The notes under the pieces are model-generated. The model did not search any database. It was not told the origin of the DNA and saw nothing but the letters and a program-made list of their open reading frames with translations. Below are positions 1-56,300 of a stretch of DNA of 56,300 bases, piece by piece. The translations under genes and the position numbers were made by a program. Position 1 is the stretch's first letter, and each line of letters opens with the position of its first letter. This DNA comes from a virus, in the IMG/VR virus record IMGVR_UViG_3300008740_000010, positions 1 through 56,300 of that record; one strand, 5' to 3'.

Positions 1-2
1 AT

Positions 3-377
3 TTGGAAGTTGTGCTTGCTGGTTGGAGAAGGCAATATGTGATGAAACGTTTAGACGAAGCCGGAATTAAATATCACTATTTTGAAATGTGTGATTTTGA
101 GACTCTTAATGAATTGTATAATTGTATTGACCTGTATGTGGTATCTTCAAGAATAGAAGGAGGACCGCAGGCAGTGCCAGAATGTGCAATTACACGGACT
201 CCGATTATCTCTACAGATGTAGGATTGGCATCAGAAATACTTGCTCCTGAATCTGTCAATGATGATCTCAGTAAAGCCATGCCAAATGTGGATTATGCAT
301 ATAATAAAGTTCAACAATATAAGATAAAATATCATATGAACAAATTTGTTCATTTTTTTGATCAAATCTGTAGTTAA
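3..377 (+). CDS. Glycosyltransferase, C-terminal part (5' end outside window)
   Basis: The reading frame is open from the left edge, so the true start lies upstream and only about the last 124 residues are visible. The visible part contains PECAITRTPIISTDVGLASE, which resembles the donor-sugar binding region of GT-B glycosyltransferases (group 1/GT4 type: a conserved acidic residue, then G.PvI.t.vGg..e). The preceding segment (YNCIDLYVVSSRIEGGPQ) fits the usual 'd.yv.pS..EG.p' motif of the same fold. It would transfer a nucleotide-activated sugar to an unknown acceptor; in phages this may be DNA, a virion protein or a host surface glycan. A palindrome followed by a T-run lies in its last codons. 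Family assignment is good; substrate is unknown. Confidence 0.75.
   Translation: MEVVLAGWRRQYVMKRLDEAGIKYHYFEMCDFETLNELYNCIDLYVVSSRIEGGPQAVPECAITRTPIISTDVGLASEILAPESVNDDLSKAMPNVDYAYNKVQQYKIKYHMNKFVHFFDQICS
336..359 (+). terminator. Palindrome plus T-run at end of glycosyltransferase gene
   Basis: ATGAACAAATTTGTTCAT (336-353) is a perfect 18-base palindrome that runs into seven Ts (353-359). It lies inside the last coding triplets of the glycosyltransferase. The stem is AT-rich, so it would be a weak intrinsic terminator. A related copy of the right half, GAACAAATTT, recurs downstream at about 397-406. Confidence 0.35.
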
Positions 378-473
378 ATATAGCTTGTTATTTTTGAACA
401 AATTTAACGAAGTTGATTATAATTATATTGAACTAAGAAATGTTCATCAAGACAAAAAAATGCTCATCAGGTC

Positions 474-501
474 TTGACAAGAAATCTCAGGATGCTATAA
501 T
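474..501 (+). promoter_or_regulatory. Consensus sigma70-type promoter
   Basis: TTGACA (474-479) and TATAAT (496-501) are separated by 16 bases. Both hexamers match the bacterial housekeeping consensus exactly. The promoter sits about 45 bases upstream of the 547 start codon, in the only sizeable spacer before the small-gene run. An early phage promoter read by unmodified host RNA polymerase is the simplest reading. Two similar words (TGTTCATCAAGAC and TGCTCATCAGGTC, about 440-473) lie just upstream and might bind a regulator, but that is a guess. Confidence 0.8.
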
Positions 502-546
502 ATGCATACGGTGGAAATTACTACCTTTTGAAAGGAATCTTGGTAC

Positions 547-1698
547 ATGGCGCGTAAAGCCGCAAAAGCCCTCAAATCCTATGAATTGATGGATTTGGGG
601 AAAGAGCCTGAATGGGATGAACAACACGACCTCGAAGACTCGGAGTTGACTTTTCATTTTTCCAGGGCATTAAATTGGTATAATTATAATTATACTTCAA
701 AGCATGGACAGGACTTTCTTGTGAAATACATGAAGTCTGTAAAGAAACACAAAAAGAATGCCGATGCCGTTTCGGCATTGGAGCCTTGGCAGATTGGTAA
801 ACCATATGGTTCGCTTGCCATAATGGCTCTGAATGGTCTTGAATTTCCTTCTGTTCTTTCGCAATATAAAGACAGATTTGAATCGAGAATTTCGGAACTT
901 GTTGAGAAGGGAAAGGAAGTTCTTGCCAAGAAAAAGGTAAAGGTTCTTGCCAAGAAAAAGGCACCTGTCGTTTCTATTCAGGAACGAGTTCGTGCAGTTT
1001 CTTCTGAACATCTCGGAAACATTGAAGGTTTGGTTGACGATTTTGTTGAGAATAATTGCAAAAAGAAGATAAATCTTTACGATTGGCTCCAAAAGTCTGG
1101 GGTCAAGGGTGGTCATATGAATCATATCATTGACTATTACAAGGAACAGTATGCAGAAATGCAGGAAGTTCTTTTGGGTAAAGATGATGATCTCAATGAG
1201 GGTTATGCGTTTTTGTCAAAGCCCCGCAAGAAGAAGTTGGCATTATTGTATGCCAGCTTTATTGCCGATTCTCAGGAATGGCAGAAGAATTGTCGCGGCA
1301 AGCGCAAGGCACGCAAGCGTAAGGTAAGGACACCGAAAGAGTTGGTAAAGTCTTTTGTCTACAAGAAGGAAGATGAAGACTTTGACCTTGAAAGTGTCAA
1401 GCCTGTTGAGATTATCGGAGCATCTCAGGTTTGGTTATTTGATACCAAGACTCGGTTCATGTACAAGTATGTTTCGGATGTTGGCATGACTGTCAAGGGA
1501 AGCACCATCAAAGACTTTGACCCGACACAATCATTCAAGAAGAAGGTTCGCGAAATGTATTGCGATGAGGTTCTTGATGATGTTATTGATGGCGGAAAGG
1601 TCAAGTTGCGTAAGGCACTTGATTCTATCAAGGCAAAGGAGGTTCCTGTGACTGGCCGTGTCGGCAAGGAAATGGTGATTGTGAGGGTGATGAAGTGA
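547..1698 (+). CDS. Lysine-rich hypothetical protein (383 aa)
   Basis: I do not recognise a functional family with certainty; similar lysine-rich proteins of this size occur in marine T4-like phages. The ATG at 547 follows AAAGGAATC and lies 45 bases below a consensus promoter. It has an N-terminal segment rich in aromatic residues (NWYNYNYTSKHG), a short tandem repeat KVLAKKK around residues 130-142, a basic stretch KRKARKRKVRTP near residues 258-269, and a C-terminal half beginning near VEIIGASQVWLFDTKTRFMY. The basic patches suggest nucleic-acid contact, but no catalytic motif is visible. There is no signal peptide or membrane segment. Its stop overlaps the GTG start of the next small gene. 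Confidence 0.8.
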   Translation: MARKAAKALKSYELMDLGKEPEWDEQHDLEDSELTFHFSRALNWYNYNYTSKHGQDFLVKYMKSVKKHKKNADAVSALEPWQIGKPYGSLAIMALNGLEFPSVLSQYKDRFESRISELVEKGKEVLAKKKVKVLAKKKAPVVSIQERVRAVSSEHLGNIEGLVDDFVENNCKKKINLYDWLQKSGVKGGHMNHIIDYYKEQYAEMQEVLLGKDDDLNEGYAFLSKPRKKKLALLYASFIADSQEWQKNCRGKRKARKRKVRTPKELVKSFVYKKEDEDFDLESVKPVEIIGASQVWLFDTKTRFMYKYVSDVGMTVKGSTIKDFDPTQSFKKKVREMYCDEVLDDVIDGGKVKLRKALDSIKAKEVPVTGRVGKEMVIVRVMK

Positions 1699-1793
1699 TC
1701 GTTGAAACTCCGTGGGTGAAGTGTCCAAAGTGTGGTGAAAGGATGTGGCTTTTTGCCAATCACCATCGGTGTGGATGGAAAAGAGAAAAATGA
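1695..1793 (+). CDS. Zinc-ribbon miniprotein (32 aa)
   Basis: A GTG at 1695 overlaps the previous stop by four bases (GTGA), and the frame ends in a TGA overlapped by the next ATG (ATGA at 1790-1793). The 32-residue product carries CPKCG (residues 10-14), then W..FANHHRC, so it holds a CxxC pair plus a His/Cys cluster suited to one zinc ion. Translational coupling on both sides and the metal-binding motif support a real gene despite its size. Function unknown; such ribbons usually mediate protein or nucleic-acid contacts. Confidence 0.55.
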   Translation: MIVETPWVKCPKCGERMWLFANHHRCGWKREK

Positions 1794-2164
1794 ATAATCA
1801 ACTTATGGTGTTTCTTGGTACACAAGATGTTTGGGAAAATTCTGATCCTGGGGATGAGTGGATACACGTAAAGACACCGGCACAGGCTATTGCATTATTG
1901 GAGACTGGAGAGGTTTCGGATTTGTCTTTGGAACATGAGCTTGATTGTGATAAGAGTGATGGCACTGGAATTGATGTGCTAGAGTGGATAGAAGAACAGG
2001 TTTTCCTTAGTGAAAGGGGAAATTATTATTCTGGTCTAGGGCTATTAGGAAAAACACCGAGAAACTTTTTTGCTCCACCGAAGACCATTACTGCATATTC
2101 GGATGATAAAGATGTGCAAAAGGAAATGAATGCAAAGATTGAAAAAATTAAGCAGGTGAAATAG
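1790..2164 (+). CDS. cREC-like receiver-fold protein
   Basis: The start is the ATG at 1790, which overlaps the preceding stop; the in-frame TTG 45 bases upstream would lie inside the zinc-ribbon gene. The 124-residue product follows the pattern of the cyclic-phosphate processing receiver-like domain (cREC): N-terminal strand LMVFLGTQDVW, then VKTPAQAIALLETGEV, LSLEHELD (family form LSLDHDL), TGIDVLEWIEEQV, and a late strand TITAYSDD. The family is predicted to act on RNA ends bearing cyclic phosphates or to sense them, in RNA-repair contexts. Assignment is by motif pattern only. It lies directly upstream of a Mom-like gene (2-base gap), so the two are likely co-translated. Confidence 0.6.
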   Translation: MNNQLMVFLGTQDVWENSDPGDEWIHVKTPAQAIALLETGEVSDLSLEHELDCDKSDGTGIDVLEWIEEQVFLSERGNYYSGLGLLGKTPRNFFAPPKTITAYSDDKDVQKEMNAKIEKIKQVK

Positions 2165-2166
2165 AG

Positions 2167-2976
2167 ATGAAACTTAATTTTGAAATTAAAGAAATCTCCA
2201 AACAAGCTGCTGTAGTATTTGTGGGCGAACATCATTATTCTCCTGTCATGCCTGTGCTGACAAAATATTATCTTGGTGGGTTTATTGATGGGGAGCTTCA
2301 AGCAGTTCTAACTCTTGGGTGGGGTACACAACCAAAGGCTACAATAAAAAAATTGTTTCCCAATTTAGACAATCAAGATTATTATGAAATTGGTAAGATG
2401 TGTTTGCTTGATGAGTTGCCAAGAAATTCGGAAACGCAATTTTTGTCTTCGGTGGTTAAGTGGATGAAAATGAATTTGCCAGAGATAAAGTTTTTATATA
2501 CTTTGGCAGATGGCATCATGGGAAAGCCTGGGTATGTTTATCAGGCTGCAAGTTTTTTGTATGGTGGATATTTTAAAACGAGTGTGTATAGAAGTAGTAC
2601 GGGAGAAAAGATACATCCAAGAACATCTAAAAAATTATGTGAAGAAAATGCTAAATTTTTAAACAAGAAGAAAGTTTTTTGGTTGACTCATGATTTTATG
2701 GAAACAAAGGGAATTGAAAAATATAATGGTCTAATGTTTAGATATATTTTTCCTTTGAGTAAAAAAGCAAAAAGGATTATAAAAAATGACTCTACTGTAG
2801 AATGGAGTAAAAACTATCCAAAAGGTAAAGACCTTAAATTTTGGAAAATGATGGGTAAGGGATTGTATGAAGAAGTAGATGCACCGACATTTAATTATGA
2901 TGTTGTAGTATACAATGAAAAGAATATAAAATTAAATAGAGCAAATGAGTGTTCTACATTAGAGAGATTTTTTTAA
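2167..2976 (+). CDS. Mom-like / GNAT-fold putative DNA-modification protein
   Basis: A 269-residue protein with the layout of phage Mu Mom-type proteins. An N-terminal HHYSP is followed by GGFIDGELQAVLTLGWG (GNAT-like beta strands), YYEIGKMCLLDELPRNSET (family form E-I-R-M-x-x-x-D...RNSES), IKFLYTLADGIMGKPGYVYQ (family form syAD...G.iYqA) and ASFLYGGYF. Mom converts adenine in phage DNA to a carbamoylmethyl-type adenine that blocks restriction enzymes. The usual arginine in the 'EIxRM' strand is a lysine here, and a basic C-terminal extension of about 110 residues follows. I infer a DNA-modifying or related acyltransferase activity. An ordinary GNAT acetyltransferase is the main alternative. 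Confidence 0.6.
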   Translation: MKLNFEIKEISKQAAVVFVGEHHYSPVMPVLTKYYLGGFIDGELQAVLTLGWGTQPKATIKKLFPNLDNQDYYEIGKMCLLDELPRNSETQFLSSVVKWMKMNLPEIKFLYTLADGIMGKPGYVYQAASFLYGGYFKTSVYRSSTGEKIHPRTSKKLCEENAKFLNKKKVFWLTHDFMETKGIEKYNGLMFRYIFPLSKKAKRIIKNDSTVEWSKNYPKGKDLKFWKMMGKGLYEEVDAPTFNYDVVVYNEKNIKLNRANECSTLERFF

Positions 2977-2989
2977 AGGAATATAATAA

Positions 2990-3838
2990 ATGCCTATTCT
3001 AGTTGATTTTAATCAAATTACAATATCCAATCTTATGATCAATCTCAAGATGGGTCATATAGATGAAGTTGATGAGGGTATGCTTCGACATATGATTCTT
3101 AATTCGCTTCGATATAATAGAAGCAAGTTTGTTGAAAGATATGGTGAACTTGTTATTTGTTGTGATGGGCGGGAGACATGGCGTCGTGATGTGTTTCCTT
3201 TTTATAAGGCAAATCGTAAGAAAACGCGAGCATCATCTGGCTATGATTGGAACCTAATTTTTGAAACGCTAAATAAAATTAGGGATGAACTTGATGAGTA
3301 TTTTCCTTATAAAGTAGTTCATCTTGACCGCGCCGAGGCAGATGATATTATTGCTGTCTTGGCCAAACAATGGACGACGAATGGAGAAAAGGTTTTGATT
3401 TTGTCGGGAGACAAAGATTTTATGCAGTTGCAAAAATATGACCACATAGACCAATATTCGCCTGTCCAAAAGAAGTTTCTTCGGGTGAAGAATCCAAAAG
3501 AATTTTTATTTGAGCATATTGTTCGTGGTGATACAGGAGATGGTATTCCTAATTGCCTGAGTAAAGATTCTACATTTGTGACCGGAGAGCGACAAACACC
3601 AGTCACAAAAAAGAGACTTGCCGAGTGGATGAAGGCAGGAAAGGTTAATTACAAGAATGGAGATGTGGGATTTGATCGGAATCAACGATTGATTGATTTT
3701 GATTTCATTCCAGAAGATTTGGCAAGAGAGATTGCTGACACATACATTTCGGCAAATGTAAAAGAACGCGAAACGTTATTTAATTATTTTGTCACCAATC
3801 GTCTAACAAAACTAATGAAAGATATTCAGGAGTTCTAA
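2990..3838 (+). CDS. rnh: RNase H / 5'-3' exonuclease, T4 Rnh family
   Basis: This is a FEN/PIN-like nuclease of the T4 RNase H type (282 aa; T4 is 305). Metal-binding acidic residues are visible in order: ILVDFNQ (D6), VICCDGRETWRRDVFPFYKANR (D about 60, with the basic arch following), DRAEADDIIAVLAK, ILSGDKDFMQLQ and RGDTGDGIPN (helix-hairpin-helix region). It removes RNA primers from Okazaki fragments behind gp32-coated DNA. Context agrees: gp33, gp59 and gp32 are in the same transcription direction about 6 kb downstream, though in T4 itself they are much closer. It is followed after 5 bases by a small basic/acidic protein. Confidence 0.93.
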   Translation: MPILVDFNQITISNLMINLKMGHIDEVDEGMLRHMILNSLRYNRSKFVERYGELVICCDGRETWRRDVFPFYKANRKKTRASSGYDWNLIFETLNKIRDELDEYFPYKVVHLDRAEADDIIAVLAKQWTTNGEKVLILSGDKDFMQLQKYDHIDQYSPVQKKFLRVKNPKEFLFEHIVRGDTGDGIPNCLSKDSTFVTGERQTPVTKKRLAEWMKAGKVNYKNGDVGFDRNQRLIDFDFIPEDLAREIADTYISANVKERETLFNYFVTNRLTKLMKDIQEF

Positions 3839-3843
3839 TATAA

Positions 3844-4050
3844 ATGAGTAAGACAAATCGCGACCGAAATCGTAATCATGCATTTGATGAAGAAGATGGA
3901 GATTATAAGTTTCGGAAGGAAACCAAGAAAAGACGAAAGAAGAATCGGAGATTTGTGGATCAAAGTCTCAAAGATATTGTTCGTACCAATGGAGAATTTG
4001 ATGAAACTGAGTTGGATGAAGAGATGTTTTTTCTTGAAGAAGACTATTAA
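3844..4050 (+). CDS. Small charged hypothetical protein (68 aa)
   Basis: The ATG lies 5 bases after the RNase H stop; an AGGAG (3828-3832) inside the end of rnh is the likely ribosome site. The product has a very basic centre (RKETKKRRKKNRR, residues about 25-37) and an acidic C-terminus ending EEMFFLEEDY. That charge split suggests a nucleic-acid or polymerase-binding adaptor. In T4 the small DNA-binding protein DsbA lies next to rnh, but I see no sequence likeness that would justify that name. It is the last gene before the gene-free stretch. Confidence 0.65.
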   Translation: MSKTNRDRNRNHAFDEEDGDYKFRKETKKRRKKNRRFVDQSLKDIVRTNGEFDETELDEEMFFLEEDY

Positions 4051-4317
4051 GTAAGATAAAAAACCTGGGGCACGATCCCCGAGACACAAGGAGGTTCCCA
4101 GCAAAATGCTACGGGATTATGGTTAAGGATAATAGTAATAATAATAACCTTTACCAATCCATTGCCATGCTTTTGACATGGGTGGCGGCTACTGGGTCCG
4201 TTAAGAATCAATTAATTAAGTCCTGTGTTAATGTCTGCTTAGTTGGGCGAAGATCATCGGCATAATTGAGTCTGCTTATCTATAGTATAGATAATTAGTA
4301 TAGTAGTATAACATACC
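4051..4317. other. Gene-free, probably structured stretch
   Basis: No reading frame of useful length is present on either strand. AACCT GGGG-cacgat-CCCC ... AGGTT forms nested stems near 4063-4096. The second arm is part of a full AAGGAGGT ribosome site (4088-4095), followed 10 bases later by a six-codon frame MLRDYG-stop (4106-4126). Further on, CCATG-cttttga-CATGG makes another hairpin at about 4156-4172. An AT-rich run (4275-4312) with TATA-like words comes before the terminator. The stretch could be a leader, a small RNA or a regulatory 3' region of the rnh transcript. I could not fold it into a tRNA: no T-loop consensus and no acceptor stem. Confidence 0.4.
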
Positions 4318-4360
4318 GGGGACGGGACTATAGCTTCGGCAAGCCCCGTCCCCATTTTTT
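4318..4360 (+). terminator. Strong rho-independent terminator
   Basis: GGGGACGGG (4318-4326) pairs with CCCGTCCCC (4345-4353) around an 18-base loop that contains a small GC-TTCG-GC hairpin, followed by ATTTTTT. The stem is 9 bp and GC-rich in an AT-rich setting, a textbook intrinsic terminator. It closes the rnh transcript and overlaps an in-frame TTG (4359) of the next gene. That is why I prefer the later ATG at 4374 for that gene. Confidence 0.85.
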
Positions 4361-4373
4361 GGAATTTGAGGAC

Positions 4374-4859
4374 ATGAAAAGAAATTTATTAAAGCCTTAT
4401 GATTTTCAAGTGAATCGTAGACCAGAAGAAATGGCAGACGACTATTATCTTGGAGAAAATACAATGCCTTCAATGAATATGTTGATTGGATATTCCGAAA
4501 AACGGAAAGACCAATGGATTTTGAGATATACAAAAGAAGAGGATGTTGTGTTTTATTCGCCCATTAATAATGACTACAATGAAGATTTAAGTTTTTCGTA
4601 TGGTCAGATGGTTCAAAGGTGGAAATTTATTAGAAGACTTAAAGCTATAGCAAAAAACAAAGCAAACAGTCCTGCTGTTATTTTAACAGGTAATGATTTT
4701 TTGAGAGCAAAAGATAGAATTTATTTGCTCAATCTTTTTCCAAACTATAGAAAATGTGCAATTGTTTGGGAAGATCAACTTGAAGAGATGAAACAATTGG
4801 GCTATGAACGCCCTACAGTGAATGAAGGGTTTTCTGATTTTACTTATTATATTTCGTAA
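4374..4859 (+). CDS. Hypothetical protein (161 aa)
   Basis: Start chosen at ATG 4374, preceded by GAGG; an upstream in-frame TTG falls inside the terminator T-run. The product is soluble, with a mid-region FSYGQMVQRWKFIRRLKAIA and a hydrophobic strand PAVILTGNDFLRAKDRIYLL near residues 100-120. This looks like a small alpha/beta fold. No family recognised. It is followed after 15 bases by a membrane protein gene. Confidence 0.75.
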   Translation: MKRNLLKPYDFQVNRRPEEMADDYYLGENTMPSMNMLIGYSEKRKDQWILRYTKEEDVVFYSPINNDYNEDLSFSYGQMVQRWKFIRRLKAIAKNKANSPAVILTGNDFLRAKDRIYLLNLFPNYRKCAIVWEDQLEEMKQLGYERPTVNEGFSDFTYYIS

Positions 4860-4874
4860 AAGGAAAAAAATAAT

Positions 4875-5267
4875 ATGAAAGATTTTATAGAAACAAGAGA
4901 CGCAATATCATTTGTGGATAATTATAGTGTGGTGTTGTTGATCTTTTTTGTTTTATTTTTGACTGCTGTGTGCTTCATACATTATATGTCTTTTTTTAAT
5001 TTTGTGGTTATGGTTGGGAGTATTATTACAGTTTGTTGGCTTGTTGGGAAGTGTGCATATGCAATGGGAAAAGACACTGGCATTAATTATACTATGGAAA
5101 CTCTGGTTGATCATGGGATAATTCAGGCAGAAGCAACAGAGGATGATGTAGAACTCAAGGTCGAACCCAATGTAGTTTATTATGACCGATGTAATAATTG
5201 CGGAGAGGGTTGGATTGCAAATCCTTCTGCAACCAAAAGACATAGATATAATGCAACTCGCAAATGA
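4875..5267 (+). CDS. Small membrane protein with C-terminal CxxC ribbon (130 aa)
   Basis: Residues about 18-38 (SVVLLIFFVLFLTAVCFIHY) and 41-62 are two hydrophobic segments separated by only a few residues, so the protein is a likely inner-membrane hairpin. The soluble C-terminal half (residues 65-130) is acidic and carries CNNCGEGW followed by PSATKRHRY, half of a zinc ribbon. A preceding AAAGGAAAA is the ribosome site. Function unknown. Possibilities include host-membrane remodelling or superinfection exclusion, but neither is indicated by a motif. Confidence 0.75.
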   Translation: MKDFIETRDAISFVDNYSVVLLIFFVLFLTAVCFIHYMSFFNFVVMVGSIITVCWLVGKCAYAMGKDTGINYTMETLVDHGIIQAEATEDDVELKVEPNVVYYDRCNNCGEGWIANPSATKRHRYNATRK

Positions 5268-5295
5268 TAAATAATTGTTTTGGGGCGTACAAGAA

Positions 5296-5568
5296 ATGAA
5301 GAAGAAAAAGAACAAGACAAAACTACCTAGAGATTGGAATGCAGTGAATGCTCATTTCAGAAATTCTGGTTTTATGAAGGACAGGAGAGAAGATCGTGGT
5401 GGAAGTAGGAATTCTGGGCGTGAGTTTATTGATGATTATTATCATGATAAAGAGATGGAAGATTGTGGAGATGATAGCATTGACGATAATTATATTTGTT
5501 GGGATGATAATTCTGATGATGATGATTGCCAACGGGTTCAGAACCACAGCGGAGATAATGATCAATGA
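5296..5568 (+). CDS. Small charged hypothetical protein (90 aa)
   Basis: The ATG at 5296 is preferred over an in-frame TTG at 5275 because it begins a typical basic N-terminus (MKKKKNKTKLPRDW). The C-terminal half is strongly acidic (DDYYHDKEMEDCGDDSIDD and a following Asp run). No fold recognised. The stop overlaps the next start (ATGA at 5565). A GATAAATAA word at 5267-5274 upstream resembles a T4 late-promoter box, which may or may not be used. Confidence 0.6.
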   Translation: MKKKKNKTKLPRDWNAVNAHFRNSGFMKDRREDRGGSRNSGREFIDDYYHDKEMEDCGDDSIDDNYICWDDNSDDDDCQRVQNHSGDNDQ

Positions 5569-5762
5569 AGGCTTCATACCATTCTCATTATTGTGATTTT
5601 TGTGGTGAATGTTCAGAAATAATTTATCGTACTGTGGTGGACACGAATTATGATCGCGTGTTGGCACCCGCAAAATATGCATGTTTTGAATGTTCAGAAG
5701 ATAAAGACATTCGTAGAGAATATATAACTGGAAAGCGAGATAAAACTGATGTTGTTGATTGA
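5565..5762 (+). CDS. Zinc-ribbon miniprotein (65 aa)
   Basis: Coupled to the previous gene by ATGA overlap. Two metal-binding knuckles are visible: CDFCGEC (residues 10-16) and CFECSED (residues about 45-51), the classic CxxC...CxxC four-cysteine zinc ribbon. A charged tail follows. Such treble-clef or ribbon miniproteins are common accessory genes in T4-like phages and usually bind nucleic acid or a protein partner. It overlaps the start of the sigma-like gene by 14 bases, suggesting coupled translation. Confidence 0.7.
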   Translation: MKASYHSHYCDFCGECSEIIYRTVVDTNYDRVLAPAKYACFECSEDKDIRREYITGKRDKTDVVD

Positions 5763-6090
5763 TGATTTATATGAAGACCTTGAATACATGGACAGTAGTT
5801 TGAATGAATTTGTCAAAGCAGAAACGCCCACTCCGTTGGACATATTGATTGACAAAGAAAACAAAAGAGACTTGATTGATTCATTGAGTAGACTTTCACA
5901 TCATGAACTGATTGTTGTACTCATGATGAATTATGAAAATAGTGGTCTTTATCCCAATGCTCTTGTGCGTGATTTCTTTAAAAAGAAAAAGGGTTTGGAT
6001 TTATCAAGACACGCAGTCGCGAAACTTGAGAAGACTGGATTGACCAAGCTTAGAAGAGATTTGAAATTTAATCGGGGATGGGGCATGTAG
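5749..6090 (+). CDS. Sigma region 4-like helix-turn-helix protein (113 aa)
   Basis: The product has the shape of a sigma70-type region 4: TPLDILIDKENKRDLIDSL, then LSRLSHHELIVVLMM (compare 'L..Ls..Er.vl.lr'), a spacer, and LDLSRHAVAKLEKTGLTKLR (compare 'iSreRVrQIekkALkKLR'). Region 2 is missing. An isolated region 4-type domain can bind the beta flap and a -35 element. T4 late transcription uses gp55 plus gp33, and gp33 is encoded 3 kb downstream, so this could be a transcription factor of the phage. I infer DNA binding from pattern only. Start ATG 5749 overlaps the preceding gene. Confidence 0.5.
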   Translation: MLLIDDLYEDLEYMDSSLNEFVKAETPTPLDILIDKENKRDLIDSLSRLSHHELIVVLMMNYENSGLYPNALVRDFFKKKKGLDLSRHAVAKLEKTGLTKLRRDLKFNRGWGM

Positions 6091-6092
6091 AT

Positions 6093-6290
6093 ATGCCTAC
6101 ATATGAGTATTTTTGTGAAGAGTGTGCTCACACATTTGAAGTTGAACAGAAGATTACTGATGAGCCGTTAACAATTGCGCCGGATTGCGCGCAATCAACA
6201 GAAAAATGTTCGTTAAAGAAATTATTGTTTGTTTCAGCAATAAAATTTAAGGGTGAAGGCTGGACACCCAAATATCACGAGAATAAATAG
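6093..6290 (+). CDS. FmdB-type zinc-ribbon protein
   Basis: The start is the ATG at 6093, giving MPTYEYFCEECAHTFEVEQ, the signature N-terminus of the FmdB/CxxC_CxxC_SSSS family. The second metal knuckle (usually CPxCG) is degenerate here: DCAQSTEKCS. The C-terminus keeps the family's 'F.G.GW' feature (FKGEGWTPKYH). The family is a small zinc-binding regulator of unclear function, frequent in phages. A second FmdB-like gene lies at 7479. The upstream ATG at 6078 would add five residues and overlap the preceding stop. Confidence 0.8.
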   Translation: MPTYEYFCEECAHTFEVEQKITDEPLTIAPDCAQSTEKCSLKKLLFVSAIKFKGEGWTPKYHENK

Positions 6291-6301
6291 GAGTGTATGA
6301 T

Positions 6302-6496
6302 ATGGGAGCAATGAAGGAACTTGATATTATTCTTCATAATATTGTAGATGAAGGTATTGAGTCCGGGTTTATAGGGAGTAATCTTAAAAGTTATGTCTAT
6401 GATGAGGCAGTCAATACCTATAAACTTTCTGGGTCTATAGTGAAGCCTTTTGTTGAGGCAAAGGTTGACCAACTTTCGGAGGAAATTTTTGAATGA
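6302..6496 (+). CDS. Hypothetical protein (64 aa)
   Basis: AGGAG at 6289-6293 precedes the ATG at 6302 by 8 bases, which favours this start over the GTG at 6293. The product is a short acidic helical protein (MKELDIILHNIVDEGIESGF ... VKPFVEAKVDQLSEEIFE). No motif is recognised. The stop overlaps the next start by four bases (ATGA), so it is probably co-translated with the lysine-rich protein downstream. Confidence 0.6.
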   Translation: MGAMKELDIILHNIVDEGIESGFIGSNLKSYVYDEAVNTYKLSGSIVKPFVEAKVDQLSEEIFE

Positions 6497-6687
6497 GCGG
6501 TCTTCGTGAACAAGTGAAAAAAGGTGAAATTGGTCTTGATGAGGCAATTGAAATTGCCAAAGACTATAACGAAAGTATTCGAGCATGGTTGATGCGTCGA
6601 AAGAAGGGAAACGTAAAGTCTTCGGTTGACAAAAAGAAACCCGGCAAAAAGAAAAAGCAATATAGAAAAAAGAAAAGAAGGAATTAA
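6493..6687 (+). CDS. Small protein with lysine-rich tail (64 aa)
   Basis: Coupled by ATGA overlap. The first 40 residues look helical (MSGLREQVKKGEIGLDEAIE...), and the last 25 are almost wholly basic (KKKPGKKKKQYRKKKRRN). The tail suggests nonspecific nucleic-acid binding. No family recognised. Confidence 0.6.
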   Translation: MSGLREQVKKGEIGLDEAIEIAKDYNESIRAWLMRRKKGNVKSSVDKKKPGKKKKQYRKKKRRN

Positions 6688-6716
6688 TTGATGAAGCCGA
6701 GTGAGAATGAATAATC

Positions 6717-7478
6717 ATGAGAGTGTTAAGTATAGACTTAGATTATATTATGGGCCCAACAATTGAGCTTTATGCTGGGGCGTTTTTTAGAAATTATTAT
6801 GACGATAATCCTGCAACAAGATGGAATTTACTGTTTAATAATACAGATTTTAAAGAAAATCATATTTATATAGACCAATCCAATTTGTTGTTTTGTTTTG
6901 ATGTGTTTTTAAAGGCACTAAAGAATTGTGAAGCCGCTTCATTTGGATATGAGCATGATTCAATTCTTTATGGTATTCGGGATTTTTCAAATATTGATTT
7001 GATTAATATTGACCATCACGATGATGTTTTTGCTGGCGACTACGATAATCAATATTCAACATATGATGCGGCATTAAAAAAAGAATATTTTGAGATTGTT
7101 AATAATAATAGAGTTCATGAAGGAAATTGGATTGCGTGGTTGGCAAGTCTTAAAAAAATAAATTCTTGTGTGTGGATTGGAAATGAAAATAGTGGAAACA
7201 AAGACAGAAATGTTCAAAATTCTAAAGTTGTTCCAAATTATTTAAATGTAGAAAAGGAAAATTACAAATTTGATGATTATGAATTTGATTACATTTTTGT
7301 TTGTTTGTCTCCACAATATATTCCTAAAAATCATTGGCATTATTTCAGTATGTTCATGAGTGCCTATAAGGAGTTTACAGGAAAAGATGTTAATCTTATC
7401 TCCAAAAAATTTCAAACAGAATTTCAGGGCGAAAAAATAACTAATGAGATAGAACAACTCAAAAGGAAGAATAATTAA
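6717..7478 (+). CDS. Arginase-fold protein, UPF0489-like
   Basis: The 253-residue protein starts with a buried strand and an acidic motif, VLSIDLDYIMGP. It continues with LINIDHHDDVF (residues about 98-108) and HEGNWIAWL (residues about 137-146), then FVCLSPQYIP. The order 'DlD ... iDhHdD ... EgNWi' is that of the UPF0489 family, which has the arginase/deacetylase fold and a metal site built from Asp and His. At least one bacterial group of that family converts arginine to ornithine inside peptides. Here the substrate is unknown. I assign the fold at moderate confidence and do not claim the reaction. It abuts the FmdB-type gene at 7479 with no gap. Confidence 0.55.
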   Translation: MRVLSIDLDYIMGPTIELYAGAFFRNYYDDNPATRWNLLFNNTDFKENHIYIDQSNLLFCFDVFLKALKNCEAASFGYEHDSILYGIRDFSNIDLINIDHHDDVFAGDYDNQYSTYDAALKKEYFEIVNNNRVHEGNWIAWLASLKKINSCVWIGNENSGNKDRNVQNSKVVPNYLNVEKENYKFDDYEFDYIFVCLSPQYIPKNHWHYFSMFMSAYKEFTGKDVNLISKKFQTEFQGEKITNEIEQLKRKNN

Positions 7479-7817
7479 ATGCCGTGGTATGACTATCAAT
7501 GTAGAAATTGTGAGCATGAGTTTACAGAAGTTCTAAGGATGGATGACCGCAAAAAACCTACTCGTAGAAAATGCCCCGAATGTGGTCGCAAAATGGTAAA
7601 GATACTTCTTGGAACATTGGCAATAGCGGATTCTGTTAATATTGGCAGAACAAAACCAGATAACGCTTATTCCGAAGTAGTTTCCAAGATTAATGAGACA
7701 AACAAAATTAAAGGCACACGATACGAACTTCAAGATAGGTTAGAGAATCGTGAAAAATATGTGCAAAAACCATTAACAAAATATGAAATTAAAAAGAGAG
7801 TAAATGATGCGCTTTGA
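7479..7817 (+). CDS. FmdB-type zinc-ribbon protein, extended
   Basis: MPWYDYQCRNCEHEFTEVLR plus KCPECGRKMVK give the complete FmdB zinc ribbon (two CxxC pairs, residues 8-11 and about 32-35). An additional charged tail of about 70 residues (SEVVSKINETNK ... YEIKKRVNDAL) extends past the usual ribbon. Unlike the copy at 6093, both knuckles are intact. The gene starts one base after the arginase-fold gene stops, and its end overlaps the nuclease start by 14 bases, so the three are one translation unit. Confidence 0.85.
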   Translation: MPWYDYQCRNCEHEFTEVLRMDDRKKPTRRKCPECGRKMVKILLGTLAIADSVNIGRTKPDNAYSEVVSKINETNKIKGTRYELQDRLENREKYVQKPLTKYEIKKRVNDAL

Positions 7818-8490
7818 ACATTCTCCTCCAATTGAATTAAATTATGAACCATTAAGTGTTACATATAATAATGGTTCTCGTTATTATGAAGTAGAGTCTG
7901 ATGTTTTGCTTCCAAGTATGACTTCTGTGCTTTCCATACTTTCGCGAGATTCTATTGATAAGTGGAAAAAGAAAGTTGGTGAACAAAAAGCAGAAGCAGT
8001 TTCACGTAAAGCAAGGTTTCGTGGAAATGAAGTTCATACGATTTGTGAAAATTTTTTGAATAATGAAATTAATTATATCAATGGTGAGATGCCAGATTCC
8101 ATTGAACTTTTTAATGTGTTGAAACAACCGTTAATGAGGAGCCTTAACAAGATATATCATATAGAAGCTTCTTTGTATTCAAAAGAATTAGGTGTGGCTG
8201 GCCGAGCAGATTTAATTGGAGAGTGGGAAAACATTCCTGTTATTCTTGATTTTAAGACTTCTGGAAGACCAAAAAAAGAAGAATGGATTAGTAATTATTA
8301 TATGCAGAGCGCGGGATATGCAATGATGTATGAAGAAATGACCGGGATTAAGATTGAACACATGTTGATTCTTATTGCTGTTGCTGGTAATGTTCCACAC
8401 ATTCAAGCTTTTCCGGCACCAGTAAAAGATTGGGTTGAGCCTTTAAAAGAAACCATTAAGAGGTATAATGATGAAATTCAACATCCGTAA
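7804..8490 (+). CDS. PD-(D/E)XK nuclease (RecB/Cas4/MGME1-like)
   Basis: Motifs in order: LPSMTSVLSILS near the N-terminus (family 'lPSVTtIl' element), RFRGNEVHTICENFL (motif I, G...H), GVAGRADLIGEWENIPVILDFKTS (the D...D-x-K core, residues about 135-160), and YYMQSAGYAMMYEE (Q-x-x-x-Y motif that binds DNA). This is the usual architecture of single-domain exonucleases found in marine T4-like phages. It likely degrades or processes DNA ends in host-DNA breakdown, recombination or repair. Two ATGs (7804 and 7807) are possible starts. No helicase domain is attached. Confidence 0.88.
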   Translation: MMRFEHSPPIELNYEPLSVTYNNGSRYYEVESDVLLPSMTSVLSILSRDSIDKWKKKVGEQKAEAVSRKARFRGNEVHTICENFLNNEINYINGEMPDSIELFNVLKQPLMRSLNKIYHIEASLYSKELGVAGRADLIGEWENIPVILDFKTSGRPKKEEWISNYYMQSAGYAMMYEEMTGIKIEHMLILIAVAGNVPHIQAFPAPVKDWVEPLKETIKRYNDEIQHP

Positions 8491-8596
8491 TATAAATTGG
8501 AAAGATGGATTTTTTACACTTTGGAATGATCCGTTGGTTGTAACTATTTTGTTGGTTTTATTTCTTGATTTCATTTATGAGTCTTGTAGTGGTTGA
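8468..8596 (+). CDS. Tiny membrane protein overlapping the nuclease gene (42 aa)
   Basis: An ATG-ATG start at 8468 lies in another frame inside the last 23 bases of the nuclease gene; the frame runs to TGA at 8596. The product is MMKFNIRNINWKDGFFTLW followed by one hydrophobic segment (PLVVTILLVLFLDFIY, residues about 22-37) and a short polar tail. It fills the only spacer between the nuclease and the membrane-anchored cell-wall hydrolase. A single-TM miniprotein beside an endolysin-like gene is compatible with a holin-type role, but position is the only evidence for that. Confidence 0.5.
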   Translation: MMKFNIRNINWKDGFFTLWNDPLVVTILLVLFLDFIYESCSG

Positions 8597-8601
8597 ATGA
8601 T

Positions 8602-9147
8602 ATGGAAACTTATTTTAGATTTTTAATTTGTATTTTTGTTTTTTGTATGTTTGTGATTTTTGGTTTTTATGTTGGAAATGAATATGCAAAAATGACAAAG
8701 AAGCCAGATGCAGTTTATCATACACATATTCATCTTACTCCTCCTGTTCCTACAAGTAGTGACGAAATAGTCATAGATCAGCAAGATAAAGATTGTCTTG
8801 CTCGGAACATATATTTTGAAGCAGCAAATCAATCTGCGCTTGGCAAGTTGGCTGTTGGTTTGGTAGTGTTGAACAGGGTAAAAAGTTCTCGATATCCAGA
8901 TACTATTTGTGGTGTGGTGAATCAGAAAAGTCAATTTTCCTGGGTGGATGATTCCAAATCAAATAAACCAAAGGATGATTGGGCCTGGAAGGAATCGGAA
9001 AGACTTTCTGATGAGTTGTTAAAGGGTAAGGGAGATTTTATTAGGTTTGACGATGTTATGCACTATCACGCAAACTATGTTAGTCCGAAGTGGTCAAAGA
9101 CCATGAAAAGAGTAGCAAAGGTTGACCAGCATGTGTTTTATGAATAG
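8602..9147 (+). CDS. SleB-type cell wall hydrolase with N-terminal signal anchor
   Basis: Residues about 5-24 (FRFLICIFVFCMFVIFGFYV) form one membrane segment, followed by a linker and the SleB/Hydrolase_2 domain: CLARNIYFEAANQSALGKLA (catalytic Glu in 'yfEa'), VGLVVLNRVKSSRYPDTICG, VNQKSQFSW and a C-terminal HYHANYVSPKWS. The family cleaves peptidoglycan glycan strands (spore cortex enzymes, phage endolysins). The uncleaved-looking anchor suggests export by the host Sec system and a signal-anchor type endolysin. I chose ATG 8602; an in-frame TTG (8593) overlaps the preceding stop. gp5 in this window has no lysozyme domain, so this may be the main muralytic enzyme visible. Confidence 0.87.
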   Translation: METYFRFLICIFVFCMFVIFGFYVGNEYAKMTKKPDAVYHTHIHLTPPVPTSSDEIVIDQQDKDCLARNIYFEAANQSALGKLAVGLVVLNRVKSSRYPDTICGVVNQKSQFSWVDDSKSNKPKDDWAWKESERLSDELLKGKGDFIRFDDVMHYHANYVSPKWSKTMKRVAKVDQHVFYE

Positions 9148-9161
9148 GAGTATTGATTGTG

Positions 9162-9383
9162 ATGAATAAAAAAGAAATGGCAAATACATTTTCATTAGAA
9201 ATTGAAGAAATTGTACATAAGGAAAACCTTTCTTACATGGATGCAATTGTGTTTGCTGCAATTGCAAAGAATATTGAACCCGAAGTGGCAGCATCATTGT
9301 TGAACAATAACATCAAAGATAAACTAGAAGCAGAGGCTCGTGATTTGAATTTCTTGCCTAAAATGTCTAAATTGCCTATTTGA
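9162..9383 (+). CDS. 33: Late transcription co-activator gp33
   Basis: A 73-residue protein whose core, ENLSYMDAIVFAAIAKNIEP ... KDKLEAEARDLNFLP, follows T4 gp33 ('gmSYlEAttaFleensIpe ... iieKiqsEAideNlLrP'). It sits exactly where T4 has gene 33, directly upstream of 59 and 32. gp33 bridges RNA polymerase (beta flap) and the sliding clamp to activate late promoters with gp55. Start: ATG 9162, nine bases after an in-frame TTG; AGGAG at 9146-9150 serves it. It is shorter than T4 gp33 (112 aa), lacking part of the N-terminus. Confidence 0.82.
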   Translation: MNKKEMANTFSLEIEEIVHKENLSYMDAIVFAAIAKNIEPEVAASLLNNNIKDKLEAEARDLNFLPKMSKLPI

Positions 9384-9385
9384 AA

Positions 9386-10024
9386 ATGTCCGAAAAAACT
9401 GCATATGCGGCATATCAGGCGTTTCTTGCGTTGAAGCAGCATTTTTCAAAAGGAAAATATGATTACTTTCGGTACAATGGAAGAATAAGAAGTAACCTAA
9501 ATAGATTTAGGGAACGAAAGGATCGTTATTACTTTGAGAAGCTGACACGAAAGTACAGCGAAAGTGAGCTAATTAATTTTTTTGTATCTAATTTAATTAT
9601 AAATCCAGATGTTTGGGTTGGTGAACTCTGTAGAGACAAAACGTGTGAAGAACGATACAAAGAATGGAAAAGAAAAAAAGAATCGTTGACATATGTTTTC
9701 CAAAGTGATATAATGACGATTAAAGATTTGGAAAGTGATTTTGATGAATTGTTTGTGTGTAAGCCGAATGAATATCCCAAGTTGATTGACTTGTATACCG
9801 AGGGTGCTATTTCATTGGAGACACTTATTGGGTTTGACCTTGTTTTGGGTTGTTTTGGTCGTTGGAATCGAACAATTGGGGATGATATTATTTGGAAAGA
9901 CCTGTATCATCTTTGTTTTTGTTACAGACCATTTTTGAATTATGACGTAAAAACCGAAAGGAAGTTCAGAACCATTTTACAGAAGGAATTTCTTGGTGTT
10001 AAAAAAAATACTCAAGCAGATTAA
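9386..10024 (+). CDS. 59: Replicative helicase loader gp59
   Basis: The N-terminus reads TAYAAYQAFLALKQHFSKGK, then YDYFRYNGRIRSN, the signature of gp59 proteins. The all-helical 212-residue product matches T4 gp59 in length (217). gp59 loads gp41 helicase onto gp32-coated forked DNA. The order 33-59-(small gene)-32 is that of T4 apart from one inserted gene. ATG 9386 is used; the TTG at 9380 would also be in frame. Its last 29 bases overlap the next gene. Confidence 0.93.
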   Translation: MSEKTAYAAYQAFLALKQHFSKGKYDYFRYNGRIRSNLNRFRERKDRYYFEKLTRKYSESELINFFVSNLIINPDVWVGELCRDKTCEERYKEWKRKKESLTYVFQSDIMTIKDLESDFDELFVCKPNEYPKLIDLYTEGAISLETLIGFDLVLGCFGRWNRTIGDDIIWKDLYHLCFCYRPFLNYDVKTERKFRTILQKEFLGVKKNTQAD

Positions 10025-10298
10025 GTTGTTGATTTCGAGAAAAGTACGAGTAAAAGATTTACAGAAACAAATTCTTCAATTAGAAGAAGAAAATGCATCA
10101 CTAAAAAATACAGTTGTTGATTCAATGAACATGGTCACTGCATACAAAGACAGCATGGTAGAAATGAAAAAATTTATGAATCATTTGGTTCAACTTGGAA
10201 CAATGGAAATTAGTTCCAACAATATTGAAGAAAATGAAGAAGAAGAGGAGGAATTTGACAGATATGCATTATTGAGAAAAAAAACAACAATACATTAA
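9996..10298 (+). CDS. Coiled-coil hypothetical protein (100 aa)
   Basis: GTG at 9996 lies 7 bases after AGAAGGAA and overlaps the end of gp59. The N-terminal 20 residues are basic (LKKILKQIKLLISRKVRV), residues 20-45 form a heptad-like coiled coil (DLQKQILQLEEENASLKNTV), and the C-terminal part contains an acidic run (EENEEEEEEFDRY). No family recognised. Its place between gp59 and gp32 suggests a replication-linked accessory role. The acidic tail recalls the C-terminus of gp32 that recruits partners, but that is inference. Confidence 0.7.
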   Translation: MLKKILKQIKLLISRKVRVKDLQKQILQLEEENASLKNTVVDSMNMVTAYKDSMVEMKKFMNHLVQLGTMEISSNNIEENEEEEEEFDRYALLRKKTTIH

Positions 10299-10331
10299 AA
10301 AAAATACAATAATACGACAATAAATTAATAC

Positions 10332-10355
10332 AATAAATACGAGAGGTATTTTATT
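10332..10355 (+). promoter_or_regulatory. gp32 leader hairpin holding the ribosome site, with late-promoter-like box
   Basis: AATAAATAC (10332-10340) can pair with GTATTTTATT (10345-10354) with one bulge, leaving GAGAGG, the ribosome binding site, at the loop. The surrounding leader is almost free of G and C. T4 gp32 represses its own translation by binding a similarly unstructured AT-rich leader next to a structured nucleation site. AATAAATA is also one base from the T4 late-promoter box TATAAATA. Which of the two functions applies cannot be read from sequence alone. Confidence 0.45.
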
Positions 10356-11228
10356 ATGTCTACTAGTTCATTTAGTCAACTCAAGAAGTCGAGCGATTCA
10401 AGTCTCGACAATCTTACCAAGGAGCTTAATAAGCTCAACGATTCACAAAAAAGCAATGTTGGACAGGACGAACGGTTCTGGAAGCTGACAGTCGATAAGG
10501 CACAGAATGGTTCTGCGCTTATTCGGTTTCTTCCGACAACAAAAGGGGAAAGTGTCCCCTGGGTTCGTTTGTTTTCACATGGGTTCCAGGGCCCGGGTGG
10601 ATGGTATATCGAAAAGTCTTTGACTACCATCAACAAGAAAGATCCGGTTTCTGAGTATAACACCAAATTGTGGAACTCTGGCATTGATTCCGACAAGGAA
10701 GTGGCTCGGAAGCAGAAGCGCAAGCTACAGTATGTTTCAAACATCTATGTGGTGAGCGATCCGGGTAATCCTGATAATGAGGGCAAGGTTTTTCTTTTTC
10801 AGTACGGAAAGAAAATCTTTGATATGCTCAACGACAAGATGAGTCCCGAGTTTGAAGATGAGACTGCGGTGAATCCGTTCGATCTTTGGAACGGATGTAA
10901 CTTCCGCCTTCGCGCACGAAAGGTTGCAGGCTATCGTAATTATGATAAGTCTGAATTTGATTCGCCGAAGCCTCTTTTGGGAGACGACGACGAATTGGAG
11001 CGGGTGTGGAATTCGCAGTATTCACTTGAGGAACTTGTTGCCCCTGACCAGTTCAAGTCTTATGATGAATTGAAGACTCGTTTTGAAAAGGCAATTGGTA
11101 TTTCTGATATTTTGACAGAAACAGTATTTTCGGATGAGGCTTCGTCTTCTGATCCTGAAGAGACTGCTTCAACTGATGAAGAAGATGAATCATTGAGTTA
11201 CTTTAAAAAGCTTGCAGAAGAGGTTTAG
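10356..11228 (+). CDS. 32: Single-stranded DNA-binding protein gp32
   Basis: A 290-residue gp32 family protein (T4: 301). Core OB-fold segments are clear: FWKLTVDKAQNGSALIRFLP, VPWVRLFSHGFQGPGGWYIE, YVSNIYVVSDPGNPDNEGKV and NPFDLWNGCNFRLRARKVAG. An acidic C-terminal domain (residues about 255-290) is the usual landing site for gp59 and polymerase. The N-terminus is the self-association B region. The T4 zinc site (one His, three Cys) is absent: the matching stretch reads SLTTINKKDPVSEYN, as I recall from cyanophage gp32 proteins. Followed by hairpins and a terminator. Confidence 0.96.
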   Translation: MSTSSFSQLKKSSDSSLDNLTKELNKLNDSQKSNVGQDERFWKLTVDKAQNGSALIRFLPTTKGESVPWVRLFSHGFQGPGGWYIEKSLTTINKKDPVSEYNTKLWNSGIDSDKEVARKQKRKLQYVSNIYVVSDPGNPDNEGKVFLFQYGKKIFDMLNDKMSPEFEDETAVNPFDLWNGCNFRLRARKVAGYRNYDKSEFDSPKPLLGDDDELERVWNSQYSLEELVAPDQFKSYDELKTRFEKAIGISDILTETVFSDEASSSDPEETASTDEEDESLSYFKKLAEEV

Positions 11229-11349
11229 TTTATGTGATTGGATCTTCCCTGTTGGGTTTTGTTCTATTTACCCATTAGCCGGTCCTCCATTTGGCTAATT
11301 AGTTATATTTCCCTATTGGTGTAGCTAATTAAGGGAATGGTCCCTCCTC

Positions 11350-11399
11350 CCCCCTATCCGTGGTTTTTGGCGTCCACGGGTAGGGGGTTTTTTGTTTTT
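11350..11399 (+). terminator. Rho-independent terminator after gp32
   Basis: CCCCCTATCCGTGG (11350-11363) pairs with CCACGGGTAGGGGG (11374-11387) over 14 positions with one U-G wobble and a 10-base loop, then TTTTTTGTTTTT. It separates the plus-strand gp32 unit from the convergent tape-measure gene, whose stop codon lies in the T-run. There is no T-run on the other strand, so it should work in the plus direction only. Between 11229 and 11349 there are weaker inverted repeats (ATTAGCC/GGCTAAT, 11273-11298) and no gene. Confidence 0.9.
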
Positions 11400-13380
11400 A
11401 GAGATTGGATGGTTGTGTCAATGATGGGTCGGTGTTCATGTCAATGGGTATTGGAATTGCTTGCCCCCCGGTGGATGTTGAACTATTATCTTGTGGTGCG
11501 TTAATGGTTACTGGCCCTGCTTCTCCTGCTCCTGCACCCTTTTCAATTCCGGCAGTTTGTACTGCTGTTGCGGCTGCTGCACGAGAATCTGGGGCTGGTT
11601 GTATTTCGGTGCTACTTCGTCGGAGTTTTGATGATTGTCCCGCTGCCGTTGGCGGCCTATTCAACCCGGTAGGCTCATCAAAATCAAGCATTGCTGATGC
11701 ATCGTCAGAAGACATTATCTCCATTAATTCGCCTGTTGCTTTATCGCCTTTTTTCATTCCTATAATTTTTTCAATCTGATATTCGGCCATTCCCATTGCT
11801 TTCAGTTCATCATAACCATAACCAAAACTTTTAAGTTCATCTGCTCCATATTCTGAAGCTATATGCTTTACTGCATCATCCGTGTAGCCTCTTTTTATCT
11901 TTTCCCCACCGCCTATAGATCCTTTACCTTCTGGATCTTGCCATTGTTCCCGAGAGGCGCTGTCGGAATCTCCCAGCATTGCTGCGGCTTCTGCTTGGCG
12001 GCCTGTGTCAACTTCTTCGTCTCCACCAAAAAAATAGTCCATTAATTTTCCGCCGCCGGGAATTGCTGAGATAACATCTATAGCAAAGTCTTTGACTAAG
12101 GATGGGAGATTCATTAGAGAATCAAAAAGACTGCCAAGCCATCCAGTAATGGTATCTGCCATAGTTCTCCATATACCTGCAATATCAAATTCAAAACTAT
12201 CAAGCGCAGCCGCTTCTTCATCAAGACCAACTGCACTCAATATCCACGACACAGCATCTTTAAGCATATTCAAGGGAACATCAATTAAACCATGAATCAT
12301 TGATTCAAATCCACCTTTAATTCCTTCAACAATAGAACCAGTTTCTTTGTACTCATCTATAAATCCAGTGACAAAATCAAAGATAGCAAAAAGAGCAGTA
12401 ACCGGAAAAAATAATTTCTTGAAAATATTCAGGAAGAATTTTCCACCTGTTTTAATCCAAGGTAATGCACTTTTTACTAATCTGGGGAGTGCCTTTGCCA
12501 TAGTCATTAGACCAGTAAACACTGAACCCAATATACCAAAAAGGGATGTCATCCATTTTCCTTTGAAAAACTTTGTAATACCACCGAACATTTTACCCAA
12601 AGCACCGCCGCCTTCTTCATCATCTTCCTCCGACATAGGAACGCCACCTGGCTCTGCCTTGACTACTCTTCCTGATTCTCGTCTTTCTTCAATTGCGCTC
12701 AATCTATCAGCAGCACTTTGTGCCATTGTTTCTTCGTGCATTATTCTTTCCATTGCTGCCTGATCGACCCATACCCCAAGAAGTTCTGTATTCAGGTTGA
12801 TCAAACCCTCAGTATCAATTGCAATGTGTGACAATAAATCTTTAATTACACCAGTATCAAATAACAAATCATCAAATATACTAGTCTGCTGAGAAATTTC
12901 TACTCCTGCTCCTTCTTCTTTTGATACTTTTATTTCTTCTGAAGCACCTTCGCCTCCTTCCCCCTCTTCTCCCTCTTCGCCTCCTTCTCCACCTCCCGTC
13001 ATCTTCCCCCAAAGATTCTTTACACCAGAAACTGCACTTCTGCCAGCGTCCATTGTCATGCCAGCAATCATATTCATGAGTGCATTGTTATCAAAACCAG
13101 TTGCAACCATACTTTCAGGATCTAATCCGGCTTCTTGCACTCTTCCGGCAACAGCCGACCCGGCAGCTTGAATTTTTCCGCCAACAGCCGTTGCTCCTTT
13201 TTGTGCAAGTGTTCCTGCTGCCTTAATATCTGCGGCAGCACCTTCGGCAATACCTTTTCCGACTTTTGTGGTAAGCCCAGCAATTCCCTTTGCAAAATCT
13301 GCCAGAGGATTTACGACAGCATTTGTCTGTTCGTCTGTGATTGGTGTTGGTGCTTGTGGATGAATTATTGGTGCTGACAT
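11398..13380 (-). CDS. Tape-measure-like tail protein (660 aa)
   Basis: The gene lies directly downstream of gp26/gp51 on the minus strand. The protein begins with an Ala/Gly-rich helical region (KGIAEGAAADIKAAGTLAQK), then an acidic Gly/Glu linker (residues about 128-150), a long helix (residues about 205-240), two or three hydrophobic segments (SLFGILGSVFTGLMTMAKAL and FFPVTALFAIFDFVTGFI, residues about 280-345), and a low-complexity C-terminus. Hydrophobic patches and helical repeats after frameshifted chaperone genes are the hallmark of tail tape measures; the T4 equivalent is gp29. Direct similarity to T4 gp29 is not evident to me, so the call rests on composition and position. Confidence 0.7.
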   Translation of the reverse strand: MSAPIIHPQAPTPITDEQTNAVVNPLADFAKGIAGLTTKVGKGIAEGAAADIKAAGTLAQKGATAVGGKIQAAGSAVAGRVQEAGLDPESMVATGFDNNALMNMIAGMTMDAGRSAVSGVKNLWGKMTGGGEGGEEGEEGEGGEGASEEIKVSKEEGAGVEISQQTSIFDDLLFDTGVIKDLLSHIAIDTEGLINLNTELLGVWVDQAAMERIMHEETMAQSAADRLSAIEERRESGRVVKAEPGGVPMSEEDDEEGGGALGKMFGGITKFFKGKWMTSLFGILGSVFTGLMTMAKALPRLVKSALPWIKTGGKFFLNIFKKLFFPVTALFAIFDFVTGFIDEYKETGSIVEGIKGGFESMIHGLIDVPLNMLKDAVSWILSAVGLDEEAAALDSFEFDIAGIWRTMADTITGWLGSLFDSLMNLPSLVKDFAIDVISAIPGGGKLMDYFFGGDEEVDTGRQAEAAAMLGDSDSASREQWQDPEGKGSIGGGEKIKRGYTDDAVKHIASEYGADELKSFGYGYDELKAMGMAEYQIEKIIGMKKGDKATGELMEIMSSDDASAMLDFDEPTGLNRPPTAAGQSSKLRRSSTEIQPAPDSRAAAATAVQTAGIEKGAGAGEAGPVTINAPQDNSSTSTGGQAIPIPIDMNTDPSLTQPSNL

Positions 13381-13382
13381 TT

Positions 13383-13550
13383 TTACTTATTCCTATTCCT
13401 TTCTTCCATCTTTTGTTTTTCTTTCTCTACATGGTCAATAACCAATGCCACATATAAATCTCTTTCCCAAGGAATCATCCCTTCAATATCTGCAAGGGTA
13501 TAATTATGATACTGCATAAGTGAAAAATTTATTCGTATAGTTCCCTCCAA
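13383..13550 (-). CDS. 51: Baseplate hub assembly protein gp51-like, possibly made by -1 frameshift from gp26
   Basis: The product (LEGTIRINFSLMQYHNYTLA ... MIPWERDLYVALVIDHVEKE) matches the short gp51 proteins of marine T4-like phages ('hhhYsl.dIE.MIPWERDvYv..l'). It is too short for most gene callers. The coordinates start at a TTG (13550); an internal ATG lies at 13517. Neither has a good ribosome site close by. The same frame is open back to 13574, inside the last codons of gp26, and begins at a TTTTTTC slippery heptamer, so the natural product may be a gp26-gp51 fusion. The C-terminal helix is basic and charged (KEKQKMEERNRNK). Confidence 0.75.
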   Translation of the reverse strand: MEGTIRINFSLMQYHNYTLADIEGMIPWERDLYVALVIDHVEKEKQKMEERNRNK

Positions 13551-13567
13551 CGAGTGGTCGGAGAGAA

Positions 13568-14293
13568 TTAGCCGAAAAAACTTGCCAATCCCTCCAACTT
13601 AATTTCTTCAATGTGACCACAGCTTCCGCATTTGAACTCTATATCCTTGTACATCTTTGGAATCGTAATAAAGAAGTGTTCTATCTTCTTGAATTGATCC
13701 GGGGTTAGTCTTTCAAGAAATTCTTGCAATTCGTCTGGTGTGTGGTCTGTGTTGTTATACACGTTTTCTTCATCATAAATTTGATCAATACATTTTGCAA
13801 TAAGATCAAACGCAACAACGGAGTGTGTTCCTCCTGATAGGTCAGATATTTTTGTCATCATGTCTATGTCGGGATATGACATAACAATTCCAACAGAATT
13901 TGTGAGTTGGATTTTGGGATCATGTGTCGGATCTTTTTTAATTTTAATTGTATTTACATCAATTTCAATTTCAGTTGGTTTGCATTTTTTCTCGTCATCA
14001 TTTTTATGAATATAGTTGGTTTTTATGGTATCTCCCATTGATTTTCCGCGCAAATTCAGCAAGATATACTCAATGTCAAATAACGGAAGTTTATCTACAT
14101 CTATATTTTTTGTGAGAATGCAATTATTGACAATCTGTTTAATTGAAGTTGTAATTTCTTTATTATCCTCTCCTTCCATTGCCATCAAAAGAATTTTTTC
14201 CTCTTTTACAAGAAAAGGTCTGTATGAAATTTTCTTATTGTTTGACGGCAACTTCAATTCATAAATCGGCACATCAAGTTTCGGTAAAGCCAT
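13568..14293 (-). CDS. 26: Baseplate hub/tail assembly protein gp26
   Basis: The N-terminus MALPKLDVPIYELKLPSNNK, then ISYRPFLVKEEKILLMAMEG, is the recognisable beginning of T4-like gp26 proteins. The 241-residue product ends with a CGSC pair (FKCGSCGHIEEI) preceded by DQFKKIEHFFITIPKMYKDI. In T4 gp26 is needed for hub assembly. Together with gp51 it occupies the position of tail assembly chaperones, between tube-type proteins and the tape measure. It ends in the candidate frameshift site. The upstream spacer (14294-14312) holds AAGGAGATA as ribosome site. Confidence 0.9.
   Translation of the reverse strand: MALPKLDVPIYELKLPSNNKKISYRPFLVKEEKILLMAMEGEDNKEITTSIKQIVNNCILTKNIDVDKLPLFDIEYILLNLRGKSMGDTIKTNYIHKNDDEKKCKPTEIEIDVNTIKIKKDPTHDPKIQLTNSVGIVMSYPDIDMMTKISDLSGGTHSVVAFDLIAKCIDQIYDEENVYNNTDHTPDELQEFLERLTPDQFKKIEHFFITIPKMYKDIEFKCGSCGHIEEIKLEGLASFFG
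13574..13580 (-). other. Candidate -1 ribosomal slippery site (TTTTTTC)
   Basis: On the minus strand gp26 ends AGT TTT TTC GGC TAA. The heptamer T-TTT-TTC fits the X-XXY-YYZ rule for -1 slippage in phase with the gp26 frame. After slippage the ribosome reads TTT TTT CGG CTA ATT..., which is open through the complete gp51 frame to TAA at 13385-13383. The placement two codons before the stop parallels tail assembly chaperone pairs such as lambda G/GT. Confidence 0.65.
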
Positions 14294-14312
14294 TATTCAA
14301 TATCTCCTTATT

Positions 14313-15071
14313 TTATCTTTTGCCATCATATAGCATAGTAGAATCATCTGGATCGTTCTGTTGATATCCAGACAATGAACTCTTTCTTTTCTTTAAATTT
14401 CTCCCAAAAGAAATTCCTTGACCAATTTTACTCATTAGTTGGCCATCTGCTCGGGACCACAAAGCAACTCCGGTTTTTTCTAAGGCACCAGCAATATCAA
14501 AATTTGGAAATAGATCATTTACTCTTAGAAAGCTTCCAAATGGGCTTAGACTTAATGGTTCTTCTCTCCAATATCTATATGCCATTGTTACCTGAAGCTG
14601 GTGGAAACTGTCTTTTGTTGCCCAGTCTAGTTGAAGTGGAGCAACCATTACAGGATAGGCATCAATAAGTTTTACACTATGAGTAATTTCTCCATCTGTA
14701 TTATATTGTTCTACAATCATATCTGTCACATAGTCATCAAAATAACTGAATTCGCTTGACGAAGAATTATCCTGAATATAAGATTGCCACTCTTGAAACA
14801 ATTCTTTTATTCCCATGTCTTCTTGGCAATATAAGCTAAGAACAATGTCATCATAAATGCTTTGATATGGAATTTTTCTGATGGGTCCGTGTGTTGTAAT
14901 TTCATTTGTGGCAAATGCTCTGCCGGGAAATTGTGCCTGATTACACAAAAGAGATAGCAATCTTGAACCATCTGAATCTAAAATCGCACCACTCATCAAT
15001 ACTCTAAAGTTTGCAGGAGAAGCCAGATGGCCGCCAATTCTTGATTTAAATTCGTTTACGTTGAATGCCAT
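14313..15071 (-). CDS. 54: Tail tube family protein, probably gp54 (tube initiator)
   Basis: The 252-residue product has the T4 gp19/gp54 tube fold pattern: SPANFRVLMSG, then LLCNQAQFPGRAFATNEITT ('f.c..a.lPg'), GPIRKIPYQSIYDDIVLSLY, LFQEWQSYI, VKLIDAYPVMVAPLQLDWAT and HQLQVTMAYRYW ('eLdw......f.Vtl.Y..W'). It is longer than tail tube gp19 (163 aa), with a C-terminal extension of about 70 residues, and sits among hub genes rather than beside a sheath gene. Both facts favour gp54, which starts tube polymerisation on gp48. gp19 remains the alternative. Its start overlaps the last base of gp2. Confidence 0.68.
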   Translation of the reverse strand: MAFNVNEFKSRIGGHLASPANFRVLMSGAILDSDGSRLLSLLCNQAQFPGRAFATNEITTHGPIRKIPYQSIYDDIVLSLYCQEDMGIKELFQEWQSYIQDNSSSSEFSYFDDYVTDMIVEQYNTDGEITHSVKLIDAYPVMVAPLQLDWATKDSFHQLQVTMAYRYWREEPLSLSPFGSFLRVNDLFPNFDIAGALEKTGVALWSRADGQLMSKIGQGISFGRNLKKRKSSLSGYQQNDPDDSTMLYDGKR

Positions 15072-15721
15072 TAGCCTACCTTTCTTCCTTTTCTATATTT
15101 CTTTCGCGTGTCCATCCAGACTTTTCTTTTGCTAGTTCCAACAAATCTTTCTAACGGCAAAAACAAGGCAATTTCCCATTCTTCTGGAGGTATTTCCATA
15201 TAACGTGATGTTACCTGTTCAAATAGATATTTTTTTACACACGGCCTAAAGTATTTATACTTGGCAGACCGTTTTAGTGTATTATATCCATTATTAAAAA
15301 GTCTTAATCTTGTGTGTTTGTCCATGTTTTCGTCTGTTCGCAATTCATATAAATTGTCCATTAACAACGCTCTCCATATGTGAGGAAGATAATGAAGATT
15401 GATTCCAGTAAATCCATCTGCATGTGCTTCAAATGGAAATATTAATGGAAAAGAATCATAAAATGGCATTGTTTCTGCGTGTTTTGCTTCATATTCAAAC
15501 ATGAACATCTTGCCGAGCATCATTCTTCCTCTGAGAGATGGCTTCATTCTTTGATTGTCGCGCCCAATTTTTAAGATTCTTGTTGAATTGACTCCCCTAA
15601 GATTACGAGATCTGATTGCTTTTTGTCGATACCATTCTCGTGCTTCAAATGTATCTTGAGGTATGGTTCCTCTTTTTACTTGAGATTCTATGATGGTTCT
15701 GAAGTTTTTTTTCTTTGCCAT
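15071..15721 (-). CDS. 2: DNA end protector gp2
   Basis: The central block PSLRGRMMLGKMFMFEYEAK, then TMPFYDSFPLIFPFEAHADG and FTGINLHYLPHIWRALLMDN, is the conserved core of T4-like gp2 proteins ('lpGkmy.F.Y.pk...lPfYD.fPLvfp.....gf.GlNlHYL'). The C-terminal half is basic and rich in Tyr/Arg and ends KVWMDTRKKYRKGRKVG. gp2 binds the ends of packaged DNA, finishes heads and shields incoming ends from host RecBCD. It is adjacent to gp4, its usual partner gene. Start ATG at 15721, four bases after the gp4 stop. Confidence 0.85.
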   Translation of the reverse strand: MAKKKNFRTIIESQVKRGTIPQDTFEAREWYRQKAIRSRNLRGVNSTRILKIGRDNQRMKPSLRGRMMLGKMFMFEYEAKHAETMPFYDSFPLIFPFEAHADGFTGINLHYLPHIWRALLMDNLYELRTDENMDKHTRLRLFNNGYNTLKRSAKYKYFRPCVKKYLFEQVTSRYMEIPPEEWEIALFLPLERFVGTSKRKVWMDTRKKYRKGRKVG

Positions 15722-15725
15722 ATAA

Positions 15726-16187
15726 TTATTTATGTCCTTTTGCAGATTTAATTATTCTGATGCCCTTTGATTTTAGTGTATCTTCGGTCCATATTTCAAA
15801 GTTCCATCCACGGTCTTTTGCATATTCTTCTGCATATTCCCATTTGGAAGTGTTCATTCCATAGGCATATACTTCTTTTATATATCTTGGTGTTTTTCTG
15901 GATTTTGTTTTTGGGGGTTTTGTTTGTCGTTTGGGCTTGATTTCGACTATGGTGGTTTTTCCGCTTGTGTATGTTATTTTTAAATCTGGATAATATTTAT
16001 GTTTTCTTCCATCCGTTTTTGATACATATGGGATTAATAATTCTTCACTGCTCCAACGTAATACTTCTGGATTTTCGTCACACCATTTGAATGCCTGTCG
16101 CTCCCATAAAGACCTATATGTGATATTGGAAAAATTGCCTTCATATTTGTGTGAATTTTTTGGTTTCCATCGCCCTTTGTATGCCAT
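15726..16187 (-). CDS. 4: Head completion protein gp4 (TnsA/endonuclease-like fold)
   Basis: MAYKGRWKPKNSHKYEGN followed by NITYRSLWERQAFKWCDENP, then WSSEELLIPYVSKTDGRKHK, YYPDLKITY and TTIVEIKPKRQT: this is T4 gp4 almost motif for motif, with nuclease-like residues E (RSLWERQ), D (YYPDLKI) and E-x-K (VEIKPK) in place. gp4 completes DNA-filled heads before tail joining. At 153 residues it has the normal length. It is the first gene of the minus-strand block and diverges from gp48 across a 70-base spacer. Confidence 0.95.
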   Translation of the reverse strand: MAYKGRWKPKNSHKYEGNFSNITYRSLWERQAFKWCDENPEVLRWSSEELLIPYVSKTDGRKHKYYPDLKITYTSGKTTIVEIKPKRQTKPPKTKSRKTPRYIKEVYAYGMNTSKWEYAEEYAKDRGWNFEIWTEDTLKSKGIRIIKSAKGHK

Positions 16188-16203
16188 ATATTATGTATCT
16201 CGC

Positions 16204-16240
16204 CTAAATAAATATAGTTATTGTATTCTCTTATATTTAG
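16204..16240. promoter_or_regulatory. Divergent late-promoter-like boxes (CTAAATA) between gp4 and gp48
   Basis: CTAAATA occurs on the plus strand at 16204-16210, and its complement TATTTAG occurs at 16234-16240. Each box lies 47 bases before the start codon of the gene it faces (gp48 at 16257, gp4 at 16187). The plus box is part of CTAAATAAATA, which also contains AATAAATA, close to the T4 late consensus TATAAATA. The same CTAAATAA word precedes gp25. Late transcription by a gp55/gp33-type polymerase is the likely reader. Confidence 0.6.
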
Positions 16241-16256
16241 ATAAAAGGAAAATAAT

Positions 16257-17576
16257 ATGCCTGTTAAAGAGATTGGTAGTTCAATTATTAATAATTTAAC
16301 TTCCGGGTTTGGTAGTGCCCGAGGCCCTACCGCAGATTTATTTAACAACAAGCATGGATATGAGTCTTTTAGTTTTCCTTCTGATATCGAGGGAATTGGT
16401 CAAAGACACTTTCTTCGTTTTAATGTTATAACAAAAGATGGTGCTTATTTTGAGACTGCTGGTGGAGGAAGAGATTCAGAGCAAGCACAAGAAAGCACAA
16501 CTGGAGAATTTCTTGGTGGTCTTGTTTCTGGACTAGTTGGAGATGCAATTGGTGGCTCCGTTGGTGGCTTTGGCGGCGGCCTTGCTGGAAGTCTTGCCAC
16601 AAATGTATTGGATCAAACAGGAATTGGTGCCGCATTAGATACAGGAATTAGTGCTGCCACTGGTGCAGCCGCTGATCTTCTTGGTGCTGGCCTTGGCGCT
16701 GCCGCAGATTTGGCTGGTGGGGCTGCTGATCTTTTTGCTGGTGCCATTGGTGGAATTTTGCCAGATACAGTTGAAACAACTTTTGGAAAATTAAATTTAA
16801 GTGCAGAAGCATTCCGAAATGCAATTGCAGAAACAGTTCCCATTTCTCAAGATGCATTGAGCGGGATTGGTGATTTCCCTGGAAGCATTGGTGGTGTTCC
16901 GGCAGAGTTTTCTACCCCGTCTGGAGGAACCAAAAAAAGTGAAGCTGATATTGTATTGTATGTGCCATTTGCCCTCAATGAAACATATCAGGCAAACTGG
17001 ACTGGTGGTGACATGGGACTTATTGGAATGGCACTTGCAACTGCCGGAGGTGGTCTGGATGCGGCAATAGCACAGGCAACAAATATGTCTAATTTAAAGG
17101 GTGCTGCCGCAGAAGTTGGCGGAAAGATTGCTGGGCAAGTATTGGGAAATCCAAATATTGAAAAAAAGGCACTGAAGATGCAAGGAAAATCAATTAATCC
17201 ATATTTTGAATTGTTTTTTGAAAGTGTTGCTCCTCGAACATTCTCTTTTGATTTTAAAATGTCACCAAGAAATGCACAAGAATCTGAAGCAATTCAAAAT
17301 ATTGTTCGTGCTTTTAAAACATTTGCTGCTCCCCCCGGAGGTCATGGCGAATCGTTAAGATATTGGGGATATCCTTCCATGTTTGAAATTGAATATTGGA
17401 ATGTGGACAAAATTCATAAATTGAAGCCATGTGCATTGCAAAATATTACCATCAATTATGCTGGAGCCGGAACCAATCATACTTTTTATGATGGCACGCC
17501 AATTCAGACTGATATGACATTAACCTTCATGGAAAGCGAACTTCTCACTCGTGGAGCAATGAAAGATGGGTATTAA
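16257..17576 (+). CDS. 48: Baseplate tail tube cap gp48
   Basis: The C-terminal half carries the T4 gp48 family pattern: NPYFELFFESVAPRTFSFDF, MSPRNAQESEAIQNIVRAFK, RYWGYPSMFEIEYWN and LKPCALQNITINYAGAGTNH, ending GTPIQTDMTLTFMESELLT. gp48 caps the hub and nucleates the tube with gp54. Between residues about 80 and 165 there is a long Gly/Ala-rich hydrophobic stretch with repeated GxxxG-type spacing (GGSVGGFGGGLAGSLA, ALDTGISAATGAAADLLGAG), which T4 gp48 does not have as far as I recall. First gene of the plus-strand baseplate block, 4 bases before gp53. Confidence 0.87.
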   Translation: MPVKEIGSSIINNLTSGFGSARGPTADLFNNKHGYESFSFPSDIEGIGQRHFLRFNVITKDGAYFETAGGGRDSEQAQESTTGEFLGGLVSGLVGDAIGGSVGGFGGGLAGSLATNVLDQTGIGAALDTGISAATGAAADLLGAGLGAAADLAGGAADLFAGAIGGILPDTVETTFGKLNLSAEAFRNAIAETVPISQDALSGIGDFPGSIGGVPAEFSTPSGGTKKSEADIVLYVPFALNETYQANWTGGDMGLIGMALATAGGGLDAAIAQATNMSNLKGAAAEVGGKIAGQVLGNPNIEKKALKMQGKSINPYFELFFESVAPRTFSFDFKMSPRNAQESEAIQNIVRAFKTFAAPPGGHGESLRYWGYPSMFEIEYWNVDKIHKLKPCALQNITINYAGAGTNHTFYDGTPIQTDMTLTFMESELLTRGAMKDGY

Positions 17577-17580
17577 TTAA

Positions 17581-18225
17581 ATGCCATACGCCAAATATTT
17601 TAATTATCTTCCTACAGTTCCCTATGAAACATTTGATGGCACGAATCGTTATAAAGTTGTCACTGATATTTTTAAAAGAACTAGGGCAACTCTGGAGGCA
17701 AGAACAGACAAAGCTATTTTTTATAATTATCGAGTTTTAGAGGGCCAATTACCCGAACATGTGGCATACAATTATTATGGTTCGGCAGATTATCATTGGG
17801 TGGCTCTTTTGATGAATGAAATTAGAGATCCCCAGTGGTGCTGGCCTCTGGATTCTTTTACGTTTGAACGATTTATTATAAACAAATATGGAAGTATGGA
17901 AACAGCATCTACTCAGGTTCTTTATCACGAAACAAAAGAATTAAAAGCACGCGCAACTGATGACAATTATACTGAGGGAGATATTGTTTTAAATTCTGGA
18001 ATTAGGTGTAACTCTGATTTTAGTTATTCATATACAGGAACAGTGGATGGAAATCTTCCTGGGCAAACATATGAGTTTACTTCAGATCAGGCAGTAAATA
18101 CAATTTATGCATTGAATTATGAAGAAGAACAAAATAATAAAAGAGCAGATATTATTTTACTTCGTAGAAATTTGCTTTTTGAATTTGTTGAAACTTTTGA
18201 AAATCTTGTTGTCGAAAAAAGGTAA
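17581..18225 (+). CDS. 53: Baseplate wedge protein gp53
   Basis: MPYAKYFNYLPTVPYETFDG, then VTDIFKRTR and YYGSADYHWVALLMNEIRDP, continuing PQWCWPLD, match gp53 of T4-like phages. The 'DYHWVLLLMNeI.DP...WPL' stretch belongs to the LysM-like part that clamps gp6, gp7 and gp25 in the wedge. At 214 residues it is close to T4 gp53 (196). The middle (residues about 115-165) is more variable. It is followed by gp27 after 5 bases. Confidence 0.92.
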   Translation: MPYAKYFNYLPTVPYETFDGTNRYKVVTDIFKRTRATLEARTDKAIFYNYRVLEGQLPEHVAYNYYGSADYHWVALLMNEIRDPQWCWPLDSFTFERFIINKYGSMETASTQVLYHETKELKARATDDNYTEGDIVLNSGIRCNSDFSYSYTGTVDGNLPGQTYEFTSDQAVNTIYALNYEEEQNNKRADIILLRRNLLFEFVETFENLVVEKR

Positions 18226-18230
18226 AATTT

Positions 18231-19547
18231 ATGGAAGAAGGATTTTCTAATGACAGTAATAGAGGTGGTGGTGATGTAATTGTTTCTAAATGTAATGTCA
18301 TTTCTTCAAGTGGAAAGCAGTTAAAGGATATTTCTGAAAAAGCGTGGAATTCCATAACATATACTGAGAGTATGGGTTTGTTGACCGGAGATCCACAATT
18401 TATATCAGGGGAAATTGTTATTAATGATCAAATTGATATTTTTAACGAAATGGCATTGGTTGGGGATGAAGTGGTGGAGCTTAGATTTAATACACCTCAA
18501 AAAAAAGAAATTAATTTTGTTGGAAAGGTCTATAATGTTGGAGTTGTTCGGCCCGATGATAAAACCAGACTTGTCAAATTAAAGTTTTGTTCGGCTGAAA
18601 AGATTACAGCAGATCAAATAACAATTAATCGAGCATATCGAGAAGTTTTATATTCGGACATGGCAAAGGATGTATTTACTCCATTGAATGTAATTGGAAG
18701 CAAGAAACTTTATGTAGAACCAACAAAAAATAAGGGGAGTATTATTATAAACAACAAAAGCCCACTTGATGTTCTTAATTCAATTGCAAAGGTATCTCGC
18801 TCGGCTGAATATATGGGCGCAAATTACGTTTTATTTGAACAATCTGATGGTTTTTTTAAATTTGCTTCAATAGAAAGTCTTATTGATCCATCAAGTGTAT
18901 CTCCGGCAATAAGTTATGTCATAGATGCTCCTTCTGGAGAAAAAAACGACCTCAGAAAATTAGTGGGTGTCAAAAAATGGAAAGTAATAACTTTTCCAAA
19001 TGTTGTTTCGAGTGTTAAGGGTGGTGTTTATGGATCAACTATGGTCAGCCACGATTTGATGAAACGAAAGGTTGCATACACAACTTTTAATTATGACGAA
19101 TCTTACAATCAATTTAAATCAGTAAATTACAATCAGGTTGGTTCGGGCCAAGGAAAAACTTCGTTGACAAATAACAAAACATATAGTGAGAGAAATGGTG
19201 GTTTTGTTAAATTTTTACCAAAGCATTTTAAGTCCTTTGATACAGAAAAAAATTATAATGATGAAAGAGAAGAATCTGAGCTAATAAGAAATTCACAACT
19301 TCGTCAGATTAATTCAATTCGATTGATGATTATTGTTCCTGGGGATAGCCAAAGACGAGTAGGAGAAGTAATAAAACTGAAAGTTCCTACTGCCGAAGAA
19401 AAAGGCGGCAAGCTCGATGAAATTATGTCTGGAAGATATTTAATTTCTAAAATTAAACATGTGGTTGGTTCGGAGCCAAATGCTTATAATACTGCAATGG
19501 AAATAGTTGCTGATTCTTTCACAAACCCACTTCCAACAAAGGCATAA
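18231..19547 (+). CDS. 27: Baseplate hub protein gp27
   Basis: A 438-residue protein lying directly before the gp5 spike gene, where hub proteins of the gp27/gpP type belong. It starts with a tube-like barrel region (FISGEIVINDQIDIFNEMAL, VVELRFNTPQKKEINFVGKV) and shows SPLDVLNSIAKVSRSAEYMG, KFLPKHFKSFD and RLMIIVPGDSQRRVGEVIKL with SGRYLISKIKHVV at the end. These fit the general hub plan (two tube domains plus insertions). gp27 trimers bind gp5 and cap the tube. Primary-sequence likeness to T4 gp27 is weak to my eye, so position and fold pattern carry the call. Confidence 0.82.
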   Translation: MEEGFSNDSNRGGGDVIVSKCNVISSSGKQLKDISEKAWNSITYTESMGLLTGDPQFISGEIVINDQIDIFNEMALVGDEVVELRFNTPQKKEINFVGKVYNVGVVRPDDKTRLVKLKFCSAEKITADQITINRAYREVLYSDMAKDVFTPLNVIGSKKLYVEPTKNKGSIIINNKSPLDVLNSIAKVSRSAEYMGANYVLFEQSDGFFKFASIESLIDPSSVSPAISYVIDAPSGEKNDLRKLVGVKKWKVITFPNVVSSVKGGVYGSTMVSHDLMKRKVAYTTFNYDESYNQFKSVNYNQVGSGQGKTSLTNNKTYSERNGGFVKFLPKHFKSFDTEKNYNDEREESELIRNSQLRQINSIRLMIIVPGDSQRRVGEVIKLKVPTAEEKGGKLDEIMSGRYLISKIKHVVGSEPNAYNTAMEIVADSFTNPLPTKA

Positions 19548-19550
19548 AAA

Positions 19551-20714
19551 ATGAGCACATATGGAGATTTTCATTGGTGGGAAGGGGTTGTCGAAGATAA
19601 TCTTGATCCTATGGGTGCAGGAAGATGTAAGGTTCGTGTGGTTGCACATAATTCTCCTTTGAAAGAAGATTTGGCTACTGTTGAGCTTCCCTGGGCATAT
19701 CCTGTTATGCCATTAAATAATCCACATGGAAAAATTGTTGCTCTCAAGCCAGGGACACATGTTACTGGTTTTTATAGAGATGGTTCTTCTGGTCAAGATT
19801 TAGTAATGCTTGGAACAATCAACACAGGATATGGAACTGCCTTGGGTTTTGATGAAGAATCGCCTCCTGTGGACGCAATTAATCTTGCCGAACCTGTTCC
19901 GAGAGTTGGCGAAATTGGTTTTGTCGATGATCGTGCAGGAACGGGCAGCCCAATTGAAAATCAACCACAAAAAACAATTGTGTCCGCAGAAGATGGAAAA
20001 ATTACTCATGAAAATAGATCTGATTATGGTCCGTTGGTGGTCAATGAAATTAATACACCAAGGTTGACACGAGGGTTGTTAGAAGGAACAATCACAGAGG
20101 CACATTCACAGGCATTAACTTCTGTCATGACAACAGAAGGAAATGAGATTCCTGAACCAGAAACTCCTTTTGCTGCATTGTATCCATATAATACAGTGGA
20201 AGAATCTGATAGCGGGCATCTTCGTGAAGTGGATGATACTCCAGGGTCAGAGAGAATAAAAGAAACTCACAGAACAGGAACATTTTATGAGATTCATCCC
20301 GATGGCACAAAAGTTACCAAGGTAGTCAAAGATGATTTTTCTGTTACCATTGGGGACAAGGGAGTCAAAGTTGATGGCATTTGTGCAGTTCATGTTGTTG
20401 GCCAGGCAGATTTTTATTGTGAAAGTGACGTTAAGATAAAAACTGATATGAATGCACAGGTCGATGTGACGAAAAATGCAGACATTAATGTAACAGAAAA
20501 TGCCGACATAGATGTAGGTCAAAATTTGACAGCCACAGCAGGTGGGCTTGCAAAAGTTATTGGTATGAGTGGAGTAGATATTGTGGCTGGCGGAACCATG
20601 AAAGTTATGGCTACTGGTGAAATTACATTTGCAGATGCATCTGGAACTGCTGCAAATATTGATGAATTGCAAAAGGATATTGATGAGGGAAGGCGAGTTG
20701 ATGACCAATTTTAG
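19551..20714 (+). CDS. 5: Baseplate central spike gp5, without lysozyme domain
   Basis: The N-terminus FHWWEGVVEDNLDPMGAGRC plus VRVVAHN and ELPWAYPVMPLNNP is the OB-fold domain of gp5/VgrG spikes. After a linker (residues about 110-230) the C-terminal third is a beta-helix needle: GTFYEIHPDGTKVTKVVKDD, then repeats of the type VDVTKNADINVTENADIDVG. The T4 lysozyme domain between these parts is missing, and the protein is 387 rather than 575 residues. The needle is therefore mechanical only. No PAAR tip gene is seen next to it. Confidence 0.92.
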   Translation: MSTYGDFHWWEGVVEDNLDPMGAGRCKVRVVAHNSPLKEDLATVELPWAYPVMPLNNPHGKIVALKPGTHVTGFYRDGSSGQDLVMLGTINTGYGTALGFDEESPPVDAINLAEPVPRVGEIGFVDDRAGTGSPIENQPQKTIVSAEDGKITHENRSDYGPLVVNEINTPRLTRGLLEGTITEAHSQALTSVMTTEGNEIPEPETPFAALYPYNTVEESDSGHLREVDDTPGSERIKETHRTGTFYEIHPDGTKVTKVVKDDFSVTIGDKGVKVDGICAVHVVGQADFYCESDVKIKTDMNAQVDVTKNADINVTENADIDVGQNLTATAGGLAKVIGMSGVDIVAGGTMKVMATGEITFADASGTAANIDELQKDIDEGRRVDDQF

Positions 20715-20718
20715 TTGC

Positions 20719-20736
20719 CTAAATAATAGAAGGAGG
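20719..20736 (+). promoter_or_regulatory. CTAAATAA box and strong ribosome site before gp25
   Basis: CTAAATAA (20719-20726) repeats the late-promoter-like word found between gp4 and gp48. It is followed by AAGGAGG (20730-20736), eight bases before the TTG start of gp25. The strong ribosome site decides this TTG start, since no ATG or GTG is in frame at that distance. The box is very close to the start codon, so the transcript leader would be short. Confidence 0.45.
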
Positions 20737-20744
20737 ATTGTGTT

Positions 20745-21134
20745 TTGCCAATAGCAAAAAGATGGGCAGATCTGGATTTAGATTTTGGAGCACATCCAAA
20801 TACTGGAAAATTAACAGTAAAGCAGGATGCCGAGGCAATTGTTCGTGCAGTTCGCTATTTGTTGATGACCAATTTTTATGAGCGACCTTTTCATCCAGAA
20901 ATAGGTTCTAATTTGACCAAGCAATTGTTTGAGCCAATGACATATGCAACAGTATTAAGAATAAGAGATTCTATTGTTGAATGCCTAAATAATTTTGAAC
21001 CAAGAGTAGATTTAACAGACATCAAGGTTGATTCAAAACCAGATTTAAATGCATATTTGGTTGAGCTTACATTTTTTATTATAAACGAAGAAGTAGAACG
21101 AACAGCAACCTTTTTACTGGAAAGAACAAGATAA
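20745..21134 (+). CDS. 25: Baseplate wedge protein gp25
   Basis: A 129-residue protein with the gp25/T6SS TssE lysozyme-like fold: RWADLDLDFGAHPNTG, TVKQDAEAIVRAVRYLLMTN and FYERPFHPEIGSNLTKQLFE, with the family's EPR signature at NFEPRVDL. gp25 sits at the wedge core with gp6 and nucleates sheath polymerisation. It uses a TTG start set by an AAGGAGG site. Its stop is immediately followed by the gp6 ATG. Confidence 0.96.
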   Translation: MPIAKRWADLDLDFGAHPNTGKLTVKQDAEAIVRAVRYLLMTNFYERPFHPEIGSNLTKQLFEPMTYATVLRIRDSIVECLNNFEPRVDLTDIKVDSKPDLNAYLVELTFFIINEEVERTATFLLERTR

Positions 21135-23003
21135 ATGCCAGACTATACAACGACCACAAATAAATTAAAAATTACAGAACTTGATTTTGATAATATTAAA
21201 ACAGCATTGAAATCTTATCTTGAAGGTCAGGATGATTTTAAAGATTATAATTTTGATGGTTCGGCCATGAGTATTTTGTTGGATGTTCTTGCATACAACA
21301 CTCATTATAATGGGTTTTATACAAATATGCTCGCAAGTGAAATGTTTTTGGATAGTGCAACTCTTCGATCTTCTATTGTGTCACTCGCAAAACATCTCGG
21401 TTATACTCCATCTTCTCGAAGAGGTGCTTTTGTTGAGCTTGACCTTGTTTTTACTGGAGCAACGTCTGAAATAACAATACCAAAAAATGCAAAATTTACC
21501 TCCAAAATTGGTTCTGACAATTATACTTTTCTTGCCACGCAGGCTCGTACTGCAAAACTTGATGTTAATGATGGGTTATATAAGGCATTAAATGTTGAAG
21601 CGAAAGAGGGTGTTGCCTTTGGTATTTCTTATTCTGTAAAGGGAACAACAAATGAAATATTTGAAATTCCAAATGAAAATATAGATATATCCACATTAAA
21701 TGTTGCGGTTGCTGGTGATGTTTATGTAAGGGCAGATGATATTACTGAAGTAACCGCCACGTCAAAAATATATTTTCTTCAAGAAGGAAATCAAAACAAA
21801 TATGAAATTTATTTTGGCGATGGGTTTATTGGAAAGAAGCCAAATGTAAATGATTTGGTTGAAATTACTTATTCGGCTTCTCAGCTAGGGTCTGATGGAA
21901 ATGGCGCAACAAAATTTTCTGTTGCAGAAACTTTGTCTGGGGCAACTTCGGTTGCGGTTACTCTTGCGCCGGGAGAAACAAGATCTTCTGGTGGTGCAGA
22001 GCGAGAAACGACAAGTTCAATCCGAAATCAGGCACCAAAACAATATGGTTTGCAAAAAAGAATTGTTACTGCAAATGATTATAAAACAAGATTGGAAAAT
22101 GATTACAATATAGTAGATTCTGTTCGTGTTTGGGGAGGAGAAGAAAATAATCCTCCTAAGTATGGAACAGTTTTTGTGTGCATTAAACCGAAAACTGGAT
22201 TTGTTCTTTCAAATTTAGAGAAACAACGTATTGGTGAAGATATTTTAAAAAAGAGAAATATTGTAACTGTAACTCCTGAATTTGTTGACCCAAATTATCT
22301 TTTTATAATTATTGATGCAAAAATTGCATATGATCCAAGAAAAACAACAAGAACTGCCGAACAAATTAAAAGTTTGGCAAGGAGTGCAATTCTAAATTAT
22401 AGTACAACAAGTCTTGGTAAATTTGATCAATATTTTCGTTATTCTAAATTAATGAGAATCATTGATGATTCTGAACTTGGAATCACAAATAGCAATATGA
22501 CCATTGCAATGAAAAAGAGAATTAAACCAGTTCTCAGGGTTGAAGGAACATATAGACTCTTTTTTGATAATCCCATATATAGACCACATGAAGGACACAT
22601 TAATGTAATTCAATCATCTTTATTTACATATAGAGGTGTGCCAAATTGTATGATTATTGATAGAGATGGTTATTTAATGATTGTTGGCAGTCAAAATTCT
22701 TATGGAAATTTGTCACCCACTAGTCCCTCTGTTGGCCCCCCTATTTCAATAGGTGGAGTAATTGTAGAAGAAAATAGCAATGTTGGTGAGATTGATTATG
22801 AAACTGGTGAAATGTTGATTAGAAAATTTAGGCCTAATTCTATTAATGATGGTTCTAATTATATTTACTTTTCGGCAAAACCTAGAATTCAAGATATTAT
22901 TCCAAAACAAAATACTATTGTTACGATTGAACCTAATGATATTACATTGACTTGTATTGATGACACAGATAGAGTTGTTGAAGATAAAGTTCGTGGATAT
23001 TAA
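21135..23003 (+). CDS. 6: Baseplate wedge protein gp6
   Basis: A 622-residue protein (T4 gp6: 660) with the standard gp6 N-terminus: ITELDFDNIKTALKSYLEGQ, then DYNFDGSAMSILLDVLAYNT, HYNGFYTNMLASEMFLDSAT and LAKHLGYTPSSRRGA. The middle has the gpJ-like wedge part (GGAERETTSSIRNQAPKQYG, then KRIVTANDYKT and VWGGEENNPPKYGTVFVCIK). gp6 dimers form the iris around the hub that drives contraction. It abuts gp25 with no gap and is followed by gp7 after 22 bases. Confidence 0.97.
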   Translation: MPDYTTTTNKLKITELDFDNIKTALKSYLEGQDDFKDYNFDGSAMSILLDVLAYNTHYNGFYTNMLASEMFLDSATLRSSIVSLAKHLGYTPSSRRGAFVELDLVFTGATSEITIPKNAKFTSKIGSDNYTFLATQARTAKLDVNDGLYKALNVEAKEGVAFGISYSVKGTTNEIFEIPNENIDISTLNVAVAGDVYVRADDITEVTATSKIYFLQEGNQNKYEIYFGDGFIGKKPNVNDLVEITYSASQLGSDGNGATKFSVAETLSGATSVAVTLAPGETRSSGGAERETTSSIRNQAPKQYGLQKRIVTANDYKTRLENDYNIVDSVRVWGGEENNPPKYGTVFVCIKPKTGFVLSNLEKQRIGEDILKKRNIVTVTPEFVDPNYLFIIIDAKIAYDPRKTTRTAEQIKSLARSAILNYSTTSLGKFDQYFRYSKLMRIIDDSELGITNSNMTIAMKKRIKPVLRVEGTYRLFFDNPIYRPHEGHINVIQSSLFTYRGVPNCMIIDRDGYLMIVGSQNSYGNLSPTSPSVGPPISIGGVIVEENSNVGEIDYETGEMLIRKFRPNSINDGSNYIYFSAKPRIQDIIPKQNTIVTIEPNDITLTCIDDTDRVVEDKVRGY

Positions 23004-23025
23004 CATCGGGAGAAAATGATATATT

Positions 23026-26000
23026 ATGGGAGTTATTAGAACTGCAAATGGGCATCAGACTTCCCTATTGGTGCGGCAACATGTTCCTGAATTTGTTGTA
23101 GCCGACCATCCACAATTTATTAATTTCGTCGAAAAGTATTATGAGTTCATGGCAAATAATACTTTGATGGCCACAGCTAATTCTGATGTATATTATTATG
23201 GTGCAGATACCGCATCAAAGATTTTGCAAGATATTATGGATGTTGACAGAACAGATTTTGATCAATTTATAGAGTTCTTCAGAAGACAATATGGATATTC
23301 GTTTCCTCAAGACGTATATCCTGATGGTAACAGAGCAACTCTTTATAAAAATATGGTTGATTTTTATCGTGCAGTCGGTACAGAAGATTCTTTCAAGATG
23401 CTTTTTCGGCTTTTGTATAATGAAGATATTGAAATTTATTATCCAAGTAAAGATATTTTAATTGCCAGTGGTGGAAAATATAGCAAAGGAACACGAGTCA
23501 AGGTAAATTATACTGATAATTTAAATGCAATTAAAAATAAGATGCTTGTTGGGGTCACATCTGGAGCAACAGCAACCATAGAAAAGGTTGTGGTTCTTCC
23601 TAAAGGAAGTGATTCGTTTGTCAGTGGAAATATAGCAAATGATGATGTGACATTTGCCAGTGGTGTTGGTGTGGACCCCTTTGCAAATTCAGAAATTCAT
23701 GATACCATGAAATTTGTGGAACATGGCACTCAAGTTGCATTCATATATTTGACTGATTCTGTGGGTAAGTTTGATTATTTTGAAGATGTTTATTATACTG
23801 AAGGTGGTGCCGCAAATACTTCTGTTGCATCAAACACAATTATACTTCCGTCTATTAAACAAATTATGATGATTGATAGGTTTAATTATAGAAGCGCAAA
23901 TTCTATAATTTCGCCTTTTGATGGAAAAATGGGAAATCGTCGTGCAGATAGCACAAATCCTCCTTGGGGATCAGCAAATCTCATATTTGGTTATTCGGCA
24001 AATGGCGGATATCATGGAGATTATATCAATTACGGAAATACTGGAATTTGGCATACCACAGGAACCGGGACAGGAGAAATAAAAATAGCAAATATTGTTT
24101 TTGGTGCTTCTGGTGGAAGAGTTTTAGAGATTGGAAATAATAATGTTTCGACAGCAAATGGAGATATGCGACAATTTGTATATTCAAAATTAATGGGAAT
24201 TCGTGGCGAAGATAATCTTTATCGGTTGTCAATACGAGCAAGAGATTTGGGCGGAAATTCTTCATATTCTGTTGCAACCGGAAATCGGTTTTCGGCAGGA
24301 ATTGCATTGTTAGACCATGCTAGATATATTCTTGGTGCAGATGGATATGCAGATTCTTATGATGAGGCTTTTTGGTTTGCTTCTCACAAGCAAGCCATAG
24401 ATGATGAATTTTATATTTATCAAACATATTTTAGGGGAAGAGAAAACACGCGGTCAACAGGAAATCCATACTTGGCAACCAATTATGGCAGCGGCGGAAG
24501 AACCGACCTTCCAATCAAAGATAGATATTATAATTCGGCACAAAAAGCACTTGATGGCGAAGTTCGGATGCCATTTAATGCCACATATATTCTCCCGACG
24601 TTTAAGGTAAATGAACCTGCAAATGGGGCATCTTTTTCTCAGGGAATAACACAGATTGATTTTATCTCTCTTGAAGAGATGACACCAATGCAATCTCAAG
24701 AAGGACGTAGAACTGGTTTTTATACAGACGATTCAAGTTTACTTTCTAGTTCTTCTCATTTGTATGACGGTCATTATTGGCAATGGCACGCATATGATAT
24801 TAAATCAAAGCAACAATTAAAGGATTATGCTACAGTTGTCCGTGAGTCGGCGCATCCTGCTGGAATGAAAATGTTTGGAACAATGATTTCTGAAAGTTCT
24901 GCAAATGGTGCAATTGAATCAATCGAAAATAACTTATCAGACACCTTCTCTCCAGACCAATTAAATTCTCTTGCAGGATGGTGGAAGGCAGATGCCATTG
25001 GTCCGAAAAATATTGAATGGCGTAAATGGTCTGCCGATACCACTTCCAATGGAGATTTTGGAACCATCAAAAACAGAATACCTGCTGGTGCCACCGATGG
25101 GTTGTCTAAATTTGAACCCAGTACCCTTGATTATCTTGAGAATTATAAAGATCAGACCGTCAGATGTTTGCTTTCTTTTGAAGCCGACAGTTCTCCGATA
25201 GGCGGAAGTCAAATTGCAAGGGTTACTGATTGGCATACGTCAGCTGGCCCAAGTGTAACTTTTAATGGGGGACCACAATCGGGGATTACCACAACCCAGG
25301 ACACAGATCAATTTTATACAAATTATCATTGGCCAATGGTAATAGAACCACATAAAAAGTGGTTGTTTAGTACATATGCAAGAACCAGTAATATTATAAC
25401 AGATGGCTCTGCCGACAGACACATAGTCAGAGCAGGATTTCAAATTTCTAACACTTCAGGGCATTTATATAGTCCTATCTCACAAGGATCTTATAGCGAA
25501 GCTGCCGATGCCGAAAATACATGGAAAAGGGTGTCATCTCTGATTGATGCGTCTGCACGACCGGAAACAAGAGTTGCATTACATCTTACTCTTCCAGACA
25601 GAACAAAATGGGCAGATCTTGGTTTGGCAACAGGAAATACTACCACAGATTTTGATGGTTTTATGATTGAAGAATATATTCCAGAACTTCATGGAACCAG
25701 CGCACCATATACACCATCTCCTTTTGTTGTCCCTGGAATGGGCGGGTCAAATGTACACACATGGCGAGATTATAGCCCAAACAAACATCATCTTCATGTA
25801 AATACTCATGGCGGAATTTTTCATCATCCACAGTGGATTGCCAATGCAGTTGGCGGAATGCCTGCCGTTCGTTTTTCGGCAAATACAGTAAAGAATAATG
25901 CCAATGTGTATCCATTTAGTTCCATTGGCGGAACAGTAAATTCGATTGCACTGAGTCTTGGAGATTCAACGGCATTTATTCCTCCGACTTCTGGTTTTCA

Positions 26001-28140
26001 ATCAAGTCCAGTTTCAAATTCAGAGTATGGGGTGTTGGGTGGAACTCTGGCCAATCCTGCTCTGCCAATACCAGTTTCAAATACATGGACAATCATGGCA
26101 GTCGTCAAAACAAATCTTGGAGTCAATGCAACATCCTATGACACCACACTGAACCCGACTATTTTCAATTCTGGTTATGCCGGAAATAGAGATTCAATTG
26201 CTCATGTTCCCAACAATTCGAGAGGAAGTATGCATCTCGGATATGATGTTGTCGGAGATGTTGGTGCATTGGAAACCACTATTCCTGTAAATACATATCA
26301 GGTCATTCAAGCCAACACTGTTGCAATAACAACTTTTGCTCCTCATTCTTCTGCAAACACAGAGAGTTCATTTAGAATTGTTGGCGTGTCAGTAAATGCT
26401 GCATCTGGTGCCGGGTTTGGCGATCTTCTCAATTTCCACATAGACGGAAGAAGATTTTCAAATTCAGAAGTGAACAATTCACGATCAGATTTGAGTCTTG
26501 CCGCATTCGATTGGAGATCGCAAAACAACTTTGTGACTTCAATTGGGAAGTGGAAGCCCACACGAAAGGCATTTTTTCCGTTTCCTGTATATCCAGAAGC
26601 CAATGGAATCATGGGAGTCGGAGCAACAGGGAATTTAGTATTCTTTGTGAATTGTTCCAATACAAATATTCTTCCGACACAAACAGAATTTGGGCCACTG
26701 GGTGATGTGCAGCTATTTAATTCAGGAGGTGTTGATTTTGTTGCTCCTCATACTTCAACCGGAAACAATACAGTAAATGGTTCGGTTATTCCTCTTGCGG
26801 CTGTATCAGGAGTTGGATCATCAGGAGATTTGAACTTTGGTATTCCATATGGAGACAGCAGTTTATCAATATTTACACCATATGAAGGTATCACACAGGT
26901 ATCTCAAGTGGTAGGAACTGGAAACACCGATGCCTATCTTATGTATTCACACACAAATGCTGTTGCAAGATTTGGTATAGCCGAAGGAGAAGTCAGCACT
27001 TCGGCATTTGGAACTCATAAACATATTATTCCAGTTGAATGGGATTCTGCAAATAATTCATGGTATGCCATATATAACGCGACCATCAAGACACCTGCTC
27101 CTTATACTGGTACGATAGGCGTACCATTTGTTCCTGATGCAGCCAATGGAGATTTTATTGTTGCCAGATTGAGAAAAACTATTGGACTTTATGGAATCAC
27201 TGATTTTGAATCTTTTGTGTTTGCAGCTAATTCTGAAAATCAGTCGTATACCGCAGGAGGAGAGCCTGGAAATTCTTTTGTTATTGCTGGTCTTAGTGAG
27301 TTCCGTAATGCAAAGAGAGAAGAAAAAGTTTTGTCAGAAAGAGCCTATTTGTCCAACACATATAATGATATCATAACAGGAACCGCAGATTGGGATGGAG
27401 ATATTGCCGAGGTTCTTGTATTCAACGAAAAACTTTCAAATACAAATATTGCTTTGGTGGAAGGATATCTTGCACACAAATATAGTCTTCGGGAAAACCT
27501 GAAGCACAAGGATGACGACGGAAATGGTGGCCCAGAAGTCGAGGCATACCGATGGGAGTTTGCAAATACACATGATGGTTGGGATTTCTATGTTGCAAAT
27601 ACTATGGACGGATATACACACTTGCGACATGCCGAAATTGAGTATGGGACTAGTGGGTCGTCCATCCCAGAATATGTATGGACCGCAGGTGATGCAAATA
27701 ATTATTTGCATATAGCCAGTCCAGATTTTGATGGATTTGGTTCTATTGTCATGGTTCAAAACACAACAACACAAATTGATGCATCTGCATATGATAAATT
27801 TGCTGTTCGTTTTCGGACGTGGGGCCCGGCGCGGGCAGATGAAGGTCGAGGTTATTTGACATGGACAAATACAGATGGCATAACAGGCAATTCAGATGCA
27901 ATAACTACAAGTCAATATGGTAGTGGATGGCAAGAAGACCATATACATGATCTTTCTGGAGAAGCAGATTGGACTGGAAAAATAACAAGTCTCAAATATA
28001 CCTTTGATTATGATGAATCTGGGGGAACAAGATATTATATTGACTATGCATATATCTCAGGAAACAATCATCCTCATCCATATCGTTGGAATGCTCCTCC
28101 TGCCATTGGCGCAAACAACAGTTGGCATGTCAACTACTAA
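23026..28140 (+). CDS. 7: Baseplate wedge protein gp7, enlarged by carbohydrate-binding-type modules (1704 aa)
   Basis: The first 250 or so residues are gp7: RQHVPEFVVADHPQFINFVE, KYYEFM, DRTDFDQFIEFFRRQYGYSF and AVGTEDSFKMLFRLLYNEDI with EIYYPSKD. T4 gp7 has 1032 residues. Here additional modules follow: a LamG/concanavalin-like start LAGWWKADA (about 650), a jelly-roll-like module with HKKWLFSTYARTS (about 775), an FPVYPEANGIMGVGATGN module (about 1185-1400), the LamG-type end VFNEKLSNTNIALVEGYLAH (about 1465), and a C-terminal sugar-binding-type sandwich (EAYRWEFANTHDGWD to ISGNNHPHPYRW, about 1506-1690). Several modules recur in the 5091-aa protein. gp7 bridges the inner baseplate and fibre-bearing periphery; the additions probably contact glycans. 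Confidence 0.88.
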   Translation: MGVIRTANGHQTSLLVRQHVPEFVVADHPQFINFVEKYYEFMANNTLMATANSDVYYYGADTASKILQDIMDVDRTDFDQFIEFFRRQYGYSFPQDVYPDGNRATLYKNMVDFYRAVGTEDSFKMLFRLLYNEDIEIYYPSKDILIASGGKYSKGTRVKVNYTDNLNAIKNKMLVGVTSGATATIEKVVVLPKGSDSFVSGNIANDDVTFASGVGVDPFANSEIHDTMKFVEHGTQVAFIYLTDSVGKFDYFEDVYYTEGGAANTSVASNTIILPSIKQIMMIDRFNYRSANSIISPFDGKMGNRRADSTNPPWGSANLIFGYSANGGYHGDYINYGNTGIWHTTGTGTGEIKIANIVFGASGGRVLEIGNNNVSTANGDMRQFVYSKLMGIRGEDNLYRLSIRARDLGGNSSYSVATGNRFSAGIALLDHARYILGADGYADSYDEAFWFASHKQAIDDEFYIYQTYFRGRENTRSTGNPYLATNYGSGGRTDLPIKDRYYNSAQKALDGEVRMPFNATYILPTFKVNEPANGASFSQGITQIDFISLEEMTPMQSQEGRRTGFYTDDSSLLSSSSHLYDGHYWQWHAYDIKSKQQLKDYATVVRESAHPAGMKMFGTMISESSANGAIESIENNLSDTFSPDQLNSLAGWWKADAIGPKNIEWRKWSADTTSNGDFGTIKNRIPAGATDGLSKFEPSTLDYLENYKDQTVRCLLSFEADSSPIGGSQIARVTDWHTSAGPSVTFNGGPQSGITTTQDTDQFYTNYHWPMVIEPHKKWLFSTYARTSNIITDGSADRHIVRAGFQISNTSGHLYSPISQGSYSEAADAENTWKRVSSLIDASARPETRVALHLTLPDRTKWADLGLATGNTTTDFDGFMIEEYIPELHGTSAPYTPSPFVVPGMGGSNVHTWRDYSPNKHHLHVNTHGGIFHHPQWIANAVGGMPAVRFSANTVKNNANVYPFSSIGGTVNSIALSLGDSTAFIPPTSGFQSSPVSNSEYGVLGGTLANPALPIPVSNTWTIMAVVKTNLGVNATSYDTTLNPTIFNSGYAGNRDSIAHVPNNSRGSMHLGYDVVGDVGALETTIPVNTYQVIQANTVAITTFAPHSSANTESSFRIVGVSVNAASGAGFGDLLNFHIDGRRFSNSEVNNSRSDLSLAAFDWRSQNNFVTSIGKWKPTRKAFFPFPVYPEANGIMGVGATGNLVFFVNCSNTNILPTQTEFGPLGDVQLFNSGGVDFVAPHTSTGNNTVNGSVIPLAAVSGVGSSGDLNFGIPYGDSSLSIFTPYEGITQVSQVVGTGNTDAYLMYSHTNAVARFGIAEGEVSTSAFGTHKHIIPVEWDSANNSWYAIYNATIKTPAPYTGTIGVPFVPDAANGDFIVARLRKTIGLYGITDFESFVFAANSENQSYTAGGEPGNSFVIAGLSEFRNAKREEKVLSERAYLSNTYNDIITGTADWDGDIAEVLVFNEKLSNTNIALVEGYLAHKYSLRENLKHKDDDGNGGPEVEAYRWEFANTHDGWDFYVANTMDGYTHLRHAEIEYGTSGSSIPEYVWTAGDANNYLHIASPDFDGFGSIVMVQNTTTQIDASAYDKFAVRFRTWGPARADEGRGYLTWTNTDGITGNSDAITTSQYGSGWQEDHIHDLSGEADWTGKITSLKYTFDYDESGGTRYYIDYAYISGNNHPHPYRWNAPPAIGANNSWHVNY

Positions 28141-28146
28141 TTGGAG

Positions 28147-28154
28147 TATAAATA
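28147..28154 (+). promoter_or_regulatory. T4-type late promoter box TATAAATA
   Basis: TATAAATA in the gp7-gp8 spacer matches the T4 late-promoter consensus exactly. It lies 41 bases upstream of the gp8 start codon, with AGGAGA (28175-28180) between them. The encoded gp33 supports a T4-type late transcription scheme. Confidence 0.7.
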
Positions 28155-28187
28155 CTATATAGTATTGTTATCATAGGAGAATAATCT

Positions 28188-29939
28188 TTGCCTGCACTTC
28201 TCGGAAAAAAACTTAGCGTATACAATGCAAGAGCCTTTGCGAGCATGTTTGCAACTGACGTTGAGTCGTTGTATTTGTATGTTGGAAGAACTCAACCTTG
28301 GGATGATGATACTTCTCCTCCTACACCAGAAGATACTCCTGCATATCACAATTCTATTTGGGATAAGATGGCAGGAATGATTCGTGTTCAGCCGGGCCAT
28401 GTTTCTCTTGGAATTAAAAGAAATGATTGGACTTCTGGGACTGTCTATGAAAGATACCACCACGACAACACATCATTAGGGTCTAATTATTATGTTCTTG
28501 CAGGAATTGGAAATCGAGACGTATATAAATGTCTTGATAATAATGGCGATTCTCCTTCTACATCAAAACCAAATCATAAAAATTTTGGAGCAACAAGAGA
28601 ACTTGATGGATATGCATGGAAATATATGTATTCCATCCCAGATACCAGATTTAAAAAATTTGCAACAGCCAATGTAATTCCAATTTTCTTGAATAGAGAT
28701 GTTCCTGCATTTGCAAGCCCAGGAACCATTATTCATCTTCCAATATCTGCAAATAATACCACAGGAATTGGTTCCTTTTACAGAGGACTTGGGCATGTCA
28801 ATACAACGTATTCAACAAGCGCAGTAAATGCAACAATATTTACTACTGTTCCTGCCAATACAACAGCACTTCAACTTAAAGTTGTTGCAAGTTCAGGGTT
28901 TGCGCCTGTACAAAATTATTATACTAATTCTGCTTTTATGATTACGTCAGGAAAAGCCAAAGGAACATTCAGAAGAATTGTTGCATCATATCCATTTGAT
29001 AAGTCCTCTGGATCAAATCAAGATGCCGGTGGCCCAAATCAAGATGTGTCAAGCAATTTGGTTTTATCTTCTGTTGTCAGCAATATTGCAAATGGTGATA
29101 CCTTTATGATAGGTCCGTTTGTTACAGCTAACCGTCGGATAGGCGGGAGGGGATTTTTGGCAATTGGAAATACCAATAGATATGGAAATATTACTTCAAT
29201 TTCTGTAGTTTCAAGTGGTTCTGGATATGCAAATGGATATTCAAATGTTACAATTCAGGGTGATTATCATCAAACGTCAAATGGCCCAACAGTTTATCCA
29301 GACGGTTCTGGTGCAGATGTTGAACTTATTATTCCTCCATCTGGTGGCGGCCACGGACAAAATGTAGCAATGGAACTTGATGCCAAGTATGTTATTGTTG
29401 CTCCTGAAACAACTTTAGCCAAAGATCATGAAACTGGAAGATTTGTTGGGTATGGAAATGATTACAGACAGGTTGGATTAGTAAGAAGCCCAATGGAATC
29501 CAAGACAGGAGGCACTATTGCATATAGAACTTCTTATGATTTAAGAACAACCATATATTTTAACACCCCATCACCACTTGGTTTTGTGAAGAATCAACGA
29601 GTTTATAATACATTAACTGATGATTTAAACAATGTTTCTGGTTTAGTCTTTAGTATTTGTGGAGATTCGACCCGACAATATCTTTCTTTGACTGATGTAA
29701 ATGGTCAATTTGCAAATGGCGACATTTTGTATAATAGACTTGGAGATTCTTTTACTATTTCATCTGGTAGTCTGGGTAATTATGAATATCCACTTAATAG
29801 TGGAGAGCAGCCAAAAAGTTCGGTAATTAATAGTGGAATTGCTAAATATACAGGAGAGATATTATATCATGAAAATATTTCTCCAATAACAAGAAGACTT
29901 GATCAAAAAGAAGAATTTAAATTTATTTTTGAATTTTAA
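28188..29939 (+). CDS. 8: Baseplate wedge protein gp8
   Basis: The N-terminus follows gp8 of marine T4-like phages: NARAFASMFATDVESLYLYV, GRTQPWDDD, HNSIWDKMAGMIRVQPGHVS and WTSGTVYERYHHDN, then VYKCLDNNGDSPSTSKPN. Continuing ELDGYAWKYMYSIPDTRFKK is the typical 'dGY.WkYmysi'. At 583 residues it is larger than T4 gp8 (334), with beta-rich insertions (residues about 200-330). gp8 is an outer wedge component attached to gp7. It uses a TTG start at 28188, seven bases after AGGAGA. Confidence 0.9.
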   Translation: MPALLGKKLSVYNARAFASMFATDVESLYLYVGRTQPWDDDTSPPTPEDTPAYHNSIWDKMAGMIRVQPGHVSLGIKRNDWTSGTVYERYHHDNTSLGSNYYVLAGIGNRDVYKCLDNNGDSPSTSKPNHKNFGATRELDGYAWKYMYSIPDTRFKKFATANVIPIFLNRDVPAFASPGTIIHLPISANNTTGIGSFYRGLGHVNTTYSTSAVNATIFTTVPANTTALQLKVVASSGFAPVQNYYTNSAFMITSGKAKGTFRRIVASYPFDKSSGSNQDAGGPNQDVSSNLVLSSVVSNIANGDTFMIGPFVTANRRIGGRGFLAIGNTNRYGNITSISVVSSGSGYANGYSNVTIQGDYHQTSNGPTVYPDGSGADVELIIPPSGGGHGQNVAMELDAKYVIVAPETTLAKDHETGRFVGYGNDYRQVGLVRSPMESKTGGTIAYRTSYDLRTTIYFNTPSPLGFVKNQRVYNTLTDDLNNVSGLVFSICGDSTRQYLSLTDVNGQFANGDILYNRLGDSFTISSGSLGNYEYPLNSGEQPKSSVINSGIAKYTGEILYHENISPITRRLDQKEEFKFIFEF

Positions 29940-29950
29940 AAGGGAACCTC

Positions 29951-32900
29951 ATGCCTATCGACTTTAATAGATATCCGTATTATGACGACTTTACAGAAAG
30001 TAATTTGTATTATCGGTTGTTGTTTCAGCCAGGACGAGCAGTACAGGCGAGAGAATTAACTCAAATACAATCACTTCTTCAAAGTCAAATTGAAAAATTA
30101 GGGCAACATATTTTTAAGGATGGGGCACTAGTATACGGTGGAAAAATTAATTATGATAAAACCAATACCAAGTGGTTAGCCGTCAAGGCTCAAGACAGAA
30201 ATGGAAATCCTGTTAGAATTCGTGATATATCTCCTGGGATGATTATAAGAAAAGTAACTGATTCTAAGTCAACAGATAATGAATTTCAAGGTACAATTCT
30301 TTCAGTTATTCCTGCCGAGGGTAATGACCCCAATACTATTTACTTTAAGTGGACTTCAAATTCTCCTGAAACTGAGGAAACCGAAGGATTTCTTGGAAGT
30401 GAAATTTTACAAATATGTGATGCCGTAAAGGGCGTTGAACGATATACAGTTACTACTTTAGATCCAGATACTAATGGAAGATCTATTCATTATGGGACTT
30501 GTTCGACCATAAGTGTTGAACCCGGAATATATTTTTGGAAAGGTCTTTTTGTTAATTCTCCTGGCGGAAGTATAAAGCTAGACAAATATTCTGATATAAC
30601 AACATATCGTGTTGGGTATGTTGTGTCTGAACGAATTGATACAGAAGACCCACGAAGTCTTGATCCATCACAGCATACATCAAATTATTCTGCTCCAGGC
30701 GCAGACAGATATAAAGTAAGTTTAGACCTGACTAAAATTGGTAATGGTCTTACTATGGATGAAAGAATTGTTCCTGATTTTATTGAAGTCGCAAGAATTG
30801 ATGTTGGAAATTTATTAACTTCTGAAAATGGTCTTGGTCGCGACATATATGCTATTCTTGGTGATAGATTAGCACAAAGAACATATGATGAAAGTGGAAA
30901 TTATATTGTTGATGGATTTGATATAAAACTTACGAACAGAACCACAGCAGATAATCCAAAGCTGGTTGCAAAAATGTCAAAGGGTGTGGCATATGTTCGT
31001 GGATATAGACATACGTTAAATTATGGAAATATTGTTGGTGGGCCTGATGGAATAGACAAGGGAAGAGATGTACTGCAAGAGGATATGAATATATTAAATC
31101 GTTATGGTGATAATTTTCTTGCAGTTTATGACGAAGCAAATACTGTTTCCACACACCCAGAAAATGCAAATGGCATGTTTGTTGTTGGTTCTGGCGCAGG
31201 GCAATATACTTCAAATTCATGGTATGGAAATCGTGGAGAAGCAGTTTCAGTTCATTGTGTTCCACAACAATTGGTCAAAGATTATTCACTCGCTGATCAA
31301 TGGAAATGGGAATCTACTTTGGTCGGAACTGCTCGACCAATTCAAATGTGTTATGATATCACACGGACTAAGGCATCAATAGATGCAGGAAGAACTGGAA
31401 TGGTCTATGACCTTTGGCTTGGTGATTTCAAGAGTTCTCCAATTTCAAACACAACATCTGTCACAAACATTATTGCTGATGTGTCTGCATATGCAAATTC
31501 CACGTTTACGGTTTTTCATTTTGATTCACAAACGCATGGAATTACAGCAAACGATAGAATCAGCACATCCGGCGCAATTGCTTCTGATTGGAATGCTGAT
31601 TTTCTTCCAATACATTCAACAAACTCAACCGCAGTTATTATTGGTGGAGTAGTGACAAGTGTTGCTTCTCCTTCCTCCAGAGCACTTACTCTATATCGAA
31701 CAACAGGAAATACCAGCCCATACAAATCAATCGTTCTTGATACAGATTCTTCTGCTGCATGGAATGGTTCTTATATTGGAGCAACCATTAAGGTTGGTAA
31801 TTCGACACCACACAAAATTATTGATTATATTGGGACAAGTTCTTCTGCCGAAACCAAATATAATACCAGATATGGTTTTTCAAAGAGAGGCATGGCAATA
31901 CTTGATACTGCACTCGAAGAACTTCCAAAGTATGGAGATGCCTATACGTTAAATTTGAATATGAAACAGGCCAGGTCTGTTGTTTATAATCAAAACAAAT
32001 CGTCAACGGGCGCCGAACAATATCCTGCGATTTTAAATCAGGCATGGAACGTTGATCCAATTAGTGGAGTTACTGGTGGAGATAGGGGGTTATTGGTTGA
32101 CGAAGTATATGGCGGAAGAATTGATGGTGATGCCATCTATAATAGGCACGGAGAATCTGCTGATGGTGAAGATGCGCTTTTGTTTTCAACAGAAAGGTCT
32201 GCCGCAAAATCCTTATTGACACATGGGTCACTAGATGGAGGCTTGACCAGTAATACAGAAATTATTTATACTGAATATTCTTCTGTTCTTTGTGGGTCTA
32301 CTGGCGTTGGCCAAGTTTTTACTACTCCTGTTAGCGGTAACTATAAGTTCTTTGGTCGTCCAAAAATTTATCCATACGATTCAGGTTCTAGTACGGTATC
32401 CAATATAAACCAAATTAAAGAAAATTTCGCTCTGGTCAACAAGACCACAGGAAAGGTTTTGACGAGTGCCATAACTCAAATTGTTGTTGTAAATGGCACT
32501 TCGCCTACTCTTACAGTAACACTTCCGGCTGCTGTTCAGTTTACAGCAGGGCAAGAGTATGTTTTGAATTTTCCTGTCAAAGCCGAATTTGCAGAACCTG
32601 CCTACAAGAAATTAATAAAGGCAAATACTACGCATTCACTAGTTTCTACTTCTATACCGGCTGATGGTGTTTTGACAGATTATGACAATGGGCATGTTCA
32701 TATTGCAGAAGGAGATTATGCAAATACTTCTGGCACCAGAATTTCTCTTCGTAAACCAGATGGATTTAAGTTGCATAAGGTTGTTCATCAATTTAAAAAT
32801 AATCAGGCAAATACTGACATTGCAAATTCAATGTTGAATGTTATTGATAGATTTGATTTTGATACAGGACAACGAGACATGTTCTATGATAATGCTTCTA

Positions 32901-35900
32901 TTATCCTGAAACCTGAAGTAGATACTCCTACCGGAAATCTTATGATTATTTTTGATCGTTTTATGCGAATGGATAATCCAAAGGGAGAGTCGCCATCAGA
33001 AAATATAGATTCCCCTGGTTATTTTTCTGTTGATTCGTATCAATATACAACAGATCTGACGCTTGATCATTCGCCTAGTCAGGCTGCATTTACTCCGGGT
33101 ATGAATGTGGTAGGAAACACTTCGGGTGTTTCTGCATATGTCATGGATTATGCCAACACGAGCGGAAGTGGTGCATATGCAAAGATGAGAGTACAAGATG
33201 TTGCTGCGCCTTCTGGCGTAACCCCTTCCTTTATTGTTGGCGAGACAATTGATGGCTTTAACAAAGGGACTGGCGCATTAATTTCTGGTAAAATCGTGTC
33301 AATTGTTGAAGCCGATTTGAAGTATAGTGAAATTCCTGACTACAAGAGTCGTGGCAAAGTTGTATATCCGCTTCGCAATAAACTTGATTTCCGTGCCTAT
33401 GTATCTTCAAATGGTAGAGTGAGCGATACGATTTCAGATTCAATTATGCCGCCAATTCCAACTCGTTCGAGCATCAATGCAGGAAGAATTTCGGAAATTC
33501 TTTCTGGGCCAGCAAGTACCCCAATGACCACAAGCATTAAATTGGATCATTTTGCCGGAAGAATTGATAAAGTGGTGTTGACGGATTCTGGTACTTATAC
33601 TACCATCAGGGGAAATCCGGCAGTTACTCCATTTCCGCCAAGGGATGACCAAGATGATAAGGCATTGACCTTGTTTACTTTGCAAATACCTCCGTATACA
33701 TTTGATCCCAAGCATGTGCAAATAAAAGAAAATACTGCACGACGACACACAATGAAAGATATTGGTCGGCTTGCAAAGAGAGTAGAAAACCTAGAATATT
33801 ATGTTTCGTTGAATGCCTTGGAAAAGGCTGCCACTGATTTGGATATTACATTTGCCGATGGAACTTCAAGATTTAAGAATGGAATTGTTGTTGATAACTT
33901 TGCTGGATTTGGTGTCGCAGATATGGAAAATCTTAAAGCTTCTTTGGGCAAGGGAGTTCTTCGTCCACCTGTAAAAACATATGATGATTATGATGCTCCA
34001 GGGAGCATTCCATTGCTTTCATATGCAGTTGATGATAATTCAGATCTTAATCGAGGCACAAGAAGATATTATACTGTAGACGGAGATCTTGATGGAATTG
34101 GAGATGTAATTACATTGGACTTTACAGAAATGCCTTTAATTACTCAGCCCGTTGCCACAACAGCAGAAAGCGTCAATCCATTTGACCTTCAAAATTTTAC
34201 AGGAGAAATAATATTGACTCCTGATTTTGATAGATGGATGGATGTTGAAAAAATTCCTGAATATAATTCATTTTTGAATGGTGTTCTTGATAATATTGCA
34301 GGCGTGGATGAAAATTCCACAGCCACCGAAATTTCAGATGCCATAAAGAGCATGGATGATTTTTGGTCAGATATTATGGGAACCAATAAACTTGGTGAAA
34401 ATATTGAAGGTACAGTTTTTTATAATCCAGATGAAGACTTAAACACACAAACATATGCAAAGAATATTGAATTGGGCAGTGTCCGAGATCAATATTTGAA
34501 TACTGCCACGATTGATGCCGCAATTGCTCAACATGGATTAACAGATGGATCAACTCAAAATATTAAAATTCTTCCTTACCTACGATCAAGAGATGTTATT
34601 GTTCATGGCGAAGGCCTAAAACCAAATCATCGTAATGCCATTCGATTTGATGGTATTAGTGTTGAATCATATTTTGGTCAAGCAAATAAGATTTTTATGG
34701 TATACAATCCTTTGACTGACACCAAGTTTCAGCCGAGCGTGGATGGCAGATATGAAAAAATTAAATTAGAAGGTTCGGGTGCCGTTGCAAATGCTGTTCT
34801 TATTTCAGTAAGAGAACCATACTATCGGGATTCGCAGACAGAAGGGACAAATAGAATTATGGTAGGATATATTGTTCCTGAATTTGATGCAGAAACCGGA
34901 AAGGTTGATTATACCAATCGTGTTGATGGATATTATGGAACTGGATGGGATGCCACTAAAATTGCATCGGGTGGGTTCCAGGGATATTCTGCCAGAACAA
35001 TTACAGGATATAATACTGGAGCCACGGCAAGCTTAACGGTCGGAGGAACCCAACACCTATATAATGGGCATTATACAGGAAGTGTACGAAATTCTACAGG
35101 AAATACAACTCACATTGAATTGTCACCTGATGCTCGTAGATATATTGATGGGAATTTTAGAAAAGAGTCTACGGGCGCTGCAACTTCTTCTATGATTAAT
35201 TTTACTGGTATCCCTTTGAATTCCAGAATACAAATTGTTTCTGGTGCCGGGGCTGGCCAAGAATGTATAGCAAATGGTCTGATATATACAACTTCTGGTG
35301 GTTCTCCGGTTCTTGAATTAAAAGCCTCTGCTGCCGGAAGCACTGGATTGACACAAAATATTGATTCGACTAGTGTATATACCATTGGAATGAAACAAGT
35401 CAATCCAACAGTTCATGATTATGGAGTCACACAAATTGCAGACATTACTTCAAAAACAAATCATTATGGAGAAAAGATTGGTGTGCTTCATATTCCATCT
35501 ACTTCAAAGGTATCATTTACTGCTGGAAGAAAGCTTGTAGAAATTATGGACAGGTTCAGTAAGGAAGAATGGCTGGTCAGTAGTTATGCTTCTGCATATT
35601 ATTTTGCCGAAGGAACTGAACGAGAAGAAGTTGAAGCAGCACATGTGAGATTAGACCTTTTGAAAGAAATTAGAAGTAAAATGAATTTGTTTAGAATTAG
35701 TGACCACCCAGAAGATCTCGGATATGTTCCTGCCAGTAATTTGATTGATGGAGCAGAAGGAAAATTGGCAGTTTGTTATGGAATTGAAGTTGCAAATGGA
35801 ACATGGACGGCAAAAGCAACACATGATATTGACTATATTGAAGGTGGTGGTGAATTTGGAACAATTAATGACACAGACCAAGAAAGATTGAATACTACAT

Positions 35901-36004
35901 TGACAGGAGTTTGGGCACTCATCAGGGATCAATATCCAAGTATTTATGCAAAATACTTTGAGAGATGGGGTGCTCTACATGAAGAAGAAGTTGCGGCTGG
36001 ATAA
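29951..36004 (+). CDS. DUF4815-type large tail structural protein (2017 aa)
   Basis: It opens with the DUF4815 signature: YYDDFTESNLYYRLLFQPGR, then AVQARELTQIQSLLQSQIEK, LGQHIFKDGALVYGG. Later family landmarks are present: DFDTGQRDMFYDNASIILKP (about residue 970), GRLAKRVENLEYYVSLNALE (about 1270), LPYLRSRDVIVHGEGLKPNH (about 1540), and STSKVSFTAGRKLVEIMDRF near 1850. Members in cyanophages are virion proteins linked to the baseplate periphery. Residues about 330-1000 and 1650-1800 are beta-rich, Thr/Ser/Asn-rich inserts. The C-terminal segment usual for the family ('DPlAQTF...') is missing here and appears in the next gene. Stop overlaps an ATAAATA word. Confidence 0.85.
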   Translation: MPIDFNRYPYYDDFTESNLYYRLLFQPGRAVQARELTQIQSLLQSQIEKLGQHIFKDGALVYGGKINYDKTNTKWLAVKAQDRNGNPVRIRDISPGMIIRKVTDSKSTDNEFQGTILSVIPAEGNDPNTIYFKWTSNSPETEETEGFLGSEILQICDAVKGVERYTVTTLDPDTNGRSIHYGTCSTISVEPGIYFWKGLFVNSPGGSIKLDKYSDITTYRVGYVVSERIDTEDPRSLDPSQHTSNYSAPGADRYKVSLDLTKIGNGLTMDERIVPDFIEVARIDVGNLLTSENGLGRDIYAILGDRLAQRTYDESGNYIVDGFDIKLTNRTTADNPKLVAKMSKGVAYVRGYRHTLNYGNIVGGPDGIDKGRDVLQEDMNILNRYGDNFLAVYDEANTVSTHPENANGMFVVGSGAGQYTSNSWYGNRGEAVSVHCVPQQLVKDYSLADQWKWESTLVGTARPIQMCYDITRTKASIDAGRTGMVYDLWLGDFKSSPISNTTSVTNIIADVSAYANSTFTVFHFDSQTHGITANDRISTSGAIASDWNADFLPIHSTNSTAVIIGGVVTSVASPSSRALTLYRTTGNTSPYKSIVLDTDSSAAWNGSYIGATIKVGNSTPHKIIDYIGTSSSAETKYNTRYGFSKRGMAILDTALEELPKYGDAYTLNLNMKQARSVVYNQNKSSTGAEQYPAILNQAWNVDPISGVTGGDRGLLVDEVYGGRIDGDAIYNRHGESADGEDALLFSTERSAAKSLLTHGSLDGGLTSNTEIIYTEYSSVLCGSTGVGQVFTTPVSGNYKFFGRPKIYPYDSGSSTVSNINQIKENFALVNKTTGKVLTSAITQIVVVNGTSPTLTVTLPAAVQFTAGQEYVLNFPVKAEFAEPAYKKLIKANTTHSLVSTSIPADGVLTDYDNGHVHIAEGDYANTSGTRISLRKPDGFKLHKVVHQFKNNQANTDIANSMLNVIDRFDFDTGQRDMFYDNASIILKPEVDTPTGNLMIIFDRFMRMDNPKGESPSENIDSPGYFSVDSYQYTTDLTLDHSPSQAAFTPGMNVVGNTSGVSAYVMDYANTSGSGAYAKMRVQDVAAPSGVTPSFIVGETIDGFNKGTGALISGKIVSIVEADLKYSEIPDYKSRGKVVYPLRNKLDFRAYVSSNGRVSDTISDSIMPPIPTRSSINAGRISEILSGPASTPMTTSIKLDHFAGRIDKVVLTDSGTYTTIRGNPAVTPFPPRDDQDDKALTLFTLQIPPYTFDPKHVQIKENTARRHTMKDIGRLAKRVENLEYYVSLNALEKAATDLDITFADGTSRFKNGIVVDNFAGFGVADMENLKASLGKGVLRPPVKTYDDYDAPGSIPLLSYAVDDNSDLNRGTRRYYTVDGDLDGIGDVITLDFTEMPLITQPVATTAESVNPFDLQNFTGEIILTPDFDRWMDVEKIPEYNSFLNGVLDNIAGVDENSTATEISDAIKSMDDFWSDIMGTNKLGENIEGTVFYNPDEDLNTQTYAKNIELGSVRDQYLNTATIDAAIAQHGLTDGSTQNIKILPYLRSRDVIVHGEGLKPNHRNAIRFDGISVESYFGQANKIFMVYNPLTDTKFQPSVDGRYEKIKLEGSGAVANAVLISVREPYYRDSQTEGTNRIMVGYIVPEFDAETGKVDYTNRVDGYYGTGWDATKIASGGFQGYSARTITGYNTGATASLTVGGTQHLYNGHYTGSVRNSTGNTTHIELSPDARRYIDGNFRKESTGAATSSMINFTGIPLNSRIQIVSGAGAGQECIANGLIYTTSGGSPVLELKASAAGSTGLTQNIDSTSVYTIGMKQVNPTVHDYGVTQIADITSKTNHYGEKIGVLHIPSTSKVSFTAGRKLVEIMDRFSKEEWLVSSYASAYYFAEGTEREEVEAAHVRLDLLKEIRSKMNLFRISDHPEDLGYVPASNLIDGAEGKLAVCYGIEVANGTWTAKATHDIDYIEGGGEFGTINDTDQERLNTTLTGVWALIRDQYPSIYAKYFERWGALHEEEVAAG

Positions 36005-36007
36005 ATA
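36000..36007 (+). promoter_or_regulatory. Late-promoter-like box GATAAATA
   Basis: One mismatch from TATAAATA. It overlaps the stop of the 2017-aa gene and lies 34 bases before the ATG at 36042, with AGGAGA between them. The spacing resembles the 28147 box. It may provide a separate late transcript for the 1053-aa protein and the fibre genes. Confidence 0.4.
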
Positions 36008-36041
36008 TAAGAATATTAAAGGAATTAGGAGAACATAAATT

Positions 36042-39000
36042 ATGCCGATGCACACTTCGGACACCAGACTTAATCATATGGATTGTTTGGCACAATTAGG
36101 CTGGTTGCAATTTGATACTACCCATATGGGCGAACCTGATGGATATCTTTTGACACCATGTTGTGTACACGGATATCGAGGTGTCTATAGTCCACGATTT
36201 AAACTGGAATGGCATCGAGTAATGTCTGGAGTTCAAACGCCGAAGCCTGTTTGGACCGGAGGTCCGCGCCCCACGGGGTCGGGCGGCAGCTACACTATTC
36301 GCAACGCGCGCCGAGCGAACCAGCTTGCCTGGGATCGCCTTCGGGCGAAATACGAGGAGGAGCTTGCGCTATGGGAAGCAGAACAAGCTTCTGGAAGTTA
36401 TGAAAAAAAATGGAATTGGACTGATGCGACTGGTGGAGATCAGGCTAGTTATTTTACGAGAGAACAGATAGAAGGCAGAGAAGGAAGTTGGGTTCTTGTT
36501 GCAGGGGCACAGGCAAGTGGCCCGAATGACGAGCCAGTTGACGCACAGGCAAAATGGTGGATAACAACACAAACAGATGTAGATACAATTGAAGAAGAAG
36601 CTGACCCGGTTATGTATGGTGGAGATCTCCTTGCTGGCGCAGCGGCAGGGTATCTTGGCGGAAGATACGGAGATAACCGGGGCGGTGGAGATTATTTAGG
36701 AAGAGAATTTTGGTGGAGAGTAAACCGCCGGTCCCATGCCACAAAAGGAAATTATATTCCTCAGTTAAAACGATGGACAAAAGAACATCAAAATTCAGGA
36801 TTTATGGGCCATGGAACTGTTGCGCTAGAATCCGAGGGCGGCCGCCCTTTTACTACGGGGCGTGAAGCCGAAAGAGTTGCTGGCGGCACTGCGATGCATC
36901 GCGCCGCAGGGGGAATTTCAGATCCGGGCCTTGGAGAATCTTCAGGGCTTCCGACACTTCCTGGCGGCGCCAGCCGCTCCTCCGAGGCGGGGTCGTTTTC
37001 AAGAGATACCGTTTGGTGGGTCAAATATGGAAATCGAAATTTTCTTGGAATTGTAGAATGTGCTGATGGAATTGGTACCGACCAAGATCGTGATGATCAT
37101 AATTATCACGGAGATGGATCAAATTGGCGCGGAACTGGTAGTTTTGATCCAGACATCAACACTATAATTCCTCCTGATGCACAGGCAGCAGGTGGATATA
37201 TTCCCAAGCTTAATTTTTGGGCAGGAGATGTTCGTGGTGTTCAGGGATTGGCACAAACAGATGCAGATGGAAATATTATTGGTGCCGTCATGACTGATCC
37301 GGGGGCAACCGTATTTACAGACCTTGATTCTGGCACTTCACCAACACCGCCAAATGTTGGAGTAAGTATGCCTGGGCATTATCAAGGGTTTTCTGCCACG
37401 GCATTAATAACAACCGAACCAGAACAAATTAAATCTGTTCTTCCTGGGTTATTTAAAACAAAAGAAGAAATGATGGCTGAAATTTGTGATGGATATAATG
37501 ATCCAATTGCACAGACATTTCTTATTAATGGCAATGCACATCAAGATGGTGTATTTATCAATAGTGTTGATATTTGTTTCCAATCTAAACCAGCATGGGG
37601 CACTTCTGTTCTTCCTGTATATTTGGAAATTCGCCCTACAATAAATGGATTTCCACATGCAGAAAAAATTATTGTGTCAAAGCTACTTGATTGGGATATG
37701 ACTAAAGTTGCGCCTGGATATAGAGAAGATCTTGTGGGCATTTTAAATTCGACAGATCCGACTTCTGATCCAACACTGTCACAAATTTCATATCCAAATT
37801 TTAATCAGGATGATGCATATACAAAATTTAGTTTTAACTATCCTGTATATTTGGAACCCGGAGAATATGCAATTGTTATTCGATCCAATGACAGTAATTA
37901 TAAATGTTGGATTGCAGATACCAGAGGAGAAGCTGTTGTCAATGAGGGGTCTTTGATGCAATTTGCTGATGAGTTGATTCAGCCAATTAGTACAACATAT
38001 TCAAAGCAATATGGCGGAACATTCTTTAGATCACAAAACGGAAGAACATGGACTCCTGACCAATATCAAGATTTGATGTTCAGGATTAATAGGTGTGAAT
38101 TTGGAGGAGCATCAAAAATAAATCCCGAAACAGGAACTCTTAAACTTGGTGGAGACATAAGAGGAGCAGAATTTGAATATGACAGACTTAAATTAAATAC
38201 AATTTCAATATTAAAACCAGATACCGATTCAACAAGAGTTAGTGGAACATTAAAGACGATAACAGTTTCTTCTGGGGACACAACACCATCGGCAATTGGT
38301 GGAGAAGTTGGAAAAGTATTTGGAGAAAAATCAGAAGATACCAGAGATATGCCCGAACCCATGAAATATATTGCATCCAAGCAACCTAAAGACTCTTCAA
38401 TTCAAGTGGAAATAGAGTTAAGTACCGAAAATCGAAAAGTTTCTCCGGTCATAGATACCAGAAACATTAATGCCATTCCTCTTAAGAATTTAATCAATGA
38501 TGGTTCTTTGAGCACAACAAACATTCAACTACAGAATGGTGGATCTGGATATGCAGTAAATGATACAATTGAAATTACCGGGGGAGGAAGTACCGAAAAG
38601 GCTATTATTACAATTACTGCTGCCCCGGATGGAACGATTTTAGAGGATGGTTTTTCGGTGACTACTGCCGGAAAGGGATTTCATCATTCTGAAAATGTTG
38701 CATTTACTTATAAGGATGATGGCGGTGGCTCTGGAACTGGAGCAATCTTTGAAGTTCTTTCCGAAGAAGGAACAGAAGGTGGAAATTCATTGACAAGATA
38801 TGTTACTCGCCCAATTAATCTTGCCACCGGAATGACGGCAAGAGGATTGAAAGTTTTCTTGACTGCACAGCAATCTTATGGTTCCAGAATTTATGTTTAT
38901 CACAAGGTATTGGCAGAAGAGGATTCAGAAGATATTAAGAGAAAGAAATGGAAGTTGATGAAACAGACAACACCCGATGCCGATTATTTTAGTGGAAGTG

Positions 39001-39203
39001 CATCAACAATGGAAGCACCAACGGCAATATCTGGTGGCCTTCATGAATATGTTTTTGATTCTGATGAGCTTATTACTTATACTACCAACGATGGTAATAC
39101 TTATGATAGCTTTAAGACCTTTGCAATTAAAATTGTAATGCAGGCATCCAATACATCAAAGCCTCCTCTTGTGAACGACTTCAGAGCAATTGCAGTATTT
39201 TAA
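36042..39203 (+). CDS. Tail structural protein carrying a DUF4815-partner C-terminal region (1053 aa)
   Basis: Residues about 480-700 hold landmarks that, as I know the family, normally form the C-terminal part of DUF4815-type proteins: NDPIAQTFLINGNAHQDGVF, INSVDICFQSKPAWGTSVLP, VYLEIRPTINGFPHAEKIIV, YLEPGEYAIVIRSNDSNYKC and YGGTFFRSQNGRTWTPDQYQ. The C-terminal 300 residues are beta-rich (LKNLINDGSLSTTNIQLQNG). The N-terminal 440 residues are unlike anything I recognise, Gly/Trp-rich, with two GC-rich DNA patches (36233-36370, 36835-37010). A virion protein that works with the preceding 2017-aa protein is likely. Confidence 0.75.
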   Translation: MPMHTSDTRLNHMDCLAQLGWLQFDTTHMGEPDGYLLTPCCVHGYRGVYSPRFKLEWHRVMSGVQTPKPVWTGGPRPTGSGGSYTIRNARRANQLAWDRLRAKYEEELALWEAEQASGSYEKKWNWTDATGGDQASYFTREQIEGREGSWVLVAGAQASGPNDEPVDAQAKWWITTQTDVDTIEEEADPVMYGGDLLAGAAAGYLGGRYGDNRGGGDYLGREFWWRVNRRSHATKGNYIPQLKRWTKEHQNSGFMGHGTVALESEGGRPFTTGREAERVAGGTAMHRAAGGISDPGLGESSGLPTLPGGASRSSEAGSFSRDTVWWVKYGNRNFLGIVECADGIGTDQDRDDHNYHGDGSNWRGTGSFDPDINTIIPPDAQAAGGYIPKLNFWAGDVRGVQGLAQTDADGNIIGAVMTDPGATVFTDLDSGTSPTPPNVGVSMPGHYQGFSATALITTEPEQIKSVLPGLFKTKEEMMAEICDGYNDPIAQTFLINGNAHQDGVFINSVDICFQSKPAWGTSVLPVYLEIRPTINGFPHAEKIIVSKLLDWDMTKVAPGYREDLVGILNSTDPTSDPTLSQISYPNFNQDDAYTKFSFNYPVYLEPGEYAIVIRSNDSNYKCWIADTRGEAVVNEGSLMQFADELIQPISTTYSKQYGGTFFRSQNGRTWTPDQYQDLMFRINRCEFGGASKINPETGTLKLGGDIRGAEFEYDRLKLNTISILKPDTDSTRVSGTLKTITVSSGDTTPSAIGGEVGKVFGEKSEDTRDMPEPMKYIASKQPKDSSIQVEIELSTENRKVSPVIDTRNINAIPLKNLINDGSLSTTNIQLQNGGSGYAVNDTIEITGGGSTEKAIITITAAPDGTILEDGFSVTTAGKGFHHSENVAFTYKDDGGGSGTGAIFEVLSEEGTEGGNSLTRYVTRPINLATGMTARGLKVFLTAQQSYGSRIYVYHKVLAEEDSEDIKRKKWKLMKQTTPDADYFSGSASTMEAPTAISGGLHEYVFDSDELITYTTNDGNTYDSFKTFAIKIVMQASNTSKPPLVNDFRAIAVF

Positions 39204-39208
39204 ATTGT

Positions 39209-39445
39209 ATGGCGAATGAACATTTAGTAAAAACAGACAACCCTGAATACATGAAAGACGAAAAGTCTGGAGCATTGGTTTCTACAGACCTTGTTGCCTT
39301 CAAGAAATTTAAATTACAACAACAGCAATCAGAGAAAATAAAAAATCAAGAAAACGACCTAAATAATATTAAGTCTGATATATCTGAACTTAAAGATGAA
39401 ATGGGCGAAATAAAGGATTTATTAAAACAATTTTTGACAAAATAG
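39209..39445 (+). CDS. Small coiled-coil protein upstream of fibre gene (78 aa)
   Basis: The form 'HLVKTDNPEYMKDEKSGALV ... ALI.TD..a...fK' with a C-terminal coiled coil (NDLNNIKSDISELKDEMGEI, then KDLLKQFL) is a common small gene among tail-structural genes of cyanophages and other T4-like phages. Its role is unknown; a fibre-assembly or trimerisation factor fits its size and position between two large tail genes. Five bases follow the preceding stop, and the giant fibre gene starts 13 bases downstream. Confidence 0.75.
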   Translation: MANEHLVKTDNPEYMKDEKSGALVSTDLVAFKKFKLQQQQSEKIKNQENDLNNIKSDISELKDEMGEIKDLLKQFLTK

Positions 39446-39458
39446 GACGTTTTGATTA

Positions 39459-42400
39459 ATGCCCAAGTTTGAATCACCAATAAAAATTAGTTCTATTAAA
39501 AGCCTATCCGGCAACACAACACTCCTTCATCTTGGTGATGACAACCGAGTTGGTGTTCTTACAGATGCGCCCGAATCCGAATTACATGTTGATGGCACAA
39601 TTACTGCAACAGGTCTTGTTGTTCCTCCTTCAATTATTTCTGCTCAGGGAGATTCTGCTACCACTTTTGGTTTTAATCCAAATTTTACTGAGTGGAATGG
39701 GCCTCCAGACAATAGCCCCAATGTTGCAAATGGATACTCACAAACAGGTGGTGGAGTAGTTCAACGATCATCAATATCAAATCTTGGTGGTTTCTCTGCA
39801 AGATTTCATGATAATGGTGATGTCGTATGGTCAAGAGAAGTACCATTTCAATCGCCGCTATATGCCAATGTATTTATCCAAGGCACATTTACTTATAAAT
39901 TTGATGGTTGGTCTTCTGGCGAACCAGGCCTTGCGGTTACATTAACTTCAAGACCAAAGGCATGTACTGATTACACGTCAATGACAAATACATTTATTGT
40001 TCCTACATTTTCAGAAAATCGCTCTACTGCAAAGGATTGGCAAACAGGAACTTTTCGAGCACATACTCCCGGCAATCGCGAAATAACACATCTTAAAATT
40101 GAAATTATTTCTACTTCTGCAACTACTTATGATTCAGCTACAGTTGGGGTCAATAATGACGGGGGAGCAGGCAATTCAACTATACTTGGCAATGAAGATA
40201 ACATAATAGATTATGATTGGTATGTGGATGGATTTGATTTCTCGTTCATGCACCCAGACATGCGAGTTGATCAACAAGGGAGAATAACTGGCGCACATAT
40301 TGCTGCTGCAACAATTGATGATCTTCACATCAGGGATATGATTTCGTCTACTTCTTCTTTGATTAAAAACGATGCTGGTTTATCTGTTCAGGGACTAGTT
40401 GCAAATACCACTCATGCAGATGGTTGGAGTATTGCCAAATCTGGAGAGATCAAGGCAACAGACATTAAAATATATGGACATGACGGAACAGTTCTTATTT
40501 CTGGTAGAGGAGATACAGACGGAAAGCCCAATCCATTTGCAGAATGGCGGGCAGCCGAAGATCCTGCAAACAGACCATCACTTTCCGATTTAGATCCTGC
40601 CGCATCAACATATCTTTATGGTCTTGCATTTGAAGAGAGCAATAAGACTTCGTTGTTGGCAAACATTAGTTATCTTGCCACAAGCGGTCTTGATTCTGAT
40701 ACGTTTTCTGCAAATGACCATTCAATACATTTTGCGAATGTTGTCTCTGGTGCCGCAGGCGCAGATGGAACTGACCTTGCAAATGGTTTCATTACATTCA
40801 ATGGAATTACCACCAATGCTCCCCCTGGTTCTATCTATACATCAACAGATGCCACAATTATCAGAAACCAAGATGCATATATTTTGTTTCTTGCAAACAC
40901 CCAAAAATGGGACACAAACATTGGTGCCCAACAAAAATATCATGCCAATACATTGCTCGGCGAGTTTGGGCTTTATGTATTGGCAACGCCGACTGTTGGT
41001 GGTTGGTTGTATCATCCACATGGAAACTCAACATGGTATACAATTGATTCCACACAGTCTGGAAATGACCTTCACGAAAATGACTTTTTGGTCATTGGTA
41101 GAATTGGAACAGATCCTACCGGAAAGATTCGTGCAGACAAAACATATCTACAACCACCAAAAAATCCAGACTCAATTACAATTCCAGAAAGAACAGGAAC
41201 ATTTGCTCCAATTGGAATTACGGCAGGCGGTGTTCTCTTTGCAGACATTCATTTAAATCAATGGAACCATACTGCAAATGCTGGCGAAATACAATTTACA
41301 AATCGAAGAAATAGTCCAAACACAAGATTTGCCTTTATTCATCCCGGCACAGACGACCCGGCAGACAGCATAATATATACAACCAATGGTGCCTATGGTG
41401 TTCTGACAAGTCTCGAAGATTTCCCTGGTTCTCGATATATTACTTTTATTGGAGCAGATCAGAGTAGATTTACATTACAGACCGGGCACTCTCCTGATTT
41501 TGTTGCAGCATTTCCTATTGGAGATAAGTGGTTTTATAATCAGGACGAAGGAAAGTTTGCCGAGTTTACTCCAGATGGCCGTGACTGTATTGTTGCGCGG
41601 GTTGATTCAAATGGGTCTGCTGTTTCTGCATTTCCTTCAGACTCGTCCGCACTTACAAATATCTACAGGTATGCAGAACGAGAAACAATAACTGCCGAAG
41701 GCGCAACACTTTCTGAGTTGATTATTGATCCGCCCAGAGGAATGGCATCTGGTGGATTGGTTTTTGCTGAATTGACAGTCAATAAAGAATTCAAACAATC
41801 TGATGATACTTTTGTTTCTAATGCTGGTTTTATTGCCATTACAAATTCAATAAACGATCCAAAAAATGAATTTTATGTAATTCATCCGACCAATGGAAAC
41901 AATTGGTTGGTAGATACTGTTGGTCGTGGTGTTGTCACAAGCCTGAAACCAACTGTTAATGCATATGGAACAAGACACATTGCGTTTGTTGGAACAGACA
42001 CAACAAGATTTGCTTTGCCATCAGATGCATATGAAAATGTATCAAATTCTTTTGTTGCAGTTCTTGAAAATGATTCTCAAGGACACCCAAGAGCAGATGG
42101 AAAATGGTATTATGATAATGGAGCCAATGTGTCAAGCACATTTACGCCTGATGCAAATGACTTTATTATTGCAACGATTAATTCATTTGACCCTGACTCT
42201 GATGGAATTGACCAAATTACTCAATGGTCAGCACCAGAGGGGCAAATTATTGTTGATGGCGTTACAACAACCATTACAAGTCTTCGGAATTTATTAAATT
42301 CAAGAATTGATTCCACAAACGCAGCCGTAACTTTTGCCATAGATTCTGCTGCCAATGCATATGCAAATGCTGTTACTGCACAAGGTACTGCTGCTGATGC

Positions 42401-45400
42401 ATCTGCAAATGCTGCACAGGCATTGGGGTTGCTAGATGGTGCCATCACAGTTTACTTTGAAGAAGAAGGTGGTCATTTTGTAAATGCAGTAGGAACTGGT
42501 GGATATGGTTATAATGATCTTTGGATTAATGTCAGCCCGTACAATGAATTTATTGATGGTTCTTGGTCTTCAAATGCAATCTTTAGATATGCAAATACTT
42601 TTGGTGGATTTGATTCTCCTTTGGTATGGATGCATGACAGCGAAAACCTACAAGGACGAGCATATCTTGCAAGTCTTACTGCAAGGCAGTTTGCAGACCG
42701 GGCAACAACAATTTATTATATGGATAGAATTAATTCTTCTGCTCCATTTTATGGGCCAAACGTTGCAATACTTACAGTGTCCGGTCCAGATTTGGCAGCC
42801 GGAAAGATAAGACTCAATACTAATCCAGAAGGCGATTTTTGGTATGATACGACCGACGATGCTATTGAATTCAATCGTCCTTATGTTTATAAAACGAACA
42901 CTTCTTTCAGTACCAGTAATGCATATGGTCTTTCTCTTCAGCCTCCGGTTTCTGGATATGCAAATGGAATTGGAACAACAGGAGAATGGTCGCAGACTGC
43001 TTATATTGATGCCGATTTTAATCCTGCTTTATCTCCAACTGGATGGTATGACATAAGAGACACCGCAATTTCGACAGCGACTGATCAGGCTGCAAGAGAC
43101 AGTGCAGCAAATGCATTGGCACAGGCAGCAAATGCACAGTTTGCTGCCGACAGACAAATTCTTGCATTCTTTCAGGTTGAATCAGATGTTCCGACTGCAA
43201 CCGGAAATGGCGATGTTTGGATTCATACAGACAATGCAATCAAAACAGATGGAACCAAAAACACTGGTGCAATTTTTGTTGCGAACACAAAACCTTCTGG
43301 TTCATATAATGCCGGTGTTGACCCAACAGGATTTCAAAATTACTGGTATGAGGCACCAAACAATGCCATCGGGCTTATGTATTTACATAGTTATTCGGCG
43401 GGTGTCTCTGGAGAATTTGAACACGGCACAAACATCATGCCGAGAGGGTATTCTCTCTTTGATGCCCCTGCGAGTGATTATGAATTTTCTACCCCCTCGG
43501 TGCCGAATACCAGAGAAACTGAAGCTCCGTACTTCTTCGGGCAGGCCCCCGCCAACGCGGGTGCGGGGAAAGGTTTTGCTAATTTATATATTGATTCTTC
43601 TGGTTATGTGGGAAGTAATAGTCTTTTTGTTCGTGGAGTGGATTCTTCTTGGCATCGCGCAGGTTCCATTTTATCTCTTGGAGATGTAGATCCAAGCACA
43701 TGGCTGTCCGATTTAAATACCTTTGGAATTGATATTCCAAAAGGAAAGAAATGGATATTTTCGTGGCATTGGAAAACTTCTAATTTATATGTGTCAAGTG
43801 ATGCCGATGTTGCCAACAGGACTGCAAATCTTGGTGTAGGTTTTCGTGTTGGCAATAGTACACATGCGGGAAGTTGGGTAGAAGCATCGAGTGATATGTG
43901 GGGTTCTATAAATCCACAAAAAAATCCAAAAGAAAAAGATGTTTGGCAGCGGGATTATCATGTTTTAGATTTTACTTCCCCCGACTCCTATGATGATCCT
44001 GGTGATGGCGAGGGCATCATTCCAGCTAATGAAATTACCAAAATACATCCAGTATTCGTTTTAAAGCGAGTAGATATTGCGGGCGATCCAAATTGGCTTG
44101 TAAATCGTGAACAACATTATAATATTGACGCAGTTCAATTAGAAGAAGTTCCAAATACAGTATTCACTCCATCACAATTCAAAGAACCCTCAGATGATTC
44201 TGCAATTGTATTTGGCAGAGAAATAACAGACGGGAAGATTGTCACACATTATTATGATTCGGGAACTTCTGGTTACGGACCAGTTCCAAATACAACGCCA
44301 ACCGGATATCCAAACCCACAGCCACATGGAGATTTCTGGGTAGATACCGGCAACAATAATATTATTTTCCGATATCATCAACAAAATCCTCTCAATGGTG
44401 TAATTCCTTCTGCCCAAACAATTCATTGGACAGCAGAAACAAATGGAGATGGATGGTATACCACAGAAGATTTGAGAACCGGCAATGCACTCTCGACTTC
44501 TTATGATGCCCTGGCCAATGCAGCAACGGCACAGGCTGCTGCGGACAGAGAAATCGTTGCGTTCTTCCAGACTGATGTTCCAGAAGCAACTGGTAATGGT
44601 GATGTTTGGATTGACACAGATAGTTTTGCAACACTGAATACGAGTTCAATATATGTTGCATTCAGCAAAGGGGCAACAGCAACAGCAGCTAGTCCTGCTC
44701 CCGACAAATGGTATCCATCACCAACAAGTGCAATCGGTCAAGTATACCTCAATGCCTATCTTGCAGAACGAAAGGCATCACGAAACGAATCGTTTGTTCT
44801 TGGCGTGACCGGGAGTGGTGATCTTCCGTTCCCTGTATATCCTGATGCCAATGGTATCTATGTTGGTGCAACAGGAAATCTTGCTTTCTACAAAAATAGT
44901 AAAACAGAATATCTTATAGACCAGCCCACCACCGATGATCAAGGTCGAATTTTTGTTTCTAATCGTGGGGGCATTGACCTTGTTGGGCCAAATGGAAAAA
45001 TCTGGTATCCGTATAGTAATGATTTTAGTATTCCAGAAGAGGGAGTTGTAGAGACAAAATATAGGGTTGGAAATCCCGGTTGGGTAACAGATTCTAATAC
45101 ATCATTCTCTTCACTACACTTGATGTATACCAATATGAATGCGTCGGCACGATTTGCCGGAAGCTCAATTCCAAATTTTGGAAAACATGATCATATCATT
45201 CCTGTTCGCTGGAATAATGTTGATGGTCAACGTCAATGGGAAGCAGTAGTCTTTACAAGCGGAACATTCATTGATTTCATACCTGATGCTGCAAACGGCG
45301 ACTTCCTTGTTGCAAAACTCACAAGACCAACTGAGGTTCCTGAAGGATTTGCAACACTCGATTCCTGGGTATTTAAAACTCTTCCAGTTCAGACACAAGC

Positions 45401-48400
45401 CATCAGTGATGGAAAGATTGTCACACATTTTGGGCCCCATTCTCCACCAGATACAGGAACCCACGGACCACAGGCAAATCTGACACCAACAGGTCTGGCC
45501 AACCCAGAACCTCATGGTGATTTCTGGATCAATACATCAAACAACAATCTTGTTTTCCGTTATCATTCCAACACATTAAACAAATCTGCACAGACGGCAT
45601 ATCATGCTCCACTCAAACCAGAAACAAATGCAGACAAGGCAGGATGGTATTCCACAGAAGATCCAAGGGCCCAGACGGCATATGCAACTTCATACCAAGC
45701 TCTTGCTGATGCCGCTTCGGCATTGGCAAATGCCGCAACAGCACAGGCAGCAGCCGACCGCGAGATTCTTGCATTCTTTGCCGATGAAGCAGACAATCCA
45801 ACTACAACAACAGGAAATGGAGATATTTGGATTGTAACAGATCATCTAGTAATCCCAGGAACCAGTGTTGCAAACACAAGATCAATTCGTGTTGCAAATA
45901 CATTAGGTGGTGGCCCTGCCGCTGGTGGTAGTGGGACTAGATTCTGGCACGAAGCACCAAACAATGCGATTGGTCTTAACTATCTTAAAAATTATGCAAC
46001 AGGATATGACCTTAGAAAAATTACTGATGGAAAGATTGTTACTCATTTTTATGACACAGAACAATCTGGGCCATGGACTCACGGACCCCAGGCAAATGTG
46101 ACTCCAACAGGACTGTTGAACCCAGAACCTCATGGGGATTTCTTGATTGACACTGGTAATAATAATATCATGTATCGGTATCATCAGAAGATTCCAAGTG
46201 CAAGAGCATTTGATGCCTCAGATTCCACATTTGCACAGACATTAAACTTTTTTACTCCAACATCAACTTCAGGTGATGGTTGGTATTCAATTGTCGATCC
46301 AAGAATTGCAAACAACGAACAGTATGCATCGAATACCCAAGTATGGTTGGCAAACACGGATGCATGGGCCAGAACCATTCAAGCCGATTTGCATCCGGGT
46401 GGTAATACATTTCTCTATATAAATTTTGCTCTTGCCAATGCACACTATGCAAACGGGGTTGCCTATAATGCAAACGCTGCTGCATATCTTGCACAAGCCG
46501 CTGCCGACAGAGAGATATTGGCATTCTTTACTTTGTCAACCGACACTGTTCCTGTTGCAACAGGAAATGGTGATGTCTGGATTCACACTGATACACTAAT
46601 TAAATTGTCTGATGGTACGCTGAATACGAGTGCAATCTTTGTTGCCAATACAAAGACTGGTGGTGACTATGATGATGGTAATCATCGTTGGTGGAAATCA
46701 CCAAACAATGCCATTGGATTGATGTATGCAAGAAGCTATGCTGCCGGTATTGGTGGACAATTTGCAACTGGATCAAATTGGTGGCCCAGAGGATACTCTA
46801 CATTTGATGCTCCTGCCTCTGACTATTCTAATACAACTACTACCATAGGCGAAGTTGCATATCCGTTTAGGCGACCAAATGTTGATGTAGATATTGTTGT
46901 TGATGGAACATCTCCTGTTGGCGGAAACGATAAAGTTCTTCGTTTGAAGAAAACAGTAGATTCCGCACATGTTGATTGGTCGTCACAATCTGAAGACAAT
47001 TATCATAATGACCCAACAGTTATAATTCCAAAAGGAAAGAAATGGATATTTTCTTGGTATGCTCGTATTGATACTCTTTATTCTGGAAATAAATTATATT
47101 CTGGGTTCTTTGTTCAACCTGCAAATTCTTCTGGATTTGGTAATCCAATATATTCAACATACATTGGCGAAAATGATGCTCGTGGAGATTCATTAAGACC
47201 ATTTACTACAACAGATTGGGAACGCCATTGGATTAATATTGACCTTACAGATGCAGCAAATACTCTTAATTCTCATTCTGATGGAACTAGACATTGGTAT
47301 CGTGAATCTGGTGTAGAATGGGATGAGATGAATAACATTTATGCAAATACAGTAGATCGGTTTATTCTTCGTGTTGATCCCGGCGGGTGGAATGGCACAA
47401 ATCCATCTTCTGATGGATATGGAAGTGGAGATATTGTCGGTAATACTGTCTACTATACTGGCTTTCAATTAGAAGAAGTTCCGGCTGATAGAAATTTACC
47501 AACTGATTTCAAAGAACCCTCTGATGACAAAGCAATCGTCTTCGGAAGAACAATCACAGACGGCAAGGTTGTCACACAATTTTATGACACCAGCCAATCT
47601 AATTATACTCATGGTCCGGTTGCAAACGTAACTCCAACAGGATATCCTAATCCAGAACCACATGGCGACATGTTTGTCGATACCGGCAACAACAATGTCA
47701 TGTATCGTTATCACCAAAAGATACCAAGCGCACGGGCGTTTGATGCTGATAATTCTACGTTTGCACAGACATTAAACTTTTTTGCTCCAATAGCAGGTTC
47801 TTCTGAGGATGGTTGGTATTCAATGGACGACCCGCGCATTGCCAATGCACAAATCTATACGAGCAATCTTCATGTATGGTTGGCAAATACTCATAATTGG
47901 GCATCAAGTCTTGAAGGCAATACAGTTAATAACCAAATTTGGACGAACTTTGCTCTTGCCAATGCATATTCGGCAAATGGTGTTGCCTATAATGCCAATG
48001 CAGCGGCATATCTTGCACAGGCAGCAGCCGACCGTGAGATTAATGCATTCTTTTCTCCTTATGCATCACCTGGCCCAAACGCAACAGGTAATGGTGATGT
48101 TTGGATTCATACAGATAATTTAATAAAATCTGATGGAACCTTAAATGCAGCAGCAATTCATGTTGCAAATACAATGAGTGGTGGAATAACTGATGGCGAT
48201 GAACATCGTTGGCATACATCTCCGTATAATGCCATTGGACTCATGTATGCAAGAAGTTATGCCAATGGTGTTGGGGGTTCATTTGACCGTGGAACCAACA
48301 TCATGCCTCGTGGGTACTCTTTGTTTGATCAACCAATTACTGATTACAAACCAAGGTCTGCCGATGAAGCACTTTCTTCAACTGATGAATCTCTTTCTCC

Positions 48401-51400
48401 TGGCGAACTTCCAATTAAGGAACCATATCCATTTTATTGGGAAAAAGCAGATGATGGCAGTGGAAATTTTGATTTAGCCAATGTTGCAATTGACCATACC
48501 GGAAATGGATATATTGGGGCAACCTCAAGTCTAAGAGTTACCAAGCAACGAACAAACGATGCTGGCGATGAATATATTGTATTTGGTGTGGATAATGCCC
48601 ATGGTTCTCAAGATAGGGCAGAAACGAATAATCCATATGCAATTAATATTCCAAAAGGAAAGAAATGGATCTTTTCTTATTATGTAAAGGCAAACACAGC
48701 CGATCAAACTACTACATATCCTAAGTTTTATATGGGCAACACAACTCATTATAATGCCGGGTGGATTAATATTTTTCCTGAAAAAGATATTATAACAGCA
48801 GATACATGGCAAAGAAACGAATGGGTTCTTGATCTTACTTCTGGTTCTACGGATTCACAAGGTGGAGAAACTGGATCTTCACCAAAAGCAGAAGTCACCA
48901 AACTCAATGTACTTCTTTTTTCAACTGCTAGTTCTTCTCAGGGTGTTGATTATTATTATGATGCAATTCAATTAGAAGAAGTTCCGGCTGATGTATTCAC
49001 TGCATCACAATTCAAAGAACCTTCTGACAGTTCTGCAATTGTCTTTGGAAGAACAATCACAGACGGAAAGATTGTTACTCATTATTTTACTGACGCATCT
49101 GGTGCAGGCAATGGTCCGATTCCAAATACGACTCCATTGGGTCTTCCAAACCCTGAGCCACACGGAGACTTCTGGGTTGACACCGGAAATAACTTTGTTA
49201 TGTTCCGGTATCATCATGAAGATACTGGATCAATTCCATTTGCTCAGACGGCAACCTTTGGATGTACTTCTCCATCGGCAGATGGTTGGTATGCAATGGA
49301 AGATCCAAGAACTTCCAATGCTCTTGTGACTGCACATGCTGCGAATGTTACTGCACAAGAAGCACTACAACGAGCAGTGACGGCAGCATCTGCTGCCGAT
49401 GCAGAGATTCTGGTATTCTTTGAACCGAGTACAAATGCAACAATGCGAGAAGATCCATATTCATATGGTTCTAATGTTGGGCCGGCAACAGGCAATGGTG
49501 ATATCTGGATTCAAATTGATCAAGTCTATGATGCAGATGGAAACCAAAATACCGGATCAATTTTCTTTGCAAATCTTTCTCCGGGCATAGGTTGGACACA
49601 ATCAACAGAGAGTGCAATCGGTCGATCATTCCTTGAGCAGTTTACTTCGGTGGGGGTAAAGAATTGGTTCCCATCTGGTTATTCGACATGGGATGAGCCT
49701 TCAAGTGATTATCTTATTTCTGATACTGATTCAGATTTTAATGCAGATACTCCATATCCACTTAGAGGATTAAATAAAGCAAACACGGTTGTTAATACAT
49801 CTTTTGGAAAAGTTAGTTCAGGTTCTCTTCAAGTTACAACAGGAGATGTAAATCAGACTTCATCTCTTGTTTATTTTGCAAATAATAGGGTTGGCTCGGC
49901 TTCTCTGAATAAAACTGTTTTCAAGGCTGGGCCTCCATCTATTACACATCAATTTCCAAAGGGAAAGAGATGGATTTACTCATATTATGCCTACACAAAT
50001 TCTCCAACTGCCTTTTTTGAGTATCCAGTTGTTTCCCAAAGTATAGTATTTGATGACACTGACGATCCTAATTCTAATCTAGTTAATTTTAAAACACATG
50101 AATATATTAGCAAGGGAGAAAATTACATAAACAAATGGCGACGTTTCTCTCATGTTTTTGATTTTTCTAATACACACATTCATGCCAACGCATCAAGTTA
50201 TACCGACAAATATCCCGGTACATCCAGGCCTAATCAATTTTTGGGAGATCCAACAAACAGACCACAAAGTAGAAATACAATTGGTTTGGATGGTTCTGCT
50301 CATACGGAAGATAATAGTCATCATGCACGATTAGCCAATTTAAATTCGGCATCAATTACTCTTTACATTTATGCAAATACTGGGTCAAATGGAGGTAATA
50401 CTGTATGGCTTGATGGATTCCAATGGGAAGAAGCACCCGGCGAACAAATGCTTCCCGGGCCATTCTCTGATCCTGACAGAAGACGGTCATCTCATTTTTC
50501 ACAGTCAATTGCAGATGGAAAGATTGTCACACATTACATGCCAGGGACAGGAACCAATCCTTATTATGGTCCGCGACCCCATGTTACTCCTTCTGGTGTA
50601 ACCAACCCAACACCACACGGAGACTTCTGGGTAGACACGGCAAACAACAATGCACTCTATCGTTTCAGTGCAAATAATTCATATGTGTTCAAGACTTCTG
50701 ATGTTGATGATGTTGCACACGGAGCGCAGACTGCATACTGGAGTACCGTTGGAGTAGAAAACAATAAGACGGGTTGGTATTCAATTCAAGATGGAAGAAT
50801 TGGTATTCTTACCACAAACGTTACGAGTGCCTTTGGTGATCTTGCGAGTCAACTCACAAGAATTGTTGAGATTGAAGCAACCACCGATGGCGAACTTCAA
50901 GTTTTCTTTGAACCCGAAGGTGGTAATTTTGGAAATGCAGTTAACACATATGTTGGTTCTTCTTATGGTGACATTTGGATTAATACTGATGAATATAATA
51001 AATTTGCAAACGGAACTTTAAGTTCTAATGCAATTTTCCGATGGCAAAATAGTGTTTCTGGTTTTGCTGAATATATTCTTGATTTAGAGTCTGGAACAAA
51101 TGCACCAAAGGGTCTTGCATGGAGACATTCACCAAATAGCGCAATCGGTCAGGTATACCTACAGACATATGCTGCACAAAATGCTGCCGACCAAAGAGTT
51201 ACTGCATACTTTATGGGTGGGTTTGGAACTGGAGCAGGATATAGAGGTCCGCAAACAAATACCACTCCAACTGGAAGATATAATGCAAATCCTGATGGCG
51301 ACATTTGGATAGATACATCAAACAACAATATAATGTATGTGTACAATTATGTTGATGGAGTACATTCAGTAGGATTTGCTCAGACTATTATTTACTCTCC

Positions 51401-54400
51401 TACATCAACAGAAGAAGGCTGGCATTCTGCCGAGGATCTTCGGATTGGTGCAACTAAACTTGCACAAGAACTTGTACAGGCAACAGGATCTGACCGACAT
51501 GTTCAGATATTCTATGCCGCAGATAATCCAACAACTTCGACAGGTAATGGTGATATCTGGATTGACACCACTGCTCCATTAAAGCAGGATGGAACAGCAA
51601 ATACTCTTTCGATTTTTGTTGCAAATACAACAGATGGAGGATATGGTGCTGCTGACGGCAGTTCAACAAGATTTTGGAATCTGGATGAGACAAGTGCAAT
51701 AGGAAGATCCGCACTCGACGGATACAATGCCGACCAGAAGTCTGCACAATCTGAATTGATGTCATTGATTATTGCTGGAACCACGCGCACAGCCGGGGCC
51801 CAGGGAACAAGGGAAAGTTCTATTCCATTCCCTGTCTATCCAGAAGCCAATGGAATCATGGGTGTCGGTGCAACAGGAAATGTGTCGTTCTATCCAAATG
51901 CAAATACCAAAACTTTAGAGTATATTGTTGGTACTACGAATAGTGATGGCTTTGAAGATAATGCTCAAGGTGAATTTGCCATATTGAATGAAGGTGGTGT
52001 TCTATTCATTGGCCCAGATGGAATAGAAAGAGAAATATCAAGTATTAACACCTCTTTGCCTGCCACGGTACTCGGCACCCGATGGGAAGGTGCGGCGGTA
52101 ATGTCCGAGGCAAACACAAATTATATCATGTATACCAATATGTCTGCAAGTGATAGATGGGGCCCGACGCACGGAAATAGGAATTTTGTTAATGTGGAAT
52201 GGGCAAGCGAGGCAAAGACATGGTATGCAAGACCTAACTCCGGCAGCGTGACCGGGCCTGGTGGTTTTGCAGGAAATACTTTTATTCCTGATGCTGCAAA
52301 CGGCGACTTCCTTGTTGGTCGATTTTATAAGGACGCATCCACAACTGGAATTACAAGATTTGATTCATGGATTTTCGATTCCCTTCCTGCACAGACAAGA
52401 AAATACTCAGACGGCAAGACAGTCTACTTTGTCAGCAATGCATTCCACGGAGCAACAGAAGATCATAGGTGGGGTCCGAATCCATCTGTCACCGAAACCG
52501 GACTGGCAAACCCGGAACCCTTTGGCGACAAATGGCTCAGTCTTTCTCCTCCATACAAGAGCTATTTGTATTTCTCCAATGCAACCAACAAGACTTCACA
52601 GACTGCATATCATCTTCCTGGGTCAACACCACCAACCGGCGGGGCATTTGCAAATACACATTGGCCATTCAGTCTGACAGGAAATAATGATTCGGGTTGG
52701 TATGAATACAGAGACACAGGAGATGCGCTCACTCAACAAGGTTTCCAAGTTGCTCTGGGTCAAGTTGCAATTGAACAGGCATCATGGACCGAGGGTGGTC
52801 AAACTGTTATTGAGGGCATTACATTTGACGGACCAACAGATGGTTCACAGGGTCCACCAGTTGTTGTTACAAATGAAACAGAATTCGGCCCAACCAAAGA
52901 ACTTCTTCTGAATCCTGTTCCGCCACCAGACCAAAACCTTCATGGTCATTGGACATTCAATTCATTCTCTGTTGATTCTTTTGCAAATCGTTTTGTTGCA
53001 GATGTTTCTGGAAGAAAGAATCATGCAAAGGCACCATACGGATTTACTGATGGGCAGTCCTGTTTTAGAGATCATGATCCTGCATCAGATGTAATTAACA
53101 TCAGCGGCAACCATTCATTGTTTAGTGATGGAGTTAATGGCGATCCTGGCCTCGCCCGCTCTGGTGATGTGATTCTTGCTGTACATGGTTCAACATATCA
53201 AAATACTGCTCCTGATGGATCAAAGTATCCATTGGATATTTCCGACACGACCTTATATAATAAACAAACATGGACGTTCTGGTACAAGCCTTCTGATGAA
53301 GTAGACAACGGCGATGAACTTATAGGTAGAAGGCCACAATTGAATTTTGGTCTTCAGGCTTTTGGAAATTTTGATGGTGGGCCTGCTTCTGATGAAATGG
53401 ATTTAAAATATTTTTTGTATCCGACAACAGGGGATGCTGGAGGGTCACAACAAGAACAAACGATTAGTTCTACTGAGGATACTTCTCATTGGTATGGTCC
53501 CACAGGAAATGACGACAAACCACTCAGAAAAAATACATGGCATTTCTTTACACTCACTCATGATTTTGTTTCAAACAAATCAACCCTCTGGATATATCGT
53601 GAAGGAGATGGTTTAATTTATTATCGTTCTTGGGATATTGCTGATGAAGCAACAACGGCAGACGGCACTCAGTCTAATACAGAAAGATCAGTTAAATTGA
53701 TAGGAAGAGGTAGTAGTCCGAGTGGTGATTATACAATGTCTGGGGCTGCTGGTGACCGACTGGGGCGAGCCGGTGGGCACCTTGATGAAGCAAGATTCTA
53801 TAATACCATTCTGACTCCGCGCAACATTCGTTATCTCTACATGAACCCGACAGGCAGGCCGCAACAATTGCAACCGCGCCCAGGAATGGGAGTAAAGAAG
53901 GGATTTGTCAGCTTTGCCAATGGAAATTGGGCTGATGGTAGTCTTGTCAACGACAAATATGCAAATACCTTTGCGTATATTCATGGGTTTGATGTAGACG
54001 GAAATCCTGCTGATGTTAATCCTTATATTTCATTTGATGGAAACGTAAAATATTTGAATCGTGGTCCGGTAAAGATAGACTTTGTGTCAGATGCAGTTGC
54101 AGGACTGTATGCCGGGAATACCGGATATATCATGTACAGTGATACCACATGGGATGATGATGATTCTGACGGCACAACAGGTGTAGATCCATATTATGTC
54201 TTTGCCCAACCTGTAGGCTCAAATACAACTCAACCACATACATGGAGATACCATGTGTATGAAGATACTGGTAATTCTCCGTTGAAAGCATGGCAATATT
54301 TTACTCCAGATGATTCGACACATCTTGTTGTGGGCGAACTTAAATTGGCAAATTCTGTAGAGATGAGTGCAATGTCAGGCGGAACTGCTTTGGCTGAATT

Positions 54401-54734
54401 GAGAATTGATTCTGTGTCAGTCTATCAGATGGCACGCAAACCCAGCATTGTCAGAGAATCTTATAACTTTACGATTAGACCATCCGACTTTATTGGAAAC
54501 TTTGTTAGTAATGATCCTGCTGGCGGCGAGCATTTCTTTGCAAACTCGGCATGGTGGGATTCCAATCTCCTTAACGGAACATATATAGCAGAGGCAACCA
54601 TTGGAAACGCAGCAATCATAGGTCTTCATGCTGATAAGATTTCAGCCGGAACAATTAGAGCCGGGGTTCATGTGGGAGGAGAAGCAAAGGTTTTGATTGA
54701 TGGCGTAAACAGTAGAATTGTTATCAGTGATTAA
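39459..54734 (+). CDS. Giant modular fibre-like / host-specificity protein (5091 aa)
   Basis: One uninterrupted 15.3-kb frame. Residues 1-60 resemble fibre tips (SGNTTLLHLGDDNRVGVL). Residues about 265-355 carry the phage J-type DUF1983 pattern (RITGAHIAAATIDDLHIRD, DGWSIAKSGEIKATDIKIYG). Two tandem FAxIHxN-type units follow (590-930). The centre is built of repeated J-like units centred on GNGDVWIHTD (seven copies, residues about 1248 to 4028) and DGKIVTH (seven copies), jelly-roll-like units (KGKKWIFSWY, four copies), two FPVYPEANG units and a LamG-like domain (about 4493-4798, HGHWTFNSFSVDSFANRF). The end is J-like again (IGNAAIIGLHADKISAGTIR). Alanine-rich AATAQAAADREI helices join units. 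It is a host-recognition fibre by architecture; the receptor is unknown. Confidence 0.85.
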   Translation: MPKFESPIKISSIKSLSGNTTLLHLGDDNRVGVLTDAPESELHVDGTITATGLVVPPSIISAQGDSATTFGFNPNFTEWNGPPDNSPNVANGYSQTGGGVVQRSSISNLGGFSARFHDNGDVVWSREVPFQSPLYANVFIQGTFTYKFDGWSSGEPGLAVTLTSRPKACTDYTSMTNTFIVPTFSENRSTAKDWQTGTFRAHTPGNREITHLKIEIISTSATTYDSATVGVNNDGGAGNSTILGNEDNIIDYDWYVDGFDFSFMHPDMRVDQQGRITGAHIAAATIDDLHIRDMISSTSSLIKNDAGLSVQGLVANTTHADGWSIAKSGEIKATDIKIYGHDGTVLISGRGDTDGKPNPFAEWRAAEDPANRPSLSDLDPAASTYLYGLAFEESNKTSLLANISYLATSGLDSDTFSANDHSIHFANVVSGAAGADGTDLANGFITFNGITTNAPPGSIYTSTDATIIRNQDAYILFLANTQKWDTNIGAQQKYHANTLLGEFGLYVLATPTVGGWLYHPHGNSTWYTIDSTQSGNDLHENDFLVIGRIGTDPTGKIRADKTYLQPPKNPDSITIPERTGTFAPIGITAGGVLFADIHLNQWNHTANAGEIQFTNRRNSPNTRFAFIHPGTDDPADSIIYTTNGAYGVLTSLEDFPGSRYITFIGADQSRFTLQTGHSPDFVAAFPIGDKWFYNQDEGKFAEFTPDGRDCIVARVDSNGSAVSAFPSDSSALTNIYRYAERETITAEGATLSELIIDPPRGMASGGLVFAELTVNKEFKQSDDTFVSNAGFIAITNSINDPKNEFYVIHPTNGNNWLVDTVGRGVVTSLKPTVNAYGTRHIAFVGTDTTRFALPSDAYENVSNSFVAVLENDSQGHPRADGKWYYDNGANVSSTFTPDANDFIIATINSFDPDSDGIDQITQWSAPEGQIIVDGVTTTITSLRNLLNSRIDSTNAAVTFAIDSAANAYANAVTAQGTAADASANAAQALGLLDGAITVYFEEEGGHFVNAVGTGGYGYNDLWINVSPYNEFIDGSWSSNAIFRYANTFGGFDSPLVWMHDSENLQGRAYLASLTARQFADRATTIYYMDRINSSAPFYGPNVAILTVSGPDLAAGKIRLNTNPEGDFWYDTTDDAIEFNRPYVYKTNTSFSTSNAYGLSLQPPVSGYANGIGTTGEWSQTAYIDADFNPALSPTGWYDIRDTAISTATDQAARDSAANALAQAANAQFAADRQILAFFQVESDVPTATGNGDVWIHTDNAIKTDGTKNTGAIFVANTKPSGSYNAGVDPTGFQNYWYEAPNNAIGLMYLHSYSAGVSGEFEHGTNIMPRGYSLFDAPASDYEFSTPSVPNTRETEAPYFFGQAPANAGAGKGFANLYIDSSGYVGSNSLFVRGVDSSWHRAGSILSLGDVDPSTWLSDLNTFGIDIPKGKKWIFSWHWKTSNLYVSSDADVANRTANLGVGFRVGNSTHAGSWVEASSDMWGSINPQKNPKEKDVWQRDYHVLDFTSPDSYDDPGDGEGIIPANEITKIHPVFVLKRVDIAGDPNWLVNREQHYNIDAVQLEEVPNTVFTPSQFKEPSDDSAIVFGREITDGKIVTHYYDSGTSGYGPVPNTTPTGYPNPQPHGDFWVDTGNNNIIFRYHQQNPLNGVIPSAQTIHWTAETNGDGWYTTEDLRTGNALSTSYDALANAATAQAAADREIVAFFQTDVPEATGNGDVWIDTDSFATLNTSSIYVAFSKGATATAASPAPDKWYPSPTSAIGQVYLNAYLAERKASRNESFVLGVTGSGDLPFPVYPDANGIYVGATGNLAFYKNSKTEYLIDQPTTDDQGRIFVSNRGGIDLVGPNGKIWYPYSNDFSIPEEGVVETKYRVGNPGWVTDSNTSFSSLHLMYTNMNASARFAGSSIPNFGKHDHIIPVRWNNVDGQRQWEAVVFTSGTFIDFIPDAANGDFLVAKLTRPTEVPEGFATLDSWVFKTLPVQTQAISDGKIVTHFGPHSPPDTGTHGPQANLTPTGLANPEPHGDFWINTSNNNLVFRYHSNTLNKSAQTAYHAPLKPETNADKAGWYSTEDPRAQTAYATSYQALADAASALANAATAQAAADREILAFFADEADNPTTTTGNGDIWIVTDHLVIPGTSVANTRSIRVANTLGGGPAAGGSGTRFWHEAPNNAIGLNYLKNYATGYDLRKITDGKIVTHFYDTEQSGPWTHGPQANVTPTGLLNPEPHGDFLIDTGNNNIMYRYHQKIPSARAFDASDSTFAQTLNFFTPTSTSGDGWYSIVDPRIANNEQYASNTQVWLANTDAWARTIQADLHPGGNTFLYINFALANAHYANGVAYNANAAAYLAQAAADREILAFFTLSTDTVPVATGNGDVWIHTDTLIKLSDGTLNTSAIFVANTKTGGDYDDGNHRWWKSPNNAIGLMYARSYAAGIGGQFATGSNWWPRGYSTFDAPASDYSNTTTTIGEVAYPFRRPNVDVDIVVDGTSPVGGNDKVLRLKKTVDSAHVDWSSQSEDNYHNDPTVIIPKGKKWIFSWYARIDTLYSGNKLYSGFFVQPANSSGFGNPIYSTYIGENDARGDSLRPFTTTDWERHWINIDLTDAANTLNSHSDGTRHWYRESGVEWDEMNNIYANTVDRFILRVDPGGWNGTNPSSDGYGSGDIVGNTVYYTGFQLEEVPADRNLPTDFKEPSDDKAIVFGRTITDGKVVTQFYDTSQSNYTHGPVANVTPTGYPNPEPHGDMFVDTGNNNVMYRYHQKIPSARAFDADNSTFAQTLNFFAPIAGSSEDGWYSMDDPRIANAQIYTSNLHVWLANTHNWASSLEGNTVNNQIWTNFALANAYSANGVAYNANAAAYLAQAAADREINAFFSPYASPGPNATGNGDVWIHTDNLIKSDGTLNAAAIHVANTMSGGITDGDEHRWHTSPYNAIGLMYARSYANGVGGSFDRGTNIMPRGYSLFDQPITDYKPRSADEALSSTDESLSPGELPIKEPYPFYWEKADDGSGNFDLANVAIDHTGNGYIGATSSLRVTKQRTNDAGDEYIVFGVDNAHGSQDRAETNNPYAINIPKGKKWIFSYYVKANTADQTTTYPKFYMGNTTHYNAGWINIFPEKDIITADTWQRNEWVLDLTSGSTDSQGGETGSSPKAEVTKLNVLLFSTASSSQGVDYYYDAIQLEEVPADVFTASQFKEPSDSSAIVFGRTITDGKIVTHYFTDASGAGNGPIPNTTPLGLPNPEPHGDFWVDTGNNFVMFRYHHEDTGSIPFAQTATFGCTSPSADGWYAMEDPRTSNALVTAHAANVTAQEALQRAVTAASAADAEILVFFEPSTNATMREDPYSYGSNVGPATGNGDIWIQIDQVYDADGNQNTGSIFFANLSPGIGWTQSTESAIGRSFLEQFTSVGVKNWFPSGYSTWDEPSSDYLISDTDSDFNADTPYPLRGLNKANTVVNTSFGKVSSGSLQVTTGDVNQTSSLVYFANNRVGSASLNKTVFKAGPPSITHQFPKGKRWIYSYYAYTNSPTAFFEYPVVSQSIVFDDTDDPNSNLVNFKTHEYISKGENYINKWRRFSHVFDFSNTHIHANASSYTDKYPGTSRPNQFLGDPTNRPQSRNTIGLDGSAHTEDNSHHARLANLNSASITLYIYANTGSNGGNTVWLDGFQWEEAPGEQMLPGPFSDPDRRRSSHFSQSIADGKIVTHYMPGTGTNPYYGPRPHVTPSGVTNPTPHGDFWVDTANNNALYRFSANNSYVFKTSDVDDVAHGAQTAYWSTVGVENNKTGWYSIQDGRIGILTTNVTSAFGDLASQLTRIVEIEATTDGELQVFFEPEGGNFGNAVNTYVGSSYGDIWINTDEYNKFANGTLSSNAIFRWQNSVSGFAEYILDLESGTNAPKGLAWRHSPNSAIGQVYLQTYAAQNAADQRVTAYFMGGFGTGAGYRGPQTNTTPTGRYNANPDGDIWIDTSNNNIMYVYNYVDGVHSVGFAQTIIYSPTSTEEGWHSAEDLRIGATKLAQELVQATGSDRHVQIFYAADNPTTSTGNGDIWIDTTAPLKQDGTANTLSIFVANTTDGGYGAADGSSTRFWNLDETSAIGRSALDGYNADQKSAQSELMSLIIAGTTRTAGAQGTRESSIPFPVYPEANGIMGVGATGNVSFYPNANTKTLEYIVGTTNSDGFEDNAQGEFAILNEGGVLFIGPDGIEREISSINTSLPATVLGTRWEGAAVMSEANTNYIMYTNMSASDRWGPTHGNRNFVNVEWASEAKTWYARPNSGSVTGPGGFAGNTFIPDAANGDFLVGRFYKDASTTGITRFDSWIFDSLPAQTRKYSDGKTVYFVSNAFHGATEDHRWGPNPSVTETGLANPEPFGDKWLSLSPPYKSYLYFSNATNKTSQTAYHLPGSTPPTGGAFANTHWPFSLTGNNDSGWYEYRDTGDALTQQGFQVALGQVAIEQASWTEGGQTVIEGITFDGPTDGSQGPPVVVTNETEFGPTKELLLNPVPPPDQNLHGHWTFNSFSVDSFANRFVADVSGRKNHAKAPYGFTDGQSCFRDHDPASDVINISGNHSLFSDGVNGDPGLARSGDVILAVHGSTYQNTAPDGSKYPLDISDTTLYNKQTWTFWYKPSDEVDNGDELIGRRPQLNFGLQAFGNFDGGPASDEMDLKYFLYPTTGDAGGSQQEQTISSTEDTSHWYGPTGNDDKPLRKNTWHFFTLTHDFVSNKSTLWIYREGDGLIYYRSWDIADEATTADGTQSNTERSVKLIGRGSSPSGDYTMSGAAGDRLGRAGGHLDEARFYNTILTPRNIRYLYMNPTGRPQQLQPRPGMGVKKGFVSFANGNWADGSLVNDKYANTFAYIHGFDVDGNPADVNPYISFDGNVKYLNRGPVKIDFVSDAVAGLYAGNTGYIMYSDTTWDDDDSDGTTGVDPYYVFAQPVGSNTTQPHTWRYHVYEDTGNSPLKAWQYFTPDDSTHLVVGELKLANSVEMSAMSGGTALAELRIDSVSVYQMARKPSIVRESYNFTIRPSDFIGNFVSNDPAGGEHFFANSAWWDSNLLNGTYIAEATIGNAAIIGLHADKISAGTIRAGVHVGGEAKVLIDGVNSRIVISD
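43140..51700 (+). repeat. Seven GNGD(V/I)WI J-like repeat units in the giant fibre gene
   Basis: Copies are centred near nucleotides 43200, 44587, 45811, 46560, 48085, 49489 and 51540. Each has the order: Ala-rich helix ending AAADREI, then LAFF, an ATGNGDVWIHTD-type turn, a Thr/Asn strand, and a W..SPNNAIGLMYARSYA end. Adjacent DGKIVTH units (near 44230, 45410, 46028, 47560, 49066, 50515 and 52417) alternate with them and carry NPEPHGDFWVDTGNNN. Spacing is irregular because jelly-roll modules are inserted between some copies. The repeats are diverged at DNA level, except for short near-identical stretches. Confidence 0.85.
43600..50470 (+). repeat. Four jelly-roll-like (KGKKWIFS) modules
   Basis: Copies at about 43600-44200, 46860-47510, 48420-49010 and 49720-50460. 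Each starts after an SLFDAPASDY-type linker, has IPKGKKWIFSWY in the middle, a 'W.R...vLDlT' strand, and ends FQLEEVPAD or similar before SQFKEPSDD. The pattern looks like carbohydrate-binding modules with a beta-jelly roll. A fifth, more distant copy lies in gp7 at about 25140-25730 (HKKWLFSTYA, then MIEEYIPE). Confidence 0.75.
51815..52420 (+). repeat. FPVYPEANGIMGVGATGN module shared with gp7
   Basis: This copy, another at about 44820-45400 and one in gp7 at about 26570-27220 share a start (PFPVYPEANGIMGVGATGN), a middle (NEGGV.F.GP, then YTNM.ASARF) and an end (FIPDAANGDFLVARL, then FDSWVF). At DNA level the start of the 51827 copy and the gp7 copy (26580) differ at only a few positions across about 50 bases, which points to recent exchange or strong constraint. 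The function of the module is unknown. Confidence 0.8.
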
Positions 54735-54754
54735 TAAGATGCGGAGCAATAAGA

Positions 54755-56300
54755 ATGGATAGAGTATTAATTGGAAGTTCTGATGCTGACACTGGCAGTT
54801 CTGGTCTTTGGGTATCAAAGTCAGGAATTAATGTCATTTCATATGCGAGCAATACCTATCTTGTAGGAACTTCGGCAGGCCCAGAAGGTCTTGACCCGGA
54901 TGGCAAAGTTTTTCCAATCTATGCACAGAACTACAATTTTAATTGGACTGGCATTAGTACCTACAATTATGGTTGGATAGATGAAAACTCTTTAACATCA
55001 TCAAGAGTACATACGACCTACAATGGAACTCTTCGTTTTGTTGCAAATGTTGCCAGTCCATTTATTGTAAAGGTAATGAACACAAGTCCAAACTTTCCTT
55101 CATCATTTTCTTCTGTTAATAATGGTGAAAACGAAACCTTTCATGGAAATACCTATCCACTTGTTGAAATTCGACTAAGAAGACCAAAGAAAAATGATGG
55201 AAGCGATTGGACTACAAGTGATATTGCTTCTCACAATTCTGATTTAAAGATTTTGTGGAGAAGTAGTAATTCTACATATACTACATCAGAAGATTCAGAC
55301 CCATTTTCTGAAAATTTTTCTATTCGCCCTAATTCAAAATGGGACGATGTACTCGGAACTTCTGGAGAATGGGCAACTCTTGAATATGATCTTAAAAATA
55401 AAAATGTGACAATCAATGCTATTGGGACCACAACAATAACTTCTGCTACTGTGGAAGGAAATGTTGATTGGATTTCAAATACAATGATTGATGCAATAAA
55501 ATTTGAACCACAGGAAAATCATCATGATGAAACTGAACCTGACATTGAAATTGATTATATTCGTATCAAGAAAGCTGGCATTCCAATAAACTTTGGAAAT
55601 TCAATTGAAAACAATCTTATTTTTAATTCTGATTGGTATAAGCCTACAGGATTGGTTCATCAGACAGGAACAGTTGTTATTGGCACCGAATACACATGGG
55701 CAAATGGAGCAGCCAAACCGTCTGGAACTTCACATCTAGGGTCACAATCAGGGCGTGTAGAGTTTCCAAAACTTCCATATGTTCCGGTTGTGCTGTTTCA
55801 AAGGATTGATGATAGAAATCAAGATCTTTTTGTATCTTTCCCGGCTGGTGACAAAGAATTTTCTGTTGCACATTGTGACATTGTGACAGACACACAAGTA
55901 TGGAATCCTTTGACTAAACAATATCAACCATCAACAAACACTTCATATGGAAGTGAATATAGAACCTTTGCCTATGTTCGGTCTGGAATTGATCATTTTG
56001 ATTTGAACTGTAGAAATGCAATTGCCCGCGATGGATATGAATGGCTATTCAATTATACGCCACAGGAACCTTATATTGAATTGTATAAGGGCGGTAACTA
56101 TGACCCTGAATCTGAAAATCCAGAATCTTTTGTCATGTATCCACAAACTTCACAGGCATGGCGGGTTGATACAGAGGGAGCGCAGGATGGTGGGCAACTT
56201 GGCGAATTTCCAAAAAAGGGAGCAACACCACATAAGCCCTGGGGGGGTTGGGACGAAGTAGAATCTAATTTTTTGGCGAAACAGAGTGGTGATAATTTAT
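54755..56300 (+). CDS. Fibre-like tail protein, 5' part (runs off the window)
   Basis: An ATG at 54755 follows GGAG (54743-54746) and opens a frame of at least 515 codons to the window edge. It begins MDRVLIGSSDADTGSSGLWV followed by SKSGINVIS, the usual start of phage tail proteins that describe surface contact elements ('kvlIGsn...GlwVSkpGvnV'). Residues about 120-270 form a sugar-binding-type sandwich (VDWISNTMIDAIKFEPQ, then IEIDYIRIKKAG) that resembles the C-terminal module of gp7. Two aromatic clusters (KLPYVPVVLFQRIDD and FDLNCRNAIARDGYEWLFNY) follow. Likely another adhesin of the same fibre set. Confidence 0.75.
   Translation, partial: MDRVLIGSSDADTGSSGLWVSKSGINVISYASNTYLVGTSAGPEGLDPDGKVFPIYAQNYNFNWTGISTYNYGWIDENSLTSSRVHTTYNGTLRFVANVASPFIVKVMNTSPNFPSSFSSVNNGENETFHGNTYPLVEIRLRRPKKNDGSDWTTSDIASHNSDLKILWRSSNSTYTTSEDSDPFSENFSIRPNSKWDDVLGTSGEWATLEYDLKNKNVTINAIGTTTITSATVEGNVDWISNTMIDAIKFEPQENHHDETEPDIEIDYIRIKKAGIPINFGNSIENNLIFNSDWYKPTGLVHQTGTVVIGTEYTWANGAAKPSGTSHLGSQSGRVEFPKLPYVPVVLFQRIDDRNQDLFVSFPAGDKEFSVAHCDIVTDTQVWNPLTKQYQPSTNTSYGSEYRTFAYVRSGIDHFDLNCRNAIARDGYEWLFNYTPQEPYIELYKGGNYDPESENPESFVMYPQTSQAWRVDTEGAQDGGQLGEFPKKGATPHKPWGGWDEVESNFLAKQSGDNL

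Follow-up and report, generated by a model that had tools for sequence, protein, structure and literature searches.

The gp26 and gp51 reading frames of an uncultured T4-like phage are very probably one gene, in which a programmed −1 frameshift would yield both gp26 and a gp26-gp51 fusion. The phage is represented by a 56.3-kb IMG/VR virus record, which is called the window here. We put the probability at roughly 85% that gp26 and 'gp51' constitute a single −1-frameshifted gene giving a short product and a fusion that serve as a TAC-N/TAC-NC pair of tail assembly chaperones (TAC), with slippage stimulated by an internal Shine-Dalgarno (SD) sequence and a hairpin.

A heptamer T-TTT-TTC followed by GGC TAA had been noticed at the end of gp26, together with a −1 frame that stays open as far as the gp51 stop, and both are borne out by the sequence. 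On the minus strand the 3′ end of gp26 (14293..13568) reads GCA AGT TTT TTC GGC TAA; the codons AGT TTT TTC GGC TAA thus place T_TTT_TTC in the X_XXY_YYZ phase for −1 tandem slippage, with one sense codon (GGC) separating the heptamer from the stop. The −1 frame is open over 13598..13383, and from the slip site onwards it encodes an extension of 63 aa (RLILSDHSLEGTIRINFSLMQYHNYTLADIEGMIPWERDLYVALVIDHVEKEKQKMEERNRNK). The match of this extension to phrog_634 ('baseplate hub assembly catalyst') covers residues 2-62, including the residues before the ATG, and the C-terminal positions 236-277 of phrog_150 match it as well (E 7e-5). The start of gp26 itself is preceded by the SD sequence AAGGAG with a duplex energy of −9.3 kcal/mol. 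All features are listed in Table 1.

Table 1. Coordinates of the gp26/gp51 region in the window
Feature	Position	Strand	Evidence
Preceding gene, tail tube protein, 252 aa	14313..15071	−	phrog_45 'tail tube', E 4.6e-39
gp26 CDS, 0-frame short TAC-N-like product, 241 aa	13571..14293; stop 13570-13568	−	PF12322, E 1.4e-61; phrog_150 'baseplate hub', E 2e-68
Internal Shine-Dalgarno-like GGAGG, putative stimulator	13591..13595	−	Anti-SD duplex peak, 69 loci
Slippery heptamer T_TTT_TTC	13574..13580	−	Sequence; TTTTTT[C/T/G] in 96/96 scored loci
0-frame stop TAA of gp26	13568..13570	−	Sequence
−1-frame extension 'gp51', TAC-C-like, 63 aa post-slip	13386..13574; stop TAA 13385-13383	−	phrog_634, E 7e-22; pN/pS 0.23
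Downstream hairpin, putative stimulator	13541..13567	−	−15.1 kcal/mol; z −4.6 vs protein-preserving codon shuffles, z −4.2 vs dinucleotide shuffles
ATG, unsupported start of a separate gp51	13515..13517	−	No Shine-Dalgarno; replaced in 15/64 loci
Next gene, 660 aa, tape-measure-like by position and size	11398..13380	−	Weak phrog_27688 match, E 1.8e-7, unknown function

Scanning IMG/VR with gp26 yielded 80 loci, to which isolates were added afterwards. The IMG/VR loci with a complete junction show a −1 frame that is open across the gp26 stop and, shortly before that stop, a run of six or seven T. Retention of the heptamer and of the −1 phase in relatives had been set beforehand as a refutation test of the frameshift, and both are retained: for the heptamer, 96 junctions (69 non-redundant) were scored, and every one has TTTTTT[C/T/G] in slip phase and an open −1 extension, with TTTTTTC in 68 loci, TTTTTTT in 27 and TTTTTTG in one. 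These conserved junctions span marine, Straboviridae and Rhizobium-phage relatives. They are found in the cyanophages P-SSM2, S-T4, S-SM2 and P-SSM7, in Methylophilales phage Melnitz, in Aeromonas phage Aeh1 and Cronobacter S13 (Straboviridae) and in Delftia PhiW-14, and also in Stenotrophomonas Mendera, Sinorhizobium phiM19, Rhizobium RHph_I46 and Vibrio D479. Locus scans with T4 gp51, T4 gp26, Aeh1 gp26 and PhiW-14 gp26 as queries yielded few relatives. A sequencing error joining two frames was rejected because dozens of different contigs and isolates show the same layout, and the +1 frame was discarded as a possible extension, since in most loci it meets a stop after a few codons. Two distantly related phages were left out of the 96 loci, the Ackermannviridae phage phiA8-29 (L114, ~3244) and Vibrio D528 (L115, ~3175): both keep the −1 extension behind a poorer, CTTTTC-type site, and with this imperfect site the slip mechanism may differ in both lineages.

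Purifying selection on the linker from heptamer to ATG acts in the −1 frame alone, with pN/pS values of 0.23 in the −1 frame, 0.82 in frame 0 and 1.97 in the +1 frame (0.26, 0.72 and 1.87, respectively, inside the window clade). This bears on the annotation found in databases, where gp51 is listed as a separate gene in many cyanophages; such a gene would be initiated, independently or by coupling, at the ATG at 13517 or at one of the ATA codons at 13538 and 13532. The only ATG available for a gp51 of the annotated type would give a protein of 44 aa, and its anti-SD duplex amounts to 0.0 kcal/mol, compared with −3.2 to −9.3 kcal/mol for 20 other genes of the window. Among 64 aligned loci the ATG is present in 49 and replaced by ATT, ATA, GTT, GCT, CAC or AAA in the other 15. 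A ribosome site (≤ −4 kcal/mol) was found at none of the 49 ATGs, compared with 34 of 35 gp26 starts. The earlier remark that gp51 has no convincing ribosome site thus holds in the window as well as in its relatives, and the combination of a conserved ribosome site and start codon, which would have argued for a separate gp51, was not found in these loci. A GGAGGG (13549-13544) does sit 5′ of the two in-frame ATA codons, and T4 gene 26 is annotated with an internal product, 26′, which starts at AUU. However, GGAGGG pairs within an 11-bp hairpin and is followed by nothing but ATA codons as possible starts, and we rejected it as the gp51 ribosome site; it could be mistaken for one, and its place in the 3′ arm of the hairpin explains its presence. 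An independent start was rejected likewise, as there is no SD sequence, the ATG is unconserved and the coding signature runs upstream of it to the heptamer, whose conservation a separate gene would leave without explanation. Because the linker evolves in the −1 frame, 15 of 64 loci lack the ATG and ribosome sites are missing from all 49 that have it, we conclude that 'gp51' is not a separate gene here and regard separate initiation as very unlikely.

Two elements flanking the heptamer are candidate stimulators of the −1 frameshift. The first is the internal GGAGG, which ends 10 nt upstream of the heptamer. At this position the anti-SD duplex has a mean energy of about −6.6 kcal/mol over 69 loci, as compared to 2.0 to −2.8 kcal/mol elsewhere in the stretch that was scanned, the 2-nt steps flanking the peak excluded. 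The peak arises in part because Leu-Glu-Gly is encoded there. At the SD site the Glu codon is GAG rather than GAA at a ratio of 30:17, versus 277:846 elsewhere in gp26 (Fisher p 3.5e-8 for related sequences, uncorrected for kinship), and the Leu codon before it is also biased toward a G ending. The pattern suggests that GGAGG may stimulate slippage.

The second candidate is a hairpin that begins after a 6-nt spacer 3′ of the heptamer. It consists of a perfect 11-bp stem (13567-13557 / 13551-13541) and a loop (13556-13552), and its predicted energy was compared with two kinds of shuffled sequences (Table 1). The stem is paired in all seven members of the window clade (the window and L001-L006). 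Variation within this clade is limited to the heptamer's final base, the spacer and loop, and one stem pair (U-A, U-G or C-G); there is one compensatory pair, and with this single informative pair the covariation in the clade is not significant (133/500 shuffles). In P-SSM2 and L030 this place is occupied by another hairpin, also of 11 bp. A universal hairpin was rejected, the structure being strong in the window clade and in P-SSM2/L030 and absent or weak in many others. The mean z over 35 clusters is −0.86 (s.e. 0.32), which points to a downstream hairpin in some lineages rather than in all. In the window the hairpin probably stimulates slippage.

Frames joined at a run of six or seven T could also result from transcriptional slippage, as such a run is long enough for a polymerase to slip and 27 of the 96 loci do contain TTTTTTT. 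But in 68 of the 96 a C ends the run after six T, the phase is invariably the ribosomal X_XXY_YYZ one, and the internal SD peak and the hairpin fit stimulators of ribosomal slippage, so that we consider slippage of the polymerase extremely unlikely. Ribosomal frameshifting, as proposed in the preliminary description, is strongly supported by the comparison with relatives through the heptamer, its phase, coding in the −1 frame and the lack of initiation signals for gp51. In the mechanism that we propose, most ribosomes would end at the gp26 stop and release the short protein. A fraction would pause at U_UUU_UUC, held by the SD sequence 10 nt upstream and the hairpin 6 nt downstream, and would slip back by one base on two Phe tRNA pairings to produce a gp26-gp51 fusion of 304 aa. 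TAC-N and TAC-NC would then load the tail tube protein on the tape measure. That ribosomes slip, and how often they would do so, is inferred here.

This arrangement resembles the E. coli dnaX signal, which combines an internal SD sequence, the heptamer A_AAA_AAG and a downstream hairpin. As in dnaX, the internal SD sequence of the window lies ~10 nt upstream and the hairpin a few nt downstream of the heptamer. The two differ in the heptamer, which is U_UUU_UUC in the window, and in the outcome, as the shift would yield the longer protein in the window and yields the shorter one in dnaX. The role of the SD sequence is noted in PMC5600365.

The gp26/extension pair lies between the tail tube gene and the 660-aa tape-measure-like gene, and the neighbours of gp26 comprise tail tube, DNA end protector, head closure, SSB and baseplate wedge genes. 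The layout had been likened to that of lambda, P2 and Mu, where chaperone genes precede the tape-measure gene. The likeness holds for a short/long pair beside a tail tube gene and a long gene. The profile matches of that long gene do not prove it to be a tape measure; its counterpart in S-SM2 has weak tape-measure matches (E 1e-5 to 1e-4). With a threshold of at least 450 aa, a long ORF (451-1015 aa) directly follows the extension in 40 of the 56 loci with enough flank. Most of the remaining loci have an ORF of ~80-140 aa in its place (L034, L052, L056, L058, L062, L064, L067, L070, L086 and others). In Delftia PhiW-14 (L085, 4759-4938) the frameshifted gene is kept and no tape-measure-like gene comes directly after it; a terminator and a helicase gene are next.

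In fold comparisons with Foldseek, the HK97 TAC structure 2OB9 ranked first in the PDB for the gp26 model, at an E of 0.52, which is suggestive without being significant. The model of T4-type gp51 gave no significant match, and no TAC was among the 50 matches listed. A PDB sequence search with the gp26 profile returned no match, and thus none to a solved TAC structure, and a BFVD fold search returned relatives of gp26 only. From homology and the literature we infer that gp26 and the fusion act as the tail assembly chaperones TAC-N and TAC-NC. The two products might instead be true baseplate-hub parts made by the same slippage, in line with the historical T4 annotation of gp26 and gp51 as hub or hub-assembly proteins. 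This is unlikely given the lambda G/GT layout beside tail tube and tape-measure-like genes, the short/long pair in T4 and the TAC assignment published in 2022.

The chaperone assignment draws on homology with T4. There the two genes diverge, 26 lying on the minus and 51 on the plus strand, so that a 26-51 frameshift is impossible. T4 gp51 (249 aa) matches PF12322 (E 4e-52) and phrog_634, and it aligns with phrog_150 over its full length (positions 13-280, E 3e-84); the match of T4 gp26 (208 aa) ends at phrog_150 position 235. Moreover, T4-type gp51 aligns collinearly with gp26 plus the −1 extension across the slip site. From the extents of the profile matches and this collinear alignment, T4 gp26 is the counterpart of the short product, and that of the fusion is T4 gp51. 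The window gp26 and T4-type gp51, modelled with AlphaFold2 (pLDDT 88 and 91, respectively), share a similar order of elements, and the latter has three further helices beyond the fusion point. The preliminary description needs correcting on this point: the homology of T4 gp51 extends over the entire fusion rather than being limited to its small C-terminal portion, and the T4 genes are divergent. In T4 two separate genes thus encode what one gene of the window would make. Work by Vladimirov and co-workers reportedly names T4 genes 26 and 51, with frameshifting in other T4-like groups. The comparison shows a single pair of chaperones that is encoded either through recoding or as two paralogues, which makes it a clear case in which to ask why frameshifting would be given up.

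In the cyanophage and marine T4-like records examined, gp26 and gp51 are given as two proteins or gp51 is missing, and in the records of Aeh1 and Cronobacter S13 the interval that separates gp26 from the next gene is left blank. Both of the latter phages have a gp51-type extension in the −1 frame (Aeh1, L084, 4717-4884; Cronobacter S13, L112, 3208-3372) that is unannotated in public records. The gp26/gp51 record should be one frameshifted gene. The preliminary description expected a fusion to change the interpretation of the two proteins; one frameshifted gene is indeed the better reading, but TAC genes of T4-like phages, frameshifted in some groups and present as a short and a long gene in the T4 group, were already published in 2022 (cited in PMC12846349 and PMC10885494). 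The slip sequence of lambda, G_GGA_AAG, differs from the T_TTT_TTC of the window. A short product and a rare −1 long product, encoded ahead of the tape-measure gene, are made by lambda G/GT (mechanism reviewed in PMC5009743), HK97, P2 E/E′ and Mu; in the window the proposed pair precedes a gene that resembles a tape measure in position and size.

According to Atkins et al. (2016, PMC5009743), long-tailed phages 'except T4' widely conserve frameshifting of the G-T type. The TAC genes of T4-like phages were subsequently identified (Vladimirov, Gautam and Davidson 2022, Virology 566:9-15, PMID 34826709, as cited in PMC12846349 and PMC10885494); they are 26/51 homologs, as are the genes of the window. 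PMC12846349 cites poly-T −1 slip sequences for the TAC-N genes of T4-like phages, and PMC10885494 reports that some T4-like phages have one short and one longer fusion gene and no frameshifting. For Vandenendeviridae and Andersonviridae, which are different families, a −1 frameshift in the TAC gene with a GTTTTT motif has been argued, as for the window, from a conserved open −1 frame, and the section of that article consulted mentions neither an SD sequence nor a hairpin for them (PMC12846349). The gp26/gp51 frameshift is thus a deeply conserved but essentially known device, described for T4-like phages in 2022, and the SD sequence together with the hairpin may be the new part. They form a candidate regulatory signal that could set the ratio of short to long chaperone. 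A dnaX-like signal of three parts could yield far more of the long chaperone than in lambda (~1 long:30 short), and we tentatively entertain, as a rather doubtful extension, that marine T4-like phages do so and that T4 exchanged the signal for two genes derived from a short/long duplication.

Two further reading frames of the window lie on the plus strand. A single ORF of 5091 aa (39459-54734) is located near the window end; its residues 1-2514 have no Pfam match at E 0.001, and as a guess it might encode a giant phage protein with a structural or adhesive role. The other, an ORF of 2017 aa (29951-36004), has a strong match to DUF4815 (PF16075, E 8e-47).
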